Program-made: the position numbers and the translations under genes
Notes under the pieces: model-generated
The model's database searches: none
What the model saw: the letters and a program-made list of their open reading frames with translations, nothing else
What the model was told of the DNA's origin: nothing
From: Actinoallomurus purpureus
Lineage (GTDB): Bacteria; Actinomycetota; Actinomycetes; Streptosporangiales; Streptosporangiaceae
DNA length: 64,000 nucleotides
Reading direction: 5' to 3'
Assembly: GCF_024055795.1 (NCBI RefSeq)
Contig: NZ_JAMXMY010000013.1
Span: 62,001-126,000, forward strand
In this document: positions 1 to 64,000 of the stretch, piece by piece
Position numbering within the stretch: the stretch's first letter is position 1
Layout of the letters: each line of letters starts with the position of its first letter

Positions 1-833
1 ACGCCACGGGCGACACCGCGGTGTTCTCCGCGGTCCCGGCCACCGGCCCCAGCGACCAGAAGACCAAGGACATCGTCCACGCCATCCGCGCGGAACGCTC
101 CGCGAGCGAGTCCGCCACCGGCGCGACCTTCGAGGTCAGCGGTGCCACGGCGGTGAACATCGACACCGCCCAGAAAGTCCAGGACGCGCTCATCCCCTAC
201 CTCGCGGTCGTCGTGGGCCTCGCCTTCCTGCTTCTGTCGGTGGTCTTCCGGTCGGTGCTCGTGCCCCTCAAGGCGGCCCTGGGCTTCCTCCTGTCGGTGC
301 TGGCGGCCCTCGGCTCGGTCGTCGCGATCTTCCAGTGGGGCTGGCTGGCCGGTCTCCTCGGCATCGAGCCCGGTCCGATCATGAGCCTGATGCCCATCTT
401 CATGGTGGGCATCGTCTTCGGCCTCGCCATGGACTACGAGGTCTTCCTGGTCGCGCGGATGCGGGAGGCGTACGTTCACGGGGACGGGCCTTGCCAGGCG
501 GTGGTCTCGGGGTTCCGCAACAGCGCCCGTGTGGTGGTGGCCGCCGCGCTGATCATGATGGCGGTCTTCTCCGGTTTCATCGGTTCCGGCGAATCCATGA
601 TCAAGATGATCGGCTTCGGCCTGGCCACGGCCGTCCTGCTCGACGCCTTCGTCGTCCGCATGGCGATCGTGCCCGCGGTCCTCGCCCTGCTCGGCGAACG
701 GGCATGGTGGATGCCACACTGGCTGCAGAAGGTGCTGCCCCGCGTGGACGTGGAAGGCGAAGCACTGGGCGACCGGTCCTCGGCCCTCCTGGCCGCGAAC
801 CAGGCGGCCGGGCGCGAGTCCGCGCACGTCTGA
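1..833 (+). CDS. MMPL/RND-family membrane transporter, C-terminal part (5' end outside window)
   Basis: The reading frame is open from the left edge (frame starting at base 3), so the gene is cut by the window and only about 276 C-terminal residues remain. They contain a run of hydrophobic helices after a short extracytoplasmic stretch. The motif AMDYEVFLVARMRE, typical of actinobacterial MMPL exporters (loop after TM helices with the DY pair), is present, followed by more helices and a polar tail ending in RESAHV. MMPL proteins are proton-driven exporters of lipids or drugs in the cytoplasmic membrane. The substrate cannot be inferred. A hairpin follows the stop, and a two-component system follows on the same strand. 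Confidence 0.9.
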   Translation, partial: ATGDTAVFSAVPATGPSDQKTKDIVHAIRAERSASESATGATFEVSGATAVNIDTAQKVQDALIPYLAVVVGLAFLLLSVVFRSVLVPLKAALGFLLSVLAALGSVVAIFQWGWLAGLLGIEPGPIMSLMPIFMVGIVFGLAMDYEVFLVARMREAYVHGDGPCQAVVSGFRNSARVVVAAALIMMAVFSGFIGSGESMIKMIGFGLATAVLLDAFVVRMAIVPAVLALLGERAWWMPHWLQKVLPRVDVEGEALGDRSSALLAANQAAGRESAHV

Positions 834-845
834 CGGCCCGAAACG

Positions 846-883
846 CCGACGGCCGCCCGTGAAAGGCACGGGTGGCCCGTCGG
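846..883 (+). terminator. Hairpin after the MMPL gene
   Basis: An imperfect GC-rich inverted repeat (CCGACGGCCGCCCGTG and CACGGGTGGCCCGTCGG around an AAAGG loop) lies 13 bases after the transporter stop. It fits a transcription terminator of the U-poor actinomycete type and separates the transporter from the histidine kinase. Confidence 0.6.
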
Positions 884-931
884 CCGTTCAGGACCGTCCA
901 CAATGGTCACAGCACCTGACAGGAAAGCTCG

Positions 932-2134
932 ATGATCACCAGCTGGCAGCGATACGTGCGGGGCCACCCCCATGTCTTCACCGTGGCGGTTGCCCTGCTG
1001 CTCTTCGCAGCCTCCTTCCCCGGCAGCATGCTCAGCCGGCCTCACCCCAGCGGTCGGGTGCAGTGGCCCGCCGTGCTGCTCTCGGGCATCGCCTGCACCG
1101 CCCTGCTGTGGCACCACAGCCGCCCTCGCACAACCGTCACGCTGACCGCCGCCGGCGTCGTGGCCATGGCCGCACTCGGCTACCTGCTCACCCCCCTGCT
1201 GATGGCACCGGTCATGGCCGCGCTCTACTCCCTGGCCATCCGTACCGACCGGAGCACCACCCGCGCCTACGCCATCGCCACCGCCACCTTGCTGGTGGGC
1301 ACGTCACTGATCGCCGACCCAACCTCCCACTCGCTGTACCTCAAGACCGCCAACCCCTTCGCCTGGGTGGTGCTGCCGGCCGTCGTCGGCAGCTCGGTCC
1401 GGTTGCGGCGCGCCTACCTGGAGGCCCTGAGAGCCCGCGCCGAGCACGCCGAGCGCACCCGAGAGGAGGAGGCGCGGCACCGGGTCACCGAGGAGCGCAT
1501 GCGAATCGCCCGCGAGCTGCACGACGTCGTCGCCCATCACCTCGCCCTGGCCAACGCCCAGGCCGGCACCGCCGCGCACCTCGCGCGGACCCGTTCCGAT
1601 CAGGCCCAGAAGATCCTTGCCGACCTCACCGGCACCACCTCCTCGGCGCTGCGCGAACTCAAGGCCACCGTCGGCCTCCTGCGCCAGGCGGGCGACCCGG
1701 ACGCACCTGTGGAACCGGCCCCCGGACTGGCGCAGCTCCCCGGCCTGATCGCCTCGCTGCAGTCCGGCGGACTCACGGTCACCGTCACCACCGAGGGCGA
1801 ACCGCAACGTCTCTCACCGGGACTGGACCTCACGGCGTTCCGGATCGTGCAGGAGGCACTCACCAACGTCACCAAGCACGCCCCCACGAGGACGGCGCGC
1901 GTACGGCTCTCCTACTCTCACGACCGGCTGACCATCACGGTCACCGACGACGGAGGCGCGGCGGTCCCCTCCGCTCCCGCGTCGGGCGGCGGCTTCGGCC
2001 TCATCGGCATGCGCGAACGCGCCCTCTCCGTCGGCGGCCTGTTCCTGGCGGGCCGCCGCCCCGAAGGGGGCTTCGAGGTCACCACCGAACTCCCGCTGCA
2101 CCCCCGGAACCCGGAAGAGGCTCCGACCGTATGA
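932..2134 (+). CDS. NarL-type sensor histidine kinase
   Basis: This 400-residue protein has a hydrophobic N-terminal half (about residues 12-150, probably 4-6 membrane helices, with no obvious large extracellular sensor). A charged coiled linker (about 160-190) leads to a HisKA_3 dimerisation box ARELHDVVAHH with phospho-acceptor His197. The HATPase domain follows (FRIVQEALTNVTKHAP N-box; the GFGLIGMRERA glycine-rich box near 350). The start ATG has an AGGAAAG ribosome site. The stop overlaps the start of the response regulator (ATGA), so the pair is cotranscribed. The stimulus is unknown. The nearby MMPL exporter suggests envelope or drug stress, but that is only inference. Confidence 0.92.
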   Translation: MITSWQRYVRGHPHVFTVAVALLLFAASFPGSMLSRPHPSGRVQWPAVLLSGIACTALLWHHSRPRTTVTLTAAGVVAMAALGYLLTPLLMAPVMAALYSLAIRTDRSTTRAYAIATATLLVGTSLIADPTSHSLYLKTANPFAWVVLPAVVGSSVRLRRAYLEALRARAEHAERTREEEARHRVTEERMRIARELHDVVAHHLALANAQAGTAAHLARTRSDQAQKILADLTGTTSSALRELKATVGLLRQAGDPDAPVEPAPGLAQLPGLIASLQSGGLTVTVTTEGEPQRLSPGLDLTAFRIVQEALTNVTKHAPTRTARVRLSYSHDRLTITVTDDGGAAVPSAPASGGGFGLIGMRERALSVGGLFLAGRRPEGGFEVTTELPLHPRNPEEAPTV

Positions 2135-2808
2135 CCATCCGCGTCCTCCTCGCCGACGACCAGGCCCTCCTGCGGGCGACCTTCCGAATTCTGATCGACT
2201 CGTGTGCCGACATGGACGTGGTCGGCGAAGCCGCCGACGGCGAGGAAGCGGTCGAACTCACCCGGGCGCACCACCCCGACGTCGTGGTCATGGACATCCG
2301 CATGCCCGGCATGGACGGCCTGACCGGCACCGCCGTCATCTGCGGCGACCCGGATCTGTCGGCCACGCGCGTGCTCATTCTCACGACGTTCGAGGTCGAC
2401 GAGTACGTCGCCCAGGCGATCCGCGCCGGCGCGAGCGGCTTCCTCGGCAAGGACGTCCTACCCGGCGAACTCCTCACCGCGATCCGCACCGTGGCCTCCG
2501 GCGATGCGCTCCTGTCCCCGTCGGCCACGCGGGCACTCATCACGCGTTTCCTCGCGACCCCCGAATCCGGCGCCCGCCTGGCGTCACCCGAACGCCTCGC
2601 CGCCCTCACGGCCCGCGAACGAGAAGTGATGGCACTGGCCGCCGAGGGATGGTCCAACAGTGAGATCGCCGAAGAACTCGTCGTCAGCCCGCTGACCGTG
2701 CGCACCCATGTCCACCGTGCCATGGCGAAACTGGACGTCCGCGACCGCGCCCAGCTGGTCGTGATCGCCTACCAGTCCGGACTCGTACGGCCCGCGCCGC
2801 CGCACTGA
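2131..2808 (+). CDS. NarL/FixJ-family response regulator
   Basis: This 225-residue protein has a receiver domain at residues 1-120 with the acidic pair D9/D10, the phospho-acceptor Asp55 in VVVMDIRMPGMDG, and a switch Thr in the LILTT segment. The C-terminal LuxR-type helix-turn-helix spans about 160-215 (LTAREREVMALAAEGWSNSEIAEELVVS in sense). The start overlaps the kinase stop by four bases, so translation is coupled. It is the cognate regulator of the kinase. Its targets are not visible, but the flanking MMPL and SDR genes are candidates. Confidence 0.93.
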   Translation: MTIRVLLADDQALLRATFRILIDSCADMDVVGEAADGEEAVELTRAHHPDVVVMDIRMPGMDGLTGTAVICGDPDLSATRVLILTTFEVDEYVAQAIRAGASGFLGKDVLPGELLTAIRTVASGDALLSPSATRALITRFLATPESGARLASPERLAALTAREREVMALAAEGWSNSEIAEELVVSPLTVRTHVHRAMAKLDVRDRAQLVVIAYQSGLVRPAPPH

Positions 2809-3025
2809 GGGCGTGCCCCGGCGGTGTCCGGGCGCGCGCAGGTCCGCCGGGACGCCGGGTCGTCCCTGCGCGCATGCCGGCCGTGGATCCTGGGTGTGGT
2901 TTTCCCAGGAAATTCCCGGCCTTCCTGGTCGTCCTTCTGTTGCCCAGGCTTGTGACCACGGACGCCGGACCCGCAGGTGATGCGGCGGGCGCGGTAAGTG
3001 GAACCTGTCAGGAAGGACACTCATC

Positions 3026-3865
3026 ATGGCTGTGTGGTTGGTAACCGGAGCATCGCGTGGGATCGGGGCGGAGATAGCCCGGGCCGCCGTGGGCGACGGC
3101 GATGACGTCGCCGTCGCGGTGCGTGACCCCGACCGGCTCCCGGACGATCTGAAGAACTCCTCGCATGTGCTGCCGCTGGCCCTGGACGTGACCAGGACCG
3201 GGGACATTCCCGCTGCGGTGGGTGAGGTCGTGACCCGGTTCGGGCGGATCGACGTGCTGGTCAACAACGCGGGCCGGGGCCTGCTGGGCGCGGTGGAGGA
3301 GATCACCGACGCCGAGGCGCGATCACTGTTCGACCTGAACGTCTTCGGACTGATCAACATGACCCGTGCGGTGCTGCCGGTGATGCGCCGCCAGGGCTCG
3401 GGCAAGATCGTGAACATCGGATCCCGATCCGGTTTCGAGGGCGAGCCCGGTGTCGGTCTCTACAGTGCCTCCAAGTTCGCCGTGGCGGGTATCAGCGAAG
3501 CCCTGGCGGCCGAGCTGGAGCCGTTCGGTATCCAGACGATGGTGGTCGAGCCCGGAGTCTTCCGAACCGACTTCCTCGACGCCAGCTCGCTGTCGGTCGC
3601 TGCGGCCCGGATCGCGGACTACGACGGCACGCCGGCGCACAACACGCTGGACTGGATCGACACCGCGAACCACGCGCAGCTCGGCGACCCTGTCCGGGGC
3701 GCGGCCCTGATCTATGAGGTCACCGCGCAGGAGAAGCTGCCCGGCCACCTCTACCTGGGGCGAGACACCCTCGAACGCCTCGAGACCAAGATCCACCGGA
3801 TCCGCGAGGACACCGGACCCTGGCGACAGAAGTCCATCGCCACCGCCCACGACGGCGCCGCCTGA
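3026..3865 (+). CDS. Short-chain dehydrogenase/reductase (SDR)
   Basis: This 279-residue classical SDR with a Rossmann fold has the NAD(P)-binding motif TGASRGIG at residues 7-14, NNAG near 84, and a catalytic Ser-Tyr146-Lys150 set (YSASK). The segment VEPGVFRTDF follows, as in the oxidoreductase subgroup with a longer C-terminus. AAGGA lies upstream of the ATG. The substrate is unknown. It is followed after about 100 bases by a second, different SDR and then an XRE regulator, a common arrangement in which the regulator controls the SDRs. Confidence 0.9.
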   Translation: MAVWLVTGASRGIGAEIARAAVGDGDDVAVAVRDPDRLPDDLKNSSHVLPLALDVTRTGDIPAAVGEVVTRFGRIDVLVNNAGRGLLGAVEEITDAEARSLFDLNVFGLINMTRAVLPVMRRQGSGKIVNIGSRSGFEGEPGVGLYSASKFAVAGISEALAAELEPFGIQTMVVEPGVFRTDFLDASSLSVAAARIADYDGTPAHNTLDWIDTANHAQLGDPVRGAALIYEVTAQEKLPGHLYLGRDTLERLETKIHRIREDTGPWRQKSIATAHDGAA

Positions 3866-3971
3866 ATCCAGACCAGCCGGCCTCGCGGAGCCTCCGATCC
3901 CCCGATCCCCCGATCTCCGCGAGGCCGGCCTCCCGACCCATCGGCCGGCGTCGCCCGGACACCGGCCGCTC

Positions 3972-4787
3972 ATGACACCGAAAGCGATGACTCCCATGTC
4001 GACCTCGACGGCAACCTCACAAATCCTCACCGGCACTCCTTTGGCCGGACGCGTGGCGGTGGTCTCAGGCGCCTCCAGTGGTATCGGCGCCGCCACCGCG
4101 CAGCGGCTCGCCCGGCTCGGCGCGAAGGTCGCCGTCCTGGCCCGCCGCAAGGACCGGCTCGACGCGCTCGTGCACACGATCGAGGCCGCCGGCGGCACCG
4201 CCGTCACCGTGCCCGTCGACGTCACCGACCGTGCCGCGGTCCAGGCCGCGGCAGACGAGATCGCCGAGCGGCTCGGCCCCGTGGACCTGGTGTTCAATAA
4301 CGCCGGCGTCCAGCTGATCTCCGCGATCGAGGACCTGAAGGTCGATGACTGGCAGCGCCAGATCGACCTGAACATCGGTGGCGTCATGAACGTCATCGCC
4401 GCGTTCCTCCCGCAGCTGACGGCCGCCGCAGCCGACGGCCCGGCCGATCTGATCAACACCTCCTCGATCGCCGCCACCCGGATTCTGGAGAAGTTCTCCA
4501 TCTACTCCGGCACGAAGGCCTACATCAGCCATCTCACCCGGCTCCTGCGGGTCGAGCTCGGGCCCAAGAACGTCCGGGTCTCCGCGATCGAACCGGGCAT
4601 GGTCGACACCGAGCTGCCCGACCATGTCACCGACGCGGACGCGACCGCGCTGATGGCCGGGCTGATCAGGGACATCGACGTCCTGCAGTCCGATGACATC
4701 GCCGAGACGGTGGCGTTCATCGCCTCCGTGCCCCCTCATGTGAACCTGACCGAGATCACCATCCTGCCCACCGCACAAGCCGTCTGA
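3972..4787 (+). CDS. SDR-family oxidoreductase
   Basis: This is a classical SDR of about 271 residues with the glycine motif SGASSGIG near residue 34, NNAG near 115, and active-site Tyr178 and Lys182 in YSGTK. Three in-frame ATGs (3972, 3987, 3996) could start it; the first is listed, and the conserved domain begins only at about residue 25. It resembles clavaldehyde-dehydrogenase/YdfG-like NADP-dependent alcohol dehydrogenases. The substrate is unknown. It lies on the same strand as the preceding SDR and the following regulator. Confidence 0.88.
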   Translation: MTPKAMTPMSTSTATSQILTGTPLAGRVAVVSGASSGIGAATAQRLARLGAKVAVLARRKDRLDALVHTIEAAGGTAVTVPVDVTDRAAVQAAADEIAERLGPVDLVFNNAGVQLISAIEDLKVDDWQRQIDLNIGGVMNVIAAFLPQLTAAAADGPADLINTSSIAATRILEKFSIYSGTKAYISHLTRLLRVELGPKNVRVSAIEPGMVDTELPDHVTDADATALMAGLIRDIDVLQSDDIAETVAFIASVPPHVNLTEITILPTAQAV

Positions 4788-4945
4788 TGCCGGTCACCGG
4801 CGCCTGGCCCACCACACCCGGTAACGGCGCGCCCCAGCTGGAAGGTGGTGGGCCAGATCGCCCCCGGCCCACCGCACGCCTCCCCGAACGAGCCCAGACC
4901 GGCCACGCCACTCGGCGGCTTGCCCCGGTCGGGCAGACTCAGAAC

Positions 4946-5859
4946 ATGGAAGACCTGGTGGACCTGGGGAAGTACCTACGCTCCCGCCGCGAGCGGCTGA
5001 AGCCCGCCGACGTGGGACTGCCAGACCATGCTTCGAGGCGGCGCGTGCCCGGTCTGCGCCGGGAAGAACTCGCCCAGCTCGCCGGCGTCAGCTCCGACTA
5101 CCTCACCCGCCTGGAGCAAGGGCGCTGCCGTACCGCGTCGTCGGCCGTCCTCGGCGCCCTGGCGGACGCCCTGCGCCTGGACGACACCGAACGCGCTCAC
5201 CTGTTCGACCTCGCAGCCCATCCCGCCTCCCACGCGCAGCGCCGCGCCCCTCGGCCGGAACCGCAGGAGGTCCGGCCGGCCGCCGGCTGCTGGACGACGC
5301 CCACTGCCCCGCCTTCGTGCTCGGCCGACGCACCGACATCCTCGCCGGCAACCGCCTCGCCATGGCCCTCATCGTCGACTTCGACGCGCTTCCCGGCCCC
5401 GAGCGGAACCAGGCACGGTTCGTCTTCCTCGACCCCTGCGCCCGGGACCTGTATGCGGACTGGGAGACCGTCGCCGCCGACACGACGGCAATGCTCCGTA
5501 TGGACGCCGGCCGGCACCCGGACGATCCGTGGCTGCAGGGACTGGTGGAAGAGCTTTCGGCTCACAGCGCGCCCTTCCGGCGACACTGGGTCGATCAGAA
5601 GGTCCACGAACGCGCCGACGGAACCAAGGGCTACCACCATCCGGTCGTCGGCGACCTCACCGTCACGTACCAGGCCATGAAGCTCCCCGCCGTGGAGGAG
5701 CAGACCCTGTACATCTACACCACCGAACCCGGCTCGGCCTCCGAGGCCGCGCTGAGACTCCTCGCCAGCTGGACGACCTCTCGAAAGAAGGGCGAACCAG
5801 CCGAGACCGTCGGTGCTGACCCTTCAAGATCGGCAGGTTCGGGCGTCCCGAGGATATAA
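4946..5859 (+). pseudogene. XRE-family regulator with MmyB-like ligand domain, frameshifted
   Basis: The N-terminal frame starts at ATG 4946 and encodes a helix-turn-helix (residues about 12-80: RVPGLRREELAQLAGVS, DYLTRLEQGR). It loses homology after about residue 108. The C-terminal MmyB-like domain (LGRRTDILAGNRLAMALI onward, ending at 5859) continues in the +1-shifted frame. The switch falls in the GC-rich stretch 5270-5292, where a family-typical VRPGLRRLLDD segment is missing a few bases. Either the gene is broken or the assembly has an indel here. Intact relatives commonly sit beside SDR genes, as this one does, and regulate them. Confidence 0.75.
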
Positions 5860-5892
5860 GGGCCGCCGCATCGTCCACCTCAACCGCGAATC

Positions 5893-5924
5893 GCCTGCCC
5901 GGCGCTGACAAGTGCCGGGCAGGC
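5893..5924 (+). terminator. Terminator hairpin after the XRE gene
   Basis: A perfect 11-base inverted repeat (GCCTGCCCGGC / GCCGGGCAGGC) with a 10-base loop lies 33 bases after the regulator stop. The remaining 5925-6307 stretch between the regulator and the convergent PucR gene shows no gene that I recognise. Confidence 0.7.
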
Positions 5925-6307
5925 AGGCCTCAGGCGCTCGCCGCCAGCACTCATGACCCAGGACGATCAGCGGCGCCCAGCGGCGTCGGCTCAGCGCAGA
6001 GCCGACGCATGGAACGCGAGTACATCCGCGACCTGAGCGTCTCTGATTGGCTAAGCGATCCTGAGGAATCCTCGGGAATCGTTCCGGCTGGGTGCCGGGT
6101 ATGTGCCGATCGTCTTCGTGCCCTGGTGTCGGCGGGCAGAGCCGCCGACCCGCGTGGCACGTCCCTCCGGACGCTGTCGGTCCAGCGTGCACGGCTATCG
6201 GACCGAGGAGGGTGCCCCGCGTCGCCTGGGCACGGGGCGTGCTGATGACAGAACGATACCACGGGATCACCAAGGGTGACCAAGAAAAGAAGTGAGCCTG
6301 CTTTCGT

Positions 6308-7828
6308 TCAGCGGAGGCGGAGGGCCAGGAAGAGGTCGACGCGGTCTTCGAGGCGGGCGAGGTCACGGTCGGTGAGTTCCTCGATGCGCTGGATGCGGTA
6401 CCGCACCGAGTTGACGTGGAGGTGCATCTGGTCGGCGCACCGGGTCCAGGAGCCGGAGACCTGGAGGAAGGTCTCCAGCGTACGGATCAGGTCGGCGCGG
6501 TGCGCCTCGTCGTAGGCGCGGAGAGGTCCGAGCACGCGATCCCTGAACATGGTCCGCGCGTCGTCGGGAACGCCGGCCAGCAGCAGGGCGTGGGTGGCGA
6601 GTTCGCCGGGGCCGACGACGCGGACCGGGTCGGTGCCGCCGGCGGCCAGCGCGCGGGCGTGGCGGGCCTCCTTGACGGCGCCGCGCAGTCCCTCGGCGGT
6701 GGTGGCCTTGGCGACGCCCACCGCCAGGCCGCCGTCGGTGAGCCCGGGGGACAGGACCAGGAGCGCCTGCCGGATCTCTCCGGCGAGGTCGTGATCTGGC
6801 CCGGCGGCAGGGACCAGCGCGACCGCCTCGTCGTCGAGGAGTCCCACGGCGGACCCGGTGGGAAGGATCTCGCGGAGCAGGCGGCACAGCTCGTCCGGAC
6901 GTGGTGCGCGCTCGGCGCTCGCGGCCACGGCGATGACGGCGGCGGGGTCCAGCCCGGCCAGTTCCAGGCGGGGAAGGATCTCGGCGGTGGCGGCGTCGGC
7001 GACGACGAGGCGCACGAGCTCCTGGGCCAGACGGCTCCCGGCGCTCAGGTGATCGTCCGAGCGGGCCCGCTCGATGGCCACGATCGCGGTCAGCTCTGAG
7101 GTCAGGGCCCGGCGTTCGGCGGACCATTCGGTCCAGTCACCCTCGCAGACGAGGAGCCAGTCGGCGACGCGTGAGGTGGTGTCCGGGGCGACGGGAAGGA
7201 TCGAGAGGTCGCGGCCCGGGAGCGGGGCCGGCAGGCGGGGGGCGGTGAGGAAGGCGCGGACCAGGTCGGCGGGGGAGAGGGCGTCGGGCAGGTCGTGGGA
7301 GCCGGCGACCAGCCGGCCGGGAGGTGCCAGCACCCAGCAGCGCATGCCCAGGTCACGGCCGACGAGATCAAGGAGGGGACCGAGGCCGGCGCCTTCGGTG
7401 GCACCAGCGACGAGGCGGCGGTGGCGGCCCAGCACGGCGGTCAGGTCGGCGGCGCGGGCGGTGGACAGGCGCCGCATGACCTGCTCGGTGACGCTGGCGA
7501 AGGCGACGTCCTCCGGCACCCGGAAGAGCGGCAGGCCGTGGTGGCGACAGGCCTCGATCAGGTCGGCGGGGATGGTGGCGGCCTCGGCGTCCCAGGCGGC
7601 CAAGGCGGAGACCCGGGCCTTGGTGAGGGCCCGTACGAAGATCTCGGTGTCGGCGGGACGGACCCGCCAAACGAGGCCGGACAGGACCAGCTCGCCGCCG
7701 CTCAGGTAGCGGCCGGGGTCCTTCAGATCGGTGGTGACCACCCAGCGGATCGTTCGGTCGAGCTCACCGTGTCCGGTGACCAGTTCCAGCCGCAGATCCG
7801 AGATGGTCAGGAGACTCCGCAGCCGCAT
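6308..7828 (-). CDS. PucR-family transcriptional regulator of purine catabolism
   Basis: This 506-residue protein has an N-terminal PucR purine-catabolism domain (MRLRSLLTISDLRLELVTG, with the IRWVVTTDLKDPGRYLSGGE segment). A central GGDEF-like/unknown region follows, and a C-terminal PucR-type helix-turn-helix (VSGSWTRCADQMHLHVNSVRYR) occurs near residue 475. I chose the start at 7828 because AAGGGAG lies five bases upstream and the domain begins there; 13 further codons are open upstream. It is divergent from the urate-degradation operon across 213 bases, so it probably controls that operon in response to a purine metabolite. Confidence 0.9.
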   Translation of the reverse strand: MRLRSLLTISDLRLELVTGHGELDRTIRWVVTTDLKDPGRYLSGGELVLSGLVWRVRPADTEIFVRALTKARVSALAAWDAEAATIPADLIEACRHHGLPLFRVPEDVAFASVTEQVMRRLSTARAADLTAVLGRHRRLVAGATEGAGLGPLLDLVGRDLGMRCWVLAPPGRLVAGSHDLPDALSPADLVRAFLTAPRLPAPLPGRDLSILPVAPDTTSRVADWLLVCEGDWTEWSAERRALTSELTAIVAIERARSDDHLSAGSRLAQELVRLVVADAATAEILPRLELAGLDPAAVIAVAASAERAPRPDELCRLLREILPTGSAVGLLDDEAVALVPAAGPDHDLAGEIRQALLVLSPGLTDGGLAVGVAKATTAEGLRGAVKEARHARALAAGGTDPVRVVGPGELATHALLLAGVPDDARTMFRDRVLGPLRAYDEAHRADLIRTLETFLQVSGSWTRCADQMHLHVNSVRYRIQRIEELTDRDLARLEDRVDLFLALRLR

Positions 7829-8041
7829 GAGGGCTCCCTTCGTCGATCGTCTCCGGTCGGTGGACACCCGGCGGAGTCGCGGCGGGACGGCCGGCGCGCG
7901 AACAGCCGAGATTGGAGGAACCTACGGAATACCGCGGAGGCCGGCGGTCACTGTTCGGAGGTCCTGCGTCTCGACCTACCCAGCCCGGCCTGTGTGTACT
8001 TGCCGGAACCGGGCGAAAGGCCGAACGGGCGAGGAGGCACG
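7829..8041. promoter_or_regulatory. Divergent control region, pucR-type gene / urate operon
   Basis: This 213-base gap separates the divergent PucR regulator and OHCU decarboxylase genes and must hold both promoters. Clear ribosome sites occur at each end (AAGGGAG leftward, GAGGAGG rightward). I see no convincing repeated operator in it. Confidence 0.5.
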
Positions 8042-8557
8042 GTGGCGGCACGGTCCGATCAAGGGAGGCCGGACGAGTCTACGCGAGCGCCGTCCGAGGC
8101 GGAACTGCTGGCCTGCTGCGCCTCGCGCCGATGGGCCCGTGCGGTCGCGGCGGGGCGCCACGACGATCTGGCCGCCCTGCGGACCGCCTCGGCCCGCGCT
8201 CTGGCCGGGCTGGGCTGGGACGACGTCCTTGAGGCGCTGGCCGCCCATCCTCGGATCGGGGACCGGCCGGACGGAGCCGGGCGCGAGGCCCGATGGTCCC
8301 GCGGCGAGCAGTCCGGGATGGACGCGGCCGCCGCGGAGATCCGGCGGGCGATGGTCGAGGGCAACCTGGCGTACGAGGAGCGTTTCTGCCATGTCTTCCT
8401 GATCTGCGCCACCGGGCGGAGTGCCGCCGAACTGCTCGCCGAGCTGCGGGCCCGGCTGGACCACGACGTCGAGACCGAGCGCCGCGTCGTCCGCGCCGAG
8501 CTGTCCAAGATCGTCGATCTTCGTCTCGTCGGGCTCGTCACGGAAGGAGACCGCTGA
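8042..8557 (+). CDS. uraD: 2-oxo-4-hydroxy-4-carboxy-5-ureidoimidazoline (OHCU) decarboxylase
   Basis: This 171-residue protein decarboxylates OHCU to S-allantoin, the last step of urate-to-allantoin conversion, in the cytoplasm. The family signature AHPRIGD (catalytic His) and the downstream MVEGNLAYEERFCHVFLICATG segment (F-x-F/Y-I-x-C-A-x-G core) are present. Length matches the family. The GTG start at 8042 is preceded by GAGGAGG. Upstream codons in the same frame run through the divergent intergenic region and have no support. The stop sits one base before the next start, so it is the first gene of a tightly packed operon with uraH, uricase and xanthine dehydrogenase. Confidence 0.93.
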   Translation: MAARSDQGRPDESTRAPSEAELLACCASRRWARAVAAGRHDDLAALRTASARALAGLGWDDVLEALAAHPRIGDRPDGAGREARWSRGEQSGMDAAAAEIRRAMVEGNLAYEERFCHVFLICATGRSAAELLAELRARLDHDVETERRVVRAELSKIVDLRLVGLVTEGDR

Positions 8558-8558
8558 G

Positions 8559-8870
8559 ATGTCCCTGTCCACCCACGTCCTGGACGCCGCGGTCGGACGG
8601 CCGGCCGAGGGCGTTCCCGTACGGCTGGAGAGCCGCGCGGCCGACGGATCCTGGAAGCCGGTGGCCACGGGCCGTACCGACGCCGACGGGCGGTTCCGGG
8701 ACTGGCCGGCCCCCGGTGCGGGCGTCCACCGGCTGGTCTTCGAGACCGAGGGGATCTCCGCCTTCTATCCCGAGGTCGCAGTGGCCTTCACGGTCACCGA
8801 GCCCGAGCGGCACCACCACATTCCCCTGCTGCTCAGCCCGTTCGCCTACTCCACCTATCGAGGGAGCTAG
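8559..8870 (+). CDS. uraH: 5-hydroxyisourate hydrolase (transthyretin-like)
   Basis: This 103-residue protein hydrolyses 5-hydroxyisourate, the uricase product, to OHCU. It starts STHVLDAAVGRPAEGVPV, the conserved N-terminal strand with the catalytic His of HVLD. It contains RTDADGRFRDW, HHHIPLLLSPFAYSTY, and ends in the diagnostic C-terminal tetrapeptide YRGS. The ATG follows GGAAGGAG. It is one base from the uraD stop and three bases from the uricase start. Confidence 0.96.
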   Translation: MSLSTHVLDAAVGRPAEGVPVRLESRAADGSWKPVATGRTDADGRFRDWPAPGAGVHRLVFETEGISAFYPEVAVAFTVTEPERHHHIPLLLSPFAYSTYRGS

Positions 8871-8872
8871 CT

Positions 8873-9754
8873 TTGCGACTCGGGCCGAACAGGTACGGCA
8901 AGGCCGAGACCCGGGTCGTCCGGATCACCAGGGACGGTGGCGTCCACCACATCAAGGACTGCAACGTCAGCGTCTCCCTCTCCGGGGACATGGACGCGGT
9001 CCATCTGGTCGGCGACAACGCGGGGGTCCTGCCGACCGACAGCCAGAAGAACACGGTCTTCGCCTTCGCCAGGAAGTACGGCATCGCCGAGATCGAGGAG
9101 TTCGCGCTGCTGCTGGCACGGCACTTCGTCGACTCGCAGCCCGCCATCCACCACGCGCGGGTCGAGGTCGGGGAGTACTTCTGGGACCGGATCCCGGTGG
9201 ACGGGCGCACGCACCGGGGGCAGCACTCCTTCGTCAGGTCCGGGCGCGAGATCCGCACCTGCGTCGTCCACCACGACGGACCGTCGCGGCAGGTCACGAT
9301 CGTGTCCGGGCTGAAGGGACTGACCGTCCTCAACTCCACCGGTTCGGAGTTCCACGGCTTCGTCGAGGACGAGTACACCACCCTCCGGCCGACCCGCGAC
9401 CGCGTCCTGGCCACCGAGGTCAGCGCCGCGTGGCGGCATTGGGGCGAGCACGAGGACTTCGGCGCGTCGTACGAGCGGGCGCGCCGGGCCATGCTCGACG
9501 CGTTCGCCGGGACCCACAGCCTCTCGCTCCAGCAAACGCTGTACGCGATGGGCGGCCAGGTCCTGGAGGCCTGCGCGGAGATCTGTGAGATCCGCCTCGC
9601 GATGCCCAACAAGCACCATTTCACGGTCGACCTGGAGCCCTTCGGCCTGGACAACCCGCAAGAGGTGTTCTTCGCCGCCGACCGTCCGTACGGCCTGATC
9701 GAGGGCGCCGTCCTCGCCGATGACGCCCCCGACGCCGGTTTCGCCTGGAACTAG
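8873..9754 (+). CDS. Urate oxidase (uricase)
   Basis: This 293-residue, cofactor-free uricase oxidises urate to 5-hydroxyisourate with O2. The tunnel-fold protein shows the N-terminal NRYGKAETRVVRI stretch (catalytic Lys region), DNAGVLPTDSQKNTVFAFA (catalytic Thr region) and the NSTGSEFHGFVEDEYTTL segment (urate-binding). The C-terminal part contains MPNKHHFTVDL. I chose TTG 8873 as the start because GAGGGAG lies about eight bases upstream and the domain begins immediately. Its products feed uraH and uraD just upstream. Confidence 0.95.
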   Translation: MRLGPNRYGKAETRVVRITRDGGVHHIKDCNVSVSLSGDMDAVHLVGDNAGVLPTDSQKNTVFAFARKYGIAEIEEFALLLARHFVDSQPAIHHARVEVGEYFWDRIPVDGRTHRGQHSFVRSGREIRTCVVHHDGPSRQVTIVSGLKGLTVLNSTGSEFHGFVEDEYTTLRPTRDRVLATEVSAAWRHWGEHEDFGASYERARRAMLDAFAGTHSLSLQQTLYAMGGQVLEACAEICEIRLAMPNKHHFTVDLEPFGLDNPQEVFFAADRPYGLIEGAVLADDAPDAGFAWN

Positions 9755-9768
9755 GGGGGACGAGAAGA

Positions 9769-10638
9769 ATGGACTTCCTGCGCCCCACGAGCTGGGAGGA
9801 GGCGCTCGCCGCCAAGGCCGAGCGCCCGGAGGCCCTGCCCATCCAGGGCGGCACCGACGTGATGGTCGAGCTGAACTTCGGCGTGCACCGCCCCGCAGCG
9901 CTCCTCGACCTCGGCCCGGTCCGTGAGCTCGCGACCTGGGAGCCGCTGCCCGACGGATCCGTGCGCGTCGGAGCCGGTGTCCCGTACGCCCGGCTGATCG
10001 CCGAGCTGGGCGACCGGATGCCCGGTCTCGCGCAGGCCGCGCGTACGGTCGGCTCGCCGCAGATCCGGAACCGCGGCACGGTCGGTGGCAACCTCGGCGC
10101 GGCGTCGCCGGCCGGCGACGCGCATCCGCCGCTGCTGGCGGCGGGCGCGGCGTACGAGGTGGAGTCGGCGGCCCAGGGCGTCCGGTCGATCCCGGCCACC
10201 GAGTTCTACCTGGGCGTCAAACGCAACGCGCTGCGGCCCGACGAACTGATCCGCGCGTTCCGGCTGCCTCCGGTGGCGGGTCCGCAGTACTTCTCCAAGA
10301 TCGGCACCCGCAACGCGATGGTGATCGCGGTCTGCTCGTTCTCCATCGCGCTCTTCCCGAGCGAGCGGCGTGTCGGCACCGGACTCGGCTCCGCCGCTCC
10401 GACCCCGCTCCGCGCGTACGCGGCCGAGGAGTTCCTGGCCGACGCGGCGGACTGGGACGGCGACCTGGACGAGGCGGTGGCCGGGCGCTTCGGCGAGCTG
10501 GTCGGCGCGGCGGCGAGCCCGATCGACGACGTGCGCGGCACGGCCGAATACCGCCGGCACGCGCTGGGCGTCATGGCGCGCCGGACCCTGGCCTGGGCGT
10601 GGAACGACCACCGGAAGGGAGCCCTGGAGTGCGCGTGA
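9769..10638 (+). CDS. xdhB: Xanthine dehydrogenase FAD-binding subunit
   Basis: This 289-residue FAD subunit of a molybdenum hydroxylase has MDFLRPTSWEEAL at the N-terminus, the FAD pyrophosphate loop PIQGGTDVMVELN (residues about 25-37), and the second FAD motif TVGSPQIRNRGTVGGNL (about 94-110). A CO dehydrogenase flavoprotein-type C-terminal domain follows. It passes electrons from the iron-sulfur subunit to NAD+ or another acceptor. Its stop overlaps the GTG start of the iron-sulfur subunit by ten bases. Confidence 0.93.
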   Translation: MDFLRPTSWEEALAAKAERPEALPIQGGTDVMVELNFGVHRPAALLDLGPVRELATWEPLPDGSVRVGAGVPYARLIAELGDRMPGLAQAARTVGSPQIRNRGTVGGNLGAASPAGDAHPPLLAAGAAYEVESAAQGVRSIPATEFYLGVKRNALRPDELIRAFRLPPVAGPQYFSKIGTRNAMVIAVCSFSIALFPSERRVGTGLGSAAPTPLRAYAAEEFLADAADWDGDLDEAVAGRFGELVGAAASPIDDVRGTAEYRRHALGVMARRTLAWAWNDHRKGALECA

Positions 10639-11102
10639 GGTTCAGCGTCAACGACCGGGAACAGGTCGCCGACGACGTGTGGGAGGGCGAGAGCCTTCTG
10701 TTCGTGCTCCGCGAGCGCCTGGGCCTGCCCGGTGCCAAGAACGCCTGTGAGCAGGGCGAGTGCGGCTCGTGCACGGTCTACCTCGATGGCGTGCCGGTCT
10801 GTGCGTGCCTCGTCGCCGCGGGGCAGGCGCAGGGCCGGGAGGTGCGGACGGTGGAGGGCCTGGCCTCCGCCGACGGGCTCGCGCCCGTCCAGCAGGCGTT
10901 CGCGGAGTGCGGAGCCGTGCAGTGCGGCTTCTGCACACCGGGCCTGCTCGTGCAGGCCGATGACCTGATCACGCGGGTGCCCGATCCCTCCGACGCGGAG
11001 ATCCGCGAGGCGCTAGCCGGCAACCTGTGCCGTTGCACCGGCTACGAGAAGATCCTGGAGGCCGTACGCCGGGCGGCCGAGCTGAAGGCCGCCGGCCGAT
11101 GA
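10629..11102 (+). CDS. xdhC: Xanthine dehydrogenase [2Fe-2S] subunit
   Basis: This 157-residue protein has two [2Fe-2S] domains. The plant-ferredoxin-type cluster is ligated by the cysteines in NACEQGECGSCTVY plus a later VCAC cysteine, and the four-helix domain carries CGFCTPG and NLCRCTGYE. It relays electrons from the molybdopterin subunit to FAD. GTG 10629 gives the start that overlaps xdhB; GTG 10635 is an alternative. The ATG of the next gene overlaps the stop (ATGA). Confidence 0.93.
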   Translation: MRVRFSVNDREQVADDVWEGESLLFVLRERLGLPGAKNACEQGECGSCTVYLDGVPVCACLVAAGQAQGREVRTVEGLASADGLAPVQQAFAECGAVQCGFCTPGLLVQADDLITRVPDPSDAEIREALAGNLCRCTGYEKILEAVRRAAELKAAGR

Positions 11103-12460
11103 CCGTCATCATCGAGGGTGCCTACCTCGCGCCGGTCGTCGGCGCCGAGATCCCCGACGGCCATCTGGTGATCGAAGGCGACCGGATCACCGCGATCGGG
11201 TCCGGTCCGGCGCCGTCCGCCGTCGGCGCGGACCCGGCGGAGCGGATCGACGCCCGGGGCTGCCTGGTCACACCGGGCCTGGTCAACACCCACCATCACC
11301 TCTATCAGTGGGCCTCTCAGGGGCTGGCCAAGGACGACACGCTCTTCGACTGGCTGGTGACGCTCTACCCGACCTGGGCGCGGATGGACGCCGAGGTCGT
11401 GAGCGGAGCGGCCGCCGCCGGGCTCGGCTGGCTGGCCAGATCGGGCACGACGACCACCACCGACCACCACTACGTCTTCCCCAAGGGCCGCGGTGACCTG
11501 TTCGCCGCCGAGATCGATGCCGCCCGGCGCATCGGCGTCCGCTTCCATCCCTGCCGGGGCTCGATGGACCGCGGGCGATCGGACGGCGGACTGCCGCCGG
11601 ACGAGGTGGTGGAGAGGCTCGACGACATTCTCGACGCCACCGCCGCCGCGATCGACGCCTACCACGACGACTCGTTCTCCTCCATGCTGCGGATCGCGGT
11701 GGCCCCCTGCTCTCCGTTCTCCGTCAGCAAGGAGCTGCTGGTCGAGTCGGCCGCCCTGGCGCGGGCCAAGGGCGTACGACTGCACACCCACCTCGCCGAG
11801 ACCCTCGACGAAGAGGAGTACTGCCGCGAGCAGCTGAACCGCACTCCGGTGGAGTACATGGAGCAGGTCGGCTGGCTCGGCGACGACGTCTGGTTCGCGC
11901 ACACCGTCCACCTGAGCGACTCCGACATCGCCACGATGGCGGACACGGGCACCGGAACGGCACACTGCCCCAGCTCCAACGCGCGGCTGGGCGCCGGCAT
12001 CGCCCGGGTCCGCGACCTGCTCGGCGCCGGCGTCCCGGTCGGCCTGGGAGTGGACGGCCCGGCGTCGGCCGAGATGGTCCCCATGATCGGCGAGCTCCGG
12101 CAGACCATGTACCTGCAGCGGGCCCGGTACGGCCCGAGCGCGCTGACCGCCCGGCAGGCCCTGGAACTCGGCACTCTCGGCGGCGCCCGGCTCCTCGGCC
12201 GGCAGAACGAGATCGGCTCCCTGGAGGTCGGCAAGCTCGCCGACGTCGCCGTCTGGCGGGTGGACGGCTTTCACGCGGCGGTCGGCGACCCGGTGGTCGC
12301 CCTCGTCCACGGCCAGTCCCCGCCGCTGGCCAGGCTGCTGGTGGGCGGCCGGACGGTGGTGGCCGACGACGTGCTCGTCTCCGCGCCGCAGCATGAGATC
12401 GCCGAGGCGGGCGCCACCGCGCGCCGCCGCCTGATGGAACTGGCGAAGGAGGTCCGGTGA
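11099..12460 (+). CDS. 8-oxoguanine deaminase / guanine-type amidohydrolase
   Basis: This 453-residue metal-dependent amidohydrolase has N-terminal VTPGLVNTHHHLYQ (HxH metal site), DHHYVFPKG, LHTHLAETLDEEEYC (metal His and catalytic Glu), a later FAHTVHL, and a GVDGPAS metal Asp. These features match the AtzB/8-oxoguanine deaminase group, which gives urate from 8-oxoguanine or xanthine from guanine. Lying between xanthine dehydrogenase subunits and upstream of allantoinase, it fits purine entry into the urate pathway. The exact substrate cannot be settled from sequence; guanine deaminase is the main alternative. Confidence 0.85.
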   Translation: MTVIIEGAYLAPVVGAEIPDGHLVIEGDRITAIGSGPAPSAVGADPAERIDARGCLVTPGLVNTHHHLYQWASQGLAKDDTLFDWLVTLYPTWARMDAEVVSGAAAAGLGWLARSGTTTTTDHHYVFPKGRGDLFAAEIDAARRIGVRFHPCRGSMDRGRSDGGLPPDEVVERLDDILDATAAAIDAYHDDSFSSMLRIAVAPCSPFSVSKELLVESAALARAKGVRLHTHLAETLDEEEYCREQLNRTPVEYMEQVGWLGDDVWFAHTVHLSDSDIATMADTGTGTAHCPSSNARLGAGIARVRDLLGAGVPVGLGVDGPASAEMVPMIGELRQTMYLQRARYGPSALTARQALELGTLGGARLLGRQNEIGSLEVGKLADVAVWRVDGFHAAVGDPVVALVHGQSPPLARLLVGGRTVVADDVLVSAPQHEIAEAGATARRRLMELAKEVR

Positions 12461-14766
12461 CGACGGTTCCGGTATCCGCGGCGAAGGACGTCGTCGCCCC
12501 CGGCCGGGGCGGGGTGGGCGACAGCGTGCTCCGGCCCGACGGCACGCTCAAGGTCACGGGCGAGTTCGCCTACGCCTCCGACCTCTGGATCGACGGGATG
12601 CTGTTCGGCGTGACGCTGCGCAGCCCGCACGCACGCGCCAGGATCCGCTCGATCGACGTCGGCCCCGCACTCGCGGTGCCCGGTGTCGAGGCGGTCCTCA
12701 CGCACGAGGACGTGCCCGGGCGCAAGGTGTACGGACTGGAGCACGCCGACCAGCCCGTGCTCGCCATCGGCGAGGTCCGTCACCAGGGCGAGCCGATCGC
12801 GCTGGTCGCCGCCGATCACCCGGAGACGGCCCGGCACGCGGCGGAGCAGATCAGGGTCGGGTGGGAGGTCCTGGAACCGATCACCGACGCGCGGGCCGTC
12901 ATCGCCGACCCGGACAGCCTCAGAGTCCAGGACCGCGGCGGCATCGCCCGCCACCAGCCGGTCCGTGTGGGAGACATGGTCGCCGCCCGCGCGCGGGCGG
13001 AGGTCGTCGTGTCCGGGGACTTCTCCGTCGGCATCCAGGACCAGGCGTTCCTCGGGCCGGAGTCCGGCCTGGCGGTCCCGGGTGAGGACGGCGGAATCGA
13101 CCTGTTCGTCGCCACCCAGTGGCTGCACAACGACCTCCGGCAGATCGCGCCGTGCCTCGGTCTGCCCGATGAGAAGGTCCGGATGACACTGGCCGGCGTC
13201 GGCGGAGCGTTCGGCGGCCGCGAGGACCTGTCGATGCAGATCCACGCCGGCATGCTGGCGCTGCGCACCGGCCGGCCGGTCAAAATCGTCTACAACCGGT
13301 ACGAGTCGTTCTTCGGCCACGTGCACCGGCATCCGGCGCTGATGCGCTACGAGTACGGCGCGACCCGCGACGGCAGGATCCTTTACGCCGACGCCGAGAT
13401 CGTCCTCGACGGCGGCGCCTACACCTCCTCCACGCTCGCCGTGGTGGCGAACGCGGCCTCCCTCGGCCTCGGACCGTACGAGATCCCCAACATCGAGATC
13501 GACGCGTACGGCGTCTACACCAACAACCCGCCCTGCGGCGCGATGCGGGGATTCGGCGCGGTGCAGGCCTGCTTCGCCTACGAGTCGATGATGGACCGGC
13601 TCGGCGAGGCGTGCGGCGTCGGGCCGGTCGAGATCCGCCGGATCAACGCCGTCGGCCAGGGTTCCAAGCTGGCCACCGGCCAGGTCATCGACTCGCCGGC
13701 ACCTCTCGCCGACATGCTCACCCGGCTGGAGGCGATGCCGCTGCCCGCGCCGCCGGACACCGCCGACCTCCGGAACCTGCCGGGCGGCGTCTCCCAGACC
13801 ACCCACGGCGAGGGCGTGGCCCGCGGCGTCGGCTATGGCGTGGGCATCAAGAACATCTGTTTCTCCGAGGGCTTCGACGACTACTCGACCGCCCGGGTGC
13901 GGCTGGAGGTCGTCGGCGGCGAGGCGACGGCGGTAGTGCACACCGCCGCCGCCGAGGTCGGCCAGGGCCTGGTCACACTGCAGGCGCAGATCGCCCGTAC
14001 CGAACTGGGCGTCGACCGGGTCGTCATCCAGCCGGCGGACAACGGAGTGGGCGACGCCGGCTCCTCCTCCGCCTCACGCCAGTCCTACATGACCGGCGGC
14101 GCGGTGAAGGCGGCCTGCGAGGCGGTCCGCGCGGACGTCCTCGCGCTGGCCCGGGAACGCCTCGGCGGGACCTACGAGGATCTGTCGCTCATCGGCGGAA
14201 AGGTGGTGTCGGCGTCGGCGGGCGCGCTGGCCGAGATCGCCGACGTCCTCGGCGACCGGGTCGTCGAGCAGACCCGCGAGTACCACCACCGGCCCACCGT
14301 CGCCATGGATCCGGTCACCGGACAGGGCGACACCCACGTCCAGCTCGCGCTCTGCGTGCACCGCGCCGTGGTCGACGTCGACGTCGAGCTCGGCCTGGTC
14401 AAGGTGGTGGAGCTGGCCGCCGTCCAGGACGTCGGGAAGATCATGAACCGGCTCTCGCTGGAAGGCCAGATCCACGGCGGCTCCGCGCAGGGCCTCGGGC
14501 TGGCGCTGATGGAGGAGATCGTCGTCCAGGACGGCCTCGTCCGGAACCCGTCCTTCACCGACTACCTCATCCCCACGATCCTCGACATGCCGCCCATGCG
14601 GCTGGACATCCTCGAGAGTCCCGACCCGGCCGCCCCGTACGGGCTGCGGGGTGCCGGAGAGCCGCCCACGCTCTCCTCCACGCCGGCCATCGTCGCGGCC
14701 GTCCGCGACGCCACCGGACGGGCGCTCACCCGGGTACCGATCCGACCGGAGCACATATGCCGCTGA
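12457..14766 (+). CDS. xdhA: Xanthine dehydrogenase molybdenum-cofactor subunit
   Basis: This 769-residue protein oxidises hypoxanthine or xanthine to urate. It has an Ald_Xan_dh_C N-terminal domain (GVGDSVLRPDGTLKVTGEFAYASD), MoCo-binding stretches (GGAFGGRED, PPCGAMRGFGAVQ, GDAGSSSASRQSYMTGG) and the C-terminal active-site Glu motif GLRGAGEPPTL. GAAGGAGG precedes the GTG start, which overlaps the previous stop. In bacterial three-subunit enzymes this chain pairs with the FAD and 2Fe-2S subunits encoded just upstream. The deaminase gene inserted between them is unusual but keeps the operon compact. Confidence 0.94.
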   Translation: MTTVPVSAAKDVVAPGRGGVGDSVLRPDGTLKVTGEFAYASDLWIDGMLFGVTLRSPHARARIRSIDVGPALAVPGVEAVLTHEDVPGRKVYGLEHADQPVLAIGEVRHQGEPIALVAADHPETARHAAEQIRVGWEVLEPITDARAVIADPDSLRVQDRGGIARHQPVRVGDMVAARARAEVVVSGDFSVGIQDQAFLGPESGLAVPGEDGGIDLFVATQWLHNDLRQIAPCLGLPDEKVRMTLAGVGGAFGGREDLSMQIHAGMLALRTGRPVKIVYNRYESFFGHVHRHPALMRYEYGATRDGRILYADAEIVLDGGAYTSSTLAVVANAASLGLGPYEIPNIEIDAYGVYTNNPPCGAMRGFGAVQACFAYESMMDRLGEACGVGPVEIRRINAVGQGSKLATGQVIDSPAPLADMLTRLEAMPLPAPPDTADLRNLPGGVSQTTHGEGVARGVGYGVGIKNICFSEGFDDYSTARVRLEVVGGEATAVVHTAAAEVGQGLVTLQAQIARTELGVDRVVIQPADNGVGDAGSSSASRQSYMTGGAVKAACEAVRADVLALARERLGGTYEDLSLIGGKVVSASAGALAEIADVLGDRVVEQTREYHHRPTVAMDPVTGQGDTHVQLALCVHRAVVDVDVELGLVKVVELAAVQDVGKIMNRLSLEGQIHGGSAQGLGLALMEEIVVQDGLVRNPSFTDYLIPTILDMPPMRLDILESPDPAAPYGLRGAGEPPTLSSTPAIVAAVRDATGRALTRVPIRPEHICR

Positions 14767-15140
14767 TGTTCCTCAATGGCGGGGCGATGCGAGGCGGGCC
14801 GCTGCATCACCTCCTGGACGGCGCGCCGCTGGCCGCCGCGACCACGACCGCACCCCGATACCGCTTCTACTCGGTCGCCGACCGGTTCCCCGCGCTCCTT
14901 CCGGTCGCGCACGGCGGGGCCCGCATCGCGGGCGAGGTCTACGACGTGCCGATGGACGTGCTGCGCGACCGGCTGCTGCCGGCCGAGCCGCCCGAACTGG
15001 AACTGGGCGTGATCGAGCTGGTCGACGGCACGTCGTCCCTGGCCATGGTGCTCCGCCGCCCGTCGACGTCCTTCCCCGAACTGCTCGACATCACCGAACA
15101 CGGCGACTGGTCCGCCTACCGGAGAACGACGTCCCCATGA
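14757..15140 (+). CDS. Stand-alone allophanate hydrolase C-terminal-like (AtzF_C) protein
   Basis: This 127-residue protein resembles the C-terminal gamma-glutamylcyclotransferase-fold domain of allophanate hydrolase: LMFLNGGAMRGGPLHHLL, then TAPRYRFYSV, GGARIAGEVYDVP and ELGVIELVDG. No amidase domain is encoded next to it. In AtzF this domain acts on the N-carboxycarbamate released by the amidase half. Its role alone is not established to my knowledge. Packed between XDH and allantoinase with overlapping starts (ten bases and four bases), it is clearly part of the pathway operon and may act on a ureido compound. Confidence 0.7.
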   Translation: MPLMFLNGGAMRGGPLHHLLDGAPLAAATTTAPRYRFYSVADRFPALLPVAHGGARIAGEVYDVPMDVLRDRLLPAEPPELELGVIELVDGTSSLAMVLRRPSTSFPELLDITEHGDWSAYRRTTSP

Positions 15141-16450
15141 GCCCGGACTCCGTCTTCGACCTGGTCGTGCGCTCGCGTCGTACGCTGTTTCCGGAGGGGG
15201 AACGGCCCGCGGCCGTGGCCGTGCGGAACGGGAGGATCGCCGCCGTCGGCGACCACGATGGCGCTCCGCCGGCCGGCACCCGGGTGGACCTCGGCGACAT
15301 CGCGCTGCTCCCGGGGCTCGTCGACACGCACGTCCACGTCAACGAGCCGGGCCGTACGGAGTGGGAGGGCTTCGCCACGGCGACCCGCGCCGCCGCGGCC
15401 GGCGGAGTGACCACCATCGTGGACATGCCGCTGAACTCGCTTCCGCCCGTGACCACCGCCGCGGCGCTGGCAGTCAAGAAGGAGGCGGCGGAGGGGCGAT
15501 GCTTCGTCGACGTCGGCTTCTGGGGCGGTGCGGTCCCCGGAAACACGCGGGAGCTGCGGGCACTGCACGACCTCGGGGTCTTCGGCTTCAAGTGCTTCAC
15601 CGCCGACTCCGGCGTGCCGGAGTTCCCGCCGCTGTCGTACGACGCGATGGAGGAGGCGTTCGCCGAGATCGCGTCCTTCCAGGGCCTGGTCATCGTGCAC
15701 GCCGAGGACCCGGGGGCGCTGTCGGCCCCGGCAGACGGCGGTTATGACGCCTTCCTGGCCGCGCGGCCGCCGAGCGCGGAGCACAAGGCCGTCGAGCAGG
15801 TGATCCGGCTGGCCGAGACGACGGGGGCACGGGCGCACATCCTGCACCTGTCGGCCGCCGACTGCGTCGAGCCGCTGGCCCGGGCACGGGCCCGGGGCGT
15901 GCGGATCACCGCCGAGACCTGCCCGCACTACCTGACGCTGTCGGCCGCCGAGATCCGGCCGGGCGCCACTCACTTCAAGTGCTGCCCGCCGATCCGCGAC
16001 GCCGCCAACCGGGACGGGCTCTGGCACGGCCTTGCCGCCGGAGTGGTCGGCTGCGTCGTGACGGACCACTCGCCGTGCCCGCCCGAACTCAAGCGCGGCG
16101 GGTTCGACGAGGCCTGGGGTGGGATCTCCTCCCTGCAGCTCGGCCTGCCCGCCGTCTGGACCGAGGCGCGCCGGCGCGGTCACGACCTGGCGGACGTGGT
16201 GCAGTGGATGTCGGCCGCGCCGGCGGCGCTGGCGGGCGCCCAGGGCAAGGGCGCCATCGCGGTCGGGAACGACGCCGATCTGGTGGCGTTCGCCCCGGAC
16301 GAGGCGTTCACCGTCGACCCGGCGGCGCTACGGACCCGTCACCACGTCACGCCCTATACGGGCCGCGAGCTCACCGGCGTGGTGCGGGCCACCTGGCTGC
16401 GCGGCGAGATCGTGGGCGACACGCCGCGCGGGCGTCTCTTGGGGAGATGA
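15137..16450 (+). CDS. allB: Allantoinase
   Basis: This 437-residue cyclic amidohydrolase opens allantoin to allantoate. It shows the metal-site motif DTHVHVNEPGRTEWEGF, a carbamylation-type Lys in FGFKCFTADSG, ILHLSAAD, ETCPHYLTL and the TDHSPCPPELKRGGF segment typical of allantoinase rather than dihydropyrimidinase. ATG 15137 overlaps the preceding stop. The product is the substrate of allantoicase encoded three bases downstream. Confidence 0.95.
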   Translation: MSPDSVFDLVVRSRRTLFPEGERPAAVAVRNGRIAAVGDHDGAPPAGTRVDLGDIALLPGLVDTHVHVNEPGRTEWEGFATATRAAAAGGVTTIVDMPLNSLPPVTTAAALAVKKEAAEGRCFVDVGFWGGAVPGNTRELRALHDLGVFGFKCFTADSGVPEFPPLSYDAMEEAFAEIASFQGLVIVHAEDPGALSAPADGGYDAFLAARPPSAEHKAVEQVIRLAETTGARAHILHLSAADCVEPLARARARGVRITAETCPHYLTLSAAEIRPGATHFKCCPPIRDAANRDGLWHGLAAGVVGCVVTDHSPCPPELKRGGFDEAWGGISSLQLGLPAVWTEARRRGHDLADVVQWMSAAPAALAGAQGKGAIAVGNDADLVAFAPDEAFTVDPAALRTRHHVTPYTGRELTGVVRATWLRGEIVGDTPRGRLLGR

Positions 16451-16453
16451 TCG

Positions 16454-17533
16454 ATGGCCGACTTCACGTCTCTGCCAGATCTGGCGGTCCGGAATCTCGG
16501 CGGATCCGTCATCGCCGCGAGCGACGAGTCCTTCGCGGAGCGGGAGAACCTGATCAACCCCTGGGCGGCCGGGCACCAGGCGGAGACCTTCGGGCGGAAG
16601 GGCCAGGTCTACGACGGCTGGGAGACCGCCCGGCGGCGGCCGTCCGTGCTCGGGCTGAAGGTCGACGACCGCGGCCACGACTGGGCGCTGGTCCGGCTCG
16701 GACTGCCCGGTGTGATCCGGGGGGTCGTCATCGACACCGCCTGGTTCCGGGGAAACTTCCCGGCGTACGCGTCGGTCGAGGCATGCGCGGCGGAGGGGCA
16801 TCCGTCGGCCGAGGAGCTCGCGGCCCGCGAGTGGGCGGAGATCGTGCCGCGGAGCCCGCTGAGCGGGGACGCCCGGCACCCGTTCCCGGTCCAGGCGGCG
16901 CGGCGGTTCACCCATGTCCGCCTGAACATCTTCCCGGACGGCGGTGTCGCGCGGCTCCGCGTGCACGGCGAGGTCGTCCCGGACCCGCGGCTGCTGACCG
17001 GCCTGACGGTGGACCTGGCGGCGCTGGAGAACGGCGCGCGCGTCACGGGCTGCTCGAACCTGTTCTACTCCACGCCGGAGAACATCCTGGCCCCCGGCCT
17101 GCCGCGCCACCAGGGGGAGGGCTGGGAGACCGCGCGCCGGCGCGACGACGGCAACGACTGGGTCACGGTCGAGCTGGCCGCCCCCGGAGTGCCGAGGCTG
17201 GTCGAAATCGACACCACGCACCTCAAGTTCAACGCTCCCGGCTGGGTCGCGCTCTCCGGCCGGGACGCCCAGGCGCAGGAAGAGTGGGTCCCCCTGCTGC
17301 CGCCGACCCGGATCCAGCCGGACGGCCGCCACCGGTTCCGGCTGGACAGCGCCGCCCCGCCGCCCGAGGTGACGGACGTACGACTGGACATCTACCCCGA
17401 CGGCGGCATCGGCCGGCTCCGCGTCTGGGGCGAGCTGACAGAGGACGGCGAGCGTACCCTCCGCGACCGCTGGGACGCCTTCGTCTGTGCGGTCGGCTCC
17501 GGATCGGGCGGCAGGGTCTATGCCGCTGAATAG
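16454..17533 (+). CDS. alc: Allantoicase
   Basis: This 359-residue protein hydrolyses allantoate to ureidoglycolate and urea. The chain is a tandem repeat of two allantoicase jelly-roll domains. Each half has a GWETARRR motif (near residues 56 and 222), a downstream V-x-IDTxxF/LKxN strand, and an RLNIFPDGGVARLRV-type closing strand (near 156 and 312). Length is normal. Last gene of the urate operon. The urea released can be used by the urease encoded 4.5 kb downstream. No ureidoglycolate lyase gene is visible in the window. Confidence 0.94.
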   Translation: MADFTSLPDLAVRNLGGSVIAASDESFAERENLINPWAAGHQAETFGRKGQVYDGWETARRRPSVLGLKVDDRGHDWALVRLGLPGVIRGVVIDTAWFRGNFPAYASVEACAAEGHPSAEELAAREWAEIVPRSPLSGDARHPFPVQAARRFTHVRLNIFPDGGVARLRVHGEVVPDPRLLTGLTVDLAALENGARVTGCSNLFYSTPENILAPGLPRHQGEGWETARRRDDGNDWVTVELAAPGVPRLVEIDTTHLKFNAPGWVALSGRDAQAQEEWVPLLPPTRIQPDGRHRFRLDSAAPPPEVTDVRLDIYPDGGIGRLRVWGELTEDGERTLRDRWDAFVCAVGSGSGGRVYAAE

Positions 17534-17540
17534 GCCGTCG

Positions 17541-17858
17541 TCATGCCCGGGTGCTGGTATCGACAAGGCTGAGCAGGCCCGGAAAGCGCTCGTCGAGTTC
17601 CTTGCGGCGTAGCGTCACCTTCCGGCTGTTGCCGTAGTCCACCTGGCGCGTCAGGCCGGCCTCACGCAGTACCCGGAAGTGGTGGGTCAGCGTGGACTTG
17701 GACACGTCAAGGTTGAACGACGCGCACGTGCGCTCGACGCCGTCCTCTTCCCTGCGCAGGTCCTCGATCACCTTGCGCCGGTGAGGGTCGGCCAGCGCCG
17801 CGAACAGGGCCCCGATCTCCATCTCCTCAACGGACGGGTGGCCTTCAGAGTCTGGCAT
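17541..17858 (-). CDS. ArsR-family winged-helix repressor
   Basis: This 105-residue winged helix-turn-helix protein has FAALADPHRRKVIEDLRR at the N-terminus, recognition helix DVSKSTLTHHFRVLREAGL and wing VDYGNSRKVTLRR. No ArsR metal-binding cysteine pair (CVC) is present, so it is probably not a metal sensor. GAGGGGG precedes the ATG. A copy of the palindrome GGTACG-N10-CGTACC sits directly upstream of that ribosome site, and two better copies lie before the divergent SDR gene. It therefore likely represses both itself and the SDR. Confidence 0.9.
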   Translation of the reverse strand: MPDSEGHPSVEEMEIGALFAALADPHRRKVIEDLRREEDGVERTCASFNLDVSKSTLTHHFRVLREAGLTRQVDYGNSRKVTLRRKELDERFPGLLSLVDTSTRA

Positions 17859-17869
17859 GACACCCCCTC

Positions 17870-17891
17870 AGGTACGTCATGAATCGTACCA
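17870..17891. promoter_or_regulatory. Palindromic operator copy 1 (arsR side)
   Basis: AGGTACGT-N6-TCGTACCA is a 22-base site whose inner arms GGTACG/CGTACC are perfect. It matches the two operators at 18105 and 18146 and abuts the ribosome-binding site of the ArsR gene, the expected place for autorepression. Confidence 0.75.
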
Positions 17892-18104
17892 TCGGGCCAC
17901 GCCTGTGAGATCGTGTAGAGCTTGCGCGCACGTGGAGCGTGGGGCGCATCAGCCGATGATTCGACGTGCGTCGCGCTGTGTCAAAGTGTAGATAGACGCG
18001 GTCGCGGCCGTACCTGCTGAAGTGGGTGCCGCGGCGGGCGCGAGACCTGCCGCAGGTCATCCTTATTCCAATCGGGCGGGGGCGACGGCGAAGGCGGGGC
18101 CCGA

Positions 18105-18126
18105 AGGTACGACTTGCATCGTACCT
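18105..18126. promoter_or_regulatory. Palindromic operator copy 2
   Basis: AGGTACGA-N6-TCGTACCT, with perfect 8-base arms. Its start is 41 bases from the start of copy 3, about four helical turns, so both would be bound on the same DNA face. Confidence 0.8.
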
Positions 18127-18145
18127 AGGATGCCTGCTAGACCGT

Positions 18146-18167
18146 AGGTACGACGTGCTTCGTACCT
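18146..18167. promoter_or_regulatory. Palindromic operator copy 3 (SDR side)
   Basis: AGGTACGA-N6-TCGTACCT, with arms identical to copy 2, 85 bases before the SDR start codon. It is a likely binding site for the divergent ArsR-family protein. Confidence 0.8.
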
Positions 18168-18252
18168 TCTGGGTCGGGCTCACACACCCCAGCGAACGCG
18201 CCGAACCCGCTCTCCCGGAAACACTCCCGGGACTGATTTGCAAGGACTGGCC

Positions 18253-18993
18253 GTGGAACTGCAGAACAAGACCGCACTGATCACCGGCGCAAGCTCCGGC
18301 ATCGGTCGCGAGACCGCGAAACTGTTCGCCGCCGAGGGCGCCTCCGTCGTCGTGGCCGGACGCCGGGAGAACCTCCTGGTCGACCTGGTCGAGGAGATCC
18401 GGGGCGACGGCGGCACCGCCCGCTACGTCGTCGCCGACGTTAGCAACCTCGACGACGTGAACCGTCTCGCCGAGGAGGCGGGCGACGTGGACGTCCTGGT
18501 GAACAACGCGGGCGTCTTCCCGTTCGCCTTGACCGACGAGCAGACGGTCGAGAACTTCGACCTGCTGTTCAACACCAACGTGCGCGGCCCCTACTTCCTG
18601 ACCGCGGCGGTGGTGAAGAAGATGAAGGCCAAGGGATCGGGCAGCGTCATCGTGACCACCTCGATCGCCGGCATCGAGGGGATGGCCCATGCCGGCGTCT
18701 ACGGCGGTACGAAGGCAGCCCTGGCCTCCATCGTGAGGTCATGGGCGTCAGAGTTCGGAAAAGACGGTATCCGGGTCAACGCCGTGGCACCTGGCAACGT
18801 CCGCACTGACGCAGTGATCGACGTGCTCGGCGAGGAAGCGTTCGAGGAGTGGGGCCGCACCGGCAATCCCGTCGGGCGCCTCGGCGTACCCCGCGAGATC
18901 GCCGAGACGATTCTGTTCCTCGCCTCGCCACGCTCCAGCTACCTCACCGGCCAGGAGATCGCCGTCGACGGCGGCTACACCACCAGCGGCTGA
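18253..18993 (+). CDS. SDR-family oxidoreductase under ArsR-type control
   Basis: This is a 246-residue classical SDR (GTG start with AAGGA six bases upstream; a TTG at 18238 is less likely). It has TGASSGIGRETA near residue 10, NNAG near 83, an unusual VYGGTK active site with Tyr150 and Lys154, and the C-terminal SSYLTGQEIAVDGGYTTSG typical of 3-oxoacyl-ACP-reductase-like SDRs. The substrate is unknown. It has its own promoter region with two perfect operator palindromes. Confidence 0.9.
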   Translation: MELQNKTALITGASSGIGRETAKLFAAEGASVVVAGRRENLLVDLVEEIRGDGGTARYVVADVSNLDDVNRLAEEAGDVDVLVNNAGVFPFALTDEQTVENFDLLFNTNVRGPYFLTAAVVKKMKAKGSGSVIVTTSIAGIEGMAHAGVYGGTKAALASIVRSWASEFGKDGIRVNAVAPGNVRTDAVIDVLGEEAFEEWGRTGNPVGRLGVPREIAETILFLASPRSSYLTGQEIAVDGGYTTSG

Positions 18994-19129
18994 CCGCCCG
19001 TCAGCACCTGGGATCCCGAGGCCCGGCGCCCACCACGACCAGCGGGATCCCAAACCGCTGCGGCCGCAGCCAACCGAATCACCGCACTCGCGGGATATGC
19101 GCGGGATGGCCATGCCGGCGCCAACCTAT

Positions 19130-19156
19130 CCAGGTTCGAATCCTGGACCCGCCGCA
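19130..19156 (+). other. tRNA 3'-end-like fragment (T-arm and acceptor strand)
   Basis: CCAGG-TTCGAAT-CCTGG is a textbook T-arm, followed by a seven-base acceptor-like strand ACCCGCC and GCA. No matching GGCGGGT acceptor strand, D-arm or anticodon arm can be found at the right distance upstream, so this is a fragment. tRNA 3' ends of this kind are common attachment sites of integrative elements. Confidence 0.5.
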
Positions 19157-19166
19157 TCAGTGGGAG

Positions 19167-19201
19167 CAGCCCCTGAACAGCAGAGATGCGGTCAGGGGCT
19201 G
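19167..19201 (+). terminator. Hairpin after tRNA-like fragment
   Basis: Perfect 10-base arms CAGCCCCTGA / TCAGGGGCTG with a 15-base loop, followed by TCTCGCTTT. It looks like a tRNA-type terminator that has survived together with the tRNA fragment. Confidence 0.65.
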
Positions 19202-19260
19202 TCTCGCTTTCATGATCCCTGGCCCCGCTCGGGTCCGGGCGGCGACCGCAGGCCCGCTCC

Positions 19261-19797
19261 GCACGCCGGACACTTCTCGGCCGCACCGACCCGCCCGCCC
19301 CAATATTCACCGCGATCATCGACGAGGCCGCGCTCCGGCGCCCAATCGGCGGACCGGAGGTGATGCGCAGCCAGTTCCACGCACTCTTGGACGCCGCCCG
19401 GCGCCCGAATGTCACCTTGCGTGTGCTGCCGTACGCCGTCGGCGCGCATCCGGGCCTCGATGGGCCGTTCATCATCTTGAGTTTCCCGGAGCAACTGGCG
19501 CCGGAAGTGGCGTACGTCGAGACGAAGGGCGGCGACATCTACGCGGAAAGCGCTGGAGACGTCCGCCGGTTCAGGGTTGACTTCGAGAGCATTTCCGCTG
19601 CGGCGCTGGACCCGGAGCGATCGACGGAGTTCATCGCCGCCATCGCAGAGGAGTGGTCCAGTCTCATGCTGATCCCCGAGAAGGCCGTCCTGAGCCTGCC
19701 CTGGCGTAAGAGCAGCTGGAGCGGCAGCGGAAACGCGACGTGCGTGGAGGTCGCGCCCATCGTCTTCGAGCGCGTCTCTTCCGCCGGCGACCAGTAA
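19261..19797 (+). pseudogene. Remnant: DUF5753 part of an XRE regulator fused to a DUF397 start
   Basis: In one frame this stretch encodes the DUF5753 ligand domain (TDPPAPIFTAIIDEAALRRP, then MRSQFHALLDAA, LRVLPYAVGAHPGLDGPF, a YVETKGGDIY-type strand, and FIAAIAEEW). The N-terminal helix-turn-helix is missing, and the frame meets a stop at 19213. The frame then runs into a DUF397-like opening (WRKSSWSGSGNATCVEVA) that ends early. In actinomycetes XRE-DUF5753 and DUF397 genes are normally separate neighbours, so this is a truncated and fused relic. A GTG-ATG at 19360 could give a short protein, but function is doubtful. Confidence 0.7.
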
Positions 19798-19901
19798 CCC
19801 GCCAAGCGGAGAGGTCCCGGCGAACGCCGGGGCCTCGTCCAGTCCTGGAGTCAGAGTGCTGCGGTCGGTGCGTGTTGTCGTCGGCGGAGTGGTGGAGTTC
19901 G

Positions 19902-21566
19902 CTACATGTAGGGGTCCGGGCCGGCGAAGTATTTCCGGCCGGTGGGTGTCACCCAGACCAGCTGTCCTGGCTCCGGGTGCAGGAGTGTCCAGCCCGCTGA
20001 TGCCTTCAGCCGATGATGTTTGCGGCACAGTGGCGCGAGGTTGCACTCACACGTCACCCCGCCTTGGTCGTAGGGGATCGTGTGGTCGAGGTCGCATGCT
20101 TGTGCCGGTCTTCGGCAGGCGGGGAATCGGCACGTACGGTCGCGGGTCTCGACGATGTGACGCAGTGACTCCGGTGGCCGGTAGGTGCCCTGGATATTTC
20201 GTTTGTCTGGGTCGTTGGTCTGGCCGGTGCGGTGCTCGCGGCCGTGGTTCGTCGCCTGGCCGTCGGGTTGTGCGGTGATGAGGTCGGCCAGGGCCTGTGG
20301 GCGGGTCGCCTCGTCGCCGTCAGGAGGTGGCGGGATGTGGCCGTGGCCGATCGCGCGTCCGGCCGGGTCGATGACGGTGTAGCACCAGCGTCGCCCGGTG
20401 GCCGTGGCTGCGATCGCGCGTGCCATCGAGGCCGGGACCGCACCGTGGCCGCGAACCTCACCGGGCAGATCCGCCGTACCGAGCAGCGTGCCGATCGGCA
20501 CGATCAGATGGACCGTACCGGCGATGCCTTTCTTGGACGCCGGCCGGGACGCTCCAGGCGCGCGGAGATCGTCGAGATCTTCCGGCTGGTCGGCTGCGCG
20601 CATCTGCTGGTCAGTTCGATCGATGTCATCGGGCTCGTCGGTCGGTTCGGCGCCGAGTTGGTCGCCTGGCCGGCTGTTCACGGGTGGCCAGATGGGTGCG
20701 GGTCCGGTGCCCAGCAGCAGATCGAGGAAGACCTGGGCGCGCAGGAAGCCCAACGAATGCGGCGCACCGTCGGTCTTGAGCGCCCGAGCCAGCGCGGTGA
20801 TGCGGTTGTCGGCCGCCAGCGCCTGATCCGCGGGCAGGTCACGCCCGCACAGGTCGGCGGTGTGGTCATCGGTGGCCCGCACCTCGACACGACGACCGGC
20901 CTCGGCACGCGAGCTGCGCCGCTCGGCCGCGCCCGGATCGGCCTCGATCACCGCCCGCCGCACCGCACTGCGCAACTGCCCGGTCGTCTGCTCTGGCGCC
21001 TCGGGAAGCACACGCCGCTCCACTAGCCGCGCCGTCGCGCCGTCAACGAGGCCATCGACGGCACGAGCGATCACCCGCGCCTTGGCCTCATCGATCAGCC
21101 CCTGGCCAAGCGCCTCCATCGTGCCCGGCAGCTTGTCGGCCAGCGGGCAGGCCAGCTCAAGCAACCGCGCGGCACCCCAGCCCGTCAGCGTGAGCTCCAA
21201 CTGGATCTCTCCCACCGCCGACTCGAACGCCTCCACCCCGCCCCCACGCCGGGCGCGTTCTTCCAAGAACGTCGCCACCGCGGCCACCTCACCCGCCTTG
21301 GCCCATGCCCCCAACCGCCGCCACGCCCCGATCGCGGTCAGCAGACCATCGCCGTCCAGCCGCCCCGGATCCATCCCGGCCAGCGCCGCCGCCGACCCCG
21401 GACCCGGCGGAACCTGCAGATCCGAGGCATCAACGTCGAGGGCATCATCGAACCACAATACCGGCGCGGGCTCTTCGAGGAATTCCCCCGGCCACACGTA
21501 ACGCGGATCCCGATCCCATGCCGCGCCATTCATGAAAGAGGGAACGACGCTCACTTTCTGAGCCAC
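19902..21566 (-). CDS. DUF222 / HNH endonuclease (13E12-type) protein
   Basis: This 554-residue protein has an N-terminal-to-central DUF222 helical domain and a C-terminal HNH nuclease motif: CRFPACRRPAQACDLDHTIP, then GGVTCECNLAPLCRKHHRLK. Metal-ligand Cys and His residues are visible. I chose GTG 21566 because AAAGGAGGT sits five bases upstream; 30 more codons are open upstream without support. Such genes are repeated in actinomycete genomes and are thought to be mobile or repetitive elements. It is flanked on both sides by XRE/DUF5753 remnants, which suggests an unstable insertion region. Confidence 0.85.
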   Translation of the reverse strand: MAQKVSVVPSFMNGAAWDRDPRYVWPGEFLEEPAPVLWFDDALDVDASDLQVPPGPGSAAALAGMDPGRLDGDGLLTAIGAWRRLGAWAKAGEVAAVATFLEERARRGGGVEAFESAVGEIQLELTLTGWGAARLLELACPLADKLPGTMEALGQGLIDEAKARVIARAVDGLVDGATARLVERRVLPEAPEQTTGQLRSAVRRAVIEADPGAAERRSSRAEAGRRVEVRATDDHTADLCGRDLPADQALAADNRITALARALKTDGAPHSLGFLRAQVFLDLLLGTGPAPIWPPVNSRPGDQLGAEPTDEPDDIDRTDQQMRAADQPEDLDDLRAPGASRPASKKGIAGTVHLIVPIGTLLGTADLPGEVRGHGAVPASMARAIAATATGRRWCYTVIDPAGRAIGHGHIPPPPDGDEATRPQALADLITAQPDGQATNHGREHRTGQTNDPDKRNIQGTYRPPESLRHIVETRDRTCRFPACRRPAQACDLDHTIPYDQGGVTCECNLAPLCRKHHRLKASAGWTLLHPEPGQLVWVTPTGRKYFAGPDPYM

Positions 21567-21656
21567 GCCGTACCTCCTTTTGGTCCCGCTCCAATAGCCT
21601 CTGATTATCGAACATGCTATCGCAAGATCGCCGCTAGGCGATAAGCTATATCGCAC

Positions 21657-22096
21657 AAATCAGGACAAGCCAAAAAGTCGACACAGGAAATTGGAAGCAG
21701 CGCGGAGGTGCTGTCCGGTTTCGGTCCGGTTAGGAGTTGGATGGCGGCTGTTCGCGATTCTTCAGTTCCCGAACGAGGTTGATCAGGACGCCACCTACGT
21801 CGATACGTTCGCGGGTGGAGACTGTACGGTCAACCGGACACGCCCGAACCCGGACCCCGGCTGGGATGAGCGACCACCGGTTCTAAAGTCTAGCGGGGCC
21901 GGCATTCGGTGATCAGATGACGCTTTCGACGTTCGGCCCCAGAGCCGGTGCGGCAGGCGATGGCAGCTCCGGCCGTACGCCGACGGTCGTGTCGTGCTCA
22001 CCTGGCCGTACGGTCCGTCGGCGGCTCCCGTGAAGTTCCTGTTACATCCGTGATCAGCCCGTTCCCAGTGAGCCCGGGGCGGGTTAGCGTCCGTAT
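21657..22096. other. Gap upstream of urease genes with a regulator remnant
   Basis: These 440 bases separate the DUF222-HNH gene from ureA. A DUF5753-like relic occupies 21751-21819. The last 200 bases before ureA must hold the urease promoter. No other gene is supported. Confidence 0.5.
21751..21819 (+). pseudogene. DUF5753-domain fragment
   Basis: One frame reads FAILQFPNEVDQDATYVDTF followed by AGG, close to the strand FPDPxDPDVVYVDTxAGG of XRE-family DUF5753 regulators. No start, helix-turn-helix or downstream domain is attached. It appears to be a short relic of a second such regulator, different from the one at 19.3 kb. Confidence 0.55.
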
Positions 22097-22399
22097 GTGC
22101 TGATCACTCCACACGAGCAGGAGCGGCTGCTGATCCATGTGGCGGCCGGCCTCGCCCGCGACCGGCGTGCCCGCGGGTTGCGGCTCAACCACCCCGAGGC
22201 GACCGCGGTCATCGCCGCGTACGTGCTGGAGGGCGCCCGCGACGGGCGGAGCGTCGCCGATCTCATGGAGGCCGGGCGCACCGTGCTCACCCGCGAGGAC
22301 GTCATGGAGGGGATCCCGGAGATGATCGACTCCGTGCAGGTCGAGGCGACCTTCCCCGACGGCACCAAGCTCGTCACCGTCCACCGGCCGATCCCGTGA
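22097..22399 (+). CDS. ureA: Urease gamma subunit
   Basis: This 100-residue urease gamma subunit starts [20 protein letters not shown] and contains [21 protein letters not shown], then [21 protein letters not shown]. Length is standard. The GTG start lacks a clear ribosome site (GCGTCCGTAT precedes it), so translation may be leaderless or weakly initiated. First gene of ureABCFGD. Cytoplasmic nickel enzyme splitting urea into ammonia and carbamate. Likely fed by allantoicase. Confidence 0.96.
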
Positions 22400-22466
22400 C
22401 GCCCCCTCGCCCGAGGTGGGGAGCCCACGCCGTCCTACCCGGAGGAGAGAACAGGGTGAGGCCCAG

Positions 22467-22761
22467 ATGAGCGCCGGTTCCGTCCCGGGCGAGATCGTGA
22501 CCGGGGACGGCGCGGTGGAGCTGAACCCCGGCCGTCCGCGTACGACGATCACGGTCGTCAACACCGGGGACCGGCCGGTGCAGGTCGGCTCGCACTATCA
22601 CTTCGCGCAGGCCAACGACGCGCTCGACTTCGACCGGGAGGCAGCGCGCGGCCACCGGCTCGACGTGCCCGCGGGTACCGCCGTGCGGTTCGAGCCGGGG
22701 ATCGCGCGCGAGGTGTCGCTGGTGCCCTTCGCCGGGCGCGCGGTCGTACCGGGGCTGCGCC

Positions 22762-22769
<8 letters not shown>
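22467..22769 (+). CDS. ureB: Urease beta subunit
   Basis: This 100-residue beta subunit has [37 protein letters not shown] and [25 protein letters not shown], all family signatures. ATG 22467 is used; the preceding AGGGTGAGG region may serve as ribosome site. Its stop overlaps the ureC start by eight bases. Confidence 0.96.
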
Positions 22770-24459
<1,690 letters not shown>

Positions 24460-24469
24460 TGGACCGCTG

Positions 24470-25198
24470 ATGGACGCCGCCCTGCTGCTGCTCGCCGACT
24501 CGCGGCTTCCCGCCGGTGGGCACGCGCACTCCGGCGGCCTCGAGACGGCCGCCGCGACCGGCGTCGTCCGCGACCTGGCCACACTCGCCGCATTCCTGCA
24601 TGGCCGGCTCGCGACCACGGGCCTCGTCACGGCGGGCCTGGCGGCGGCCGCCTGCGCGTACGCACGCGAGTACGCGGCGCGGGTACGGCCCGACGCGGGT
24701 GCCGGCACGCCGTCCACGGGAGCGTCACCGGGTGACCTCGCGGACTGGGCCGGGCTCGACGCCGAGGCGGACGCGCGCACCCCGTCGCCCGCGCAGCGCC
24801 GGGCCTCGCGGGCGCAGGGGCGGGCGCTGCTGCGCGTCGCCCGTGCCACCTGGCCCGGTCCCGTTCTGGAGACCCTGGCCGCTGCGTCCGGAGGCCCGCA
24901 CCATCCAGTCGCGCTCGGCGCCGTGGTCGCCGCCGCGGGCGGCGCTCCGGAACGGGCGGCGCAGATCGCGGCGTACGGCTCGGTGACCGGTCCGGCCTCG
25001 GCGGCGGTCCGCCTGCTCGGGCTCGATCCCCTCGGCGTGCACCGGGTGCTCGCAGGCCTCGCCGGACGGATCGACGCCGTCGCGGAGGAGGCGGCCGAGG
25101 CCGTACGCGCCGGTGATCTGCCCGCGGCGTCCGCGCCCGCGCTGGACGTGTTCGCCGAGCTTCACCAGCAGGCCGAGCTGCGCCTGTTCGAATCCTGA
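24470..25198 (+). CDS. ureF: Urease accessory protein UreF
   Basis: This 242-residue helical protein opens [21 protein letters not shown], the UreF signature, with later [17 protein letters not shown]. It bridges UreD and UreG in the activation complex. It is longer in the middle by an Ala/Arg-rich insert (about residues 60-115) compared with enterobacterial UreF, as is common in actinomycetes. The start is ATG 24470, ten bases after ureC. Confidence 0.92.
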
Positions 25199-25212
25199 GA
25201 TCGGAGGCCACT

Positions 25213-25866
25213 TTGGGACTGGACCACAGCCACGACCCGCACGAGCCGCGGTCGCACCGCGCCCTGCGGCTCGGCGTCGGCGGCCCGGTCGGCAGCGGCA
25301 AGACCGCCCTGGTCGCCGCGCTGTGCCGCCTGCTCCGCGACGAGGTCGCGCTGGCCGTCGTCACGAACGACATCTACACGACCGAGGACGCCGACTTCCT
25401 GCGCCGGAACGGCGTGCTGGACGACGACCGGATCGCGGCCGTCCGCACCGGCTGCTGCCCGCACACGGCGATCCGCGACGACATCTCCGCCAACCTCGAC
25501 GCCGTCGAGGCGCTGGAAGACCGGCATGGCCCGCTCGACCTGGTGATCGTGGAGAGTGGCGGCGACAACCTCACCGCGACGTTCAGCCGCGGGCTGGTCG
25601 ACCGGCAGATCTTCGTCCTCGATGTGTCCGGCGGCGACAAGGTCCCCCGCAAGGGCGGCCCGGGCGTCACCACTGCGGACCTGCTGGTGATCAACAAGAC
25701 CGACCTCGCGCCGTTGGTCGGCGCCGACCTGACCGTCATGGCGCGCGACGCCGAACGCGTGCGGGCCGGCCTGCCGATCGCCTTCACCTCGCTGCGGGAA
25801 CGCCCGGACGTCCCGGAGGTGACCGCCTGGGTCCGCTCCGCCCTCGCCGAACGCGCCCCCGCGTGA
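25213..25866 (+). CDS. ureG: Urease accessory GTPase UreG
   Basis: This 217-residue SIMIBI GTPase has P-loop [14 protein letters not shown], the nickel-binding CPH-type motif in [43 protein letters not shown] and the G4 motif INKTDLAP. The TTG start at 25213 is preceded by GGAGG. It supplies nickel to urease with GTP hydrolysis. Its stop overlaps the ureD GTG. Confidence 0.96.
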
Positions 25867-26642
25867 GTCTCGCCGCGCGGGCCCGCACGGCCGTTCCCAC
25901 GGACACCGGCCGGGGCGCGGGTGCGGACGGGCACACCGGTTTCGCGGCGCGCGCGGCCGTACGCGCCGAGCGCGGCCCCGGCGGGCGGACCCGGATCACG
26001 CGGTTGCGGTCGGACGGCCCGCTCGCGCTGCGCGAGTCCGGTGACTCGGTCTACCTGGTCGGCGCGGGGGCGGGGCCGCTCGGCGGCGACGACCTGGAGC
26101 TGACGATCGAGGTCGGCCCGGGGGCGCGGCTCGACCTCCGCTCGGCCGCGGCGGCGCTCGTTCTGCCGGGACGCCGGGACGCCGGGACGTCACGCCTGAT
26201 CGTACGAGCCGACGTCGCGGCCGGAGGGCGGCTCGTGTTCGCCCCCGAACCCACGATCGCCGCAGCCGGCTGCGACCACCACGCGCTGGCGGAGGTCACT
26301 CTCGACGAAGGCGCGGAGCTGGTGTGGCGGGAGGAGATCGTCCTCGGCCGCCACGATGAACCTCCAGGGCGCTACGTCAGCCGGTTCGACGTCACGGCGG
26401 GCACGGTGCCGCTGCTCCGCCACGAACTGCGGATCGACGAGGACGCCACGAGCGGCGCCGTGCTCGGCGACGCGGGGGCCGTCGGCACCCTGCTGATCAC
26501 CGGCGTCACCGCGGAGCCGTACGCCGACGAAGGGCTGGCCGTGCTGCCGCTCGCCGGCCCCGGCGTCCTGGTGACGGCGATGGCCGCCGACACCGTACGG
26601 CTGCGGGAGCGATTGGAACGGGGCCGCCGCCTCTTCACCTGA
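25863..26642 (+). CDS. ureD: Urease accessory protein UreD
   Basis: This is a UreD/UreH-type scaffold of about 259 residues with [39 protein letters not shown], an [11 protein letters not shown] segment and the [20 protein letters not shown] region. GTG 25863 overlaps the ureG stop. It binds apo-urease for nickel insertion. No ureE follows, which is usual for actinomycete urease operons of order ABCFGD. Confidence 0.9.
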
Positions 26643-26741
26643 CGCGCAGCCCTCCGACCGGCCCGGCGAGCGCCTACTTGCGCGTGAAACGCGGGCGGGC
26701 ACCTGCCGAGCGTCCCGAAGAGCACTTCGTACCGGGAAGGG

Positions 26742-28253
26742 TCAGCGGCCGGTGACGCGGTGGGCGGCGGTGGCCAGGAGCAGGGCGGCGTGCACGTCGG
26801 GATCGGTGACCGTGTGGCCGAGCAGTGCCTCGATGCGTTGCAGGCGCTGGTAGAACGACTGGCGGCGCAGGTGGAGCACTGCCGCCGTCCGGGTGGCGCT
26901 GCAGCCGTGCAGCAGGAATGTCTCCAGGGTGCGCACCAGGTCCGTACGGTGCGCGGCGTCCCACTCCACGAGCGGGCCGATGGTGTGGCGGACCAGGTGG
27001 TCGAGGTGGCCGCTCCCGCCGTGGCGAGTGAGTTCCAGGTCGAGCGCGATGGAGCGCGCGCTGATCAGGCGGGAGCCGGGCCGCAGGTCCAGAGCGGCCC
27101 GGGCGTCGCGCAGCGAACCGCCGAGTTCGCCGACCTCGGTCGCTGGATGTCCGACGGCGATCCGCACCTGCGGCGCGCTCAGCCGGCGGAGAGCCTCGTC
27201 GAGCGCCTGCTGCGCCGCACCCACGACGTCGCCGACACTACGGGGGACGGCGAGGACGCCCAGGACGAGCCGGGACACCCGGCCGCGCAGCGCGGGCGTG
27301 TGCAGGATCCGGGCGGCGCGGTCGATGACGGCCAGCGCGGCCGCGGTCTCCAGCGCGTCGGCGGCGAGCCCGATGAGCAGGTGATCCGCCGCCGGGCGGA
27401 AGCCCGCCAGCGCCGCCCGTACCGACGACTCGGCCCGGCCTTCGGCGGTGCCCTCCAGAAGGTCGGTGAGGAGGGCGGCGGCCAGCCGGTCGGGTTCGCG
27501 CGGCGGGTCGCCGGTGCGCAGCATCGCCAGCGCCAGCGCGACCGTGGTCCGCTCCAGCGCCACCGCCAGGTCCTCGGCGGGCAGTGGAGAGCCCGGCCCG
27601 GCGATCAGCCGTCCCCACGTCGTCCCCAGCACGGTGACCGGAGCCTCGGCCAGCGGGGTCTCCGCGGCCCGCCACGCCTCGCGGTCGCCGGCGACGCCGT
27701 GCGCGGCGACCAGCGCTCCGTTGTCGGCGACCAGGATCAACGGCCCGCCCACCACCCCGGCGGCGGCCGCGAGAAGCCCGGGGACGCCGATGCCCGCGAT
27801 CAGGACGTCGTTGAGCGCGCGGCTGATGGAATCGCCCAGCCGCAGCCGGTGGCCCGCCTGGTCGACGATGCGGGTGTTGGCGACCTCGGCGATCCGGCTG
27901 AAGGGGACGACGGCGTTCAGGGTGATGAACGGCAGTGCCTGCCGGCGGGCCTCGGCCACGAGTTCGCCCGGCGCCTCGGGGAACGTCCGGCCGAGCTCCA
28001 GCGCGACCCCGGCGACGTCGCGTTCGGCGATCTCACGGAGGTAGTGCCGCCGCGCTCCGGCGTCGGTGCCCGCCAGGCCGAGACCGGTGGTCAGCAGCAG
28101 TTCGCCGCCGGTCAGCAGCGGGCCGATCTCGTAGATCTCGCTCGAGTGCACCCAGCGGACGATGCGGTCGAGCGCAGTCTCGCCGGCGAGCACCACGGGG
28201 TGGGCCTCGCGCATCACGTCGAACGCGAGGATCTCCCGGAGCGTAAGGGCCAT
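26742..28253 (-). CDS. PucR-family transcriptional regulator (second copy)
   Basis: This 503-residue protein has the architecture of the PucR at 6.3 kb: an N-terminal PucR domain (MALTLREILAFDVMREAHPVVL, IVRWVHSSEIYEIGPLLTGGELLLTTGLGL in sense) and a C-terminal helix-turn-helix (HGCSATRTAAVLHLRRQSFYQR near 460). ATG 28253 has AGGAGAGG upstream; 20 upstream codons are open but unsupported. It is divergent from the deaminase/oxygenase/permease genes, which it probably controls. The two PucR proteins are clearly diverged, so they likely sense different nucleobase metabolites. Confidence 0.9.
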   Translation of the reverse strand: MALTLREILAFDVMREAHPVVLAGETALDRIVRWVHSSEIYEIGPLLTGGELLLTTGLGLAGTDAGARRHYLREIAERDVAGVALELGRTFPEAPGELVAEARRQALPFITLNAVVPFSRIAEVANTRIVDQAGHRLRLGDSISRALNDVLIAGIGVPGLLAAAAGVVGGPLILVADNGALVAAHGVAGDREAWRAAETPLAEAPVTVLGTTWGRLIAGPGSPLPAEDLAVALERTTVALALAMLRTGDPPREPDRLAAALLTDLLEGTAEGRAESSVRAALAGFRPAADHLLIGLAADALETAAALAVIDRAARILHTPALRGRVSRLVLGVLAVPRSVGDVVGAAQQALDEALRRLSAPQVRIAVGHPATEVGELGGSLRDARAALDLRPGSRLISARSIALDLELTRHGGSGHLDHLVRHTIGPLVEWDAAHRTDLVRTLETFLLHGCSATRTAAVLHLRRQSFYQRLQRIEALLGHTVTDPDVHAALLLATAAHRVTGR

Positions 28254-28348
28254 CACACCCTCTCCTGACGGATCGTCCAGTTCAGAGGCCAATAGTACGG
28301 ACGTCATGTCCATTCCCCTTCCCGGGGTCGCCCGGCGATAGTGGGCCC
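28254..28348. promoter_or_regulatory. Divergent promoter region, second pucR-type gene / deaminase
   Basis: This 95-base gap has the ribosome site of the PucR gene at its left. A small palindromic motif GGAC-GTCAT-GTCC at 28302-28314 is a possible operator, but it is short and not repeated. Confidence 0.4.
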
Positions 28349-28810
28349 ATGACCAGTGATGTCGTCGATGACGCGGCGATGCTGAGCGTCGCGCTGGAGG
28401 AGGCGCGCGCCGGGTATGCCGAGGGCGGCGTCCCGGTCGGGGCCGCGCTGTTCGGCGCCGACGGACGGCTGCTCGGGCGCGGGCACAACCGGCGGGTGCA
28501 GGACGACGACCCGTCGACGCACGGAGAGACCGCGGCGTTCCGCGCGGCCGGCCGGCAGTCCACGTACCGCGGTACCACCATGGCCACGACGCTGTCGCCG
28601 TGCTGGTACTGCAGCGGGCTGATCCTGCAGTTCGGCATATCCCGGGTGGTCGTCGGCGAGGCGCGGACGTTCGAGGGCCACCACCAGTGGCTGGCCGGGC
28701 ACGGTGTCGAGGTCGTCGTGCTCGACGACCCGGAGTGCGCCGAGCTGATGACCGCCTTCATCAAGGAACACCCCGACATCTGGAACGAGGACATCGGAGA
28801 GAGCTCATGA
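28349..28810 (+). CDS. Cytosine deaminase-like nucleoside/nucleobase deaminase
   Basis: This 153-residue zinc deaminase of the CDA/Fcy1 fold has GYAEGGVPVGAALF, the catalytic THGETAAFR (zinc His and proton-shuttle Glu) and SPCWYCSGLIL (two zinc Cys). The C-terminal MTAFIKEHPDIWNEDIGE resembles yeast-type cytosine deaminase (WxEDIG ending). It probably converts cytosine to uracil; tRNA-specific or guanine deaminase is less likely given the context of an NCS1 cytosine/purine permease two genes downstream. Its stop overlaps the next start (ATGA). Confidence 0.85.
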   Translation: MTSDVVDDAAMLSVALEEARAGYAEGGVPVGAALFGADGRLLGRGHNRRVQDDDPSTHGETAAFRAAGRQSTYRGTTMATTLSPCWYCSGLILQFGISRVVVGEARTFEGHHQWLAGHGVEVVVLDDPECAELMTAFIKEHPDIWNEDIGESS

Positions 28811-29775
28811 GTACGAGTGGCGTCGTTCCCGTCATCGACCTCACCGCCTGGTTCGAGGGCGACGCCGCCGCCCGGGCGGACGTCGCGGCGCGCGTCGACG
28901 CCGCCCTGCGGGAGATCGGTTTCCTGGTGGTCACCGGGCACGGAGTGCCGGCCCCGTTGCGCGAACGGATCCGCGCGGCGGCCAAACGGTTCTTCGCGTT
29001 CCCCGACGCGGTGAAGGAACCGTACGCCGTCACGGTCGGCGAGCGCGGCTGGCTGCCGCCCGGCGTCGAGGCCAACGGCTACGCCGAGGGCACGCCGACC
29101 CCGCCGGACCTGAAGGAGACGTTCGCGGTCGGCGCCGACCGGCCGACCGGTGACGCGGAGATCGACGCCGAGTGGTTCCTGCCGAACGTCTGGCCTGCCG
29201 AGGAGCCTGAGTTCGAGCCGCTGCTCACCGACTACCTCGACCGAATGCGGACGCTCGCCGACGAACTGCTGAGGCTGTGCGCGGTGGCGCTCGGGCTCGC
29301 ACCGGACTTCTTCACGGCCAGGACGGGGCACCCGTCGTACACGCTGAACATCAACCGGTATCCGCCGCTGTCCCAGGTGGGCCCGGCGGAGCCGGGGCAG
29401 TTCCGCATCGGCCCGCACACCGACTTCGGCACCGTCACGATCCTCGACCGGCAGAACGGCGTGGGCGGCCTGCAGGTGTACAGCGCCGACGGCGGCTGGG
29501 TGAACGCGCCGTACGTCGAGGACTCCTTCACCATCAACATCGGGGACCTGCTGGCCCGCTGGACCGGTGACCGCTGGCGGTCGAACCGGCACCGGGTCCT
29601 GCCACCGGATCCCAGCGCCCCGGACGAGGAACTCGTCTCGCTCATCTACTTCTACGAGTGCGATCCCGGCGCCCGAATCGAGTCCATCGCGCCGCCGATC
29701 GGCCGGGTGACCCACGAGCCGGTGCGCGCCTCCGACTACCTCCTCGACAAGCTCAACGCCATCACGGTGGGCTGA
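28807..29775 (+). CDS. 2-oxoglutarate/Fe(II) oxygenase, isopenicillin-N-synthase-like
   Basis: This 322-residue protein has the DIOX_N domain (VPVIDLTAWF, REIGFLVVTGHGVP) and a 2OG-FeII core. The iron ligands are in GPHTDFGTVTIL (HxD) and a distal His in SNRHRVLPP. The 2OG-binding set lies in RHRV...S in the usual spacing. The family includes plant-type hydroxylases and fungal thymine 7-hydroxylase. Translational coupling to a cytosine-type deaminase and a permease under a PucR regulator suggests hydroxylation of a nucleobase or its product. The substrate is not known. Confidence 0.85.
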   Translation: MSTSGVVPVIDLTAWFEGDAAARADVAARVDAALREIGFLVVTGHGVPAPLRERIRAAAKRFFAFPDAVKEPYAVTVGERGWLPPGVEANGYAEGTPTPPDLKETFAVGADRPTGDAEIDAEWFLPNVWPAEEPEFEPLLTDYLDRMRTLADELLRLCAVALGLAPDFFTARTGHPSYTLNINRYPPLSQVGPAEPGQFRIGPHTDFGTVTILDRQNGVGGLQVYSADGGWVNAPYVEDSFTINIGDLLARWTGDRWRSNRHRVLPPDPSAPDEELVSLIYFYECDPGARIESIAPPIGRVTHEPVRASDYLLDKLNAITVG

Positions 29776-29805
29776 GCGCTCCCCGCTGGATCGAAAGGCA
29801 CGCCC

Positions 29806-31206
29806 ATGACGGTGCTCAAGGAGCCCGCTCCCTCCCTGGACGTACGGGAGGGCACGTACGGCGAGAAGGTCGCGGCGGTCGAGCCCGGCGGCGCGGAGTT
29901 CATCCCGCTCGCCGAGCGCCATGGCAGGCCCCGGCAGCTGCTGTGGACCTGGACGTCGCCGAATTTGGAGTTCGCCACCGTGTTCCTCGGCGTGCTCGCG
30001 GTGGGCGCGTTCGGGCTGAGCTTCTGGCAGGCGGCGCTGGCGATCGTCGTCGGCACGGTCCTCGGCTCGGTGACCCACGGTGTGCTGTCGGCGCGCGGAC
30101 CCGCGCACGGGGTGCCGCAGATGGTGCTGAGCCGGATCTCCTTCGGCCACTGGGGCAACGCCCTGCCGGCCGGTCTGAACGCCGTCGTCGCGGGGATCGG
30201 CTGGTTCGCCGTGAACAGCGTCAGCGGCGCGCTCGCGCTGAACACGCTGACCGGCTGGCCGCAGGCGCTGTGCCTGGTCATCGTCGTCGTCGCCATGGTG
30301 GCGCTGGCCTTCTTCGGGCACAACCTCGTGCACGCCTTCGAGAAATACGCCCTGCCGGTGCTCGCCGTGGTCTTCGCCGTGACCTCCGTGATCATTCTGG
30401 CGAAGTCCCACCCTGGCGCCCCAGGGCACGGCGGCGGCATGGGCGGTTTCCTGCTGACCGTCGGCGCGACGTTCGGGTACGCGGCCGGCTGGAACCCATA
30501 CGCGGCCGACTACACGCGCTACCTCCCGGCGGACAGCAGCCGTAAGGCCGTCGGCCTGTACGCCGGGCTCGGCGTGTTCGTCTCCTGTGTCGTCCTGGAG
30601 ATCGTCGGAGCGGCGTCCGTCACGATCGGCGGCGACGCTCTGGGCCAGCCCACCTCGGCCTTCACCGGTCACCTCCCGACGGCCGTCGCCGACCTCACAC
30701 TGGTGGCGATCGCGCTCGGCGGCATCGCGGCCAACGCGCTGAACGTCTACTCGGGGTCGATGTCCTTCGTCGCCCTGGGCATCAAGCTGCCGATGGCACT
30801 ACGGCGGGCCATCGTCGCCGTCGTGTTCGGCGCGATCGGCTTCGTGGTCGCGCTGTCCGGCCTGCACGACGCCGGGCAGAAGTACGAGTCGTTCCTTCTG
30901 GTGATCTCGTACTGGATCGGCCCCTGGCTGGCCGTGTTCCTGCTCGACCAGTATCTGCGGCGCGGTACGGACGTGGACGGCCTGCTCTTCGACCGGCGGC
31001 ACCGCAACTGGGCCGGGCCGGTCGCGATGGTGGCCGGCGTGGTGCTGTCGGTGTGGCTGTTCTCCAACCAGCAGAAGTACGTCGGGCCGGTGCCGAAGCA
31101 CGTCAAATCGGTCGGCGACATCGCGTTCGAGGTCGGCTTCATGATCTCGGCTCTGGTGTACCTCGTGCTGTGGCGGCCGAAGGCCGGGCGCGCCGGGGAG
31201 GCGTGA
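29806..31206 (+). CDS. NCS1-family purine/cytosine permease
   Basis: This 466-residue membrane protein has about 12 hydrophobic helices. The N-terminus is cytosolic and acidic. NCS1 signatures are present: VGTVLGSVTHGVLSARGPAHG, QMVLSRISFGHWGN, and ATFGYAAGWNPYAADYTRYL. It is related to CodB/FCY2-like cytosine or purine importers and probably brings in the substrate of the deaminase encoded upstream. 30 bases separate it from the oxygenase, so it is in one operon. Confidence 0.92.
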   Translation: MTVLKEPAPSLDVREGTYGEKVAAVEPGGAEFIPLAERHGRPRQLLWTWTSPNLEFATVFLGVLAVGAFGLSFWQAALAIVVGTVLGSVTHGVLSARGPAHGVPQMVLSRISFGHWGNALPAGLNAVVAGIGWFAVNSVSGALALNTLTGWPQALCLVIVVVAMVALAFFGHNLVHAFEKYALPVLAVVFAVTSVIILAKSHPGAPGHGGGMGGFLLTVGATFGYAAGWNPYAADYTRYLPADSSRKAVGLYAGLGVFVSCVVLEIVGAASVTIGGDALGQPTSAFTGHLPTAVADLTLVAIALGGIAANALNVYSGSMSFVALGIKLPMALRRAIVAVVFGAIGFVVALSGLHDAGQKYESFLLVISYWIGPWLAVFLLDQYLRRGTDVDGLLFDRRHRNWAGPVAMVAGVVLSVWLFSNQQKYVGPVPKHVKSVGDIAFEVGFMISALVYLVLWRPKAGRAGEA

Positions 31207-31259
31207 CGAGGCTGTGGCCGTCCTGACGGCCGTGACACGTAGGTACATCCGCTTATGGG

Positions 31260-32294
31260 TTATCCCATGATGGCTGCGGTGAGTTCGTCGCGTCCGCTGG
31301 TATTGGTTTTGCGGAACAATGATTTCAGGTGGTCGTTGACGGTATGGGGTGAGATTTTGAGGCCGCGGGCGATCTGTTTGGGGGCGGTTCCCTCGCAGAG
31401 TTTTTCGAGGATGGTGCGTTCGCGGGGGGTGATGGAGTACCAGGCTGTGAACGCGGGCAGCAACAGTCCGCCCGTAGCTGCCTGGATGACCACGGCGACG
31501 TCGCCGGTGCCGTCGTCGTTCAGGGGTTGCGCGTGGATCGCGGTCCAGTGCCCGGCGTAGGACGCGGGCATGCAGGCGACCGGGAGTGGCTGGCCAAGGT
31601 GAGAATTGCGGGCGGCGAGTGATACCTCGCTGGAGATCGCGGTGGCGGCCCAGCCGCCGGAGATCGCCGCGGGCAGCCGTAGTTCGCGCAGCCATGCTCG
31701 TGCCTGTGGGCTGACCGCCCGTACGGCATGGTCGGCGCCCACCATGATGATCCCCGGCGCCAGCTTGGGCCTGGCCGCCTGTGGGGGGATGGCCGTCGCG
31801 TGCCCGCGCACGACCGCGATGAGCGGCTGGGCCAGTCGCAGCAGTGCCCGCTCGTCACCGGCCCCGAAGGGGCTGCCGCCTTCTTCCCGTAGCAGCGAGA
31901 CCATGCCCCAGACGCCGCGCCCATCGCGCAGTAGCATCCGCAGTTCGCTGCCTACCCCGTGCGCTGAGAGAACCCCCTGTGCCAGGGGTGCCGGCGCGGA
32001 AGGGCTGATCACGGCGATGGGCACGCTGAAGCGGGCCAGCTCATCGGGACTGTACGGGTCCTCGCCGAAATACAGGTTATGCCGCTGGGCCAGGCGGAAC
32101 GCGGGGTCCGCCCGGTGCCAGAAGCCGAGGGAGCCGATGCCGGTGGCCGGATTCATCCCGCTGAGGTTGAAGGAGTCGTGCGGTACCACCGAGGCGATGG
32201 CCTGGGACAGGAACTCGCCTAACTCGTCGGGACTGAGGCCCGGCCGGGCTCCGGCGCTAAGCGATTCTCCCAGTCGGAACAGAGTGTCTCCCAC
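31260..32294 (-). CDS. LuxR-family transcriptional regulator
   Basis: This 344-residue protein has an N-terminal GAF-like region of about 270 residues without recognised ligand residues. The C-terminal LuxR helix-turn-helix (residues about 285-340) has SITPRERTILEKLCEGTAPK and LKISPHTVNDHLKSLFRKTN. There is no receiver domain, so it is an orphan regulator. It is divergent from a secreted carboxylesterase gene 150 bases away and is a candidate regulator of it. Confidence 0.88.
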   Translation of the reverse strand: MGDTLFRLGESLSAGARPGLSPDELGEFLSQAIASVVPHDSFNLSGMNPATGIGSLGFWHRADPAFRLAQRHNLYFGEDPYSPDELARFSVPIAVISPSAPAPLAQGVLSAHGVGSELRMLLRDGRGVWGMVSLLREEGGSPFGAGDERALLRLAQPLIAVVRGHATAIPPQAARPKLAPGIIMVGADHAVRAVSPQARAWLRELRLPAAISGGWAATAISSEVSLAARNSHLGQPLPVACMPASYAGHWTAIHAQPLNDDGTGDVAVVIQAATGGLLLPAFTAWYSITPRERTILEKLCEGTAPKQIARGLKISPHTVNDHLKSLFRKTNTSGRDELTAAIMG

Positions 32295-32443
32295 GAGGTG
32301 AGTGTCTCGCAGGGGATGCCTTTACCGCGACCCAGTTCGCGGCGGCCATCCCGAGATTTGAGGGTGTCCTGGCTCGGGTCGGGTGGACCACACTTGGCGG
32401 AGCGTACCTGGTTGCATGCCGGCTAGGCGGGGGTGAGGCGAGG

Positions 32444-34060
32444 GTGATGGAGTCGAGGCGCCGGTCGCGAAGGCTGCTGGTCATGGCGGTCTGCGGGTGG
32501 CTCGGATCAGCGGCCGCCTTCGGGGCCAGGCCCGCCGAAACCGCGACCACGCCAGGGGATGAGCCCCTTGTGCGGACCGGCTCCGGACCGGTGCGCGGCG
32601 TCCTCGCCGACGGTTACCGCGCCTTCTACGCCATCCCGTACGCGGCGCCGCCAGTGGGCGAGCTGCGCTGGCGACCACCGATCCCGCCCCAGCCCTGGTC
32701 GCAGGTCAAAGACGCGAGCAGGCCCGCCCCGCGCTGCCCGCAGACCGCGCTCGCCGGGAGAGATCCAGCCGATCCGGGCAGTGAGGACTGCCTCTACCTC
32801 AACGTCACCACCCCCCGTGCCACCGGGCCCCACCGGCCGTGGCCGGTCATGGTCTGGCTGCACGGCGGATCGTTCGCCACCGGCTCTGGCGGTGCCTACC
32901 GACCACAGCGACTTGCCACCGGCGGGAACGTTGTCGTGGTCACCCTCAACTACCGGCTTGGGGCGCTGGGATTCTGGGGCTACCCGGGGCTGCGCTCCTC
33001 GGCGACCTTCGGGTTGCTGGATCAGCGCGCGGCCCTGGACTGGGTACGCCACAACGCTTCGGCGTTCGGCGGCGACGCGCGCAACGTCACCCTCTTCGGC
33101 CAGTCCGCTGGGGCGCTGAGCATCTGCGCGCACCTGACCTCAGCCCAGTCCGCGGGCCTGTTCCACCGGGCGATCCTCCAAAGTGGCGCGTGCGCCACCA
33201 GCACGCCACCGCTCAGGCCGGCCCAGGGAACCACCGCCACCTCGATCTGGATTCCCCGTGCCGACGCCGAGAAGAGCGGCGCTGCCCTCGCCGAACGCCT
33301 CGGCTGCGTGGACAAGGCCACCGCGCTCGCCTGCATGCGCCGGATCCAGCCGGCCGACCTGCTGAAAGCCACCGAGAACGCCACCTGGGGGCCGGCCTAC
33401 GACACGCCGATTCTGCCGATCAGCCCGGACCAGGCGCTGCGCGTAGGCCGCTTCCACCGGATGCCCGTACTGGAGGGGCACACCCGCGACGAAGCGCGAC
33501 TGCTCGCCGTGCTCACCCTGCCCAGGCCGATCACCACCGCCGAGTACGGCGCACTGGTGGTCCGGGCGTTCGGCACGAACGCGGGCAAGGTCGCTGCCCA
33601 GTACCCGCCGGGCCGGTACCCCTCACCGAGCCTGGCCTGGGCCACCGTTCTCACCGACCGGATATTCGCCTGTCCCACCCTGACCGATGAGCGCCTCTTC
33701 GCGCGAACCGTACCCGTCTTCGGCTACGAGTTCGCCGACCCCGACGCCCCGCGCATCTACCCGTTCCCCGACTGGATGCCGCCGGGCGCCTACCACGGCT
33801 CAGACCTGGCCTACCTATTCGACCCCGCCGGGGTCGACCGTCTGACCCCGGAACAGCACAAACTGGCCGCCGTGATGATCGGCTACTGGACCCGGTTCGC
33901 CGCCACCGGCGATCCGAACACCGGCCAGTCACCACGCTGGCCGCGAATCAGCCTTGATCGGCCGATACTCGCGCAGGCGTTCGCGCCCGGAAAAGATGGC
34001 ATCACGCCAGTGGATCCGGACGTCGAGCACCACTGTGGCTTCTGGGCAAAAATGTTTTGA
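32444..34060 (+). CDS. Secreted type-B carboxylesterase
   Basis: This alpha/beta-hydrolase of about 538 residues begins with a signal peptide (RRRSRRLLVMAVCGWLGSAA, then AFGARPAETA). Mature features are GSGPVRGVLADGYRAFYAIPYAAPP, EDCLYLNVTTPR, the oxyanion segment WLHGGSFATGSGG, nucleophile Ser in LFGQSAGALS, and the C-terminal GAYHGSDLAYLF (catalytic His). GTG 32444 or ATG 32447 can start it. Extracellular ester hydrolysis; the natural substrate is unknown. A very strong terminator follows. Confidence 0.92.
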   Translation: MMESRRRSRRLLVMAVCGWLGSAAAFGARPAETATTPGDEPLVRTGSGPVRGVLADGYRAFYAIPYAAPPVGELRWRPPIPPQPWSQVKDASRPAPRCPQTALAGRDPADPGSEDCLYLNVTTPRATGPHRPWPVMVWLHGGSFATGSGGAYRPQRLATGGNVVVVTLNYRLGALGFWGYPGLRSSATFGLLDQRAALDWVRHNASAFGGDARNVTLFGQSAGALSICAHLTSAQSAGLFHRAILQSGACATSTPPLRPAQGTTATSIWIPRADAEKSGAALAERLGCVDKATALACMRRIQPADLLKATENATWGPAYDTPILPISPDQALRVGRFHRMPVLEGHTRDEARLLAVLTLPRPITTAEYGALVVRAFGTNAGKVAAQYPPGRYPSPSLAWATVLTDRIFACPTLTDERLFARTVPVFGYEFADPDAPRIYPFPDWMPPGAYHGSDLAYLFDPAGVDRLTPEQHKLAAVMIGYWTRFAATGDPNTGQSPRWPRISLDRPILAQAFAPGKDGITPVDPDVEHHCGFWAKMF

Positions 34061-34070
34061 CCGCCGCAGT

Positions 34071-34114
34071 GGACCGCCCCGGCGATCTTGGAGACTGGAT
34101 CGCCGGGGCGGTCC
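34071..34114 (+). terminator. Strong terminator after carboxylesterase
   Basis: Perfect 17-base arms GGACCGCCCCGGCGATC / GATCGCCGGGGCGGTCC with a 10-base loop start 10 bases after the esterase stop. This is the strongest hairpin I saw in the window. It isolates the lanthipeptide cluster. The following 34115-34343 leader holds no supported gene. Confidence 0.85.
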
Positions 34115-34343
34115 AGACCTATTCTCCGGCCAACTCCATCCGGTTCAGGTCCCGTACCGCCGAAATGACGGACTCCTCTCGGAAGCCGCCGCGCCCGGGT
34201 CCGGCGGTCACCGGTGCAGGGACGGTGGCGTGCCTGCGCCGGACGATTTCAATCCCGAAGTTTGGGGGATACCTCCGCGCCCGCCTCCTGCGTCATTCTC
34301 AGGGAGCGGCCGGGAGGCGCCGCGGTGAGGGCGGGGGATTTCT

Positions 34344-36911
34344 GTGAAGCGCATCAACGACTACGACCGGTTCTATGCCGCCGATCCGGATTTCTTCGAG
34401 GCCTCGGACAGGATTCCCGATGGGGACACCCGTCTCTCTTTCTTCTCGGCGGATGTGCCCGCGGGCTGGCGGCGTGAGGAGAACGGGTGGTGGGTTCGCC
34501 TGAATCCATCCGCGGAGGCAGGGCCCGAACAGGGGTGGATGATTCATGTTTCGGTCGCCGAGCATCTGGTCGAGCGCACGGTCGAGATCGTGGGCGGGTA
34601 CTGCCTGAATCACTCGATCGGATTCGAGGGCATCCGCAGCCGCCGGGCGGCCCGCGCGCTGAACGCCAAGCGCGCCGACCGCCGGCGAAGCGGCCGGCTG
34701 ATGACGCTTTTCCCGGCGGACGAAGCGCGGTTCACGACCGCGCTGCTCGACCTGGACGCCCTTTTGAAAGGACAGCCGGGCCCCTATGTGCTGGGCGCGC
34801 TGCGGCACGGCTCCGGCCCGCTCTATTGCCGATACGGCTCATTCGCCCCGGCCACCGAAACCGACGAGCACGGCGAACCGGTGAGCAGACTTCGCCGCCC
34901 GGACGGCCGGTTGGTCGTGGAGGACAGCGCTCCGGTGTTCCGTCCACCCGACTGGATCTCCGTCCCGGAGGTGCTGGACGCGGATCTGCGAGCGATGCGC
35001 GAAACCGTCCAAGGCGGGCTCCCGTACCGCATCGAGCGCGCCCTGGCGATCACCAACGCGGGCGGCACGTACGTGGGCGCGGATCGCCTGACCGGCGTGC
35101 GGGTCGTCCTGCGTGAGGCCCGGCCGCACGCGGGTCTCGACGAGCACGGCGAGGACGCGGTGACCCGGCTCGACCGGCATCGCGCGGCGCTGGAGCGGGC
35201 CGCGGGCCTGGAATGCGTGCCGGAACTGCTCGACTACCGCACCTTCGGCGAACACCGGTTCCTGATCGAGGAGTTCGTCGAAGGCGTGTCGCTGAACCTT
35301 TCGGTGCTCGCCGGCCTGCCGTTGCTCACTCACCAAGAGGCCGTACGCGAGTCCGGCGACGTCGCCACGTACACGAAATGGGCGATGGACGTCCTGGACG
35401 AGCTGCGGGACGCGGTGGACGGACTGCTCGGTCGCGGGATCCGGCTGGGCGAGCTCGATCCCGAGAACGTCGTGATCCGTCCGGACGGGCGCGTCGCACT
35501 GGTCGATCTCGAATCGGCGACATCGCTCGACGATGACCGTGCTCCGGCGGCCGACGACCCGCAGTTCTGCGTCCCCGCAGGTGTCCGTGGAGCCGCGGCG
35601 CACGAACATCTGCTCAACAGGCTGCGGCTGTGGCTGTTCCTCCCACTGCCGTACCACGAGCGGGCCAAGGTGCGGACGCTGTCCGAGGCCGTCACCCGGC
35701 ATTACCCGGTGCCGCCCGATTTCGGCGCGAACCTGGTGCACGTGCTGGGGTGCTCCGACCCCGACTCCGCCGGGGACGCGCTGGACCGGCCAGAGGCGAA
35801 CTGGCCGGAGATCCGGGACTCTCTCGTGCGCGGCATCCATGCGGTCGCGAGCCCGCATCGGCGGGACCGGCTGTTCCCGGGGACGCCGACGACTCCCACG
35901 ACGATCGGCGGCTACCCGCTCGGGTACGGGGCGGCAGGGGTTCTCTACGCCCTCGGCCAGGCGGGTGCCGAGATTCCGGAGGAGTACGTCGAGTGGCTGG
36001 CGAAGGCGGCCCTCGACGATCCCGCTCCCGTGCCGGGCCTCTACGACGGGCTACACGGCGTGGCGTTCGTCCTCGACCACCTCGGTCACCGCGAGACGGC
36101 ACTCACCGTGATCGAGCGTTCCCGGCCGCTGGATGAGACGGCGCGCTCGGCGGATCTGGGCGGCGGCCTGGCGGGCATCGCGCTGAACCTTCTCCACTTC
36201 GCCCGGGTGACCGGCGACGAGGAGATGCGGGCACGCGCCGTACGCCTCGGCGACGACCTTGCCGAACGCGTCCGGGATGGGCTCCCGGCGACCCCCGGCG
36301 GGCCGGAGCCGTTCGGCCTGCTGCACGGCCCGACCGGGCCGGCCCTGCTCTTTCAGCACCTGCACGCGCATACCGGCGAGCCCCGCTATCTGGACCTGGC
36401 CGACATGGCCCTGCGGCACGACCTCGACCGGTGCGTGACCCGTCCCGATGGCACGGTGCACCTGTTCGACGGCAGCCGCTACCTGACGTACCTGCACGGC
36501 GGGAGCAACGGCCTGGCCTTCGTCCTGCGGAACCAGCTCCGGCACCGTCCGGCCCCCGACCTGCAAGCGGCGCTCGAGGGCATCAGACGCGCGTGCCAAC
36601 CGGCCTGCGTCCATAACGCGGGACTGCTCCGCGGCCGCGCCGGCATGATCGCGACGCTGGCCGAGCTCGGCTTCGCCGAGGACGGCCCGGCCATCAGGGA
36701 CCAGGTCCGCCGGCTCGCCTGGCACGCCCGGCGGCGCCGTGGGCACCTGGTCTTTCCCGGTTTCCGCATGCGCCGGTTGGCCATGGATCTGGCGACCGGA
36801 TCCGCGGGCGTTCTGCTCGCCATCAACGCCGCGTTCGGGGAACGTACGGGGGTCCTTCCCCACCTCGATTCGCGGACGGCCACAACCGACACCACGGAGG
36901 GAGGGAGGTGA
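34344..36911 (+). CDS. Class III lanthipeptide synthetase LanKC, catalytically degenerate (LanKC1)
   Basis: This 855-residue protein has the three-domain LanKC order: lyase (about 1-200), kinase (about 220-440) and LanC-like cyclase (about 520-850). The cyclase repeats (YGAAGVLYAL, LYDGLHGVAFVLDHL, LLHGPTGPALLFQHL, YLHGGSNGLAFVL, LLRGRAGMIATL) lack the Cys-Cys-His zinc ligands, which points to class III rather than IV. Unusually, the lyase motif is GWMIHVS (Met66 for Lys), the second lyase Lys is Glu95 (GFEGIRS), and the kinase catalytic Asp is Glu370 (GELDPEN). The DLES metal Asp is kept. The stop overlaps the precursor start. It may be a scaffold or cyclase partner of LanKC2. Confidence 0.9.
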   Translation: MKRINDYDRFYAADPDFFEASDRIPDGDTRLSFFSADVPAGWRREENGWWVRLNPSAEAGPEQGWMIHVSVAEHLVERTVEIVGGYCLNHSIGFEGIRSRRAARALNAKRADRRRSGRLMTLFPADEARFTTALLDLDALLKGQPGPYVLGALRHGSGPLYCRYGSFAPATETDEHGEPVSRLRRPDGRLVVEDSAPVFRPPDWISVPEVLDADLRAMRETVQGGLPYRIERALAITNAGGTYVGADRLTGVRVVLREARPHAGLDEHGEDAVTRLDRHRAALERAAGLECVPELLDYRTFGEHRFLIEEFVEGVSLNLSVLAGLPLLTHQEAVRESGDVATYTKWAMDVLDELRDAVDGLLGRGIRLGELDPENVVIRPDGRVALVDLESATSLDDDRAPAADDPQFCVPAGVRGAAAHEHLLNRLRLWLFLPLPYHERAKVRTLSEAVTRHYPVPPDFGANLVHVLGCSDPDSAGDALDRPEANWPEIRDSLVRGIHAVASPHRRDRLFPGTPTTPTTIGGYPLGYGAAGVLYALGQAGAEIPEEYVEWLAKAALDDPAPVPGLYDGLHGVAFVLDHLGHRETALTVIERSRPLDETARSADLGGGLAGIALNLLHFARVTGDEEMRARAVRLGDDLAERVRDGLPATPGGPEPFGLLHGPTGPALLFQHLHAHTGEPRYLDLADMALRHDLDRCVTRPDGTVHLFDGSRYLTYLHGGSNGLAFVLRNQLRHRPAPDLQAALEGIRRACQPACVHNAGLLRGRAGMIATLAELGFAEDGPAIRDQVRRLAWHARRRRGHLVFPGFRMRRLAMDLATGSAGVLLAINAAFGERTGVLPHLDSRTATTDTTEGGR

Positions 36912-37012
36912 GAACCGTGGAGCAGATCCTTGCCCTGCAGGAGATGCAGGAGGACACCGTCTCCGTGCCGTCGAACTGCGTGAGCTGGACGTCGAGCAAC
37001 ACGGCCTTCTGA
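36908..37012 (+). CDS. Class III lanthipeptide precursor peptide
   Basis: This 34-codon gene lies between the two LanKC genes. The product starts MRTVEQILALQEMQE, with the ILxLQ leader motif recognised by class III synthetases. The core TVSVPSNC-VSWTSSNTAF has eight Ser/Thr and one Cys (Cys24). Ser19-x2-Ser22-x-Cys24 resembles the labionin motif, although the classic spacing before Cys is longer. GTG 36908 (overlapping the LanKC1 stop; GGAGG seven bases upstream) or GTG 36917 (GGGAGG eight bases upstream) can start it; the latter gives 31 residues. It is unusually short, with a leader of about 15 residues. Confidence 0.8.
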   Translation: MRTVEQILALQEMQEDTVSVPSNCVSWTSSNTAF

Positions 37013-37033
37013 CGCCAGGCGTCGGAAGCGTCC

Positions 37034-37075
37034 CCGGTGCCGGCCGGTCCTTTCACCGCGGCCGGCCGGCACCGG
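37034..37075 (+). terminator. Attenuating hairpin between precursor and LanKC2
   Basis: 13-base perfect arms CCGGTGCCGGCCG / CGGCCGGCACCGG with a 16-base loop lie 21 bases after the precursor stop. A hairpin here is common after RiPP precursor genes. It could cause partial termination or protect the precursor mRNA, raising precursor over synthetase. Confidence 0.7.
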
Positions 37076-37096
37076 CCAATCGCCTTCGGAGGGGAA

Positions 37097-39694
37097 ATGC
37101 TGGCCGAACTGTTTCTGGCGGCGGACCCGTTGTTCGCCGACGCCGTGGAGAACGTCGACGACGGCGGGACCAGATTCCAGCCACCCATGCGGGCCGGATG
37201 GACGCGGGTGGAAAGCGGCGGCTGGGTGCAACTGGCCAAGCGGGGTACGACCCTGCCGGACCAGGGATGGAAGATTCACGTCTCGGCCACCACGACCGAC
37301 GCGGCCAAAGTGATCGACACGGTCTGCGGCTACTGCTTCGAGCACGATTTGAGCCTGAAGTTTCTGCGCAGCAGGCAGATCATGGAGATCGCCAACAGCA
37401 AGGTGGCCGCACGCGCGTCCAGCGGAAAGCTGATCACCGTCTACCCGCCCGAACACCTCCTCGAACGGACGCTGAACGACCTTTCCGAGCTGCTCGCCGG
37501 CACCGAGGGGCCGTACGTGCTGAGCGACCTGCGGTGGGACGCCGGGCCGCTGTACGTCCGGTATGGCGCGTTCAGACCCCGGACCTGCTTTTCCGCCGAG
37601 GGCGAGCACGTGCCCGCCATCCGGGACCCGGCCGGACGCCTGACGCCCGACCTTCGCGGACCCACGTTCCGGCTGCCGCCCTGGGCACCGGTTCCCCATT
37701 TCATCGGGACGAGGATCGAGGCGAGGCGCGGGAAAGCGGAGCCGTTCCCCTACCGGGTCGAGAAGGCCCTGCGCCTGTCGAACGCCGGCGGCGTCTACCG
37801 CGCGACGCAACCGGAATCCGGCCGTACCGTGGTGCTTCGTGAGGCTCGGCCGCACGCCGGGCTGGACGACGCGGGCGACGACGCGGTCACCCGCCTGCTC
37901 CGCGCGCGGGCCATCCTGCAACGGCTGCAGGACGTCGACGTGGTCCCCAAGGTCCTCGCTCACCGCGTGCACTGGGAACACCACTTCCTCGTGGAAGAGT
38001 TCGTCGAGGGCGAGAGCCTGCTGGACGCCGTCGCCCGGCGGCACCCGCTGCGCCGCCCAGGTCACACCACGGCGAGCCGGGCCGAGTACGCGTGCTGGGC
38101 GCTGACCATCCTGGATCGCGTCGAGTCGGCCCTGGCCGGCCTGCACGAAAGGGGGATCGTCTTCGGCGACCTCCAGCCCGGCAACGTGATCGTCCGCCCC
38201 GACGGCCGGGTGTGCCTGGTCGACTTCGAGACGGCGCACGAGCTCTCGGATGACCCCGCGTCGGGCCTGGCCACCGCGGGCTTCGCCGCCTCGTGGGCAC
38301 GGTCCGGATTCGGTCCCGACGACTACGCTCTGCAATGCCTGCGCCTGGCCCTGTTCCTCCCCATCACCCAGCTCATCCGGTTCGATCCGGCCAAGATCGG
38401 AATCCTGGTGGACGCCGTCGAGGAGCTGTTCCCCGTGCCGGAAGGCTTCGGACGCCGATTGCGGCCACGTCTCGCCCCGCCTCCGAAGTTCGAGGCTCGC
38501 GTGCGGCCCGCGTCCCGGCACCGCGACTGCGCCGGGCCAGGGCATCTCCCCGCCCCGTCCTGGCCGGCCACCCGGGACGACCCGGCGTGGCCGACGGTAC
38601 TGGACGCGATGCGAGACGCGATCGTCTGCAGTGCGACGCCGGGGCGCGAGGACCGGCTCTTCCCCGGAGATCCCCGCCAGTTCGAGGGGCAGGGAGCCAC
38701 CCTCGCCTACGGCGCCGCGGGTGTCCTCTACGCGCTGCACGCCACGGCACGCACCGGCTATCCCGGCTTCGAGGAACACGTCGACTGGCTGATCCGCGCG
38801 AACAGGCGCATCGACACGCCGCGCGCGGGGCTCTGCGACGGACTCACGGGAGTCGCGTACGTCCTCGCCGAGCTGGGCCAGCACGACGAAGCCCTCGACG
38901 CGCTGAGCCGTCTGCGCGGCCTCGACCTCCGCGGGAGCGCGGCCGGCCTGTTCGGCGGTCTCGCCGGGATCGGCCTCGGCCTGCTGCACCTCCGCGGCGG
39001 GCTCGTCGGCGGCGGCCCGGACGAGGAGGCGGTCCGGATCGCCGACCGGCTGACTCGCGTGATCGACGGAGACGTGAGCGACGTCGCCACCGTGACCCGC
39101 CCCGGCCTCATGCACGGCTGGTCGGGCGTCGCACTGCTGCTCACCCGCCTGTACGGGGTGACCGGGCAGGTGCGCTATCTCGACGCCGCCTCGACCGCGT
39201 TGGCCAGGGACATCGCCCACTGCGGCGTCCCGGCCGACGGATGCCTCCAAGTACGAGAGGGGACCGACTGGCGCCTGAGCCTCACGCGAGGAAGCGCCGG
39301 CATCGCGGTCGCGCTGCGGGAATACCTCGCGTACCGGGCGGATGACGACCACTACCGCCACGTCCTCGATGCCGTCCGCGCCGGGCTGTGCACGGATCTG
39401 ATGCTGTCCTCGGGGCTTCTCGAGGGGCGTTCGGGAGTCCTGGCCGCCCTGGCACATCTGTCCGGCGCCGACGGCGATCCCGCGGTCGACACGCACCTTC
39501 GTCACCTCGGCTGGCACGCGGTCCGCTTCCACAGGCACCTCGCCTTCCCATCGGGCGACCTCAATCGGCTGTCCATGGACCTGGGCACCGGAACAGCGGG
39601 GGTGCTCCTCGCCGTCCACGGCGCGCTCGGACTGGGCGGCGCCCCGCGGGCCTGGGCCGGTACGGCCCCCCTGACGGCGAGCCCGGCCCGTTGA
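37097..39694 (+). CDS. Class III lanthipeptide synthetase LanKC, intact (LanKC2)
   Basis: This 865-residue LanKC starts at ATG 37097 with GGAGGGG upstream. The lyase domain keeps GWKIHVS (Lys59, His61) and LKFLRS (Lys88), with the same 29-residue spacing as the degenerate sites in LanKC1. The kinase has NAGGVYRA, VVLREARPHAG, catalytic GDLQPGN (Asp358) and LVDFETA. The cyclase domain has YGAAGVLYAL, LCDGLTGVAYVLAEL, LMHGWSGVALLL and LLEGRSGVLAAL, with no zinc Cys/His set. It likely phosphorylates Ser/Thr of the precursor, eliminates phosphate and forms the rings. The TTG of the exporter gene overlaps its stop. Confidence 0.92.
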   Translation: MLAELFLAADPLFADAVENVDDGGTRFQPPMRAGWTRVESGGWVQLAKRGTTLPDQGWKIHVSATTTDAAKVIDTVCGYCFEHDLSLKFLRSRQIMEIANSKVAARASSGKLITVYPPEHLLERTLNDLSELLAGTEGPYVLSDLRWDAGPLYVRYGAFRPRTCFSAEGEHVPAIRDPAGRLTPDLRGPTFRLPPWAPVPHFIGTRIEARRGKAEPFPYRVEKALRLSNAGGVYRATQPESGRTVVLREARPHAGLDDAGDDAVTRLLRARAILQRLQDVDVVPKVLAHRVHWEHHFLVEEFVEGESLLDAVARRHPLRRPGHTTASRAEYACWALTILDRVESALAGLHERGIVFGDLQPGNVIVRPDGRVCLVDFETAHELSDDPASGLATAGFAASWARSGFGPDDYALQCLRLALFLPITQLIRFDPAKIGILVDAVEELFPVPEGFGRRLRPRLAPPPKFEARVRPASRHRDCAGPGHLPAPSWPATRDDPAWPTVLDAMRDAIVCSATPGREDRLFPGDPRQFEGQGATLAYGAAGVLYALHATARTGYPGFEEHVDWLIRANRRIDTPRAGLCDGLTGVAYVLAELGQHDEALDALSRLRGLDLRGSAAGLFGGLAGIGLGLLHLRGGLVGGGPDEEAVRIADRLTRVIDGDVSDVATVTRPGLMHGWSGVALLLTRLYGVTGQVRYLDAASTALARDIAHCGVPADGCLQVREGTDWRLSLTRGSAGIAVALREYLAYRADDDHYRHVLDAVRAGLCTDLMLSSGLLEGRSGVLAALAHLSGADGDPAVDTHLRHLGWHAVRFHRHLAFPSGDLNRLSMDLGTGTAGVLLAVHGALGLGGAPRAWAGTAPLTASPAR

Positions 39695-40968
39695 CCCGGC
39701 CGCTGACGTCGAGGCGCCCGGCAGGTGACGCGGACGGGCGGCTGTCCTGTAACCGCGACTTCCTGATCATGTCGATCGGGAACGGCCTGTCGCAGTTGGG
39801 CACGGGCGCGGCGGGCATGGTGCTGCCGCTGGTGGTCCTGCGTTCGACCGGCTCGACGCTGTGGGTCGGCGTGGTCGAGGCCGTCTGGGCGGCGTCCGTC
39901 GGCCTCGCATGTGTGCCGGCCGGTCCGATCGTGGACCGCTTCGACCGGCGTACCGTCCTGCTGATCTGCGATGCGGGACGCGCACTGGCCAGTGCCGCGC
40001 TGGCCCTTGCCTCGGTCGGTGGCCGCCCACCGGTCTGGGTCCTCTTGAGTGCGGGCGTCGTCCTGGGTTTCCTGGGCGCACCGTCCAACGCCGCGGTCCT
40101 CGCCTCGCTCCGCCGGCTCGTTCCCGGGTCACGGCTGTCCACGGCCGTGTCGGTGACACTGGGGCGTATCCAGGCCGCGAGTCTGATCGGCCCGATCGTC
40201 GGCGGCTTCCTGTTCAGCGTGTCGCCCAGCGTTCCGTTCTGGTTCGACGCCTGCTCGTTCGTCATGTCCGGGGTGTGCGTGTTCGCGGTGCGCAGGTCCC
40301 TGCGCGCCACCCCGGCCGCCGGGTCCGGGTTCCTGAGCGACCTCACGGCCGGATTCCGATTCGTGTGGAGGGAGAGGCTTCTGCGGACCTGCCTGCTGAC
40401 GACCGTGGCGCTCGGCCTGATCCTCCAGGGCATCCTCCTGCTCGTCATCATGGTCAACGCCCAGCGCGGCGCGAGCGGGCCATCGGTCGGCCTCATCGTG
40501 GCCGCCGCCACCGGAGGAGCCCTGGTCGGCACCGTGCTCGCCCCGATCGCCGGCGACAGGTTCCCGCCCGTACGGCTCGTCATGGGCGCCACCGCGGTCA
40601 CCGGCTGCCTGGTGCTCGCCATGGCCGCCGCCCGCGACCGGATCGCCCTGGCCGCCCTGCTCGCCCTGGCCATGGTCGTCATGTCCATCGCCGGGAGCGT
40701 GCTGACCACGACCCGGCTGCTGGGCACGCCCGACGGCTTCCAGGGACGGGTGAACAGCGTCTTCAACCTCACTCAGCTCGCCGCGGCACTCGGCCCCACC
40801 TTGGCCGGCCTGATGCTCACCCGCCTGTCCGGCGGCGCAAGCCTGCTGATCTTCGCCGGGCTGCTGTGCGCCGTGACGCTCCTGCTGACCCGGCTGAAGG
40901 CCCCGGCGCCGGAGGCGGTGGCAGGGTCCCCCGATCCCGACGCGCCGGCCCCCGGAGGTCGAGCATGA
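39691..40968 (+). CDS. MFS transporter of the lanthipeptide cluster
   Basis: This 425-residue, 12-helix MFS protein of the enterobactin-exporter-like (MFS_3) type has IMSIGNGLSQLGTGAAGMVL, the loop motif GPIVDRFDRRTVLL and VPFWFDACSFVMSGV. Start TTG 39691 (TTGA overlap with LanKC2) is used because no later start precedes helix 1. It probably exports the modified peptide or confers self-resistance. Class III clusters more often use ABC exporters, so MFS use is noteworthy. Confidence 0.88.
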   Translation: MTRPLTSRRPAGDADGRLSCNRDFLIMSIGNGLSQLGTGAAGMVLPLVVLRSTGSTLWVGVVEAVWAASVGLACVPAGPIVDRFDRRTVLLICDAGRALASAALALASVGGRPPVWVLLSAGVVLGFLGAPSNAAVLASLRRLVPGSRLSTAVSVTLGRIQAASLIGPIVGGFLFSVSPSVPFWFDACSFVMSGVCVFAVRRSLRATPAAGSGFLSDLTAGFRFVWRERLLRTCLLTTVALGLILQGILLLVIMVNAQRGASGPSVGLIVAAATGGALVGTVLAPIAGDRFPPVRLVMGATAVTGCLVLAMAAARDRIALAALLALAMVVMSIAGSVLTTTRLLGTPDGFQGRVNSVFNLTQLAAALGPTLAGLMLTRLSGGASLLIFAGLLCAVTLLLTRLKAPAPEAVAGSPDPDAPAPGGRA

Positions 40969-41927
40969 CCGCCTACTCCATCATGATGCCGTTCGCCCCT
41001 GCGCGTCCCCAGCAGATCCTGCCCTACGCCGCGCTCACGCAATGGAGCAAGGCGCACCGCCTGTGGCAGGGGCAGGCGGACATCAGCGACCCGAACCAGA
41101 CCTTCGTGTTCGCGGCGGCGTCGGGTTTCCGCGTCCCGGTCGGGACGGGCGTGCTGCTCATGCCGAACCGCCACCCCGCCACCGCGGCGCAACTCGCCCA
41201 GACGCTGGCGATGACCATGGGCCACCCGGTCGTCGCCGGTTACGGTCCGGGTGCCGAGGCCCTCCAGCGCGCCTTGCTCGGCATGCCGTATCGGAGCCCT
41301 CTGACCGCCACGCGCGAGTACCTGACCATCATGCGCGGGCTGCTGGCCGGGGAGAGGGTCGAGTACGAGGGGGAGTACTTCTCGTGCCGCTTCGCCCTGA
41401 GGCCCGTCCCGAGCCCGCCTGTCGAGGTCGGCGTGGGGGTGCTCGGACCGGCCATGGCCCGGGTCGCCGGCGAGCTGGCCGACGTGGCCATCACCTGGCT
41501 GGTCCCCGCCGCCCACCTCCAGGACGTGATCGTCCCCGCGCTTCGCGAGGGCGCCGAGGCGGCCGGACGTCCGGTGCCCCGCCTGGTGTCCCTCGTCCCG
41601 GTGGCCCTCGACACGGACGGACGCGACCTGCCCGATCTGGTGATCGCCGGGCATTCCGGCCACCTCCGCCTGCCGCACTACGCCACGATGCTGCGAAGGT
41701 GCGGTATCGACACCGACACCGCCGACCCACGCGCCGCCGCGACGGCGCTGATCAAGGGCGGCGCGTTCCTCGGCGGCGGTCTCGCCGACGTCTGCGAGCA
41801 ACTGCGCCATCATGCCGACGCCGGCGCCGACGAGATCGCTTTGAATCTCTCCGGCGTGCATGTGCGGAACGGCGAGACGACGGCGTTGCGGGAACTCCAC
41901 ATGATCTTGGAGGAGGTCGCCGCATGA
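40965..41927 (+). CDS. LLM-class (F420-dependent type) oxidoreductase of the lanthipeptide cluster
   Basis: This 320-residue luciferase-like TIM-barrel protein has VPVGTGVLLMPNRHPATAAQ, TMGHPVVAGYGPGAEALQRA, LTATREYLTIMRGLLAGE and VEVGVGVLGPAMARVAGELA (cofactor phosphate loop region). ATG 40965 overlaps the exporter stop. F420H2-dependent LLM enzymes (the LanJC group described with lexapeptide) reduce dehydroalanine to D-alanine in lanthipeptides. The precursor here has more Ser/Thr than one Cys can capture, so such a role fits. F420 versus FMN use is not decided by sequence. Confidence 0.8.
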   Translation: MTAYSIMMPFAPARPQQILPYAALTQWSKAHRLWQGQADISDPNQTFVFAAASGFRVPVGTGVLLMPNRHPATAAQLAQTLAMTMGHPVVAGYGPGAEALQRALLGMPYRSPLTATREYLTIMRGLLAGERVEYEGEYFSCRFALRPVPSPPVEVGVGVLGPAMARVAGELADVAITWLVPAAHLQDVIVPALREGAEAAGRPVPRLVSLVPVALDTDGRDLPDLVIAGHSGHLRLPHYATMLRRCGIDTDTADPRAAATALIKGGAFLGGGLADVCEQLRHHADAGADEIALNLSGVHVRNGETTALRELHMILEEVAA

Positions 41928-41996
41928 GGCGATGACGAACACATCGGTTCCGATGCAGAACGTTCCCGCGACCAGCAGGAACAGCCGCACGGGCAC
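41928..41996 (-). pseudogene. N-terminal relic of an MFS transporter gene
   Basis: On the minus strand GTG 41996 opens VPVRLFLLVAGTFCIGTDVF and VIAS, which reads like the first helix of a DHA1-type MFS transporter (AGTFxIGTDxFVIAGLLP). Homology stops where the LLM gene ends. It looks like the stump of a gene cut when the lanthipeptide cluster and the NRPS/PKS cluster became neighbours. Confidence 0.45.
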
Positions 41997-42023
41997 GTTG
42001 CATTCCTATTCTCAGATGTGGAT

Positions 42024-42773
42024 TCAGGGCAGGAAGATCTCGGACTTGACGGCATCTGCCACATCAGGCGGGAAGTCGTTCAGGTAGAAATGATCGCCGG
42101 AGAAGGTCCGCACAGAGAAGTTGGACGATGTGTGGTCGGCCCAGCAGCACATATCATTTCGCGATACACGTGGGTCCGCTCGCCCCACGAAGGCGGTGAT
42201 CGGACAAGGCAGCACTGTATGAATATCGCCGCGATAGGCGTGTATCGCCCGGTAGTCGCTGCGCAGCGGTGGAAGAAAAAGCTCCCTGAGCTCTTCATTC
42301 TCGAAGAACGCCGGATTAGTGCCATGAAGCAACCGCAGTTCGTTCACCATGGCGTCCTCGCTGTCCCAATGCCGAGTACTTCGATGTTGTGAGGGCGCCT
42401 GTATCCCTGAAACAATGAGTCTGGCAGGCGATATGCCGTATTCAAGTTCTAGGCGTTTGGCGGTTTCGAAGGCGATCAGGCCTCCCATGCTATGTCCAAA
42501 AAGGACCAGGCGCGGCTGCGTCTCCGCGCCGATGAGCCTGGCGACTTCGTCGGCGATCATCCCCAGGTCTTCGATTGCGGGCTCCGCGTAGCGGTCCTGC
42601 CGTCCGGGGTACTGTACTCCCAGCACTTGGATTTTCGGAGAAAGAGCCGCGGACAGGGGAAAGAAATAGCCTGCGGATCCGCCGGCGTATGGGAAGCACA
42701 ACAAGCGGTGCGTCGAGTCGCCGCCGTCATGGAAGGAGCGTATCCAGGACGCGTAGGGGCGAAAGTGCGTCAT
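42024..42773 (-). CDS. Type II thioesterase of the NRPS/PKS cluster
   Basis: This 249-residue alpha/beta-hydrolase of the GrsT/RifR type has RLLCFPYAGGSAGYFFPLSA, nucleophile LFGHSMGGLIAFETA, ITAFVGRADPRV (Asp region) and FSGDHFYL (catalytic His). It clears mis-primed carrier proteins. Its ATG overlaps the stop of the A-PCP gene (ATGA), so the two are cotranscribed. Confidence 0.93.
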   Translation of the reverse strand: MTHFRPYASWIRSFHDGGDSTHRLLCFPYAGGSAGYFFPLSAALSPKIQVLGVQYPGRQDRYAEPAIEDLGMIADEVARLIGAETQPRLVLFGHSMGGLIAFETAKRLELEYGISPARLIVSGIQAPSQHRSTRHWDSEDAMVNELRLLHGTNPAFFENEELRELFLPPLRSDYRAIHAYRGDIHTVLPCPITAFVGRADPRVSRNDMCCWADHTSSNFSVRTFSGDHFYLNDFPPDVADAVKSEIFLP

Positions 42774-44533
42774 ATGGCAATCCGTTCCAAGATCAATGCG
42801 CTCAATGCACCGATGGTCGGCCGCTTCAGGAACTCGTGCATGTCGATTCTTACTCGGAAGCGCACATGAACCTTCGTGATTATGACCGCCGCCGACAGAG
42901 ATGTCCCGCCCAATTCCATGAAATGGCGGTCGGTGGCGATATCGCCGAAACCAAGCACGCCGGACCAGATGGCGGCAACGGCTCTCTGTACATCATCCAT
43001 ATCGTCGTTTCCGCCCGGCAGTACGGTGACGGGGCCGCCCAACCGCCGACGGTCGACCTTCCCGTTAGGAGACAATGGCAACGATTCGGCGGCGATGATG
43101 TGCCGGGGAACCATATAGTCGGGTAGCCGGCCGGTCAAATATGATCGAAGTTCCTGCCAATCGGCCGAATAGCCTGGTTCGGTTACCACGTGAGCTACCA
43201 GCTGCCGTTCACCATGTGGGGGCGTCCATGCCACGACTGCACACTCGTGGACCTGCGGGTGGCGGCGTAGCTCTATCTCGACTTCGCCAGGCTCGATCCG
43301 GTATCCGCGTATTTTAAGTTGATCGTCTGTCCGGCCGACGTAATTCAGGACCCCGTCCGCGCGTTGAGCGACCAGATCGCCGGTGCGATACATGCGTATC
43401 TGTCGACCGTTCATACGGATCACGGGAAAACGCTCCTCTGTGAGTTGAGGTTCGTGGGCGTACCCGTGCGCCAGGCCAACACCCGCCAGCCATAGTTCGC
43501 CTGAACCGTCAGGGATCATCTCGGGGTCCGCCGGTGCACGGACATGAGCCTCGATCCCAGGGATCGGCAGACCGATGGGAGGAGCATCCGGCCACGATTG
43601 CGGCGGGCCGGAGAGCGTATGGGCGAGAGCCACATGCGTCTCTGCGGGGCCGTAGTGATTGTGCAGACGGCATTCCGGGATCCGGCTGAAGAATTCGCGG
43701 ATGCGAGCAGTGATATGGAGCGCCTCGCCCGCAGCGGCGACCTCGAGCAGGGACGTGGGGACGCAACTGAACTCGACGGCCAGATCGGCCAGTCGGCTCA
43801 GAACCACCGGCGGCACGAAGAGGCGCTCGATCTCCCAGGTCGTGAGTAGGTCAAGTATGCGCGGCAGGTCGCTACGTTCGTCGTCGGCCGGAGCGTAAAG
43901 ACACCCTCCGCTGCACCATGCTGTGAACACCTCCTGGATGAAGACGTCGAAGCCCAGCGGCGCGAATAGTAGAGTGCGGAGGGGCTTCGAAGAGGTGCTC
44001 GCGAGCGTCCATTCGATGAGGTTGTCCAGGCAGCGATGCGGCATCGAGATGGCTTTGGGGCCCCCTGTTGAACCGGACGTGAAGACCAAATAGGCGGCGT
44101 CTTCATGGCCGATGTTCTCGTTGGATCGGGATCTCGTATGCTCTACGGCTTCGTCGCCGGTCATCACAAGTACACGGGACACAGGTGTCGTCCATGCCGG
44201 AACCTGGTCCGGCGTGACCAGGGCGAGCCGAGCACGGCTGCGCCGCCACATATGACGGATGCGCTCTTCGGGGTACCGGGGATCGACGATACAGAACGCT
44301 CCTCCCGCCCGGAGAATCGCCAATACGGCTACTCCCAGAGCGAGGCCGCGCGGCGCCTGAACGAGTACCACGTCACCCGGACGGAGCCCTTCCCGTATGA
44401 GGCGCGTGGATAGAACGGTCGCACGGCTGTCCAGTTCACCGTAGGTGAGCCGGCCATCTGAGGTGATTAGCGCAGGCGTGTCCGTGCGCTGTCTTATCTG
44501 AGTCTCGATCAGCTCCATGATACGGCTGGCCAA
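42770..44533 (-). CDS. NRPS adenylation-PCP didomain, proline-type specificity
   Basis: This 587-residue protein has A-domain cores LTYGEL, YLVFTSGSTGGPKAIS, GFDVFIQEVF, NHYGPAETHVA, MYRTGDLVAQ, DDQLKIRGYRIEPGE and LSPNGKVDRRRL. A PCP follows (HFMELGGTSLSAAV). My hand alignment to GrsA gives pocket residues D, V, Q, F, A, A, H, V, A, K, close to proline codes (DVQ--AHV-K). There is no condensation domain, so it is a free-standing loading unit. TTG 44533 has GAGAGGAG upstream; ATG 44518 lacks one. No acyl-CoA dehydrogenase for pyrrole formation is present. Confidence 0.9.
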   Translation of the reverse strand: MASRIMELIETQIRQRTDTPALITSDGRLTYGELDSRATVLSTRLIREGLRPGDVVLVQAPRGLALGVAVLAILRAGGAFCIVDPRYPEERIRHMWRRSRARLALVTPDQVPAWTTPVSRVLVMTGDEAVEHTRSRSNENIGHEDAAYLVFTSGSTGGPKAISMPHRCLDNLIEWTLASTSSKPLRTLLFAPLGFDVFIQEVFTAWCSGGCLYAPADDERSDLPRILDLLTTWEIERLFVPPVVLSRLADLAVEFSCVPTSLLEVAAAGEALHITARIREFFSRIPECRLHNHYGPAETHVALAHTLSGPPQSWPDAPPIGLPIPGIEAHVRAPADPEMIPDGSGELWLAGVGLAHGYAHEPQLTEERFPVIRMNGRQIRMYRTGDLVAQRADGVLNYVGRTDDQLKIRGYRIEPGEVEIELRRHPQVHECAVVAWTPPHGERQLVAHVVTEPGYSADWQELRSYLTGRLPDYMVPRHIIAAESLPLSPNGKVDRRRLGGPVTVLPGGNDDMDDVQRAVAAIWSGVLGFGDIATDRHFMELGGTSLSAAVIITKVHVRFRVRIDMHEFLKRPTIGALSALILERIAI

Positions 44534-44930
44534 GAGTCGCTCCTCTCGCGCATGGCGGCTGGCTTCCAGGCTCCGGACACCCCTGGTGTGGAACGATCCA
44601 GGTCGCTAGACTGGCGACCGGGTACCGGACGGTGGTCCGGAGTTCGTACAGTACCACTCAGTCGTGAATACCTGACTTTCTGATTGTTGACCAGCAGAGC
44701 GAACCGAAGACGCTTCTGATTTGAGCCGCCGGACGAATTGGAGTCGGCCACGACCGGCGACCGGTCATGCCGTGCCACGCTATTCCCTGACACGCTGGAG
44801 ACTGAACATCATCACGAATGTAGTTGGCGTGGATTCGCGAGCAACTGCACGCCACCATTGATCATCATCGCTCTCGTGGTGCATTCATCACTCAATGCAC
44901 GGTAATAATTTGTGATATCGGAGGTGCAAC
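44534..44930. promoter_or_regulatory. Divergent control region of the NRPS/PKS cluster
   Basis: This 397-base gap lies between the A-PCP and methyltransferase genes, with no supported gene. It is markedly more A/T-rich than the purine region. Two short perfect inverted repeats occur: CCGGAC-N4-GTCCGG at 44625-44640 and GACCGG-CGA-CCGGTC at 44752-44766. They are candidate operators. Confidence 0.5.
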
Positions 44931-45683
44931 GTGCAAAGTGCCGCGAACTTGTATCTTGACCTCATGAAGAAGGTTTTGGCAAACACTATTTACGAGGACC
45001 CGCCAATTCCTGCGAGCTGGGCGCCGGCCAAGGAGTACGACGAGCTCAATCGTCGGCTAGGAGTGGACTGGCCGAGCGTTGCGCATACCATGATCGGAAT
45101 GCGTCGTCTTGAAAACGTGGAGAGCTGTATGACCACGGTGTTGACAGACGGAATCCCTGGCGACTTCATCGAGACCGGCGTATGGCGTGGAGGGACGTGC
45201 ATCTTCATGCGGGCCATACTGAAGGCATATGGCATTGAGAATCGCCGAGTTTGGGTAGCGGACTCTTTTCAAGGAATGCCGCCTGCGGATTCCTCTGTTC
45301 ACGAGGGTGACCGTCGGCTCGCGAGTGATCGTTACAACGATTTGATGGCGATCGATCTGCCTACCGTGCGGCGGAATTTTGAGCGCTATGGCCTGCTCGA
45401 CAGGCAGGTGGAATTCTTGCCCGGCTGGTTCCGGGACACGCTGCCGGGCGCCCCGATAGATCGCCTCGCGATCCTTCGACTAGACAGCGATCTCTACGAA
45501 TCAACGATGGAAACGCTCGTTCAGCTCTATCCGAAGCTTTCTCCTGGCGGATTTGTAATCATCGATGATTATCATATTCCCGTCTGCAGGGAAGCCGTTC
45601 ATGATTGGCGTGCCGAGTTCAAGGTCGAGGACCCCATCGAGGATATCGACGGTCTGGGCGCCTTCTGGCGCCGCAGCAAATGA
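44931..45683 (+). CDS. TylF/MycF-type SAM-dependent O-methyltransferase
   Basis: This 250-residue protein has LYLDLMKKVLANTIYEDPP, SAM-binding GDFIETGVWRGGTCIFMRA, VWVADSFQGMPPAD, the metal-binding RLDSDLYESTMET and FVIIDDYHIPVCREAV. These match the TylF/MycF family of magnesium-dependent methyltransferases. Original members act on macrolide sugars, but the family is also used on amino acids and small phenols in NRPS pathways. No sugar genes are nearby, so O-methylation of the peptide/polyketide is likely. GGAGGTG precedes GTG 44931. Confidence 0.9.
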   Translation: MQSAANLYLDLMKKVLANTIYEDPPIPASWAPAKEYDELNRRLGVDWPSVAHTMIGMRRLENVESCMTTVLTDGIPGDFIETGVWRGGTCIFMRAILKAYGIENRRVWVADSFQGMPPADSSVHEGDRRLASDRYNDLMAIDLPTVRRNFERYGLLDRQVEFLPGWFRDTLPGAPIDRLAILRLDSDLYESTMETLVQLYPKLSPGGFVIIDDYHIPVCREAVHDWRAEFKVEDPIEDIDGLGAFWRRSK

Positions 45684-45698
45684 AGCGGAGCGTATGGC

Positions 45699-48600
45699 GT
45701 GACAGTCAATAGGGAAGATCTGCTGGCCCTCGTTGCCGGTCAGCTCGGCTGTCCGGTGGGCGAACTGGACATCGACAAGAACTTCATAGAGTCCGGGGCG
45801 GATTCTTTGAGTCTGCTGGCCGTGGCCAGGAGGCTTCAGGTGGACTTTGGTGTGCGAGTATCGGTAAAAGAATTGTTCACCGAGATCGACACCCCGCTTA
45901 AACTGATCCAAATGTTGTCCGGGAAGGTATCCGAGCGTGAGCCGCAAGTGATGCAGGCGACGACGAGCTCCCAGGAAGAGCCGCCTGGTGTCACGCCCTC
46001 ACATATGCCGGTGGTGGCATCTACTATGCCGGCGGTGGCATCGACATCGAGCCCGGCGTACGAATCCACTTCCGCTGTGAGTGGCGTCTCTGAGTCCGTC
46101 ATCTCGGTGCTCAACGGTCAGCTTGAGCTGGCCGAGAAGATGATCTCTAGATTCTCCGAGCTGACTTCCCAGCAACTGCGTGTCCTGGGCACGCTACGGC
46201 CTGACCCAATGCCGTCGGTAGAGCCGGTGAGGACGTCTCCGCCCGCCGCACAGGCGGCATCGCCCGTCTCGAGACCCCAGGCAGCCTCGGACCCTCGGCC
46301 GCTGGATTCTGACAGGACGCGTCCGCCTCGTCCCGCCACTCCGGCGGCCTCGCAGAACCGACGCCCGGAATTCAGTCTCTATTTCTTCGGTGACTATCCC
46401 AAACAAAGTGCGGCCGCCAGCTATGAGCACCTGCTGAGTGCCGCGACCTTTGCCGATCAAAATGGATTCCATGCGGTGTGGATTCCTGAACGCCACTTCC
46501 ATTCCTTCGGGTCGCTGTTTCCCAACCCTTCAGTGCTGGCCGCTTCCCTGGCTGGTCGCACTTCCCGAATCCGACTCCATGCCGGTTCCGTGGTTCTTCC
46601 GCTGCACAACCCCATTCGAGTGGCTGAAGAGTGGTCCGTGGTGGACAACCTGTCCGGTGGTCGTGTAGGGATCAGCTTTGCTAGCGGATGGCACTCTAAC
46701 GATTTCGTCCTTGCCCCGGACAACTATGGTCGGCAGCGCGAAGTGATGTATGAGTACTTGGACACCTTCCGGCAGTTGTGGGCGGGTGATCCCGTCCGAG
46801 TGGCCTCGGGTAGCGGTGAACAGATTGATGTGACATTGCATCCCGCTCCGGTGCAGGACGCCCCGCCGCTCTTCGCCGCCGTTCTCTCGAATCCTGAGAG
46901 CTACGAAAGGGCCGCCCGGAGCGGGCTTGGCATCGTAACGAACCTCATGTCGCAGAGCATCGAGGATCTGCGGGAGAACATCTCCCTCTATCGCCGCACG
47001 AGAGCTGCGCATGGGTTCGATCCTGAGACGGGCCGGGTAGTGGTGCTCGTGCACACCTATCTGGGTGACGACGCGGTTCGCGCCAGGCGGGAGGCGTTCC
47101 AGCCTTTCTGTGACTATCTACGCTCTTCACTCACCCTCTTCAACAATGTCGCCAACAGTCTCGGCATCGATGTCGACCTGGCTGAAACCGAGCAAGATGA
47201 TCTGGACTTCGTCCTGGAACGGGCGTACGAACGGTACTGCGAGAGTCGGGCCCTAATCGGGAGCGTTGCCGGCAGCCGCGCGGTGATGGACGCCCTGATA
47301 GCGGCCGGCGCAGACGAAATCGGGTGCTTCATCGACTTCGGCGTGGCGCCTGACCTGATGTTGGCGGCACTTCCGGAGTTGGACGCGCTTCGGAGGGAAT
47401 ACAATTCGCGTCCGCTGGAGGCCGTCGGCTCCTCGAGCTCGGCCGAGCCGGCTTCGCCGCTTCAGCGCCGGATGTGGCTGCTGGACCGGATGTATCCCGG
47501 TGGGAACACGTATCTCGAGCCAAAAGCCATCCTCTTCGAAGGGGCACTCGACACGGTGGCTCTTCATGCGGCGCTACAGCGTGTGGTGGGTAGACACCCG
47601 AACCTGCGCACGGTCTTCCGGGAAGGCGACGGCGTTCTGAAACAAGTGCTCCTGCCGACGATTCCGGTCGAGTGTCCCATCGTGGATCTGACCGGGCTCG
47701 ACGACGACGCCGCTCTGATAAAGCTCAGGGATATGGAGCATGAGTCCGGCTTCGATCTCAGGAGCGGGCCGTTGCTGCGCGCCAGGCTCGGCAGGCTCGG
47801 GGATGAGCGCCATCTGCTGTACATCGCGGCGCACCATATTGTCTTCGACGCACAGTCCACCCAGATTTTCGCCCGTGACCTCGCTGCGTTTTACCGCGCG
47901 TGGCCCGATGAACCCGCAGGTCTGGCGGCACTGGGCTCCCGGCCCAGCACGCCGAACGATCAATCGCCGGAGCGGGCGGCGGAAAGCGTTGAGTTCTGGA
48001 AACGGCAGTTGGCGGACGCGGCTCCCTTGATGTTGCCCGCAGACCGGCCGCGACAGGTAGGTCCGTCGGTCAACGGTGCAAGCTTTGTGCACAACATGGA
48101 TGTCCTGCTCTCCGAGGAGATCCGTCGTTTCAGTAGAGCCCAAGGGTGCACGTTGTTCATGACGCTCCTCGGGGCGGTCGGCTCGGTCCTGGGCCGATTT
48201 TCCCTGCAGGAGGACGTCACGCTGGGAACGGTGGTCAACAACCGGCCAGGCGGATCTGAGCATGTCATCGGAATGTTCGTTGAGACGATCGCCATTCGCC
48301 TCGATCTTTCAGGTGATCCCGGCTTCGGCGAACTGATCCGACGCGTGAGAGCCCGTTCAACTCATGCTCTCGATTACGCAGACGTTCCATTCGATCAGGT
48401 GGTCGAAGCGATCAACCCGGACCGAGTCGCAGGCGAGAACCCACTTTTCCAGGTGATGGTGGAATTCGAGGAACAGGTCACCCTCGACCTCGACACTTCG
48501 GGGGTGTCCGCAGAACTGCTGGACGTTCCGAGGACTGTGACCCCGTTCGATCTTACGCTGTACTTCGCGGATCGGGACAGCGGCATCCGCTGCACAGCCG

Positions 48601-50519
48601 AGTACGACGCGGACCTCTTCGACGAGGCCACGGTGCGTCGCATCCTGGAGTACGTCGACGACCTACTACGCCGTGCCGTGAGATCTCCCGACGCCCCGCT
48701 GTCCCGGCTGCGGGCTCTGACGGAGAGCGATGAGCGATTGCAGGCGCGGTGGCAGGGAGAGCGCACCACCGCGTCGCCTGCCGGTCTGCACGAACTCGTT
48801 GAGGAACAGGCTCGACGGACACCAGACGCAATCGCGATCACAGGTGGCGGTGGCTCGGTGAGCTACCGTGATCTCGACGCATCGGCGAACCGGCTCGCAC
48901 ACCAGCTCGTGAGCAGGGGAATTTCGCGTGGCGGGCGGGTGGCGATATGCCTGCCTAGGGGCGCGGACCAGGTCACCGCCATCCTTGCTGTGCTGAAGTG
49001 TGGCGCTGCGTATGTTCCCGTCGATCGATCGCTGCCGATCGAGCGTCGCAGGTTCATGATGGAAGACAGCGGGGCCGGATTGGTCATAGCGAGCCGATCT
49101 CTGGACACGTCGGAAGAGGAAGTGCTTCCGTACTCTGCTTTGTGGATCGAGGACATCGATTCCGGCGGGACGACCGCCTCACTGGGGTGGGCGGTAGACC
49201 CCGAAGACACGGCATATTGCATCTACACCTCCGGATCGACCGGTTCACCGAAGGCGGTCGCCGTCCCGCACCGTGGCCCGGTGAACCTTGTCCGCTGGCA
49301 ACTGCGGGCCCTGGGCCCACTGGACACTCTGCAATGGGCTTCGACCGGATTCGATGTGAGTGTTCAGGAGATTTTCACGACCCTGGCTTCTGGGGCGACA
49401 CTGGTCGTCCTCGACGACGAGATCCGCTATGAACCGGCGGCCGTCGCCGAGCACATGAGGCGGCACAACGTCCAGCGCATCAGCGTGCCTTTCACACCGC
49501 TCAAGTACTTGGTCGACGAACTCAAGAAGGTTCCGTCCCTGCGTCAGGTGCTGATCGCCGGCGAGGAGGTCACGATCACCCCCGGGCTGCGGAGTCTTGC
49601 CGAGGAGCACCCGGATCTCACGCTGTACAACCAGTACGGACCGACAGAAGCCTCGGTCGTGGTGACGTCACACAAGATAGACGTGGCCACCGAAACCGTT
49701 CCCCCCATCGGCAGGCCCATCGACAACGTCTCGGTGCGCATCGTGGACGGCTTCGGGCGGCCCGTGCCGGTCGGCGCCGTCGGGGAGCTTCTGATCGGCG
49801 GCTCCGCGCTTGCGCACGGATACCTCGGCGACCCGGAGGCCACGAGCAAAGGGTTCGGGCCCGATCCGATCGGCTCGAAGGAGCGCTTTTACCACACGGG
49901 GGATCTGGCGCGCTGGCATGCGGACGGCACGCTCGGTTACCACGGGCGTAACGACAGCCAGGTGAAGATCCGGGGGAACCGGGTCGAGCCCGGGGAGGTC
50001 GAGTGGGCACTCAGCCGGCTGCCGGAAGTCCAGGAGGCAGTCGTACTCGCCCGCCCGGACAGAGCAGGAGAGAACCAACTGGTCGCCTATGTGGTGCTGC
50101 GGGATGGGGCTGTCGGCGAAGGCGATTGGAGTCCGCCGCGTGCGCAACTCGCCTCCTCGTTGCCGCACTACCTGGTTCCGCAGGCTTGGGTACGGCTGGA
50201 CCGAATGCCGACCGGTCCCAACGGCAAGCTTGATCGGGAGCGGCTCCGGGACATGGATACCGCGTCCCCTGCCGACACCGGCAGATCCGCGTTGACCGAG
50301 ATGGAGCTCTCGGTACAGAAGCTGTGGGCCGCTGAGTTGGGCAATGACGCCATTCCGCCGGAGCGGTCCTTCTTCGACGTGGGAGGCAGCTCATTGTCTG
50401 CCGTCCGCCTCTTGGAGCGGATCCGAGCCGAGCTGGGGCACAAGGTTCCCATGGCGGACTTCCTCGGCGCACCGACGGTCCGCGCAGTGGCGGCATGGCT
50501 GGAAGAGCGGGAGCTCTGA
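45699..50519 (+). CDS. NRPS: PCP - LLM monooxygenase - C - A - PCP
   Basis: This 1606-residue megasynthase has an N-terminal carrier (SGADSLS, Ser36), a Pro/Ser/Thr-rich linker (about 90-220), then an embedded luciferase-like monooxygenase of the MupA/Atu3671 family (about 225-567; FSLYFFGDYPK, WIPERHFHSFG, GRVGISFASGWHSNDF). The C domain (about 584-1010) has HHIVFD at 712-717. The A domain (about 1030-1510) has IYTSGSTGSPKA and GPNGKLDRER, and the last PCP carries Ser1565 (GGSSLS). Hand-read A pocket: D, V, Q, S, L, A, Q, V, V, K, which I cannot assign. The first carrier has no A domain of its own and is probably charged in trans. Confidence 0.93.
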   Translation: MTVNREDLLALVAGQLGCPVGELDIDKNFIESGADSLSLLAVARRLQVDFGVRVSVKELFTEIDTPLKLIQMLSGKVSEREPQVMQATTSSQEEPPGVTPSHMPVVASTMPAVASTSSPAYESTSAVSGVSESVISVLNGQLELAEKMISRFSELTSQQLRVLGTLRPDPMPSVEPVRTSPPAAQAASPVSRPQAASDPRPLDSDRTRPPRPATPAASQNRRPEFSLYFFGDYPKQSAAASYEHLLSAATFADQNGFHAVWIPERHFHSFGSLFPNPSVLAASLAGRTSRIRLHAGSVVLPLHNPIRVAEEWSVVDNLSGGRVGISFASGWHSNDFVLAPDNYGRQREVMYEYLDTFRQLWAGDPVRVASGSGEQIDVTLHPAPVQDAPPLFAAVLSNPESYERAARSGLGIVTNLMSQSIEDLRENISLYRRTRAAHGFDPETGRVVVLVHTYLGDDAVRARREAFQPFCDYLRSSLTLFNNVANSLGIDVDLAETEQDDLDFVLERAYERYCESRALIGSVAGSRAVMDALIAAGADEIGCFIDFGVAPDLMLAALPELDALRREYNSRPLEAVGSSSSAEPASPLQRRMWLLDRMYPGGNTYLEPKAILFEGALDTVALHAALQRVVGRHPNLRTVFREGDGVLKQVLLPTIPVECPIVDLTGLDDDAALIKLRDMEHESGFDLRSGPLLRARLGRLGDERHLLYIAAHHIVFDAQSTQIFARDLAAFYRAWPDEPAGLAALGSRPSTPNDQSPERAAESVEFWKRQLADAAPLMLPADRPRQVGPSVNGASFVHNMDVLLSEEIRRFSRAQGCTLFMTLLGAVGSVLGRFSLQEDVTLGTVVNNRPGGSEHVIGMFVETIAIRLDLSGDPGFGELIRRVRARSTHALDYADVPFDQVVEAINPDRVAGENPLFQVMVEFEEQVTLDLDTSGVSAELLDVPRTVTPFDLTLYFADRDSGIRCTAEYDADLFDEATVRRILEYVDDLLRRAVRSPDAPLSRLRALTESDERLQARWQGERTTASPAGLHELVEEQARRTPDAIAITGGGGSVSYRDLDASANRLAHQLVSRGISRGGRVAICLPRGADQVTAILAVLKCGAAYVPVDRSLPIERRRFMMEDSGAGLVIASRSLDTSEEEVLPYSALWIEDIDSGGTTASLGWAVDPEDTAYCIYTSGSTGSPKAVAVPHRGPVNLVRWQLRALGPLDTLQWASTGFDVSVQEIFTTLASGATLVVLDDEIRYEPAAVAEHMRRHNVQRISVPFTPLKYLVDELKKVPSLRQVLIAGEEVTITPGLRSLAEEHPDLTLYNQYGPTEASVVVTSHKIDVATETVPPIGRPIDNVSVRIVDGFGRPVPVGAVGELLIGGSALAHGYLGDPEATSKGFGPDPIGSKERFYHTGDLARWHADGTLGYHGRNDSQVKIRGNRVEPGEVEWALSRLPEVQEAVVLARPDRAGENQLVAYVVLRDGAVGEGDWSPPRAQLASSLPHYLVPQAWVRLDRMPTGPNGKLDRERLRDMDTASPADTGRSALTEMELSVQKLWAAELGNDAIPPERSFFDVGGSSLSAVRLLERIRAELGHKVPMADFLGAPTVRAVAAWLEEREL

Positions 50520-50520
50520 T

Positions 50521-53500
50521 ATGTCGAACCATCACATCGGCCCCGCGCCCCGTGCGCAGACGGAGCGGGAGTTCGCGCAGCGGGTTCGGCGAATCGTCGA
50601 AGACATGCTGGGGCGTGAGGTCGAGCCGCACACGTCCTTCCTCGAACTCGGGCTTACGTCACTGTCTCTCGTTCGTATCCGGCTCCGTCTCGAACGAGAG
50701 CTCAGCCGTCCGCTCTCCGACGTTGATCTCTTCGAGCACCCGACGGTGGCGGCGCTTGCCGCGTACCTCGCGTCCTCCGGATCGCGGGACAGCAGGGACG
50801 TACCAGCCGTTGACAGTGGGGCCGGGCTCGCGGACCCGGAGCAGCGGATCGCGGTCATCGGCATGGCCGCATATTTTCCCGGTGCGCGTGATGTAGATCA
50901 GTATTGGGAAAATCTGCGTTCCGGTGTCTGCAGTGTGAGCACCTTCCGGTCCACCAGGGTGCCGGAGGACCCGGATCACCGGCCCGTGGCAGGCGTCCTG
51001 GACGACGTCGACTGTTTCGACGCAGGCTTTTTCGGAATGACCGCGCGCGAGGCGGAAGTCACGGATCCAGCCCACAGGCTGTTCCTGGAGTGCTGTCAGC
51101 ACGCGCTGGAGCATGGCGGCTATGCGGGCGCCGGGCAGAGGCCGCGGATCGGCGTCTACGCAGGTGGAGGCATGAACCTCTACGGGCCACAGCCGTCGTT
51201 CTATGAACGATACGGAAAGGCCACCACCGACCGGGAGACCGAGAACGTCGCCCAAGAGATGCAAGGGCTGATCGGAGGCCAATACGACTTCCTGGCCTCC
51301 CGCGTCGCCTACCGTCTCGGGCTTACCGGAGCGGCCATCGGCGTTCAGACGGCGTGTTCCACCGGGCTGGTCGCGGTCCACCTGGCTGTGCAGTCTCTGC
51401 TGGCCGGCGAGAATGACCTCGCGTTGGCGGGCGCGGCTGCCGTGCATCTGCCCCAAGACGATGGATATCGGTACGAACCGGATTTCATCTTCTCGTCCAC
51501 CGGACACTGCCGGGCCTTTGATGCTGCTTCCGATGGCACGGTCGGCGGCAACGGAGTCGCAGCCGTACTGCTCAAAAAGCTCGACAGGGCGCTGTCCGAT
51601 GGCGACACGATCCACGCGGTCATCCTGGGCTCCGCGGTGAACAATGACGGTGACGCGAAGGCGGCGTTTGTGGCCCCGGGAGTGCAGGGCCACGCTGAAG
51701 TGATACGCCAGGCGCTCTCCCGCGCACGCATCGAGCCAGATTCCGTCAGCTATGTAGAAGCCCACGGGACGGGTACCGAATTGGGCGATCGGGTGGAATT
51801 CGAGGCGCTGTCCCGAGCCTACCGGTCGAGTCAGGGAAGGACCGGATTCGCTGCTCTGGGATCGGTGAAGCCAAGCGTCGGGCATCTGGACACCTGCGCC
51901 GGAATGGCCGGGCTGATCAAGACCGTGCTCATGCTGCGGCAAAAAATGATCGCGCCCACTGTAAAGGTCACCCGGCCGAATCCCCGGCTGTCCTGGGATG
52001 AAAGCCCTTTCCGCTTCGCCACCGAGCTTCAGGAGTGGAAGGCCGGGGACGCGTCACCGCGCCGCGCGGGAGTCAGTGCGCTCGGCTTCGGGGGTACCAA
52101 CGCCCATGTAGTGCTCGAGGAGCCGCCCTCCCTCCCGGTTTCGCCGCCGGCGACGGCGTCCCTGCTGGTTCCCCTGAGCGCGCAGAACGGAGATTCACTG
52201 CATGAGCTGGCGGTACGGCTCCGCGAGTATCTGATCGAGCATCCTGATGTCTCCATTACGGATGTGCAGTTCAGTTTGTCTCTCGGTCGACCGCACCTGA
52301 AATACCGTCAGACGGTATCTGGCCGGTCAACGACAGAACTCGTCAACGGGCTAGAGGATCTTCTCCGCTCATCGGAGCGTGAACCTGTACGGAATCCAGG
52401 GCCACTGGCCTTTGCTTTCTCCGGCCAGGGAGGCTCCGTTTCCGGAATCGCGCGGGGCCTGTATACCGAGTTCTCTGTCATACGCGATGTGCTCGACGAG
52501 TGCGAGGACGTGTACCGCCAGAACGCTCGAGGAAGCCTGCTCGACGTCCTGCTGCAGGAGCCGGACGGACCGCCGCCGGTCGCTGCGACACAACCTGCCT
52601 TGTTCGCCTTCCAGATGGCACTGGCGCGGCTATGGAGTTCATTCGGAATCGAGCCGGACCTCGTGGTGGGACACAGTTTGGGAGAGATCGCCGCGCTCTG
52701 CGAGGCGGGGGCGCTGACCCTTGCCGACGCGTTGCGCTTCACGACGATCCGGGGGCGGCTCATGAGCGCCGGTACGCTTCCGGGGCGCATGCTCGCGGTG
52801 GCCGCGGACGGCGACACGGTTCGGCGCGTGTGCCGCGCCACAGGCGCTGATCTGGCCGCGGTCAATGGGCCGCGGGCGCATGTGCTCTCGGGGGCGACCT
52901 CGAGTATCGATGAGGCGGAGGAGCTCCTCAAGGCCCAAGGCGTCACGTGCGTCACATTGGCGGTGAGCAGAGCTTTCCACTCCGCCCTGATCGACCCGGT
53001 CCTCCCACAACTGCGTGACGCCGCAGCCGAACTGCGCTTCATGCCCCTACGGATACCGTGCGCCGGGGGAGCGGAGGGCGAACTGCTGGCGGCAGGGACG
53101 ATCCTGGACGCGGATTTCCTCGTCCGGCAGGCCCGTCGGCCCGTTCTCTTTCACCAGGCGTTGACCGCACTCGATGGCATCGGTTGCCATGACTTCCTCG
53201 AAGTCGGTCCGAGCGATGTCCTGACAGGGATCGGCCGTAGTGCCTTTCCGCGTTCCCGGTGGACCGCCGGCCAGGGACGCGACGCAAGGGGAGCCCGAGG
53301 AGTCTGGGACGCTCTGGCACGCCTGTATCGCCACGGCGCCCCCGTAACGTGGGCACGGATCGCCGTACAGGGCAGACGCATCCCGATGCCCGGATATCCG
53401 TTCCGCCGCGACCGGTTCGCTCTGCCTCGAACGGCCGAGTCCGAGGTTGAAGCGAAGCGGCAGACCGTCGACGACGCGGTTCCCGAGTCGCTCGTCGCAG

Positions 53501-53607
53501 GGCTCGCGGGCCGGCAGCTCGCCCTCATGGGTCGATTGGTGGATGAGGTGTCAGACCTCATGACCGCGCAACTTCGCGCGTTGTCCGAGATCGAAGGAGC
53601 CGAATAA
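50521..53607 (+). CDS. Type I PKS: ACP - KS - AT (malonyl-type)
   Basis: This 1028-residue protein has an N-terminal ACP (FLELGLTSLS, Ser47) and a KS (about 105-530) with Cys279 in TACSTGLVAVH, EAHGTGTELGD and the KPSVGHLD His. The AT (about 620-930) has Ser719 in VVGHSLGEIAAL and SRAFHSALID, the HAFH-like motif typical of malonyl-CoA. No KR, DH, ER or C-terminal ACP follows, so the extended chain must sit on the N-terminal ACP or another carrier. It starts one base after the NRPS stop. It resembles ACP-KS-AT units that extend a peptidyl chain by two carbons. Confidence 0.92.
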   Translation: MSNHHIGPAPRAQTEREFAQRVRRIVEDMLGREVEPHTSFLELGLTSLSLVRIRLRLERELSRPLSDVDLFEHPTVAALAAYLASSGSRDSRDVPAVDSGAGLADPEQRIAVIGMAAYFPGARDVDQYWENLRSGVCSVSTFRSTRVPEDPDHRPVAGVLDDVDCFDAGFFGMTAREAEVTDPAHRLFLECCQHALEHGGYAGAGQRPRIGVYAGGGMNLYGPQPSFYERYGKATTDRETENVAQEMQGLIGGQYDFLASRVAYRLGLTGAAIGVQTACSTGLVAVHLAVQSLLAGENDLALAGAAAVHLPQDDGYRYEPDFIFSSTGHCRAFDAASDGTVGGNGVAAVLLKKLDRALSDGDTIHAVILGSAVNNDGDAKAAFVAPGVQGHAEVIRQALSRARIEPDSVSYVEAHGTGTELGDRVEFEALSRAYRSSQGRTGFAALGSVKPSVGHLDTCAGMAGLIKTVLMLRQKMIAPTVKVTRPNPRLSWDESPFRFATELQEWKAGDASPRRAGVSALGFGGTNAHVVLEEPPSLPVSPPATASLLVPLSAQNGDSLHELAVRLREYLIEHPDVSITDVQFSLSLGRPHLKYRQTVSGRSTTELVNGLEDLLRSSEREPVRNPGPLAFAFSGQGGSVSGIARGLYTEFSVIRDVLDECEDVYRQNARGSLLDVLLQEPDGPPPVAATQPALFAFQMALARLWSSFGIEPDLVVGHSLGEIAALCEAGALTLADALRFTTIRGRLMSAGTLPGRMLAVAADGDTVRRVCRATGADLAAVNGPRAHVLSGATSSIDEAEELLKAQGVTCVTLAVSRAFHSALIDPVLPQLRDAAAELRFMPLRIPCAGGAEGELLAAGTILDADFLVRQARRPVLFHQALTALDGIGCHDFLEVGPSDVLTGIGRSAFPRSRWTAGQGRDARGARGVWDALARLYRHGAPVTWARIAVQGRRIPMPGYPFRRDRFALPRTAESEVEAKRQTVDDAVPESLVAGLAGRQLALMGRLVDEVSDLMTAQLRALSEIEGAE

Positions 53608-53609
53608 TC

Positions 53610-54398
53610 GTGAACGACGCTCAGGCCCGCACCATGCGCCATGGGGAGAGGCCGCTCATCTTTGCGCTGGACTATCCCGGATATCGAACGGAGGCGAAGG
53701 TCGAGGACCTGCAACTGGATCAGTACGGGTTGCGGATCCGTAATCTTCTGCGCCACCCTTTGCCGCGGGTGGTCGATGGTGCCGCATACGTCTCACGCAT
53801 TCTTGCCGGCTCCTCTGCCGGCGATGGCCCTGTCGCGGCGGTCGCCGCATACTGCACGTCGGCTCCCTTCGCATTCGAGGTCGCCGCCGTTGTCTCCCGG
53901 TCGCAGCAGAGGTCGCCCAAGATAATTCTTTTCGACGCCGAGGCCAGCACGCCGGATATGATTCTCGAGAGCTATCGGGCGGCGCTTTCCGGGATCGGTG
54001 TTCAATCGACTGAACAAGAGCTGCGGAAGAGTGTGGACATGGCTCTCCTCGCCGCGGATCCTCGGCGTTTCGTCGATCTGTTGATACACAATATCGAACG
54101 GGAGGTCATCGCCGTTCTGCAAGCCGACGGCAGCGGTGAGGAGGAGGCCACAGAAAGCGCCAGACATATGGCCAACGCCTATGCAGACTGGCTCAGCCAC
54201 CTGGTGTCATCGTATCGTTCCAGCGTCGTCTCCTCGGATTTTGAGGTGCTGAACATCATCTCCGCCGATGGGCCTCCGAAGGGATTTGAATGTGCGGCGG
54301 GTGTCGTACGAGACGTGCGTATGACCTGCGACCGAGCCCGGTTGCTGCGCAGTGAGGAGACGCGTTCCGCGGTGCTTTCCGCCCTCGCGGTGGTTTAG
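53610..54398 (+). CDS. Thioesterase-like alpha/beta-hydrolase with Cys nucleophile position
   Basis: This 262-residue protein (GTG start two bases after the PKS) is not a standard family member that I recognise. The N-terminus RPLIFALDYPGYRTEAKVED and the elbow VAAYCTSAPFAFEVA align with thioesterase GYSxGGxxAFEVA, placing Cys82 where Ser is expected. A later FEVLNIISADGPP could carry the Asp; a clear catalytic His motif (GxHxxxL) is absent. Possible roles are chain release, cyclisation, or a non-catalytic gatekeeper. It ends the NRPS/PKS operon. Confidence 0.6.
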   Translation: MNDAQARTMRHGERPLIFALDYPGYRTEAKVEDLQLDQYGLRIRNLLRHPLPRVVDGAAYVSRILAGSSAGDGPVAAVAAYCTSAPFAFEVAAVVSRSQQRSPKIILFDAEASTPDMILESYRAALSGIGVQSTEQELRKSVDMALLAADPRRFVDLLIHNIEREVIAVLQADGSGEEEATESARHMANAYADWLSHLVSSYRSSVVSSDFEVLNIISADGPPKGFECAAGVVRDVRMTCDRARLLRSEETRSAVLSALAVV

Positions 54399-54422
54399 GA
54401 GCCTTGGTGCCGTCATGGAATT

Positions 54423-56747
54423 TCAATCTGGAAGCACAGTGCTGTCCACGCTCATCGTCCGGGTGTGGTCGACGACACGGGCGTCTCCGATCAGCGTCAC
54501 CTGGACGGATGAGCCGGGATCGCCTGCCGATTGCGCGATGGTGAGAATGATCTGGCCGGGTTCGACGCGTCTGCGCAGGTCTCTCCCGGTGAAGCTGGTC
54601 ATGTCCGCGTGGATCGCGAACTGCACCGTGCGGGTCTCGCCCGCGGCGAGGTCGACGCGGGTGAACCCGATCAGTTGCCGGACTGGTCGGGTGACCGATG
54701 CGACCGGATCGGTGAGGTAGAGCTGGGGCACACAGGTTCCGGCCCGAGAGCCGGTGTTGGTCACCGTCGCTCGCATGGTGATCGATCCGTCGACGGCGAC
54801 GACGGCCTCCGCGACGTGCGCACCGTCGATGCGGAAGGTGCTGTAGGACAACCCGTGCCCGAACGGGAACGCAGGGGTGGGGTCGATGTTGCTCACACCG
54901 TCGCTCTTGAGCGCGAGCGGAGCTGCCAGGTACGTGCCCGGCTGGCCGGCTTCGTCGCCCGGGATCTGGACCGGCAGATGTCCGGACGGGTTGATCCGTC
55001 CGGAGAGGACACCGGCGATCGCCGCCGCGCCCTCCTCGCCCGGGAAGAACGCCTGGAGGGTCGCGTCCGCTTCCCGCGCGTGTCGGCCGATCGCGTACGG
55101 GCGGCCTGAGACGACGAGGAGGACGGTCCGCCTCGCCGCGGCGAGGACGGCTTTCGCCAGGTCGTCCTGAACCCCGGGAAGCTCCAGGGTCGCGACGTCG
55201 CACCCTTCACCCGAGGTCCCGTGCCCGAACATTCCCGAGCGGTCACCGACGACGAGGATCGTCAGGTCGGCTGCCGCCGCCGCGGCCACGGCAGGTTCGA
55301 TCCCGCTTCTGTCATCGCCGGTGATCTGGCAGCCGATCTCGTGGCGCACCGTGGAGCCGGGGAACTCGCGCCGGATGGCGTCGAGCACCGTCGGGGCCTC
55401 GACGCCCAGGGAGAGTCCGGGGTGGTGCGGGAGGACGTGGTTGGGGAACGAGTAGCAGCCGAACAGGCACCTGGCCTCGTCGGCCGCCGGGCCGATGACG
55501 GCGATGGAACGCGGACCGAGCGGCAGGATGCCCGAACCGTTGTCGAGCAGCACGATGGACTCCTCGGCCATGCGGCGGGCGATGTCGCGGTTGCTCGGCG
55601 GGTCGAGGTTCGCGGGAGCGGTGTACTGCCCGGGATGCCATCCCGGGTCGAGCAGCCCCAGTTCGGCCTTCTGCGTCAGGACGCGCAGAACCGCCCGGTC
55701 GAGGAGGTCGGAGGCGATGCGTCCGTCCCGCACCATCGCCAGCAGGGGCTCTCCGTAGCCTGAGGTGTGGGGCAACTCGACGTCGATTCCGGCACGCAGC
55801 GCGGCCTGCGCGGCGGTCGGGACGTCGGCCGCCACGTGATGCATGGTGGCGAGGAACGCGATCGACCAGTAGTCGGACACCACGGTCCCCTCGAACCCCC
55901 AGGAGTCCCGTAGCAGGTTCGTGAGCAGTGTCTCGTTCGAGCCGCAGGGTATGCCGTCGATGTCGTTATAGGCGTTCATCACCGAGCCGACGCGGCCGGC
56001 CACGACCGCCTTCTCGAAGGGCACGAGGATGACGTCGGCGAGTTCGCGCGGGCCGACGGCGGCCGGGGCGTGGTTGCGCGCTGCCCGCGACGTGGAGTAG
56101 CCCGCGAAATGCTTCACCGTCGCGATGACGCCGGACGACTGCAGGCCCCGCACATAAGCCAGCCCGAGTTCCGAGACGAGGTAGGGGTCCTCGCCGAGGG
56201 TCTCCTCCACTCGGCCCCAGCGGTAGTCGCGCGCCACGTCGAGGACGGGCGCCAGACCTTGATGGACACCGACGGCCGCCATGTCCAACCCGATGGCCGC
56301 CGCCATCCGGCGGACGAGGTCGGGGTCCCAGGTGGCCGCCCAGGCCAGCGGGGTCGGGTACACGGTGGCCCGCCAGGTGGTGAACCCGGTCAGGCACTCC
56401 TCGTGGGCGATGGCGGGTATTCCGAACCGGTTCGCGGCCGCCACCTGCGCCTGTGCCGTCGCCAGGCGCACGCGACCGGTCTCCGGGTCGATCGGCGCCG
56501 TGCCGAACACCCTGGTCAGGTGCCCGAGACCACCGATGATCGCCTTCTCGAACGTCTCGGCGTCGCGGAATGTCTCCTGCATCGGCGCCACGTCTCCGGC
56601 GGTGTCGTGGCCCGGCCAGGAACTGCCGAGCTGACGTACCTTCTCGGCCTGCGTCATGGCGTCGAGCAGGGCCTGAGCGCGGACGGGCGCGGGAAGGCCG
56701 GGGTCGTTCCAGCGACCGGTCATCCGGCGCTCGTTGCTGATCGTCAA
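54423..56747 (-). CDS. GH3 beta-glycosidase
   Basis: This 774-residue glycoside hydrolase family 3 enzyme has a TIM barrel (about 30-350) with FGIPAIAHEECLTGF, ATVKHFAGY, and the nucleophile Asp in EGTVVSDYWSIAFL. A second alpha/beta sandwich (about 390-600) has NGSGILPLGPRSIAVIGPAA, and a C-terminal FnIII-like domain (about 670-760) has FPFGHGLSYSTF. No signal peptide, so it acts in the cytoplasm on imported oligosaccharides; beta-glucosidase or beta-xylosidase. TTG 56747 or ATG 56723 can start it. It is downstream of, and probably cotranscribed with, the sugar ABC genes. Confidence 0.9.
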   Translation of the reverse strand: MTISNERRMTGRWNDPGLPAPVRAQALLDAMTQAEKVRQLGSSWPGHDTAGDVAPMQETFRDAETFEKAIIGGLGHLTRVFGTAPIDPETGRVRLATAQAQVAAANRFGIPAIAHEECLTGFTTWRATVYPTPLAWAATWDPDLVRRMAAAIGLDMAAVGVHQGLAPVLDVARDYRWGRVEETLGEDPYLVSELGLAYVRGLQSSGVIATVKHFAGYSTSRAARNHAPAAVGPRELADVILVPFEKAVVAGRVGSVMNAYNDIDGIPCGSNETLLTNLLRDSWGFEGTVVSDYWSIAFLATMHHVAADVPTAAQAALRAGIDVELPHTSGYGEPLLAMVRDGRIASDLLDRAVLRVLTQKAELGLLDPGWHPGQYTAPANLDPPSNRDIARRMAEESIVLLDNGSGILPLGPRSIAVIGPAADEARCLFGCYSFPNHVLPHHPGLSLGVEAPTVLDAIRREFPGSTVRHEIGCQITGDDRSGIEPAVAAAAAADLTILVVGDRSGMFGHGTSGEGCDVATLELPGVQDDLAKAVLAAARRTVLLVVSGRPYAIGRHAREADATLQAFFPGEEGAAAIAGVLSGRINPSGHLPVQIPGDEAGQPGTYLAAPLALKSDGVSNIDPTPAFPFGHGLSYSTFRIDGAHVAEAVVAVDGSITMRATVTNTGSRAGTCVPQLYLTDPVASVTRPVRQLIGFTRVDLAAGETRTVQFAIHADMTSFTGRDLRRRVEPGQIILTIAQSAGDPGSSVQVTLIGDARVVDHTRTMSVDSTVLPD

Positions 56748-56953
56748 GGTGTCATCTGTTTCTTTCCAGGCGCCACGGACGGCGCAGTTGAGCGAGGAGC
56801 GGCTGGGCGAAGCCGATCGGCGGGCGGCGACCCGGACACCGGGGCGCCGATCGCGGGCATGCGCGTGCCATCGAGCGGCACCGGCGAGAGCACGGTCAGC
56901 GCCGTCGATTCATGGTCAGGGGAGGGGATGAGGCCGGGGCGGTCGCCCCTCTG

Positions 56954-57772
56954 TCACTTGCCGCCGGCTCCCATCAGCCCCATCACGAGGGCCCGCCGGG
57001 CGAAGAGATAGACGATGAGGATCGGGACGGCGGACATCAGCACGGCGGCCAGCAGGGCCGGGACGTTGCCTCCGTACTGCGAGACGAAGTTGTACAGGCC
57101 GAGGGGGACCAGCTTGGTGTCGTTCGACTGGGTCATGATCAGGGGGAACAGGAAGCCGTTCCACGCCTGCAGAGCCGTGAAGACGCATGTCGTCGCGATG
57201 CTCGAGCGTGACAGCGGGATGACCAGGTTCACCAGGATCCGGGCCGGGCGGGCGCCGTCCAGGGCCATGGCCTCGTAGAGCGAGGCGGAGATGTCGCGCA
57301 TCCCGCCGCTGAGGACCAGCACGCTGACCGGAAGCGCGAACGCCGCGGTGGGCAGGGCGATCCCCCAGAGGCTGTCGTAGAGGCCGAGCCGGTTGATGAG
57401 GAGGAACAGCGGGATGATGACCGCCTGTGAGGGGACCGCCAGTCCCAAGAGGAACAGCCGGAACACCCCTCTGGTCATCCAGCCGCGTCCCCGGACGACG
57501 GCGTAGCTGATGGGTACGCCGAGGAGCAGCACGATCGCGACCGTGAGCGCCGCGACGAGGACGGTGTTCCAGACGTAGTGCAGGAAGCCGCTGTGTATCA
57601 CGGTCCTGAAGTTGTCCAGGGTCACGGCGGAGGGAATCGAGACGGGCCCGCCGTCGGTGTACTTCGACTCCGGCTGGATCGCCGTGTTCACCAGCGCGTA
57701 CAGCGGAACACCGATGACCAGGAGCCAGGCGAACGCCGCGAAGCCCGCGACGACGTTGCGGCGCCTTCTCAC
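56954..57772 (-). CDS. Carbohydrate ABC transporter permease (MalG type)
   Basis: This 272-residue, six-helix permease has the EAA loop EAMALDGARPARILVNLVIPLSR (about residues 180-205), which contacts the ATPase. The C-terminal MGLMGAGGK is typical of MalG/LacG-type subunits. GTG 57772 overlaps the stop of the MalF-type gene. Partners are the MalF-type permease and the lipoprotein upstream. No ATPase gene is in the locus, so a shared MsiK-like ATPase elsewhere is likely. Confidence 0.93.
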   Translation of the reverse strand: MRRRRNVVAGFAAFAWLLVIGVPLYALVNTAIQPESKYTDGGPVSIPSAVTLDNFRTVIHSGFLHYVWNTVLVAALTVAIVLLLGVPISYAVVRGRGWMTRGVFRLFLLGLAVPSQAVIIPLFLLINRLGLYDSLWGIALPTAAFALPVSVLVLSGGMRDISASLYEAMALDGARPARILVNLVIPLSRSSIATTCVFTALQAWNGFLFPLIMTQSNDTKLVPLGLYNFVSQYGGNVPALLAAVLMSAVPILIVYLFARRALVMGLMGAGGK

Positions 57773-58701
57773 AGGCCCTCCATCGTGCTCGTCATCTTGT
57801 CGTATCCACTGATCTTCACGAGGAGGAGAGAGGCGCCCGTGGCGAGCAGCAACAGGAAGCTCGCGATGACGCTGGCGTATCCATAGTCATAGGTACGGAA
57901 CGCGGTCTGGTACATGGCGAACGGGAGGATCGAGGTGTCGGTGCCGGGACCCCCGTTGGTCAGCAGGAGGACGATGTCGAACGCCGTGAGGCCGCCGACC
58001 ACCATGAAGGTGGTCGAGGTGATGATGCTGTTGCGCAGCTGCGGAAGGGTGATGTGGAAGAACTGCCGTACCCGTCCCGCGCCATCGATCGCGGCCGCCT
58101 GGTAGAGGGTGAGCGGGATGGCGCGGGCGGCGCCCTGGTAGATCAGCGTATGGAACGGGATGAACTGCCAGCTGGTGACAACGATCAGGCAGGCGATCGC
58201 ACCCTTCTGGCCACCCAGCAGGTCGGTGTTCCCGCCGAGGAGATCGGCGAGCTTCGGCGGGATGCCGAAGTTCGGATCGAGCAGCTGCCGCCACATGACG
58301 GCGGTCGCCGCCGTGGACAGCAGCAGCGGAAAGAAGAAGATCGTCGACAGGACGGCGCGGTTCCGCTGGTAGCCGGCCGACCAGACGCCCAGCAGGATGC
58401 TGATCGGCGCCTGCACCAGGATGTTGCCGACGAGCAGGACCGCTGTGACCAGGGTCGACTGGAGGATCTGGCCGTCGCTGAAGAATCGCCACCAGTTGTG
58501 CAGCCCGGTGAACTGCGGCGTGCTGAGGCCGTCCCAGCGGGTGAGGGACAGGTAGACGACGCCGGCCATCGGCACGATGGCGAAGAGGATGAAGAACACC
58601 AGCCCGGGGATCGCCCAGGCCACGCCGGGTCGCTCCAGTGCGGGAGCGGCCCGGCGCGCCTCGCGGCCCCGCACGAGCCGTGAACTCGTGATGGAGACCA
58701 T
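57769..58701 (-). CDS. Carbohydrate ABC transporter permease (MalF type)
   Basis: This 310-residue, six-helix permease has an N-terminal VAWAIPGLVFFILFAIVPM helix and the EAA loop in LYQAAAIDGAGRVRQFFHITLP. It forms the channel with the MalG-type protein. The start ATG lies 14 bases after the lipoprotein stop, in one operon with it. Confidence 0.93.
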   Translation of the reverse strand: MVSITSSRLVRGREARRAAPALERPGVAWAIPGLVFFILFAIVPMAGVVYLSLTRWDGLSTPQFTGLHNWWRFFSDGQILQSTLVTAVLLVGNILVQAPISILLGVWSAGYQRNRAVLSTIFFFPLLLSTAATAVMWRQLLDPNFGIPPKLADLLGGNTDLLGGQKGAIACLIVVTSWQFIPFHTLIYQGAARAIPLTLYQAAAIDGAGRVRQFFHITLPQLRNSIITSTTFMVVGGLTAFDIVLLLTNGGPGTDTSILPFAMYQTAFRTYDYGYASVIASFLLLLATGASLLLVKISGYDKMTSTMEGL

Positions 58702-58715
58702 TTGGATCAGCCTTC

Positions 58716-60005
58716 CTACTTCTTCAGGGCCAGCACCGCGCTGACGAACCGCTCCGGCGTGTCCTGCCCATTGAACAGCTTCTGGATCTCGGTGATCATC
58801 GGGGTGCCCAAGGTCAGGCCGAGTGCCTGGTCCCAGGACTGGGTGAAGGTCGGCGCCTTCCGCACGAGGTCGTACTGGAACTGGGCGTAGGCGGGATCAG
58901 ATGCCTTGGCCAGCATCTGCCCGGCGTTCGCGGTGACGGGCACCTCGCCCTTCTGGACGAGTCCCTGCACATAGCTGTCGCTGTAGGTGGTCTGCAGGAA
59001 GTCCTTCGCGGTCTGCTGGGCGGCGGCTGTGGTCACCGAGATGTAGTTGGTGGGGTTCCCGACCACGTCGCCCGGGTCTCCCTTGCCTCCCTCGACGGTC
59101 GGGAACGGCACGTATCCCAGGCCCTGCTTGGCGAACGTCGGATTCGTACTCTGCTGGGTGGCGTACTCCCACGAGCCCATCAGGACCATCGCCGCCTTAC
59201 CCTTGGCGAGCAGCGTCGAGGTGCCGCCCGCGCCATAGCCGACCGAGCCGAATTTCGTACCGAACGCGCCGCTGTCGACGAGTTGCTTGACCATCTGGGC
59301 GGTCTTGAGGACCGCGGGGTCCTTCCACTGTGACCAGTCGCCGGCCTGGATCTTCTTGAACAGGTCGGGTCCGGCGAGGCGATCGACGAGGTACTCGATC
59401 CACATCAGCTCGCCCCATGAGTCGGTGCCGTTGCCCGCGACCGCGAAGGGGGTGATGCCCTTGCCCTTGAACACCTGGACGAGGTTCGTCAGGTCGCTCC
59501 ACGTCTTCGGCGGCTGCACGCCCGCGTCGGTGAAGACCTTCTTGTTGTAGAACAGGAACACCGGCTGGGTTCCCCGGCAGGGGATCCCGACCAGCTTGCC
59601 GCCCACCTTGCCGGCCTCCAGGGCGGAGGCGAGGAAGTGCGATTCCAGGCCCGGATCGAGTTGCGCCAGCTTGCCGGCCCGCACGTAGTCGTTGAGGCTG
59701 CCGCCGCCCCAGTTAAAGAACATTCCGGGCATGTGCGACGAACCCATCGCCGTTCGCAGCTTGTCCTTGTATCCGTCGGTGGCGATCACGGACATGGTGA
59801 CCTTGCCGTGGGCGGCGCTGTTGAACGAGTCAACGGCGGCCTGCTGCACCGTGTTGGTCGGATCCTGCAGCGTCCAGAACTGAACGTTGCCCGCGGGCGC
59901 ACTTGCGGAGCTGCCGGCCGACCCGCAGCCGGCCACGCCCATGGCCAGCGCGGCGCTTGCCATCAAGGTGGCGACTGCCCGCTTTCGCGACATTCGGTTC
60001 TTCAT
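58716..60005 (-). CDS. Sugar ABC transporter substrate-binding lipoprotein
   Basis: This 429-residue lipoprotein has the signal MKNRMSRKRAVATLMASAAL and lipobox GVAGCGSAG. The mature part is an extracellular SBP_bac_1 domain (VQFWTLQDPTNTVQQAAVDS, PCRGTQPVFLFYNKKVF, GKAAMVLMGSWEYATQQ). ATG 60005 is chosen because AAAGGT lies a few bases upstream and the signal peptide begins there. It delivers an oligosaccharide to the permeases encoded next. First gene of the importer/GH3 operon. Confidence 0.94.
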   Translation of the reverse strand: MKNRMSRKRAVATLMASAALAMGVAGCGSAGSSASAPAGNVQFWTLQDPTNTVQQAAVDSFNSAAHGKVTMSVIATDGYKDKLRTAMGSSHMPGMFFNWGGGSLNDYVRAGKLAQLDPGLESHFLASALEAGKVGGKLVGIPCRGTQPVFLFYNKKVFTDAGVQPPKTWSDLTNLVQVFKGKGITPFAVAGNGTDSWGELMWIEYLVDRLAGPDLFKKIQAGDWSQWKDPAVLKTAQMVKQLVDSGAFGTKFGSVGYGAGGTSTLLAKGKAAMVLMGSWEYATQQSTNPTFAKQGLGYVPFPTVEGGKGDPGDVVGNPTNYISVTTAAAQQTAKDFLQTTYSDSYVQGLVQKGEVPVTANAGQMLAKASDPAYAQFQYDLVRKAPTFTQSWDQALGLTLGTPMITEIQKLFNGQDTPERFVSAVLALKK

Positions 60006-60137
60006 TAGATACCTTTCGACTCGGGGAGGTACCCACCGAGGTGGCTCCACCTGGCAGGCGGCTCGAACCCCTTGGCGCCGAGGGGACGGGACCGGGAGCC
60101 TTGGCCGCCAGGCACCTATCCGCAACCCTTGCGTAAT

Positions 60138-60167
60138 GTGCCCCTAACGGCTGGCTGGTAGGGGCAC
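60138..60167. promoter_or_regulatory. Inverted repeat upstream of the sugar-binding lipoprotein gene
   Basis: Perfect 9-base arms GTGCCCCTA / TAGGGGCAC with a 12-base loop, about 130 bases before the lipoprotein start. It could be an operator or a leader hairpin. Confidence 0.5.
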
Positions 60168-60215
60168 GCTAGCTGGGGCGATGCGACAGCGACAAGAAAC
60201 CGGCGGCGTGAGCTT

Positions 60216-60228
60216 CGAAAGACTTTCG
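60216..60228. promoter_or_regulatory. Candidate LacI-type operator 1 (importer side)
   Basis: CGAAAGACTTTCG is a 13-base palindrome of form CGAAA-N3-TTTCG about 210 bases before the importer operon. LacI-family regulators of xylan/glucan use in streptomycetes (e.g. BxlR) are reported to bind CGAA-Nx-TTCG sites. Confidence 0.55.
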
Positions 60229-60460
60229 GAAGGTCAGTACCCTGCCGGTGTCCGAGGTCGAACGGCGCTGACAGCCCCTCGTCGCGCGGTGCCGGCTCGC
60301 CGCGCCGAGGCGCGGATCGCGCGAGGACGGCACCCTCGACGAGGCGAAGTGTCACGGGCGCCTGCGCCCCCCGGCTCCGGTGCTCGATTCCGTTCGGTCG
60401 CGGGGGAGATGCCCGCGCCGAGGCCGAGGGCCTGGAGCGTCACGCCCCCCGGCCACGGCT

Positions 60461-60475
60461 GCGAAACCCTTTCGC
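60461..60475. promoter_or_regulatory. Candidate LacI-type operator 2 (GH95 side)
   Basis: GCGAAA-CCC-TTTCGC shares the CGAAA-N3-TTTCG core with the site at 60216, about 270 bases before the GH95-like gene. Two matching sites in one divergent region suggest joint control. Confidence 0.55.
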
Positions 60476-60742
60476 GGCCGTGGCCGGGAACTCGTGTACG
60501 CTCCAGGCTCCGCACGGAGTACCTGAGCCGATCGAAGTGACGTCGCGCGGACCGCGAGGACGCCGAGCGAGACCCGCCGGCTGCCCGACGACCTGTCCCT
60601 GGACGTCGCCATCACGTTCCGCGCGCCTGAGTTGTGACGCCAGGGAGAACCCCCGAACGGTGGTGCCTGCCGCCCCCGCATGGCGTCAGCGCCTGGCGGA
60701 CCGGTCGGAGCCGCCAGGTGCACGAGGAACAGAGGAGCGCCG

Positions 60743-63031
60743 GTGCACGGCATTCACGACACCGAGCCGGCCGGCCGCTGGGAGGACGCGTTCCTTTCCG
60801 GCAACGGCGAGTACGGGATCATGGTGTTCGGCCACCCCCATCGGGAGCGGATCGTTCACAACCATCACCGCTACGTACTGCCCAACTCATCCTGCGGGAT
60901 GTCCCCACCGGCCGTCGCCGACCGGCTCGAGCACGTCCGCGACCTGATCCTGGCAGGCAAGCGGGAGCAGGCACAACGCGAGTTCTCCGATGGCAGGCCG
61001 ATGGCCTGGACACAGCCGTTTCACCCCGGCCATGTGCTCCACCTGGACTCCGCGAGCACCGCGGGCCGCGTGGACCACTACCGCCGGAGCAGCGACTTCG
61101 CGACCGGCGAGGTGAGGGTCACCTGGTCCGCCGATGATCGCGAATGGGTACGGCGCGCCTTCGTGTCACGCCCCGACGCCGTCGCGGTCGTCGAGATCAC
61201 CGGACCTCGGCTGGACCTGGCGGTACGGCTGTCCGGGGACGTGCCCGGCCACCCGCCGGAGGTCACCGTCGCGACGTCCGCGCACGCCACGAGGAGCGGC
61301 GAGGCATCGCTCGCCGCCGTGGGAACGTACCCCGCAGGGCAGGGCGCGGCGGGATTCATCGGCGTGACCCGCGTCGTGGCCACCGGCGGCCAGGTCACGG
61401 TGGACGGCGACGTGGCCACCGTCCACAAGGCGACACGCGTGGTGCTGCTGACGCGGATGGACCGATCGGTGACCGCTCCCCGGGCCGACGCGCTGCAGGA
61501 GACGCTGGCCGAGCTACCGGCCGACTACGACCGGCTCCTCGCCCGCCATGCCGCCGTCCACGGCGAGCTCTACGCACGCGCCGAACTCGACCTGGGAGTG
61601 TCCGAGCACGACCGTCGGCTCCCCGTGCGGGAGCTCATCGCCCGAGCCGGCACCGCGGAGCTGGACGCCGCCCTGGTCGAGGCGATGTTCCACTCAGGCC
61701 GGTACCTGTTGCTCAGCTCCTGCGGGGTGCTCCCCCCGCGGCTCACCGGATTGTGGCTGGGGGCCTGGGGCGCCGCCTGGTCCGGCGACTACACGACGGA
61801 CGCGAACCTCAACCTGCAGATGGCGGGGGCGGTGAGCACCGGGATGCCCGAGCTCATCGCCGGCTATGCCGCCCTGATCGGTGGACAGATCGAAGACTGG
61901 CGCACCAACGCCCGCGCGATCTACGGCGCCCGCGGGGTGCTCGCGCCCAGCCGGACCGACGGAGAGCACGGGCTGCTGTTCCATCTCGACGACGAGTGGC
62001 CCTGGCCCATGTGGCCGGCCGGCGCGGACTGGCTGCTGTTCCCGCTGCACGAGTACTGGCAGATGACCGGCGACGACGCCTTCCTCGCCGGGACGCTCGC
62101 CCCGTGGCTCATCGAGACGGCCACGTTCTTCGAGGACGTTCTCACCCGTGCGGACGACGAAGGACACGTCGTCATCGTCCCGTCCTACTCCCCGGAGGCC
62201 GGCCCGCGGGACGGGCGGGGAGTGGCCGGGATCAACGCCACCATGGACATCGCGGCGGCCCGTCACGCGCTGATCACCGCCGCCGGCGTCTGCGCGTACC
62301 TGGACATCGAGCGGGCCGCGGCCGGCCGCTGGCGCGCTCTCGCCGACCGGCTGCCGCCCTACCGCGTCGATGACCACGGCGCGCTCGCGGAGTGGGTATG
62401 GCCGGGGCTGGAGACCGCCGACGACCACCGGCACGTCAGCCACCTGTACCCGGTGTGGCCGCTGCACGACATCACTCCCGACGACACTCCCGACCTGGCC
62501 GCGGCGGCCCGCATCGCCCTGCTGCGGCGCGGCGATGAGAACTTCTCCGCGCACGGCAGCCTGCACCGGGCCCTGTGCGCCGCACGGCTGAAGGACGGCG
62601 AGACGGCCCGCGCGAACCTCCTGAAGATCCTGAAGCGGAACATGGTCTTCCGGTCGCTGATGACGTCCCACAACCCCGATCTGGAGATCTACAACGCGGA
62701 CGCCGCGCACTGCCTGCCCGCCGTCGTCGCCGAGATGCTGGTGGACTCCCGGCCGGGGATCGTGGAACTGCTCCCGGCGTTGCCCCCGGAGTGGAGCAGC
62801 GGCAGCCTGCGGGGCATCGTCACCCGCGCCCGCGTCACTCTCGAGGAGCTTAGCTGGGACCTGCGGGACGGGACGGTGCGTGCCGTCCTCCGCTCTACCA
62901 AGGAACAGTCCATCACGCTCGTTTGCCGCGGCGCACGGGAGGCCGCCGGGCGGAGGCGGCGCGTTGACCTTCCGTCTCGCACACCCGTCACCGTCACCGT
63001 CCGGCTGGCGCCCGGCTCCCCGTCGAATTGA
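60743..63031 (+). CDS. GH95-like glycoside hydrolase (alpha-L-fucosidase/galactosidase family)
   Basis: This 762-residue protein has an N-terminal beta-domain opening EPAGRWEDAFLSGNGEYGIM. The central (alpha/alpha)6 barrel has PPRLTGLWLGAWGAAWSGDY, TTDANLNLQMAGA (the N-x-N catalytic-Asn region of GH95) and a YSPEAGP segment with an acid Glu candidate. The C-terminal part has HRHVSHLYPVWPLHDIT and the closing beta-domain. No signal peptide is seen. GTG 60743 has AGAGGAG five bases upstream. It probably removes a terminal sugar from imported glycans, in concert with the GH3 enzyme. Confidence 0.85.
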   Translation: MHGIHDTEPAGRWEDAFLSGNGEYGIMVFGHPHRERIVHNHHRYVLPNSSCGMSPPAVADRLEHVRDLILAGKREQAQREFSDGRPMAWTQPFHPGHVLHLDSASTAGRVDHYRRSSDFATGEVRVTWSADDREWVRRAFVSRPDAVAVVEITGPRLDLAVRLSGDVPGHPPEVTVATSAHATRSGEASLAAVGTYPAGQGAAGFIGVTRVVATGGQVTVDGDVATVHKATRVVLLTRMDRSVTAPRADALQETLAELPADYDRLLARHAAVHGELYARAELDLGVSEHDRRLPVRELIARAGTAELDAALVEAMFHSGRYLLLSSCGVLPPRLTGLWLGAWGAAWSGDYTTDANLNLQMAGAVSTGMPELIAGYAALIGGQIEDWRTNARAIYGARGVLAPSRTDGEHGLLFHLDDEWPWPMWPAGADWLLFPLHEYWQMTGDDAFLAGTLAPWLIETATFFEDVLTRADDEGHVVIVPSYSPEAGPRDGRGVAGINATMDIAAARHALITAAGVCAYLDIERAAAGRWRALADRLPPYRVDDHGALAEWVWPGLETADDHRHVSHLYPVWPLHDITPDDTPDLAAAARIALLRRGDENFSAHGSLHRALCAARLKDGETARANLLKILKRNMVFRSLMTSHNPDLEIYNADAAHCLPAVVAEMLVDSRPGIVELLPALPPEWSSGSLRGIVTRARVTLEELSWDLRDGTVRAVLRSTKEQSITLVCRGAREAAGRRRRVDLPSRTPVTVTVRLAPGSPSN

Positions 63032-63062
63032 CACGCCCACGCGGAGGCCCGTCGGGTGCGCA

Positions 63063-63089
63063 GAGGGGGCGGGCGTCGTCTGCCCCCTC
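63063..63089. terminator. Bidirectional terminator between convergent genes
   Basis: Perfect 8-base arms GAGGGGGC / GCCCCCTC with an 11-base loop lie in the 69-base gap between the convergent GH95-like and lectin-domain genes, and can serve both. Confidence 0.7.
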
Positions 63090-63100
63090 GCGCGTCAGGT

Positions 63101-64000
63101 TCAGCTGACCTGAACGATCTGCCATTGCTGGTCGAGGGAGCCGTTGTCGGTCCACTGCACCAGTTGGGCGCCATCGGCGTTCGAACCGCCCAGCACGCCG
63201 AGCACCTTGCCGCTGTGGACATTGCGCAGCTTCACGTACGAGCCGACCTGCACGACCTGCCACTGCTGGTCGGCGGCGCCGGTGTCGAGCCACTGCACCG
63301 CATCGTCCCCGTCCGCGGTGCCCGAGGCGTACACGCCGATCACTCGCCCGCTGCCGCGGTTGCCGAGGACGGTGGTGCCACCGCTGGTCGTGGTCATGTG
63401 CCAGGCCTGGTCGGCGGCTCCGGTGTCCGTCCACTGGACCAGGTCGGCGCCGTCGGCGAGGTCTCCGCCCAGCACACCGATGACCTTTCCGGACTTACGG
63501 TTAACGAACTTGTAGTACGCGCCTGTGGAGTGTCCGAGATCGACGTCGGCGTACCGGATGGTGTTGATCTTGCCCTGCCAGAAGCCGCCGCAGGACATGA
63601 TCAGGACACGCCCCGTGCCGGACACGTACTGCAGGGTGCGGCTGTACCCGGCCTCGATGGGCACCTTCACATGGGTCCACGACCCGACTCCGTTGTTCGT
63701 ATTGATCAACACATCGCTCGATCCGTACGAGTCGTACACGAGCTTTCCGTCGGGGAGCACGATGTTGTAGGGGCTGCCGCCCGTGTCGAGCTGCGTGCCG
63801 AGGTCGGTGGCGTTCCAGCTCTCCGGATCATTGCTGATCTTGAAGTTGTTCGGCGGGCCGGAACCGAGGTTGACCACCTCGTAGCTCATGAAGTACTTGC
63901 CGTCGGCGAGCTTGGAGACCACCGGCATGCCCGGGCGCAGGTTGCTGTCCGTGGGTGCGACGTCGTTGACGACCGGTCCCCAGTGGACGCCGTCCGCGCT
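63101..64000 (-). CDS. Secreted-type glycan-acting protein with C-terminal ricin-type lectin domain (5' end outside window)
   Basis: The frame is open to the right edge, so only about 299 C-terminal residues are seen. The first part (SADGVHWGPVVNDVAP, SKLADGKYFMSYEVVN, SNDPESWNATDLGTQ, IVLPDGKLVYDSYG) resembles a sialidase/BNR or GH43-like beta-propeller. The last 130 residues form a ricin B-type beta-trefoil with three repeats ending in DQAWHM, DQQWQVV and DQQWQIV (QxW motif), each preceded by a GKVIGVLGG-type strand. The lectin part binds a polysaccharide. The catalytic identity is unknown without the N-terminus. Confidence 0.82.
   Translation of the reverse strand, partial: SADGVHWGPVVNDVAPTDSNLRPGMPVVSKLADGKYFMSYEVVNLGSGPPNNFKISNDPESWNATDLGTQLDTGGSPYNIVLPDGKLVYDSYGSSDVLINTNNGVGSWTHVKVPIEAGYSRTLQYVSGTGRVLIMSCGGFWQGKINTIRYADVDLGHSTGAYYKFVNRKSGKVIGVLGGDLADGADLVQWTDTGAADQAWHMTTTSGGTTVLGNRGSGRVIGVYASGTADGDDAVQWLDTGAADQQWQVVQVGSYVKLRNVHSGKVLGVLGGSNADGAQLVQWTDNGSLDQQWQIVQVS

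Follow-up and report, generated by a model that had tools for sequence, protein, structure and literature searches.

The window, the whole stretch of 64,000 nucleotides analysed here, belongs to a high-GC genome of 9.25 Mb, which by its GC content and its relatives would be that of an actinomycete. On its + strand, a gene encoding a three-domain LanKC synthetase (lanKC1, 34344–36911) is followed by the gene of a 31-residue precursor peptide (36917–37012), a second synthetase gene (lanKC2, 37097–39694) and the genes of an MFS transporter (39769–40968) and a luciferase-like, F420-type oxidoreductase (40965–41927). The frame of lanKC2 is open from position 37037, but a GTG start there is disfavoured, and translation likely begins at the ATG at 37097, which is preceded by GGAGGGG. 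The start of the MFS gene is uncertain (TTG 39691 or ATG 39769). The oxidoreductase gene overlaps the MFS stop codon and its membership in the cluster is uncertain; a reading of this gene as 41042–41935 lies in the wrong frame. A promoter scan found no promoter-like site, and a terminator scan returned three terminator-like sites, as compared to 2.3 expected.

LanKC1 and LanKC2 are 41% identical. Both exceed the cut-off of 575 bits of the curated class III LanKC model NF038151 (797 bits for LanKC1 and 896 bits for LanKC2), while with the class IV LanL model NF038150 (cut-off 650) the two synthetases reach only 297 and 375 bits. At the positions of the NisC zinc ligands, LanKC1 has His718, Leu762 and Arg763 and LanKC2 has Thr, Leu and Glu, which do not match the LanL pattern. 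The LanC-like cyclase domain of LanKC1 (residues ~479–842, 35778–36869) is its least diverged part.

The preliminary description had placed a single precursor between the two genes, and one precursor, VEQILALQEMQEDTVSVPSNCVSWTSSNTAF, was indeed found there, with a GTG start behind a good ribosome-binding site. As in class III precursors, it carries an LxLQ-type leader motif (ILALQ) and a core of Ser, Thr and Cys residues with one Cys, and its gene adjoins a LanKC gene. Its profile scores remain below the cut-offs of both NF038160 (23.6 bits, cut-off 27) and NF038154 (19.8 bits, cut-off 22). The Sx2Sx3C motif is absent from the peptide, as SVPSNC spaces the second Ser and the Cys by one residue. 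The peptide also has no His, whereas a noursin-type (LanKC_Hbt) substrate would need one in its core for the histidinobutyrine link.

Catalytic residues of the two synthetases

The motifs that had drawn attention to the pair are all present in the translations: GWMIHVS, GFEGIRS and GELDPEN in LanKC1, and GWKIHVS, LKFLRS and GDLQPGN in LanKC2. The spacing of 29 residues between the two lyase positions is also borne out (66/95 in LanKC1 and 59/88 in LanKC2, counted from the ATG at 37097), with a gap-free alignment between them. We used as reference the ThurKC positions tested by mutation, as given in the accessible text of PMC10604976, and ThurKC numbering is used hereafter unless coordinates are given. 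In the lyase domain of LanKC1, Lys65 is replaced by Met (Met66, 34539–34541), Lys94 by Glu (Glu95, 34626–34628), Lys117 by Arg, Asp152 by Ala (Ala152, 34797–34799) and Arg191 by Ser. In the kinase domain, Lys257 is replaced by Arg, the αC Glu279 by His and the catalytic base Asp364 by Glu (Glu370, 35451–35453), all positions being on the + strand. The loss of lyase and kinase residues is therefore larger than earlier claimed. On the other hand, His67, Lys108, Arg163, Asn369 and Asp382 are still present in the window LanKC1.

Lys65, Lys94, Lys117, Asp152, Asp364, Asn369 and Asp382 are each kept in all 62 other LanKCs aligned (58 from searches of relatives and four from a later search), so the loss of five of them in LanKC1 exceeds chance. 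Pfam at an E value of 0.001 detects a LANC_like match and no protein kinase (Pkinase) match in LanKC1, while a protein kinase match is present for LanKC2. LanKC1 thus scores as a class III LanKC with a zinc-free cyclase, and lacks the residues expected of a lyase and a kinase. Of the ThurKC mutants, K65A showed no turnover, and with K94A all of the peptide stayed unmodified (PMC10604976). That LanKC1 has probably lost its dehydratase function is well supported by these alignments.

LanKC2 had been called intact. This stands for all of the lyase residues and for Asp364, Asn369 and Asp382, and LanKC2 is a class III LanKC by both its NF038151 score and its catalytic residues, but it does not stand for the β3 Lys257, which is Arg, or the αC Glu279, which is Ala. 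Glu279 is present in 15/16 LanKC2s, so its absence from the window LanKC2 does not characterise the family.

The leader-binding residues of ThurKC are mostly retained in the LanKC1s: Arg112, Tyr243 and Phe306 in 16/16, Glu258 in 15/16 and Tyr148 in 14/16. Phe236 of the leader pocket is replaced in all 16 (kept in 58/62 others), and so is Trp302, although this position is Gly in 38/62 others. Two structure models were built, with mean pLDDT values of 66.6 and 74.8, which makes them fit for judging the fold and not the active site or a complex. The AlphaFold model of LanKC1 from 12 sequences (pLDDT 74.8) matches ThurKC over 766 residues with a Z score of 32.7 and an rmsd of 10.6, reflecting a poorly reproduced domain arrangement; its cyclase matches eukaryotic LanCL2 over 333 residues with a Z score of 28.1 and an rmsd of 3.7.

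Conservation and ancestry of the pair

Searching 149 relatives and 341 genomes of the family (overlapping sets) by similarity yielded, besides LanKC1 itself, only relatives of up to 51% identity, and those whose stretches were aligned have the dehydratase residues. A related-locus search with LanKC1 as the query returned no relative, which proved misleading: the uniqueness of LanKC1 to this genome, suggested by the similarity searches, was overturned when genome contigs were scanned with a nucleotide pattern encoding QGW-(not Lys)-(Ile/Val)-His-Val. Nine of the 73 stretches thus obtained encode LanKC1 orthologues, 51–53% identical to LanKC1 and all from Streptomyces (Streptomyces klenkii, triculaminicus, lasiicapitis, alboflavus, roseoverticillatus, hiroshimensis, griseocarneus, flavofungini and sp. 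NRRL B-1347). Searches of whole genomes brought six more loci, from five of the 392 genomes of the genus of S. klenkii, where LanKC1-type proteins occur in eight genomes, and one more locus from 394 genomes of the class. As the DNA pattern favours high-GC codons, these counts are lower bounds.

In total, 16 further two-LanKC loci were found in 15 other genomes, giving 17 loci in 16 genomes with that of the window. A LanKC2 orthologue lies directly downstream of the LanKC1 orthologue, on the same strand, in all 17. Lys65, Lys94, Lys117, Asp152 and Asp364 are absent from the LanKC1 orthologues of all 16 loci aligned, and from that of the 17th, which was obtained later and is not part of the conservation, rate and residue calculations; the same five residues are kept in 16/16 LanKC2 orthologues. 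The change at position 117 is a conservative one, to Arg, in 8/16 LanKC1s. Asn369 and Asp382 are lost from 11/16 and 12/16 LanKC1 orthologues, respectively, and kept in 16/16 LanKC2 orthologues. The proposed pairing of a dehydratase-less LanKC1 with a LanKC2 that looks competent for dehydration is strongly supported by these 17 loci. A simple signature for finding more such proteins combines a GWxIHV motif devoid of Lys, a GELxP motif devoid of Asp and an Arg in GLLRGR.

Each of the 17 loci has one or two precursors of 31–37 residues with one Cys, whose genes either lie between those of the synthetases or overlap with the end of lanKC1; one or two precursors were found in 8/9 of the first Streptomyces loci with clear calls, and also in locus L176. 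Since the single Cys precedes most of the Ser and Thr residues, the ring is probably formed from Cys to downstream dehydroamino acids.

We then compared the columns conserved to at least 95% in the 62 LanKCs. The LanKC1s keep 0.68 of these columns in the lyase, 0.78 in the kinase and 0.97 in the cyclase domain (window LanKC1: 0.80, 0.86 and 0.98), and the LanKC2s keep 0.96, 0.95 and 0.92 (window LanKC2: 1.00, 0.97 and 0.92). The ratio of the cyclase distance to that of the lyase and kinase, with intervals from a column bootstrap, is 0.78 (0.65–0.92) for LanKC1 and 1.22 (0.98–1.45) for LanKC2, as compared to 1.29 (1.12–1.55) for 17 single LanKCs that are sisters of LanKC1 and 1.23 for 45 other single LanKCs (1.02–1.37, from 20 drawn rows). 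The cyclase half of LanKC1 thus diverges less than its dehydratase half, whereas the reverse holds in single LanKCs. The LanKC2 cyclase shows no detectable relaxation, its ratio being like that of the single LanKCs; a reciprocal loss of cyclase function in LanKC2 was considered on account of its slightly lower retention (0.92) and is not claimed. A paired comparison shows lower conservation in LanKC1 than in LanKC2 for the lyase (−7.8) and for the kinase (−11.7), with intervals that exclude zero, while the LanKC1-minus-LanKC2 difference in cyclase identity, +1.7 (−1.5 to 5.1), is not significant.

The cyclase pocket of the LanKC1s has residues of its own. According to the ThurKC paper, the residues at 726, 770 and 771 occupy the places of the zinc ligands of NisC (PMC10604976). 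Arg at 771 occurs in 16/16 LanKC1s and His at 726 in 14/16, and neither is found in any of the 16 LanKC2s or the 62 others. His at 667 is not specific to LanKC1 (16/16 LanKC1s, 12/16 LanKC2s and 22/62 others). In the window LanKC1, these pocket residues are His661, His718 and Arg763.

In phylogenetic trees, LanKC1 and LanKC2 each form one clade (16 rows each, SH-aLRT 100; bootstrap 100 on seven rows each). Forcing them into one clade is rejected (p-AU 1.4e-5; 28 rows, 14 against 14), and the two trees have 9/13 splits in common, as compared to at most four in 1000 label shuffles. As the clades are not sisters and recur at 17 paired loci, a recent tandem duplication is ruled out. The sister group of LanKC1 consists of single LanKCs with Cys-first precursors (L039–L042, L070–L078 and L181–L184). 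The single LanKCs that join LanKC2, less firmly (92/87), come from the window's genome and from one relative (L045/L027); their precursors read SSNKSxICC. A first, smaller tree had placed LanKC2 beside LanKC1 and the L039 group (88/79); the larger trees and the AU test replaced it.

Like the LanKC1 loci, those of its sister single LanKCs encode precursors with Cys before Ser/Thr, 13/17 of them with HPC. Unlike LanKC1, these enzymes keep the lyase and kinase catalytic residues, except for Lys257, and no second LanKC was found in the stretches around them. The two groups also share a radical SAM family: a radical SAM gene lies just upstream of lanKC1 in all 16 non-window loci, and relatives (51–56%) occur in 13/17 stretches of the sister single LanKCs. 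No radical SAM gene was detected next to the window pair; the genome of the window gives at best a 33% match over 135 residues. LanKC1, we infer, came first as the synthetase of this peptide family, and LanKC2 was recruited to it. Conserved frames of 441 and 315 residues upstream of the radical SAM gene were dropped as candidates, as they lie opposite a histidine kinase frame in locus L156. Ten of the 16 non-window loci have an MFS orthologue behind lanKC2.

A possible division of labour and its alternatives

Judged by sequence, the dehydratase residues of LanKC1 are lost, the pair is inherited together with the precursor, and the cyclase half of LanKC1 is the less diverged one. The reading that we lean towards, with limited confidence, is a split class III system in which LanKC2 would dehydrate the peptide and LanKC1 would retain leader binding and cyclisation. 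LanKC2 would bind the ILxLQ leader, its kinase would phosphorylate Ser and Thr, and its lyase would eliminate the phosphate. LanKC1 would perform neither step, while keeping the three-domain fold, most of the leader contacts and a specialised metal-free cyclase pocket, and would close the rings on the peptide dehydrated by LanKC2, perhaps inside a LanKC1–LanKC2 complex. Both the catalysis of cyclisation by LanKC1 and its physical association with LanKC2 are inferred. In favour of a cyclase in LanKC1 we also counted the Cys-first precursors of its single sisters. Counted against the split were the unrelaxed LanKC2 cyclase, the non-significant difference in cyclase identity, the replaced Phe236 and Trp302, the retained Asn369 and Asp382 of the window LanKC1, the conservative changes of Lys117 and the non-specific His667.

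Of the scaffold, leader-binding and cyclase roles offered for LanKC1 in the preliminary description, the divergence of its domains and its specific pocket residues favour the cyclase, and most leader contacts are kept, but the scaffold is still a rival. LanKC1 might be a non-catalytic partner that, bound to the leader, to LanKC2 or to both, stimulates or guides LanKC2, and LanKC2 would then both dehydrate and cyclise; we consider this somewhat unlikely. As the LanKC2 cyclase is not detectably relaxed and keeps most of its conserved columns, LanKC2 may cyclise by itself, and the retention of most leader contacts and of 0.68–0.78 of the conserved lyase and kinase columns implies that these domains of LanKC1 have kept their shape. 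Furthermore, the domains of ThurKC act in concert, and the active state of its kinase is set by the binding of the leader (PMC10604976); with its β3 Lys and αC Glu missing, the window LanKC2 could conceivably use help in trans. However, the αC Glu is present in almost all LanKC2s, and a mere scaffold does not explain why the cyclase is the least diverged part of LanKC1 and carries the Arg771/His726 signature. It is improbable, though conceivable given the conserved cyclase halves of both proteins, that both cyclise, with one ring formed by LanKC2 and another, or one of different orientation, by LanKC1, whether on one precursor or on different ones. The loci with two precursors and the different order of residues in the precursors of the two sister groups would fit this, but one Cys per precursor allows at most one thioether ring.

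Glu can rarely replace Asp in such a position. Together with the lyase and kinase residues still present in the window LanKC1, this would speak for a residual kinase or lyase function of LanKC1 based on other residues, or for a different chemistry, which we nevertheless regard as very improbable, given that most orthologues have lost Asn369 and Asp382 and that a single Ala at Lys65 or Lys94 abolishes ThurKC activity, as far as the published account is accessible (PMC10604976). Least credible of all is a decaying duplicate without function: the missing catalytic residues would agree with decay, but this is contradicted by the intact reading frame, the single LanKC1 clade and the retained cyclase columns, and the same losses at 17/17 paired loci show that LanKC1 is not one decaying gene. 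A more elaborate version of the split is put forward tentatively, as a possibility that we would not yet bet on: an obligate heteromeric class III synthetase built from two LanKC lineages, in which LanKC1, the original synthetase, would have turned into a dedicated metal-free His-His-Arg cyclase that joins the N-terminal Cys to downstream dehydroamino acids, LanKC2 would be the recruited dehydratase, and the radical SAM enzyme would modify the product further in the 16 other loci.

The pair resembles ThurKC, CurKC, PneKC and SalKC (NF038151) in the order and fold of lyase, kinase and cyclase, the metal-free cyclase, the LxLQ leader and the short adjoining precursor. In those systems, however, one enzyme is trifunctional, whereas at every locus found here a dehydratase-less LanKC is paired with a LanKC of another branch. 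Class Va clusters, as described in the accessible part of PMC12291118, likewise have a kinase-like partner without a kinase role (LanX/RosX) beside the dehydration enzymes, and RosX proved to be a cyclase. By this description, RosX is a separate kinase-fold protein that makes AviMeCys after a Cys decarboxylase, whereas LanKC1 is a three-domain LanKC with a conserved LanC-like part, a make-up that places it outside LanX/RosX; no decarboxylase was found among the neighbours scanned. The LanKC_Hbt enzymes, such as NorKC of noursin (PMC10206099), are also a subgroup defined by the cyclase domain and have a one-Cys precursor. As far as NorKC is described in the available text, it makes all crosslinks as one LanKC, and its special link needs a core His, which the precursor of the window lacks.

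The preliminary description expected two-LanKC systems to be new or rare, which fits the few genus genomes with a LanKC1-type protein. In the open-access literature, as far as its text is accessible, we came across neither a LanKC pair nor a degenerate LanKC, which suggests that a two-LanKC system is new within class III lanthipeptide biosynthesis. Walker et al. (PMC7268733) assigned clusters to class III according to whether their LanC protein matches a kinase; in our Pfam search, LanKC1 does not pass such a filter. Class III synthetases are described as trifunctional single enzymes, and a mutation in one of their domains disturbs the others (PMC10604976), so that the cyclase has been difficult to study in isolation. 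With a natural LanKC that has kept its cyclase but lost its lyase and kinase residues, the steps could be separated and metal-free thioether or labionin formation tested directly. LanKC1 would also be a clear example of a pseudoenzyme partner in the biosynthesis of lanthipeptides, with RosX, the kinase-fold cyclase, as a comparable case.

No counterpart of the luciferase-like oxidoreductase was found in 33 other loci or in the 17th two-LanKC locus. In class V clusters, F420-dependent reductases, RosJ being so named, are thought to reduce dehydroamino acids (PMC12291118, accessible part). By analogy, the oxidoreductase of the window could act on dehydroamino acids in the same way, which we note as a lead only.

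Kinase residues of the LanKC pair and its single relatives

In the kinase domain of the window LanKC2, alignment to ThurKC, whose numbering is used throughout for conserved positions, places Arg248 (37838-37840) at the β3 lysine Lys257 and Ala270 (37904-37906) at the αC glutamate Glu279. Arginine at position 257 is the usual state among the aligned LanKC2s (14/16), while Glu279 is absent from the window protein only, among the 16 LanKC2s aligned. Lys257 is also replaced in all 17 single LanKCs of the group sister to LanKC1 (L039-L042, L070-L078 and L181-L184, stretches from other genomes), by Leu in ten, Ser in four, Val in two and Arg in one. Despite this replacement, Asp364, Asn369 and Asp382 are retained in the same 17 proteins, and a basic residue lies around position 294 in 16 of them. 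As LanKC kinases without the usual ATP-binding lysine, these proteins would be of biochemical interest.

Radical SAM gene and other two-LanKC arrangements

A radical SAM gene accompanies the LanKC1 lineage, occurring in all 16 two-LanKC loci other than the window (for example, at 5255-6337 in L156 and 5815-7059 in L175) and in 13 of the 17 LanKC1-sister stretches (L040-L042, L071, L073-L078 and L181-L183). The top NCBIfam match of the four radical SAM proteins scanned was the mycofactocin maturase, far under the cut-off.

One genome, G756, carries two copies of the cassette of LanKC1, precursor, LanKC2 and MFS transporter (L176 and L177), which fall on distant branches of the trees. A further tandem LanKC pair was observed in L080, on the minus strand (7702-10416 and 11036-13921). 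Both of its members retain the lyase and kinase catalytic residues that were checked, and the pair is a two-LanKC locus of another sort than LanKC1/LanKC2.

NRPS/PKS neighbour of the window pair

Domain and profile matches define an NRPS/PKS cluster adjoining the lanthipeptide genes (42024-53607), which contains a thioesterase, an adenylation domain, an NRPS with a MupA-type luciferase-like monooxygenase and a type I PKS. The NRPS/PKS and lanthipeptide clusters may lie side by side without being related, and the luciferase-like oxidoreductase at 40965-41927 could be part of one or the other.
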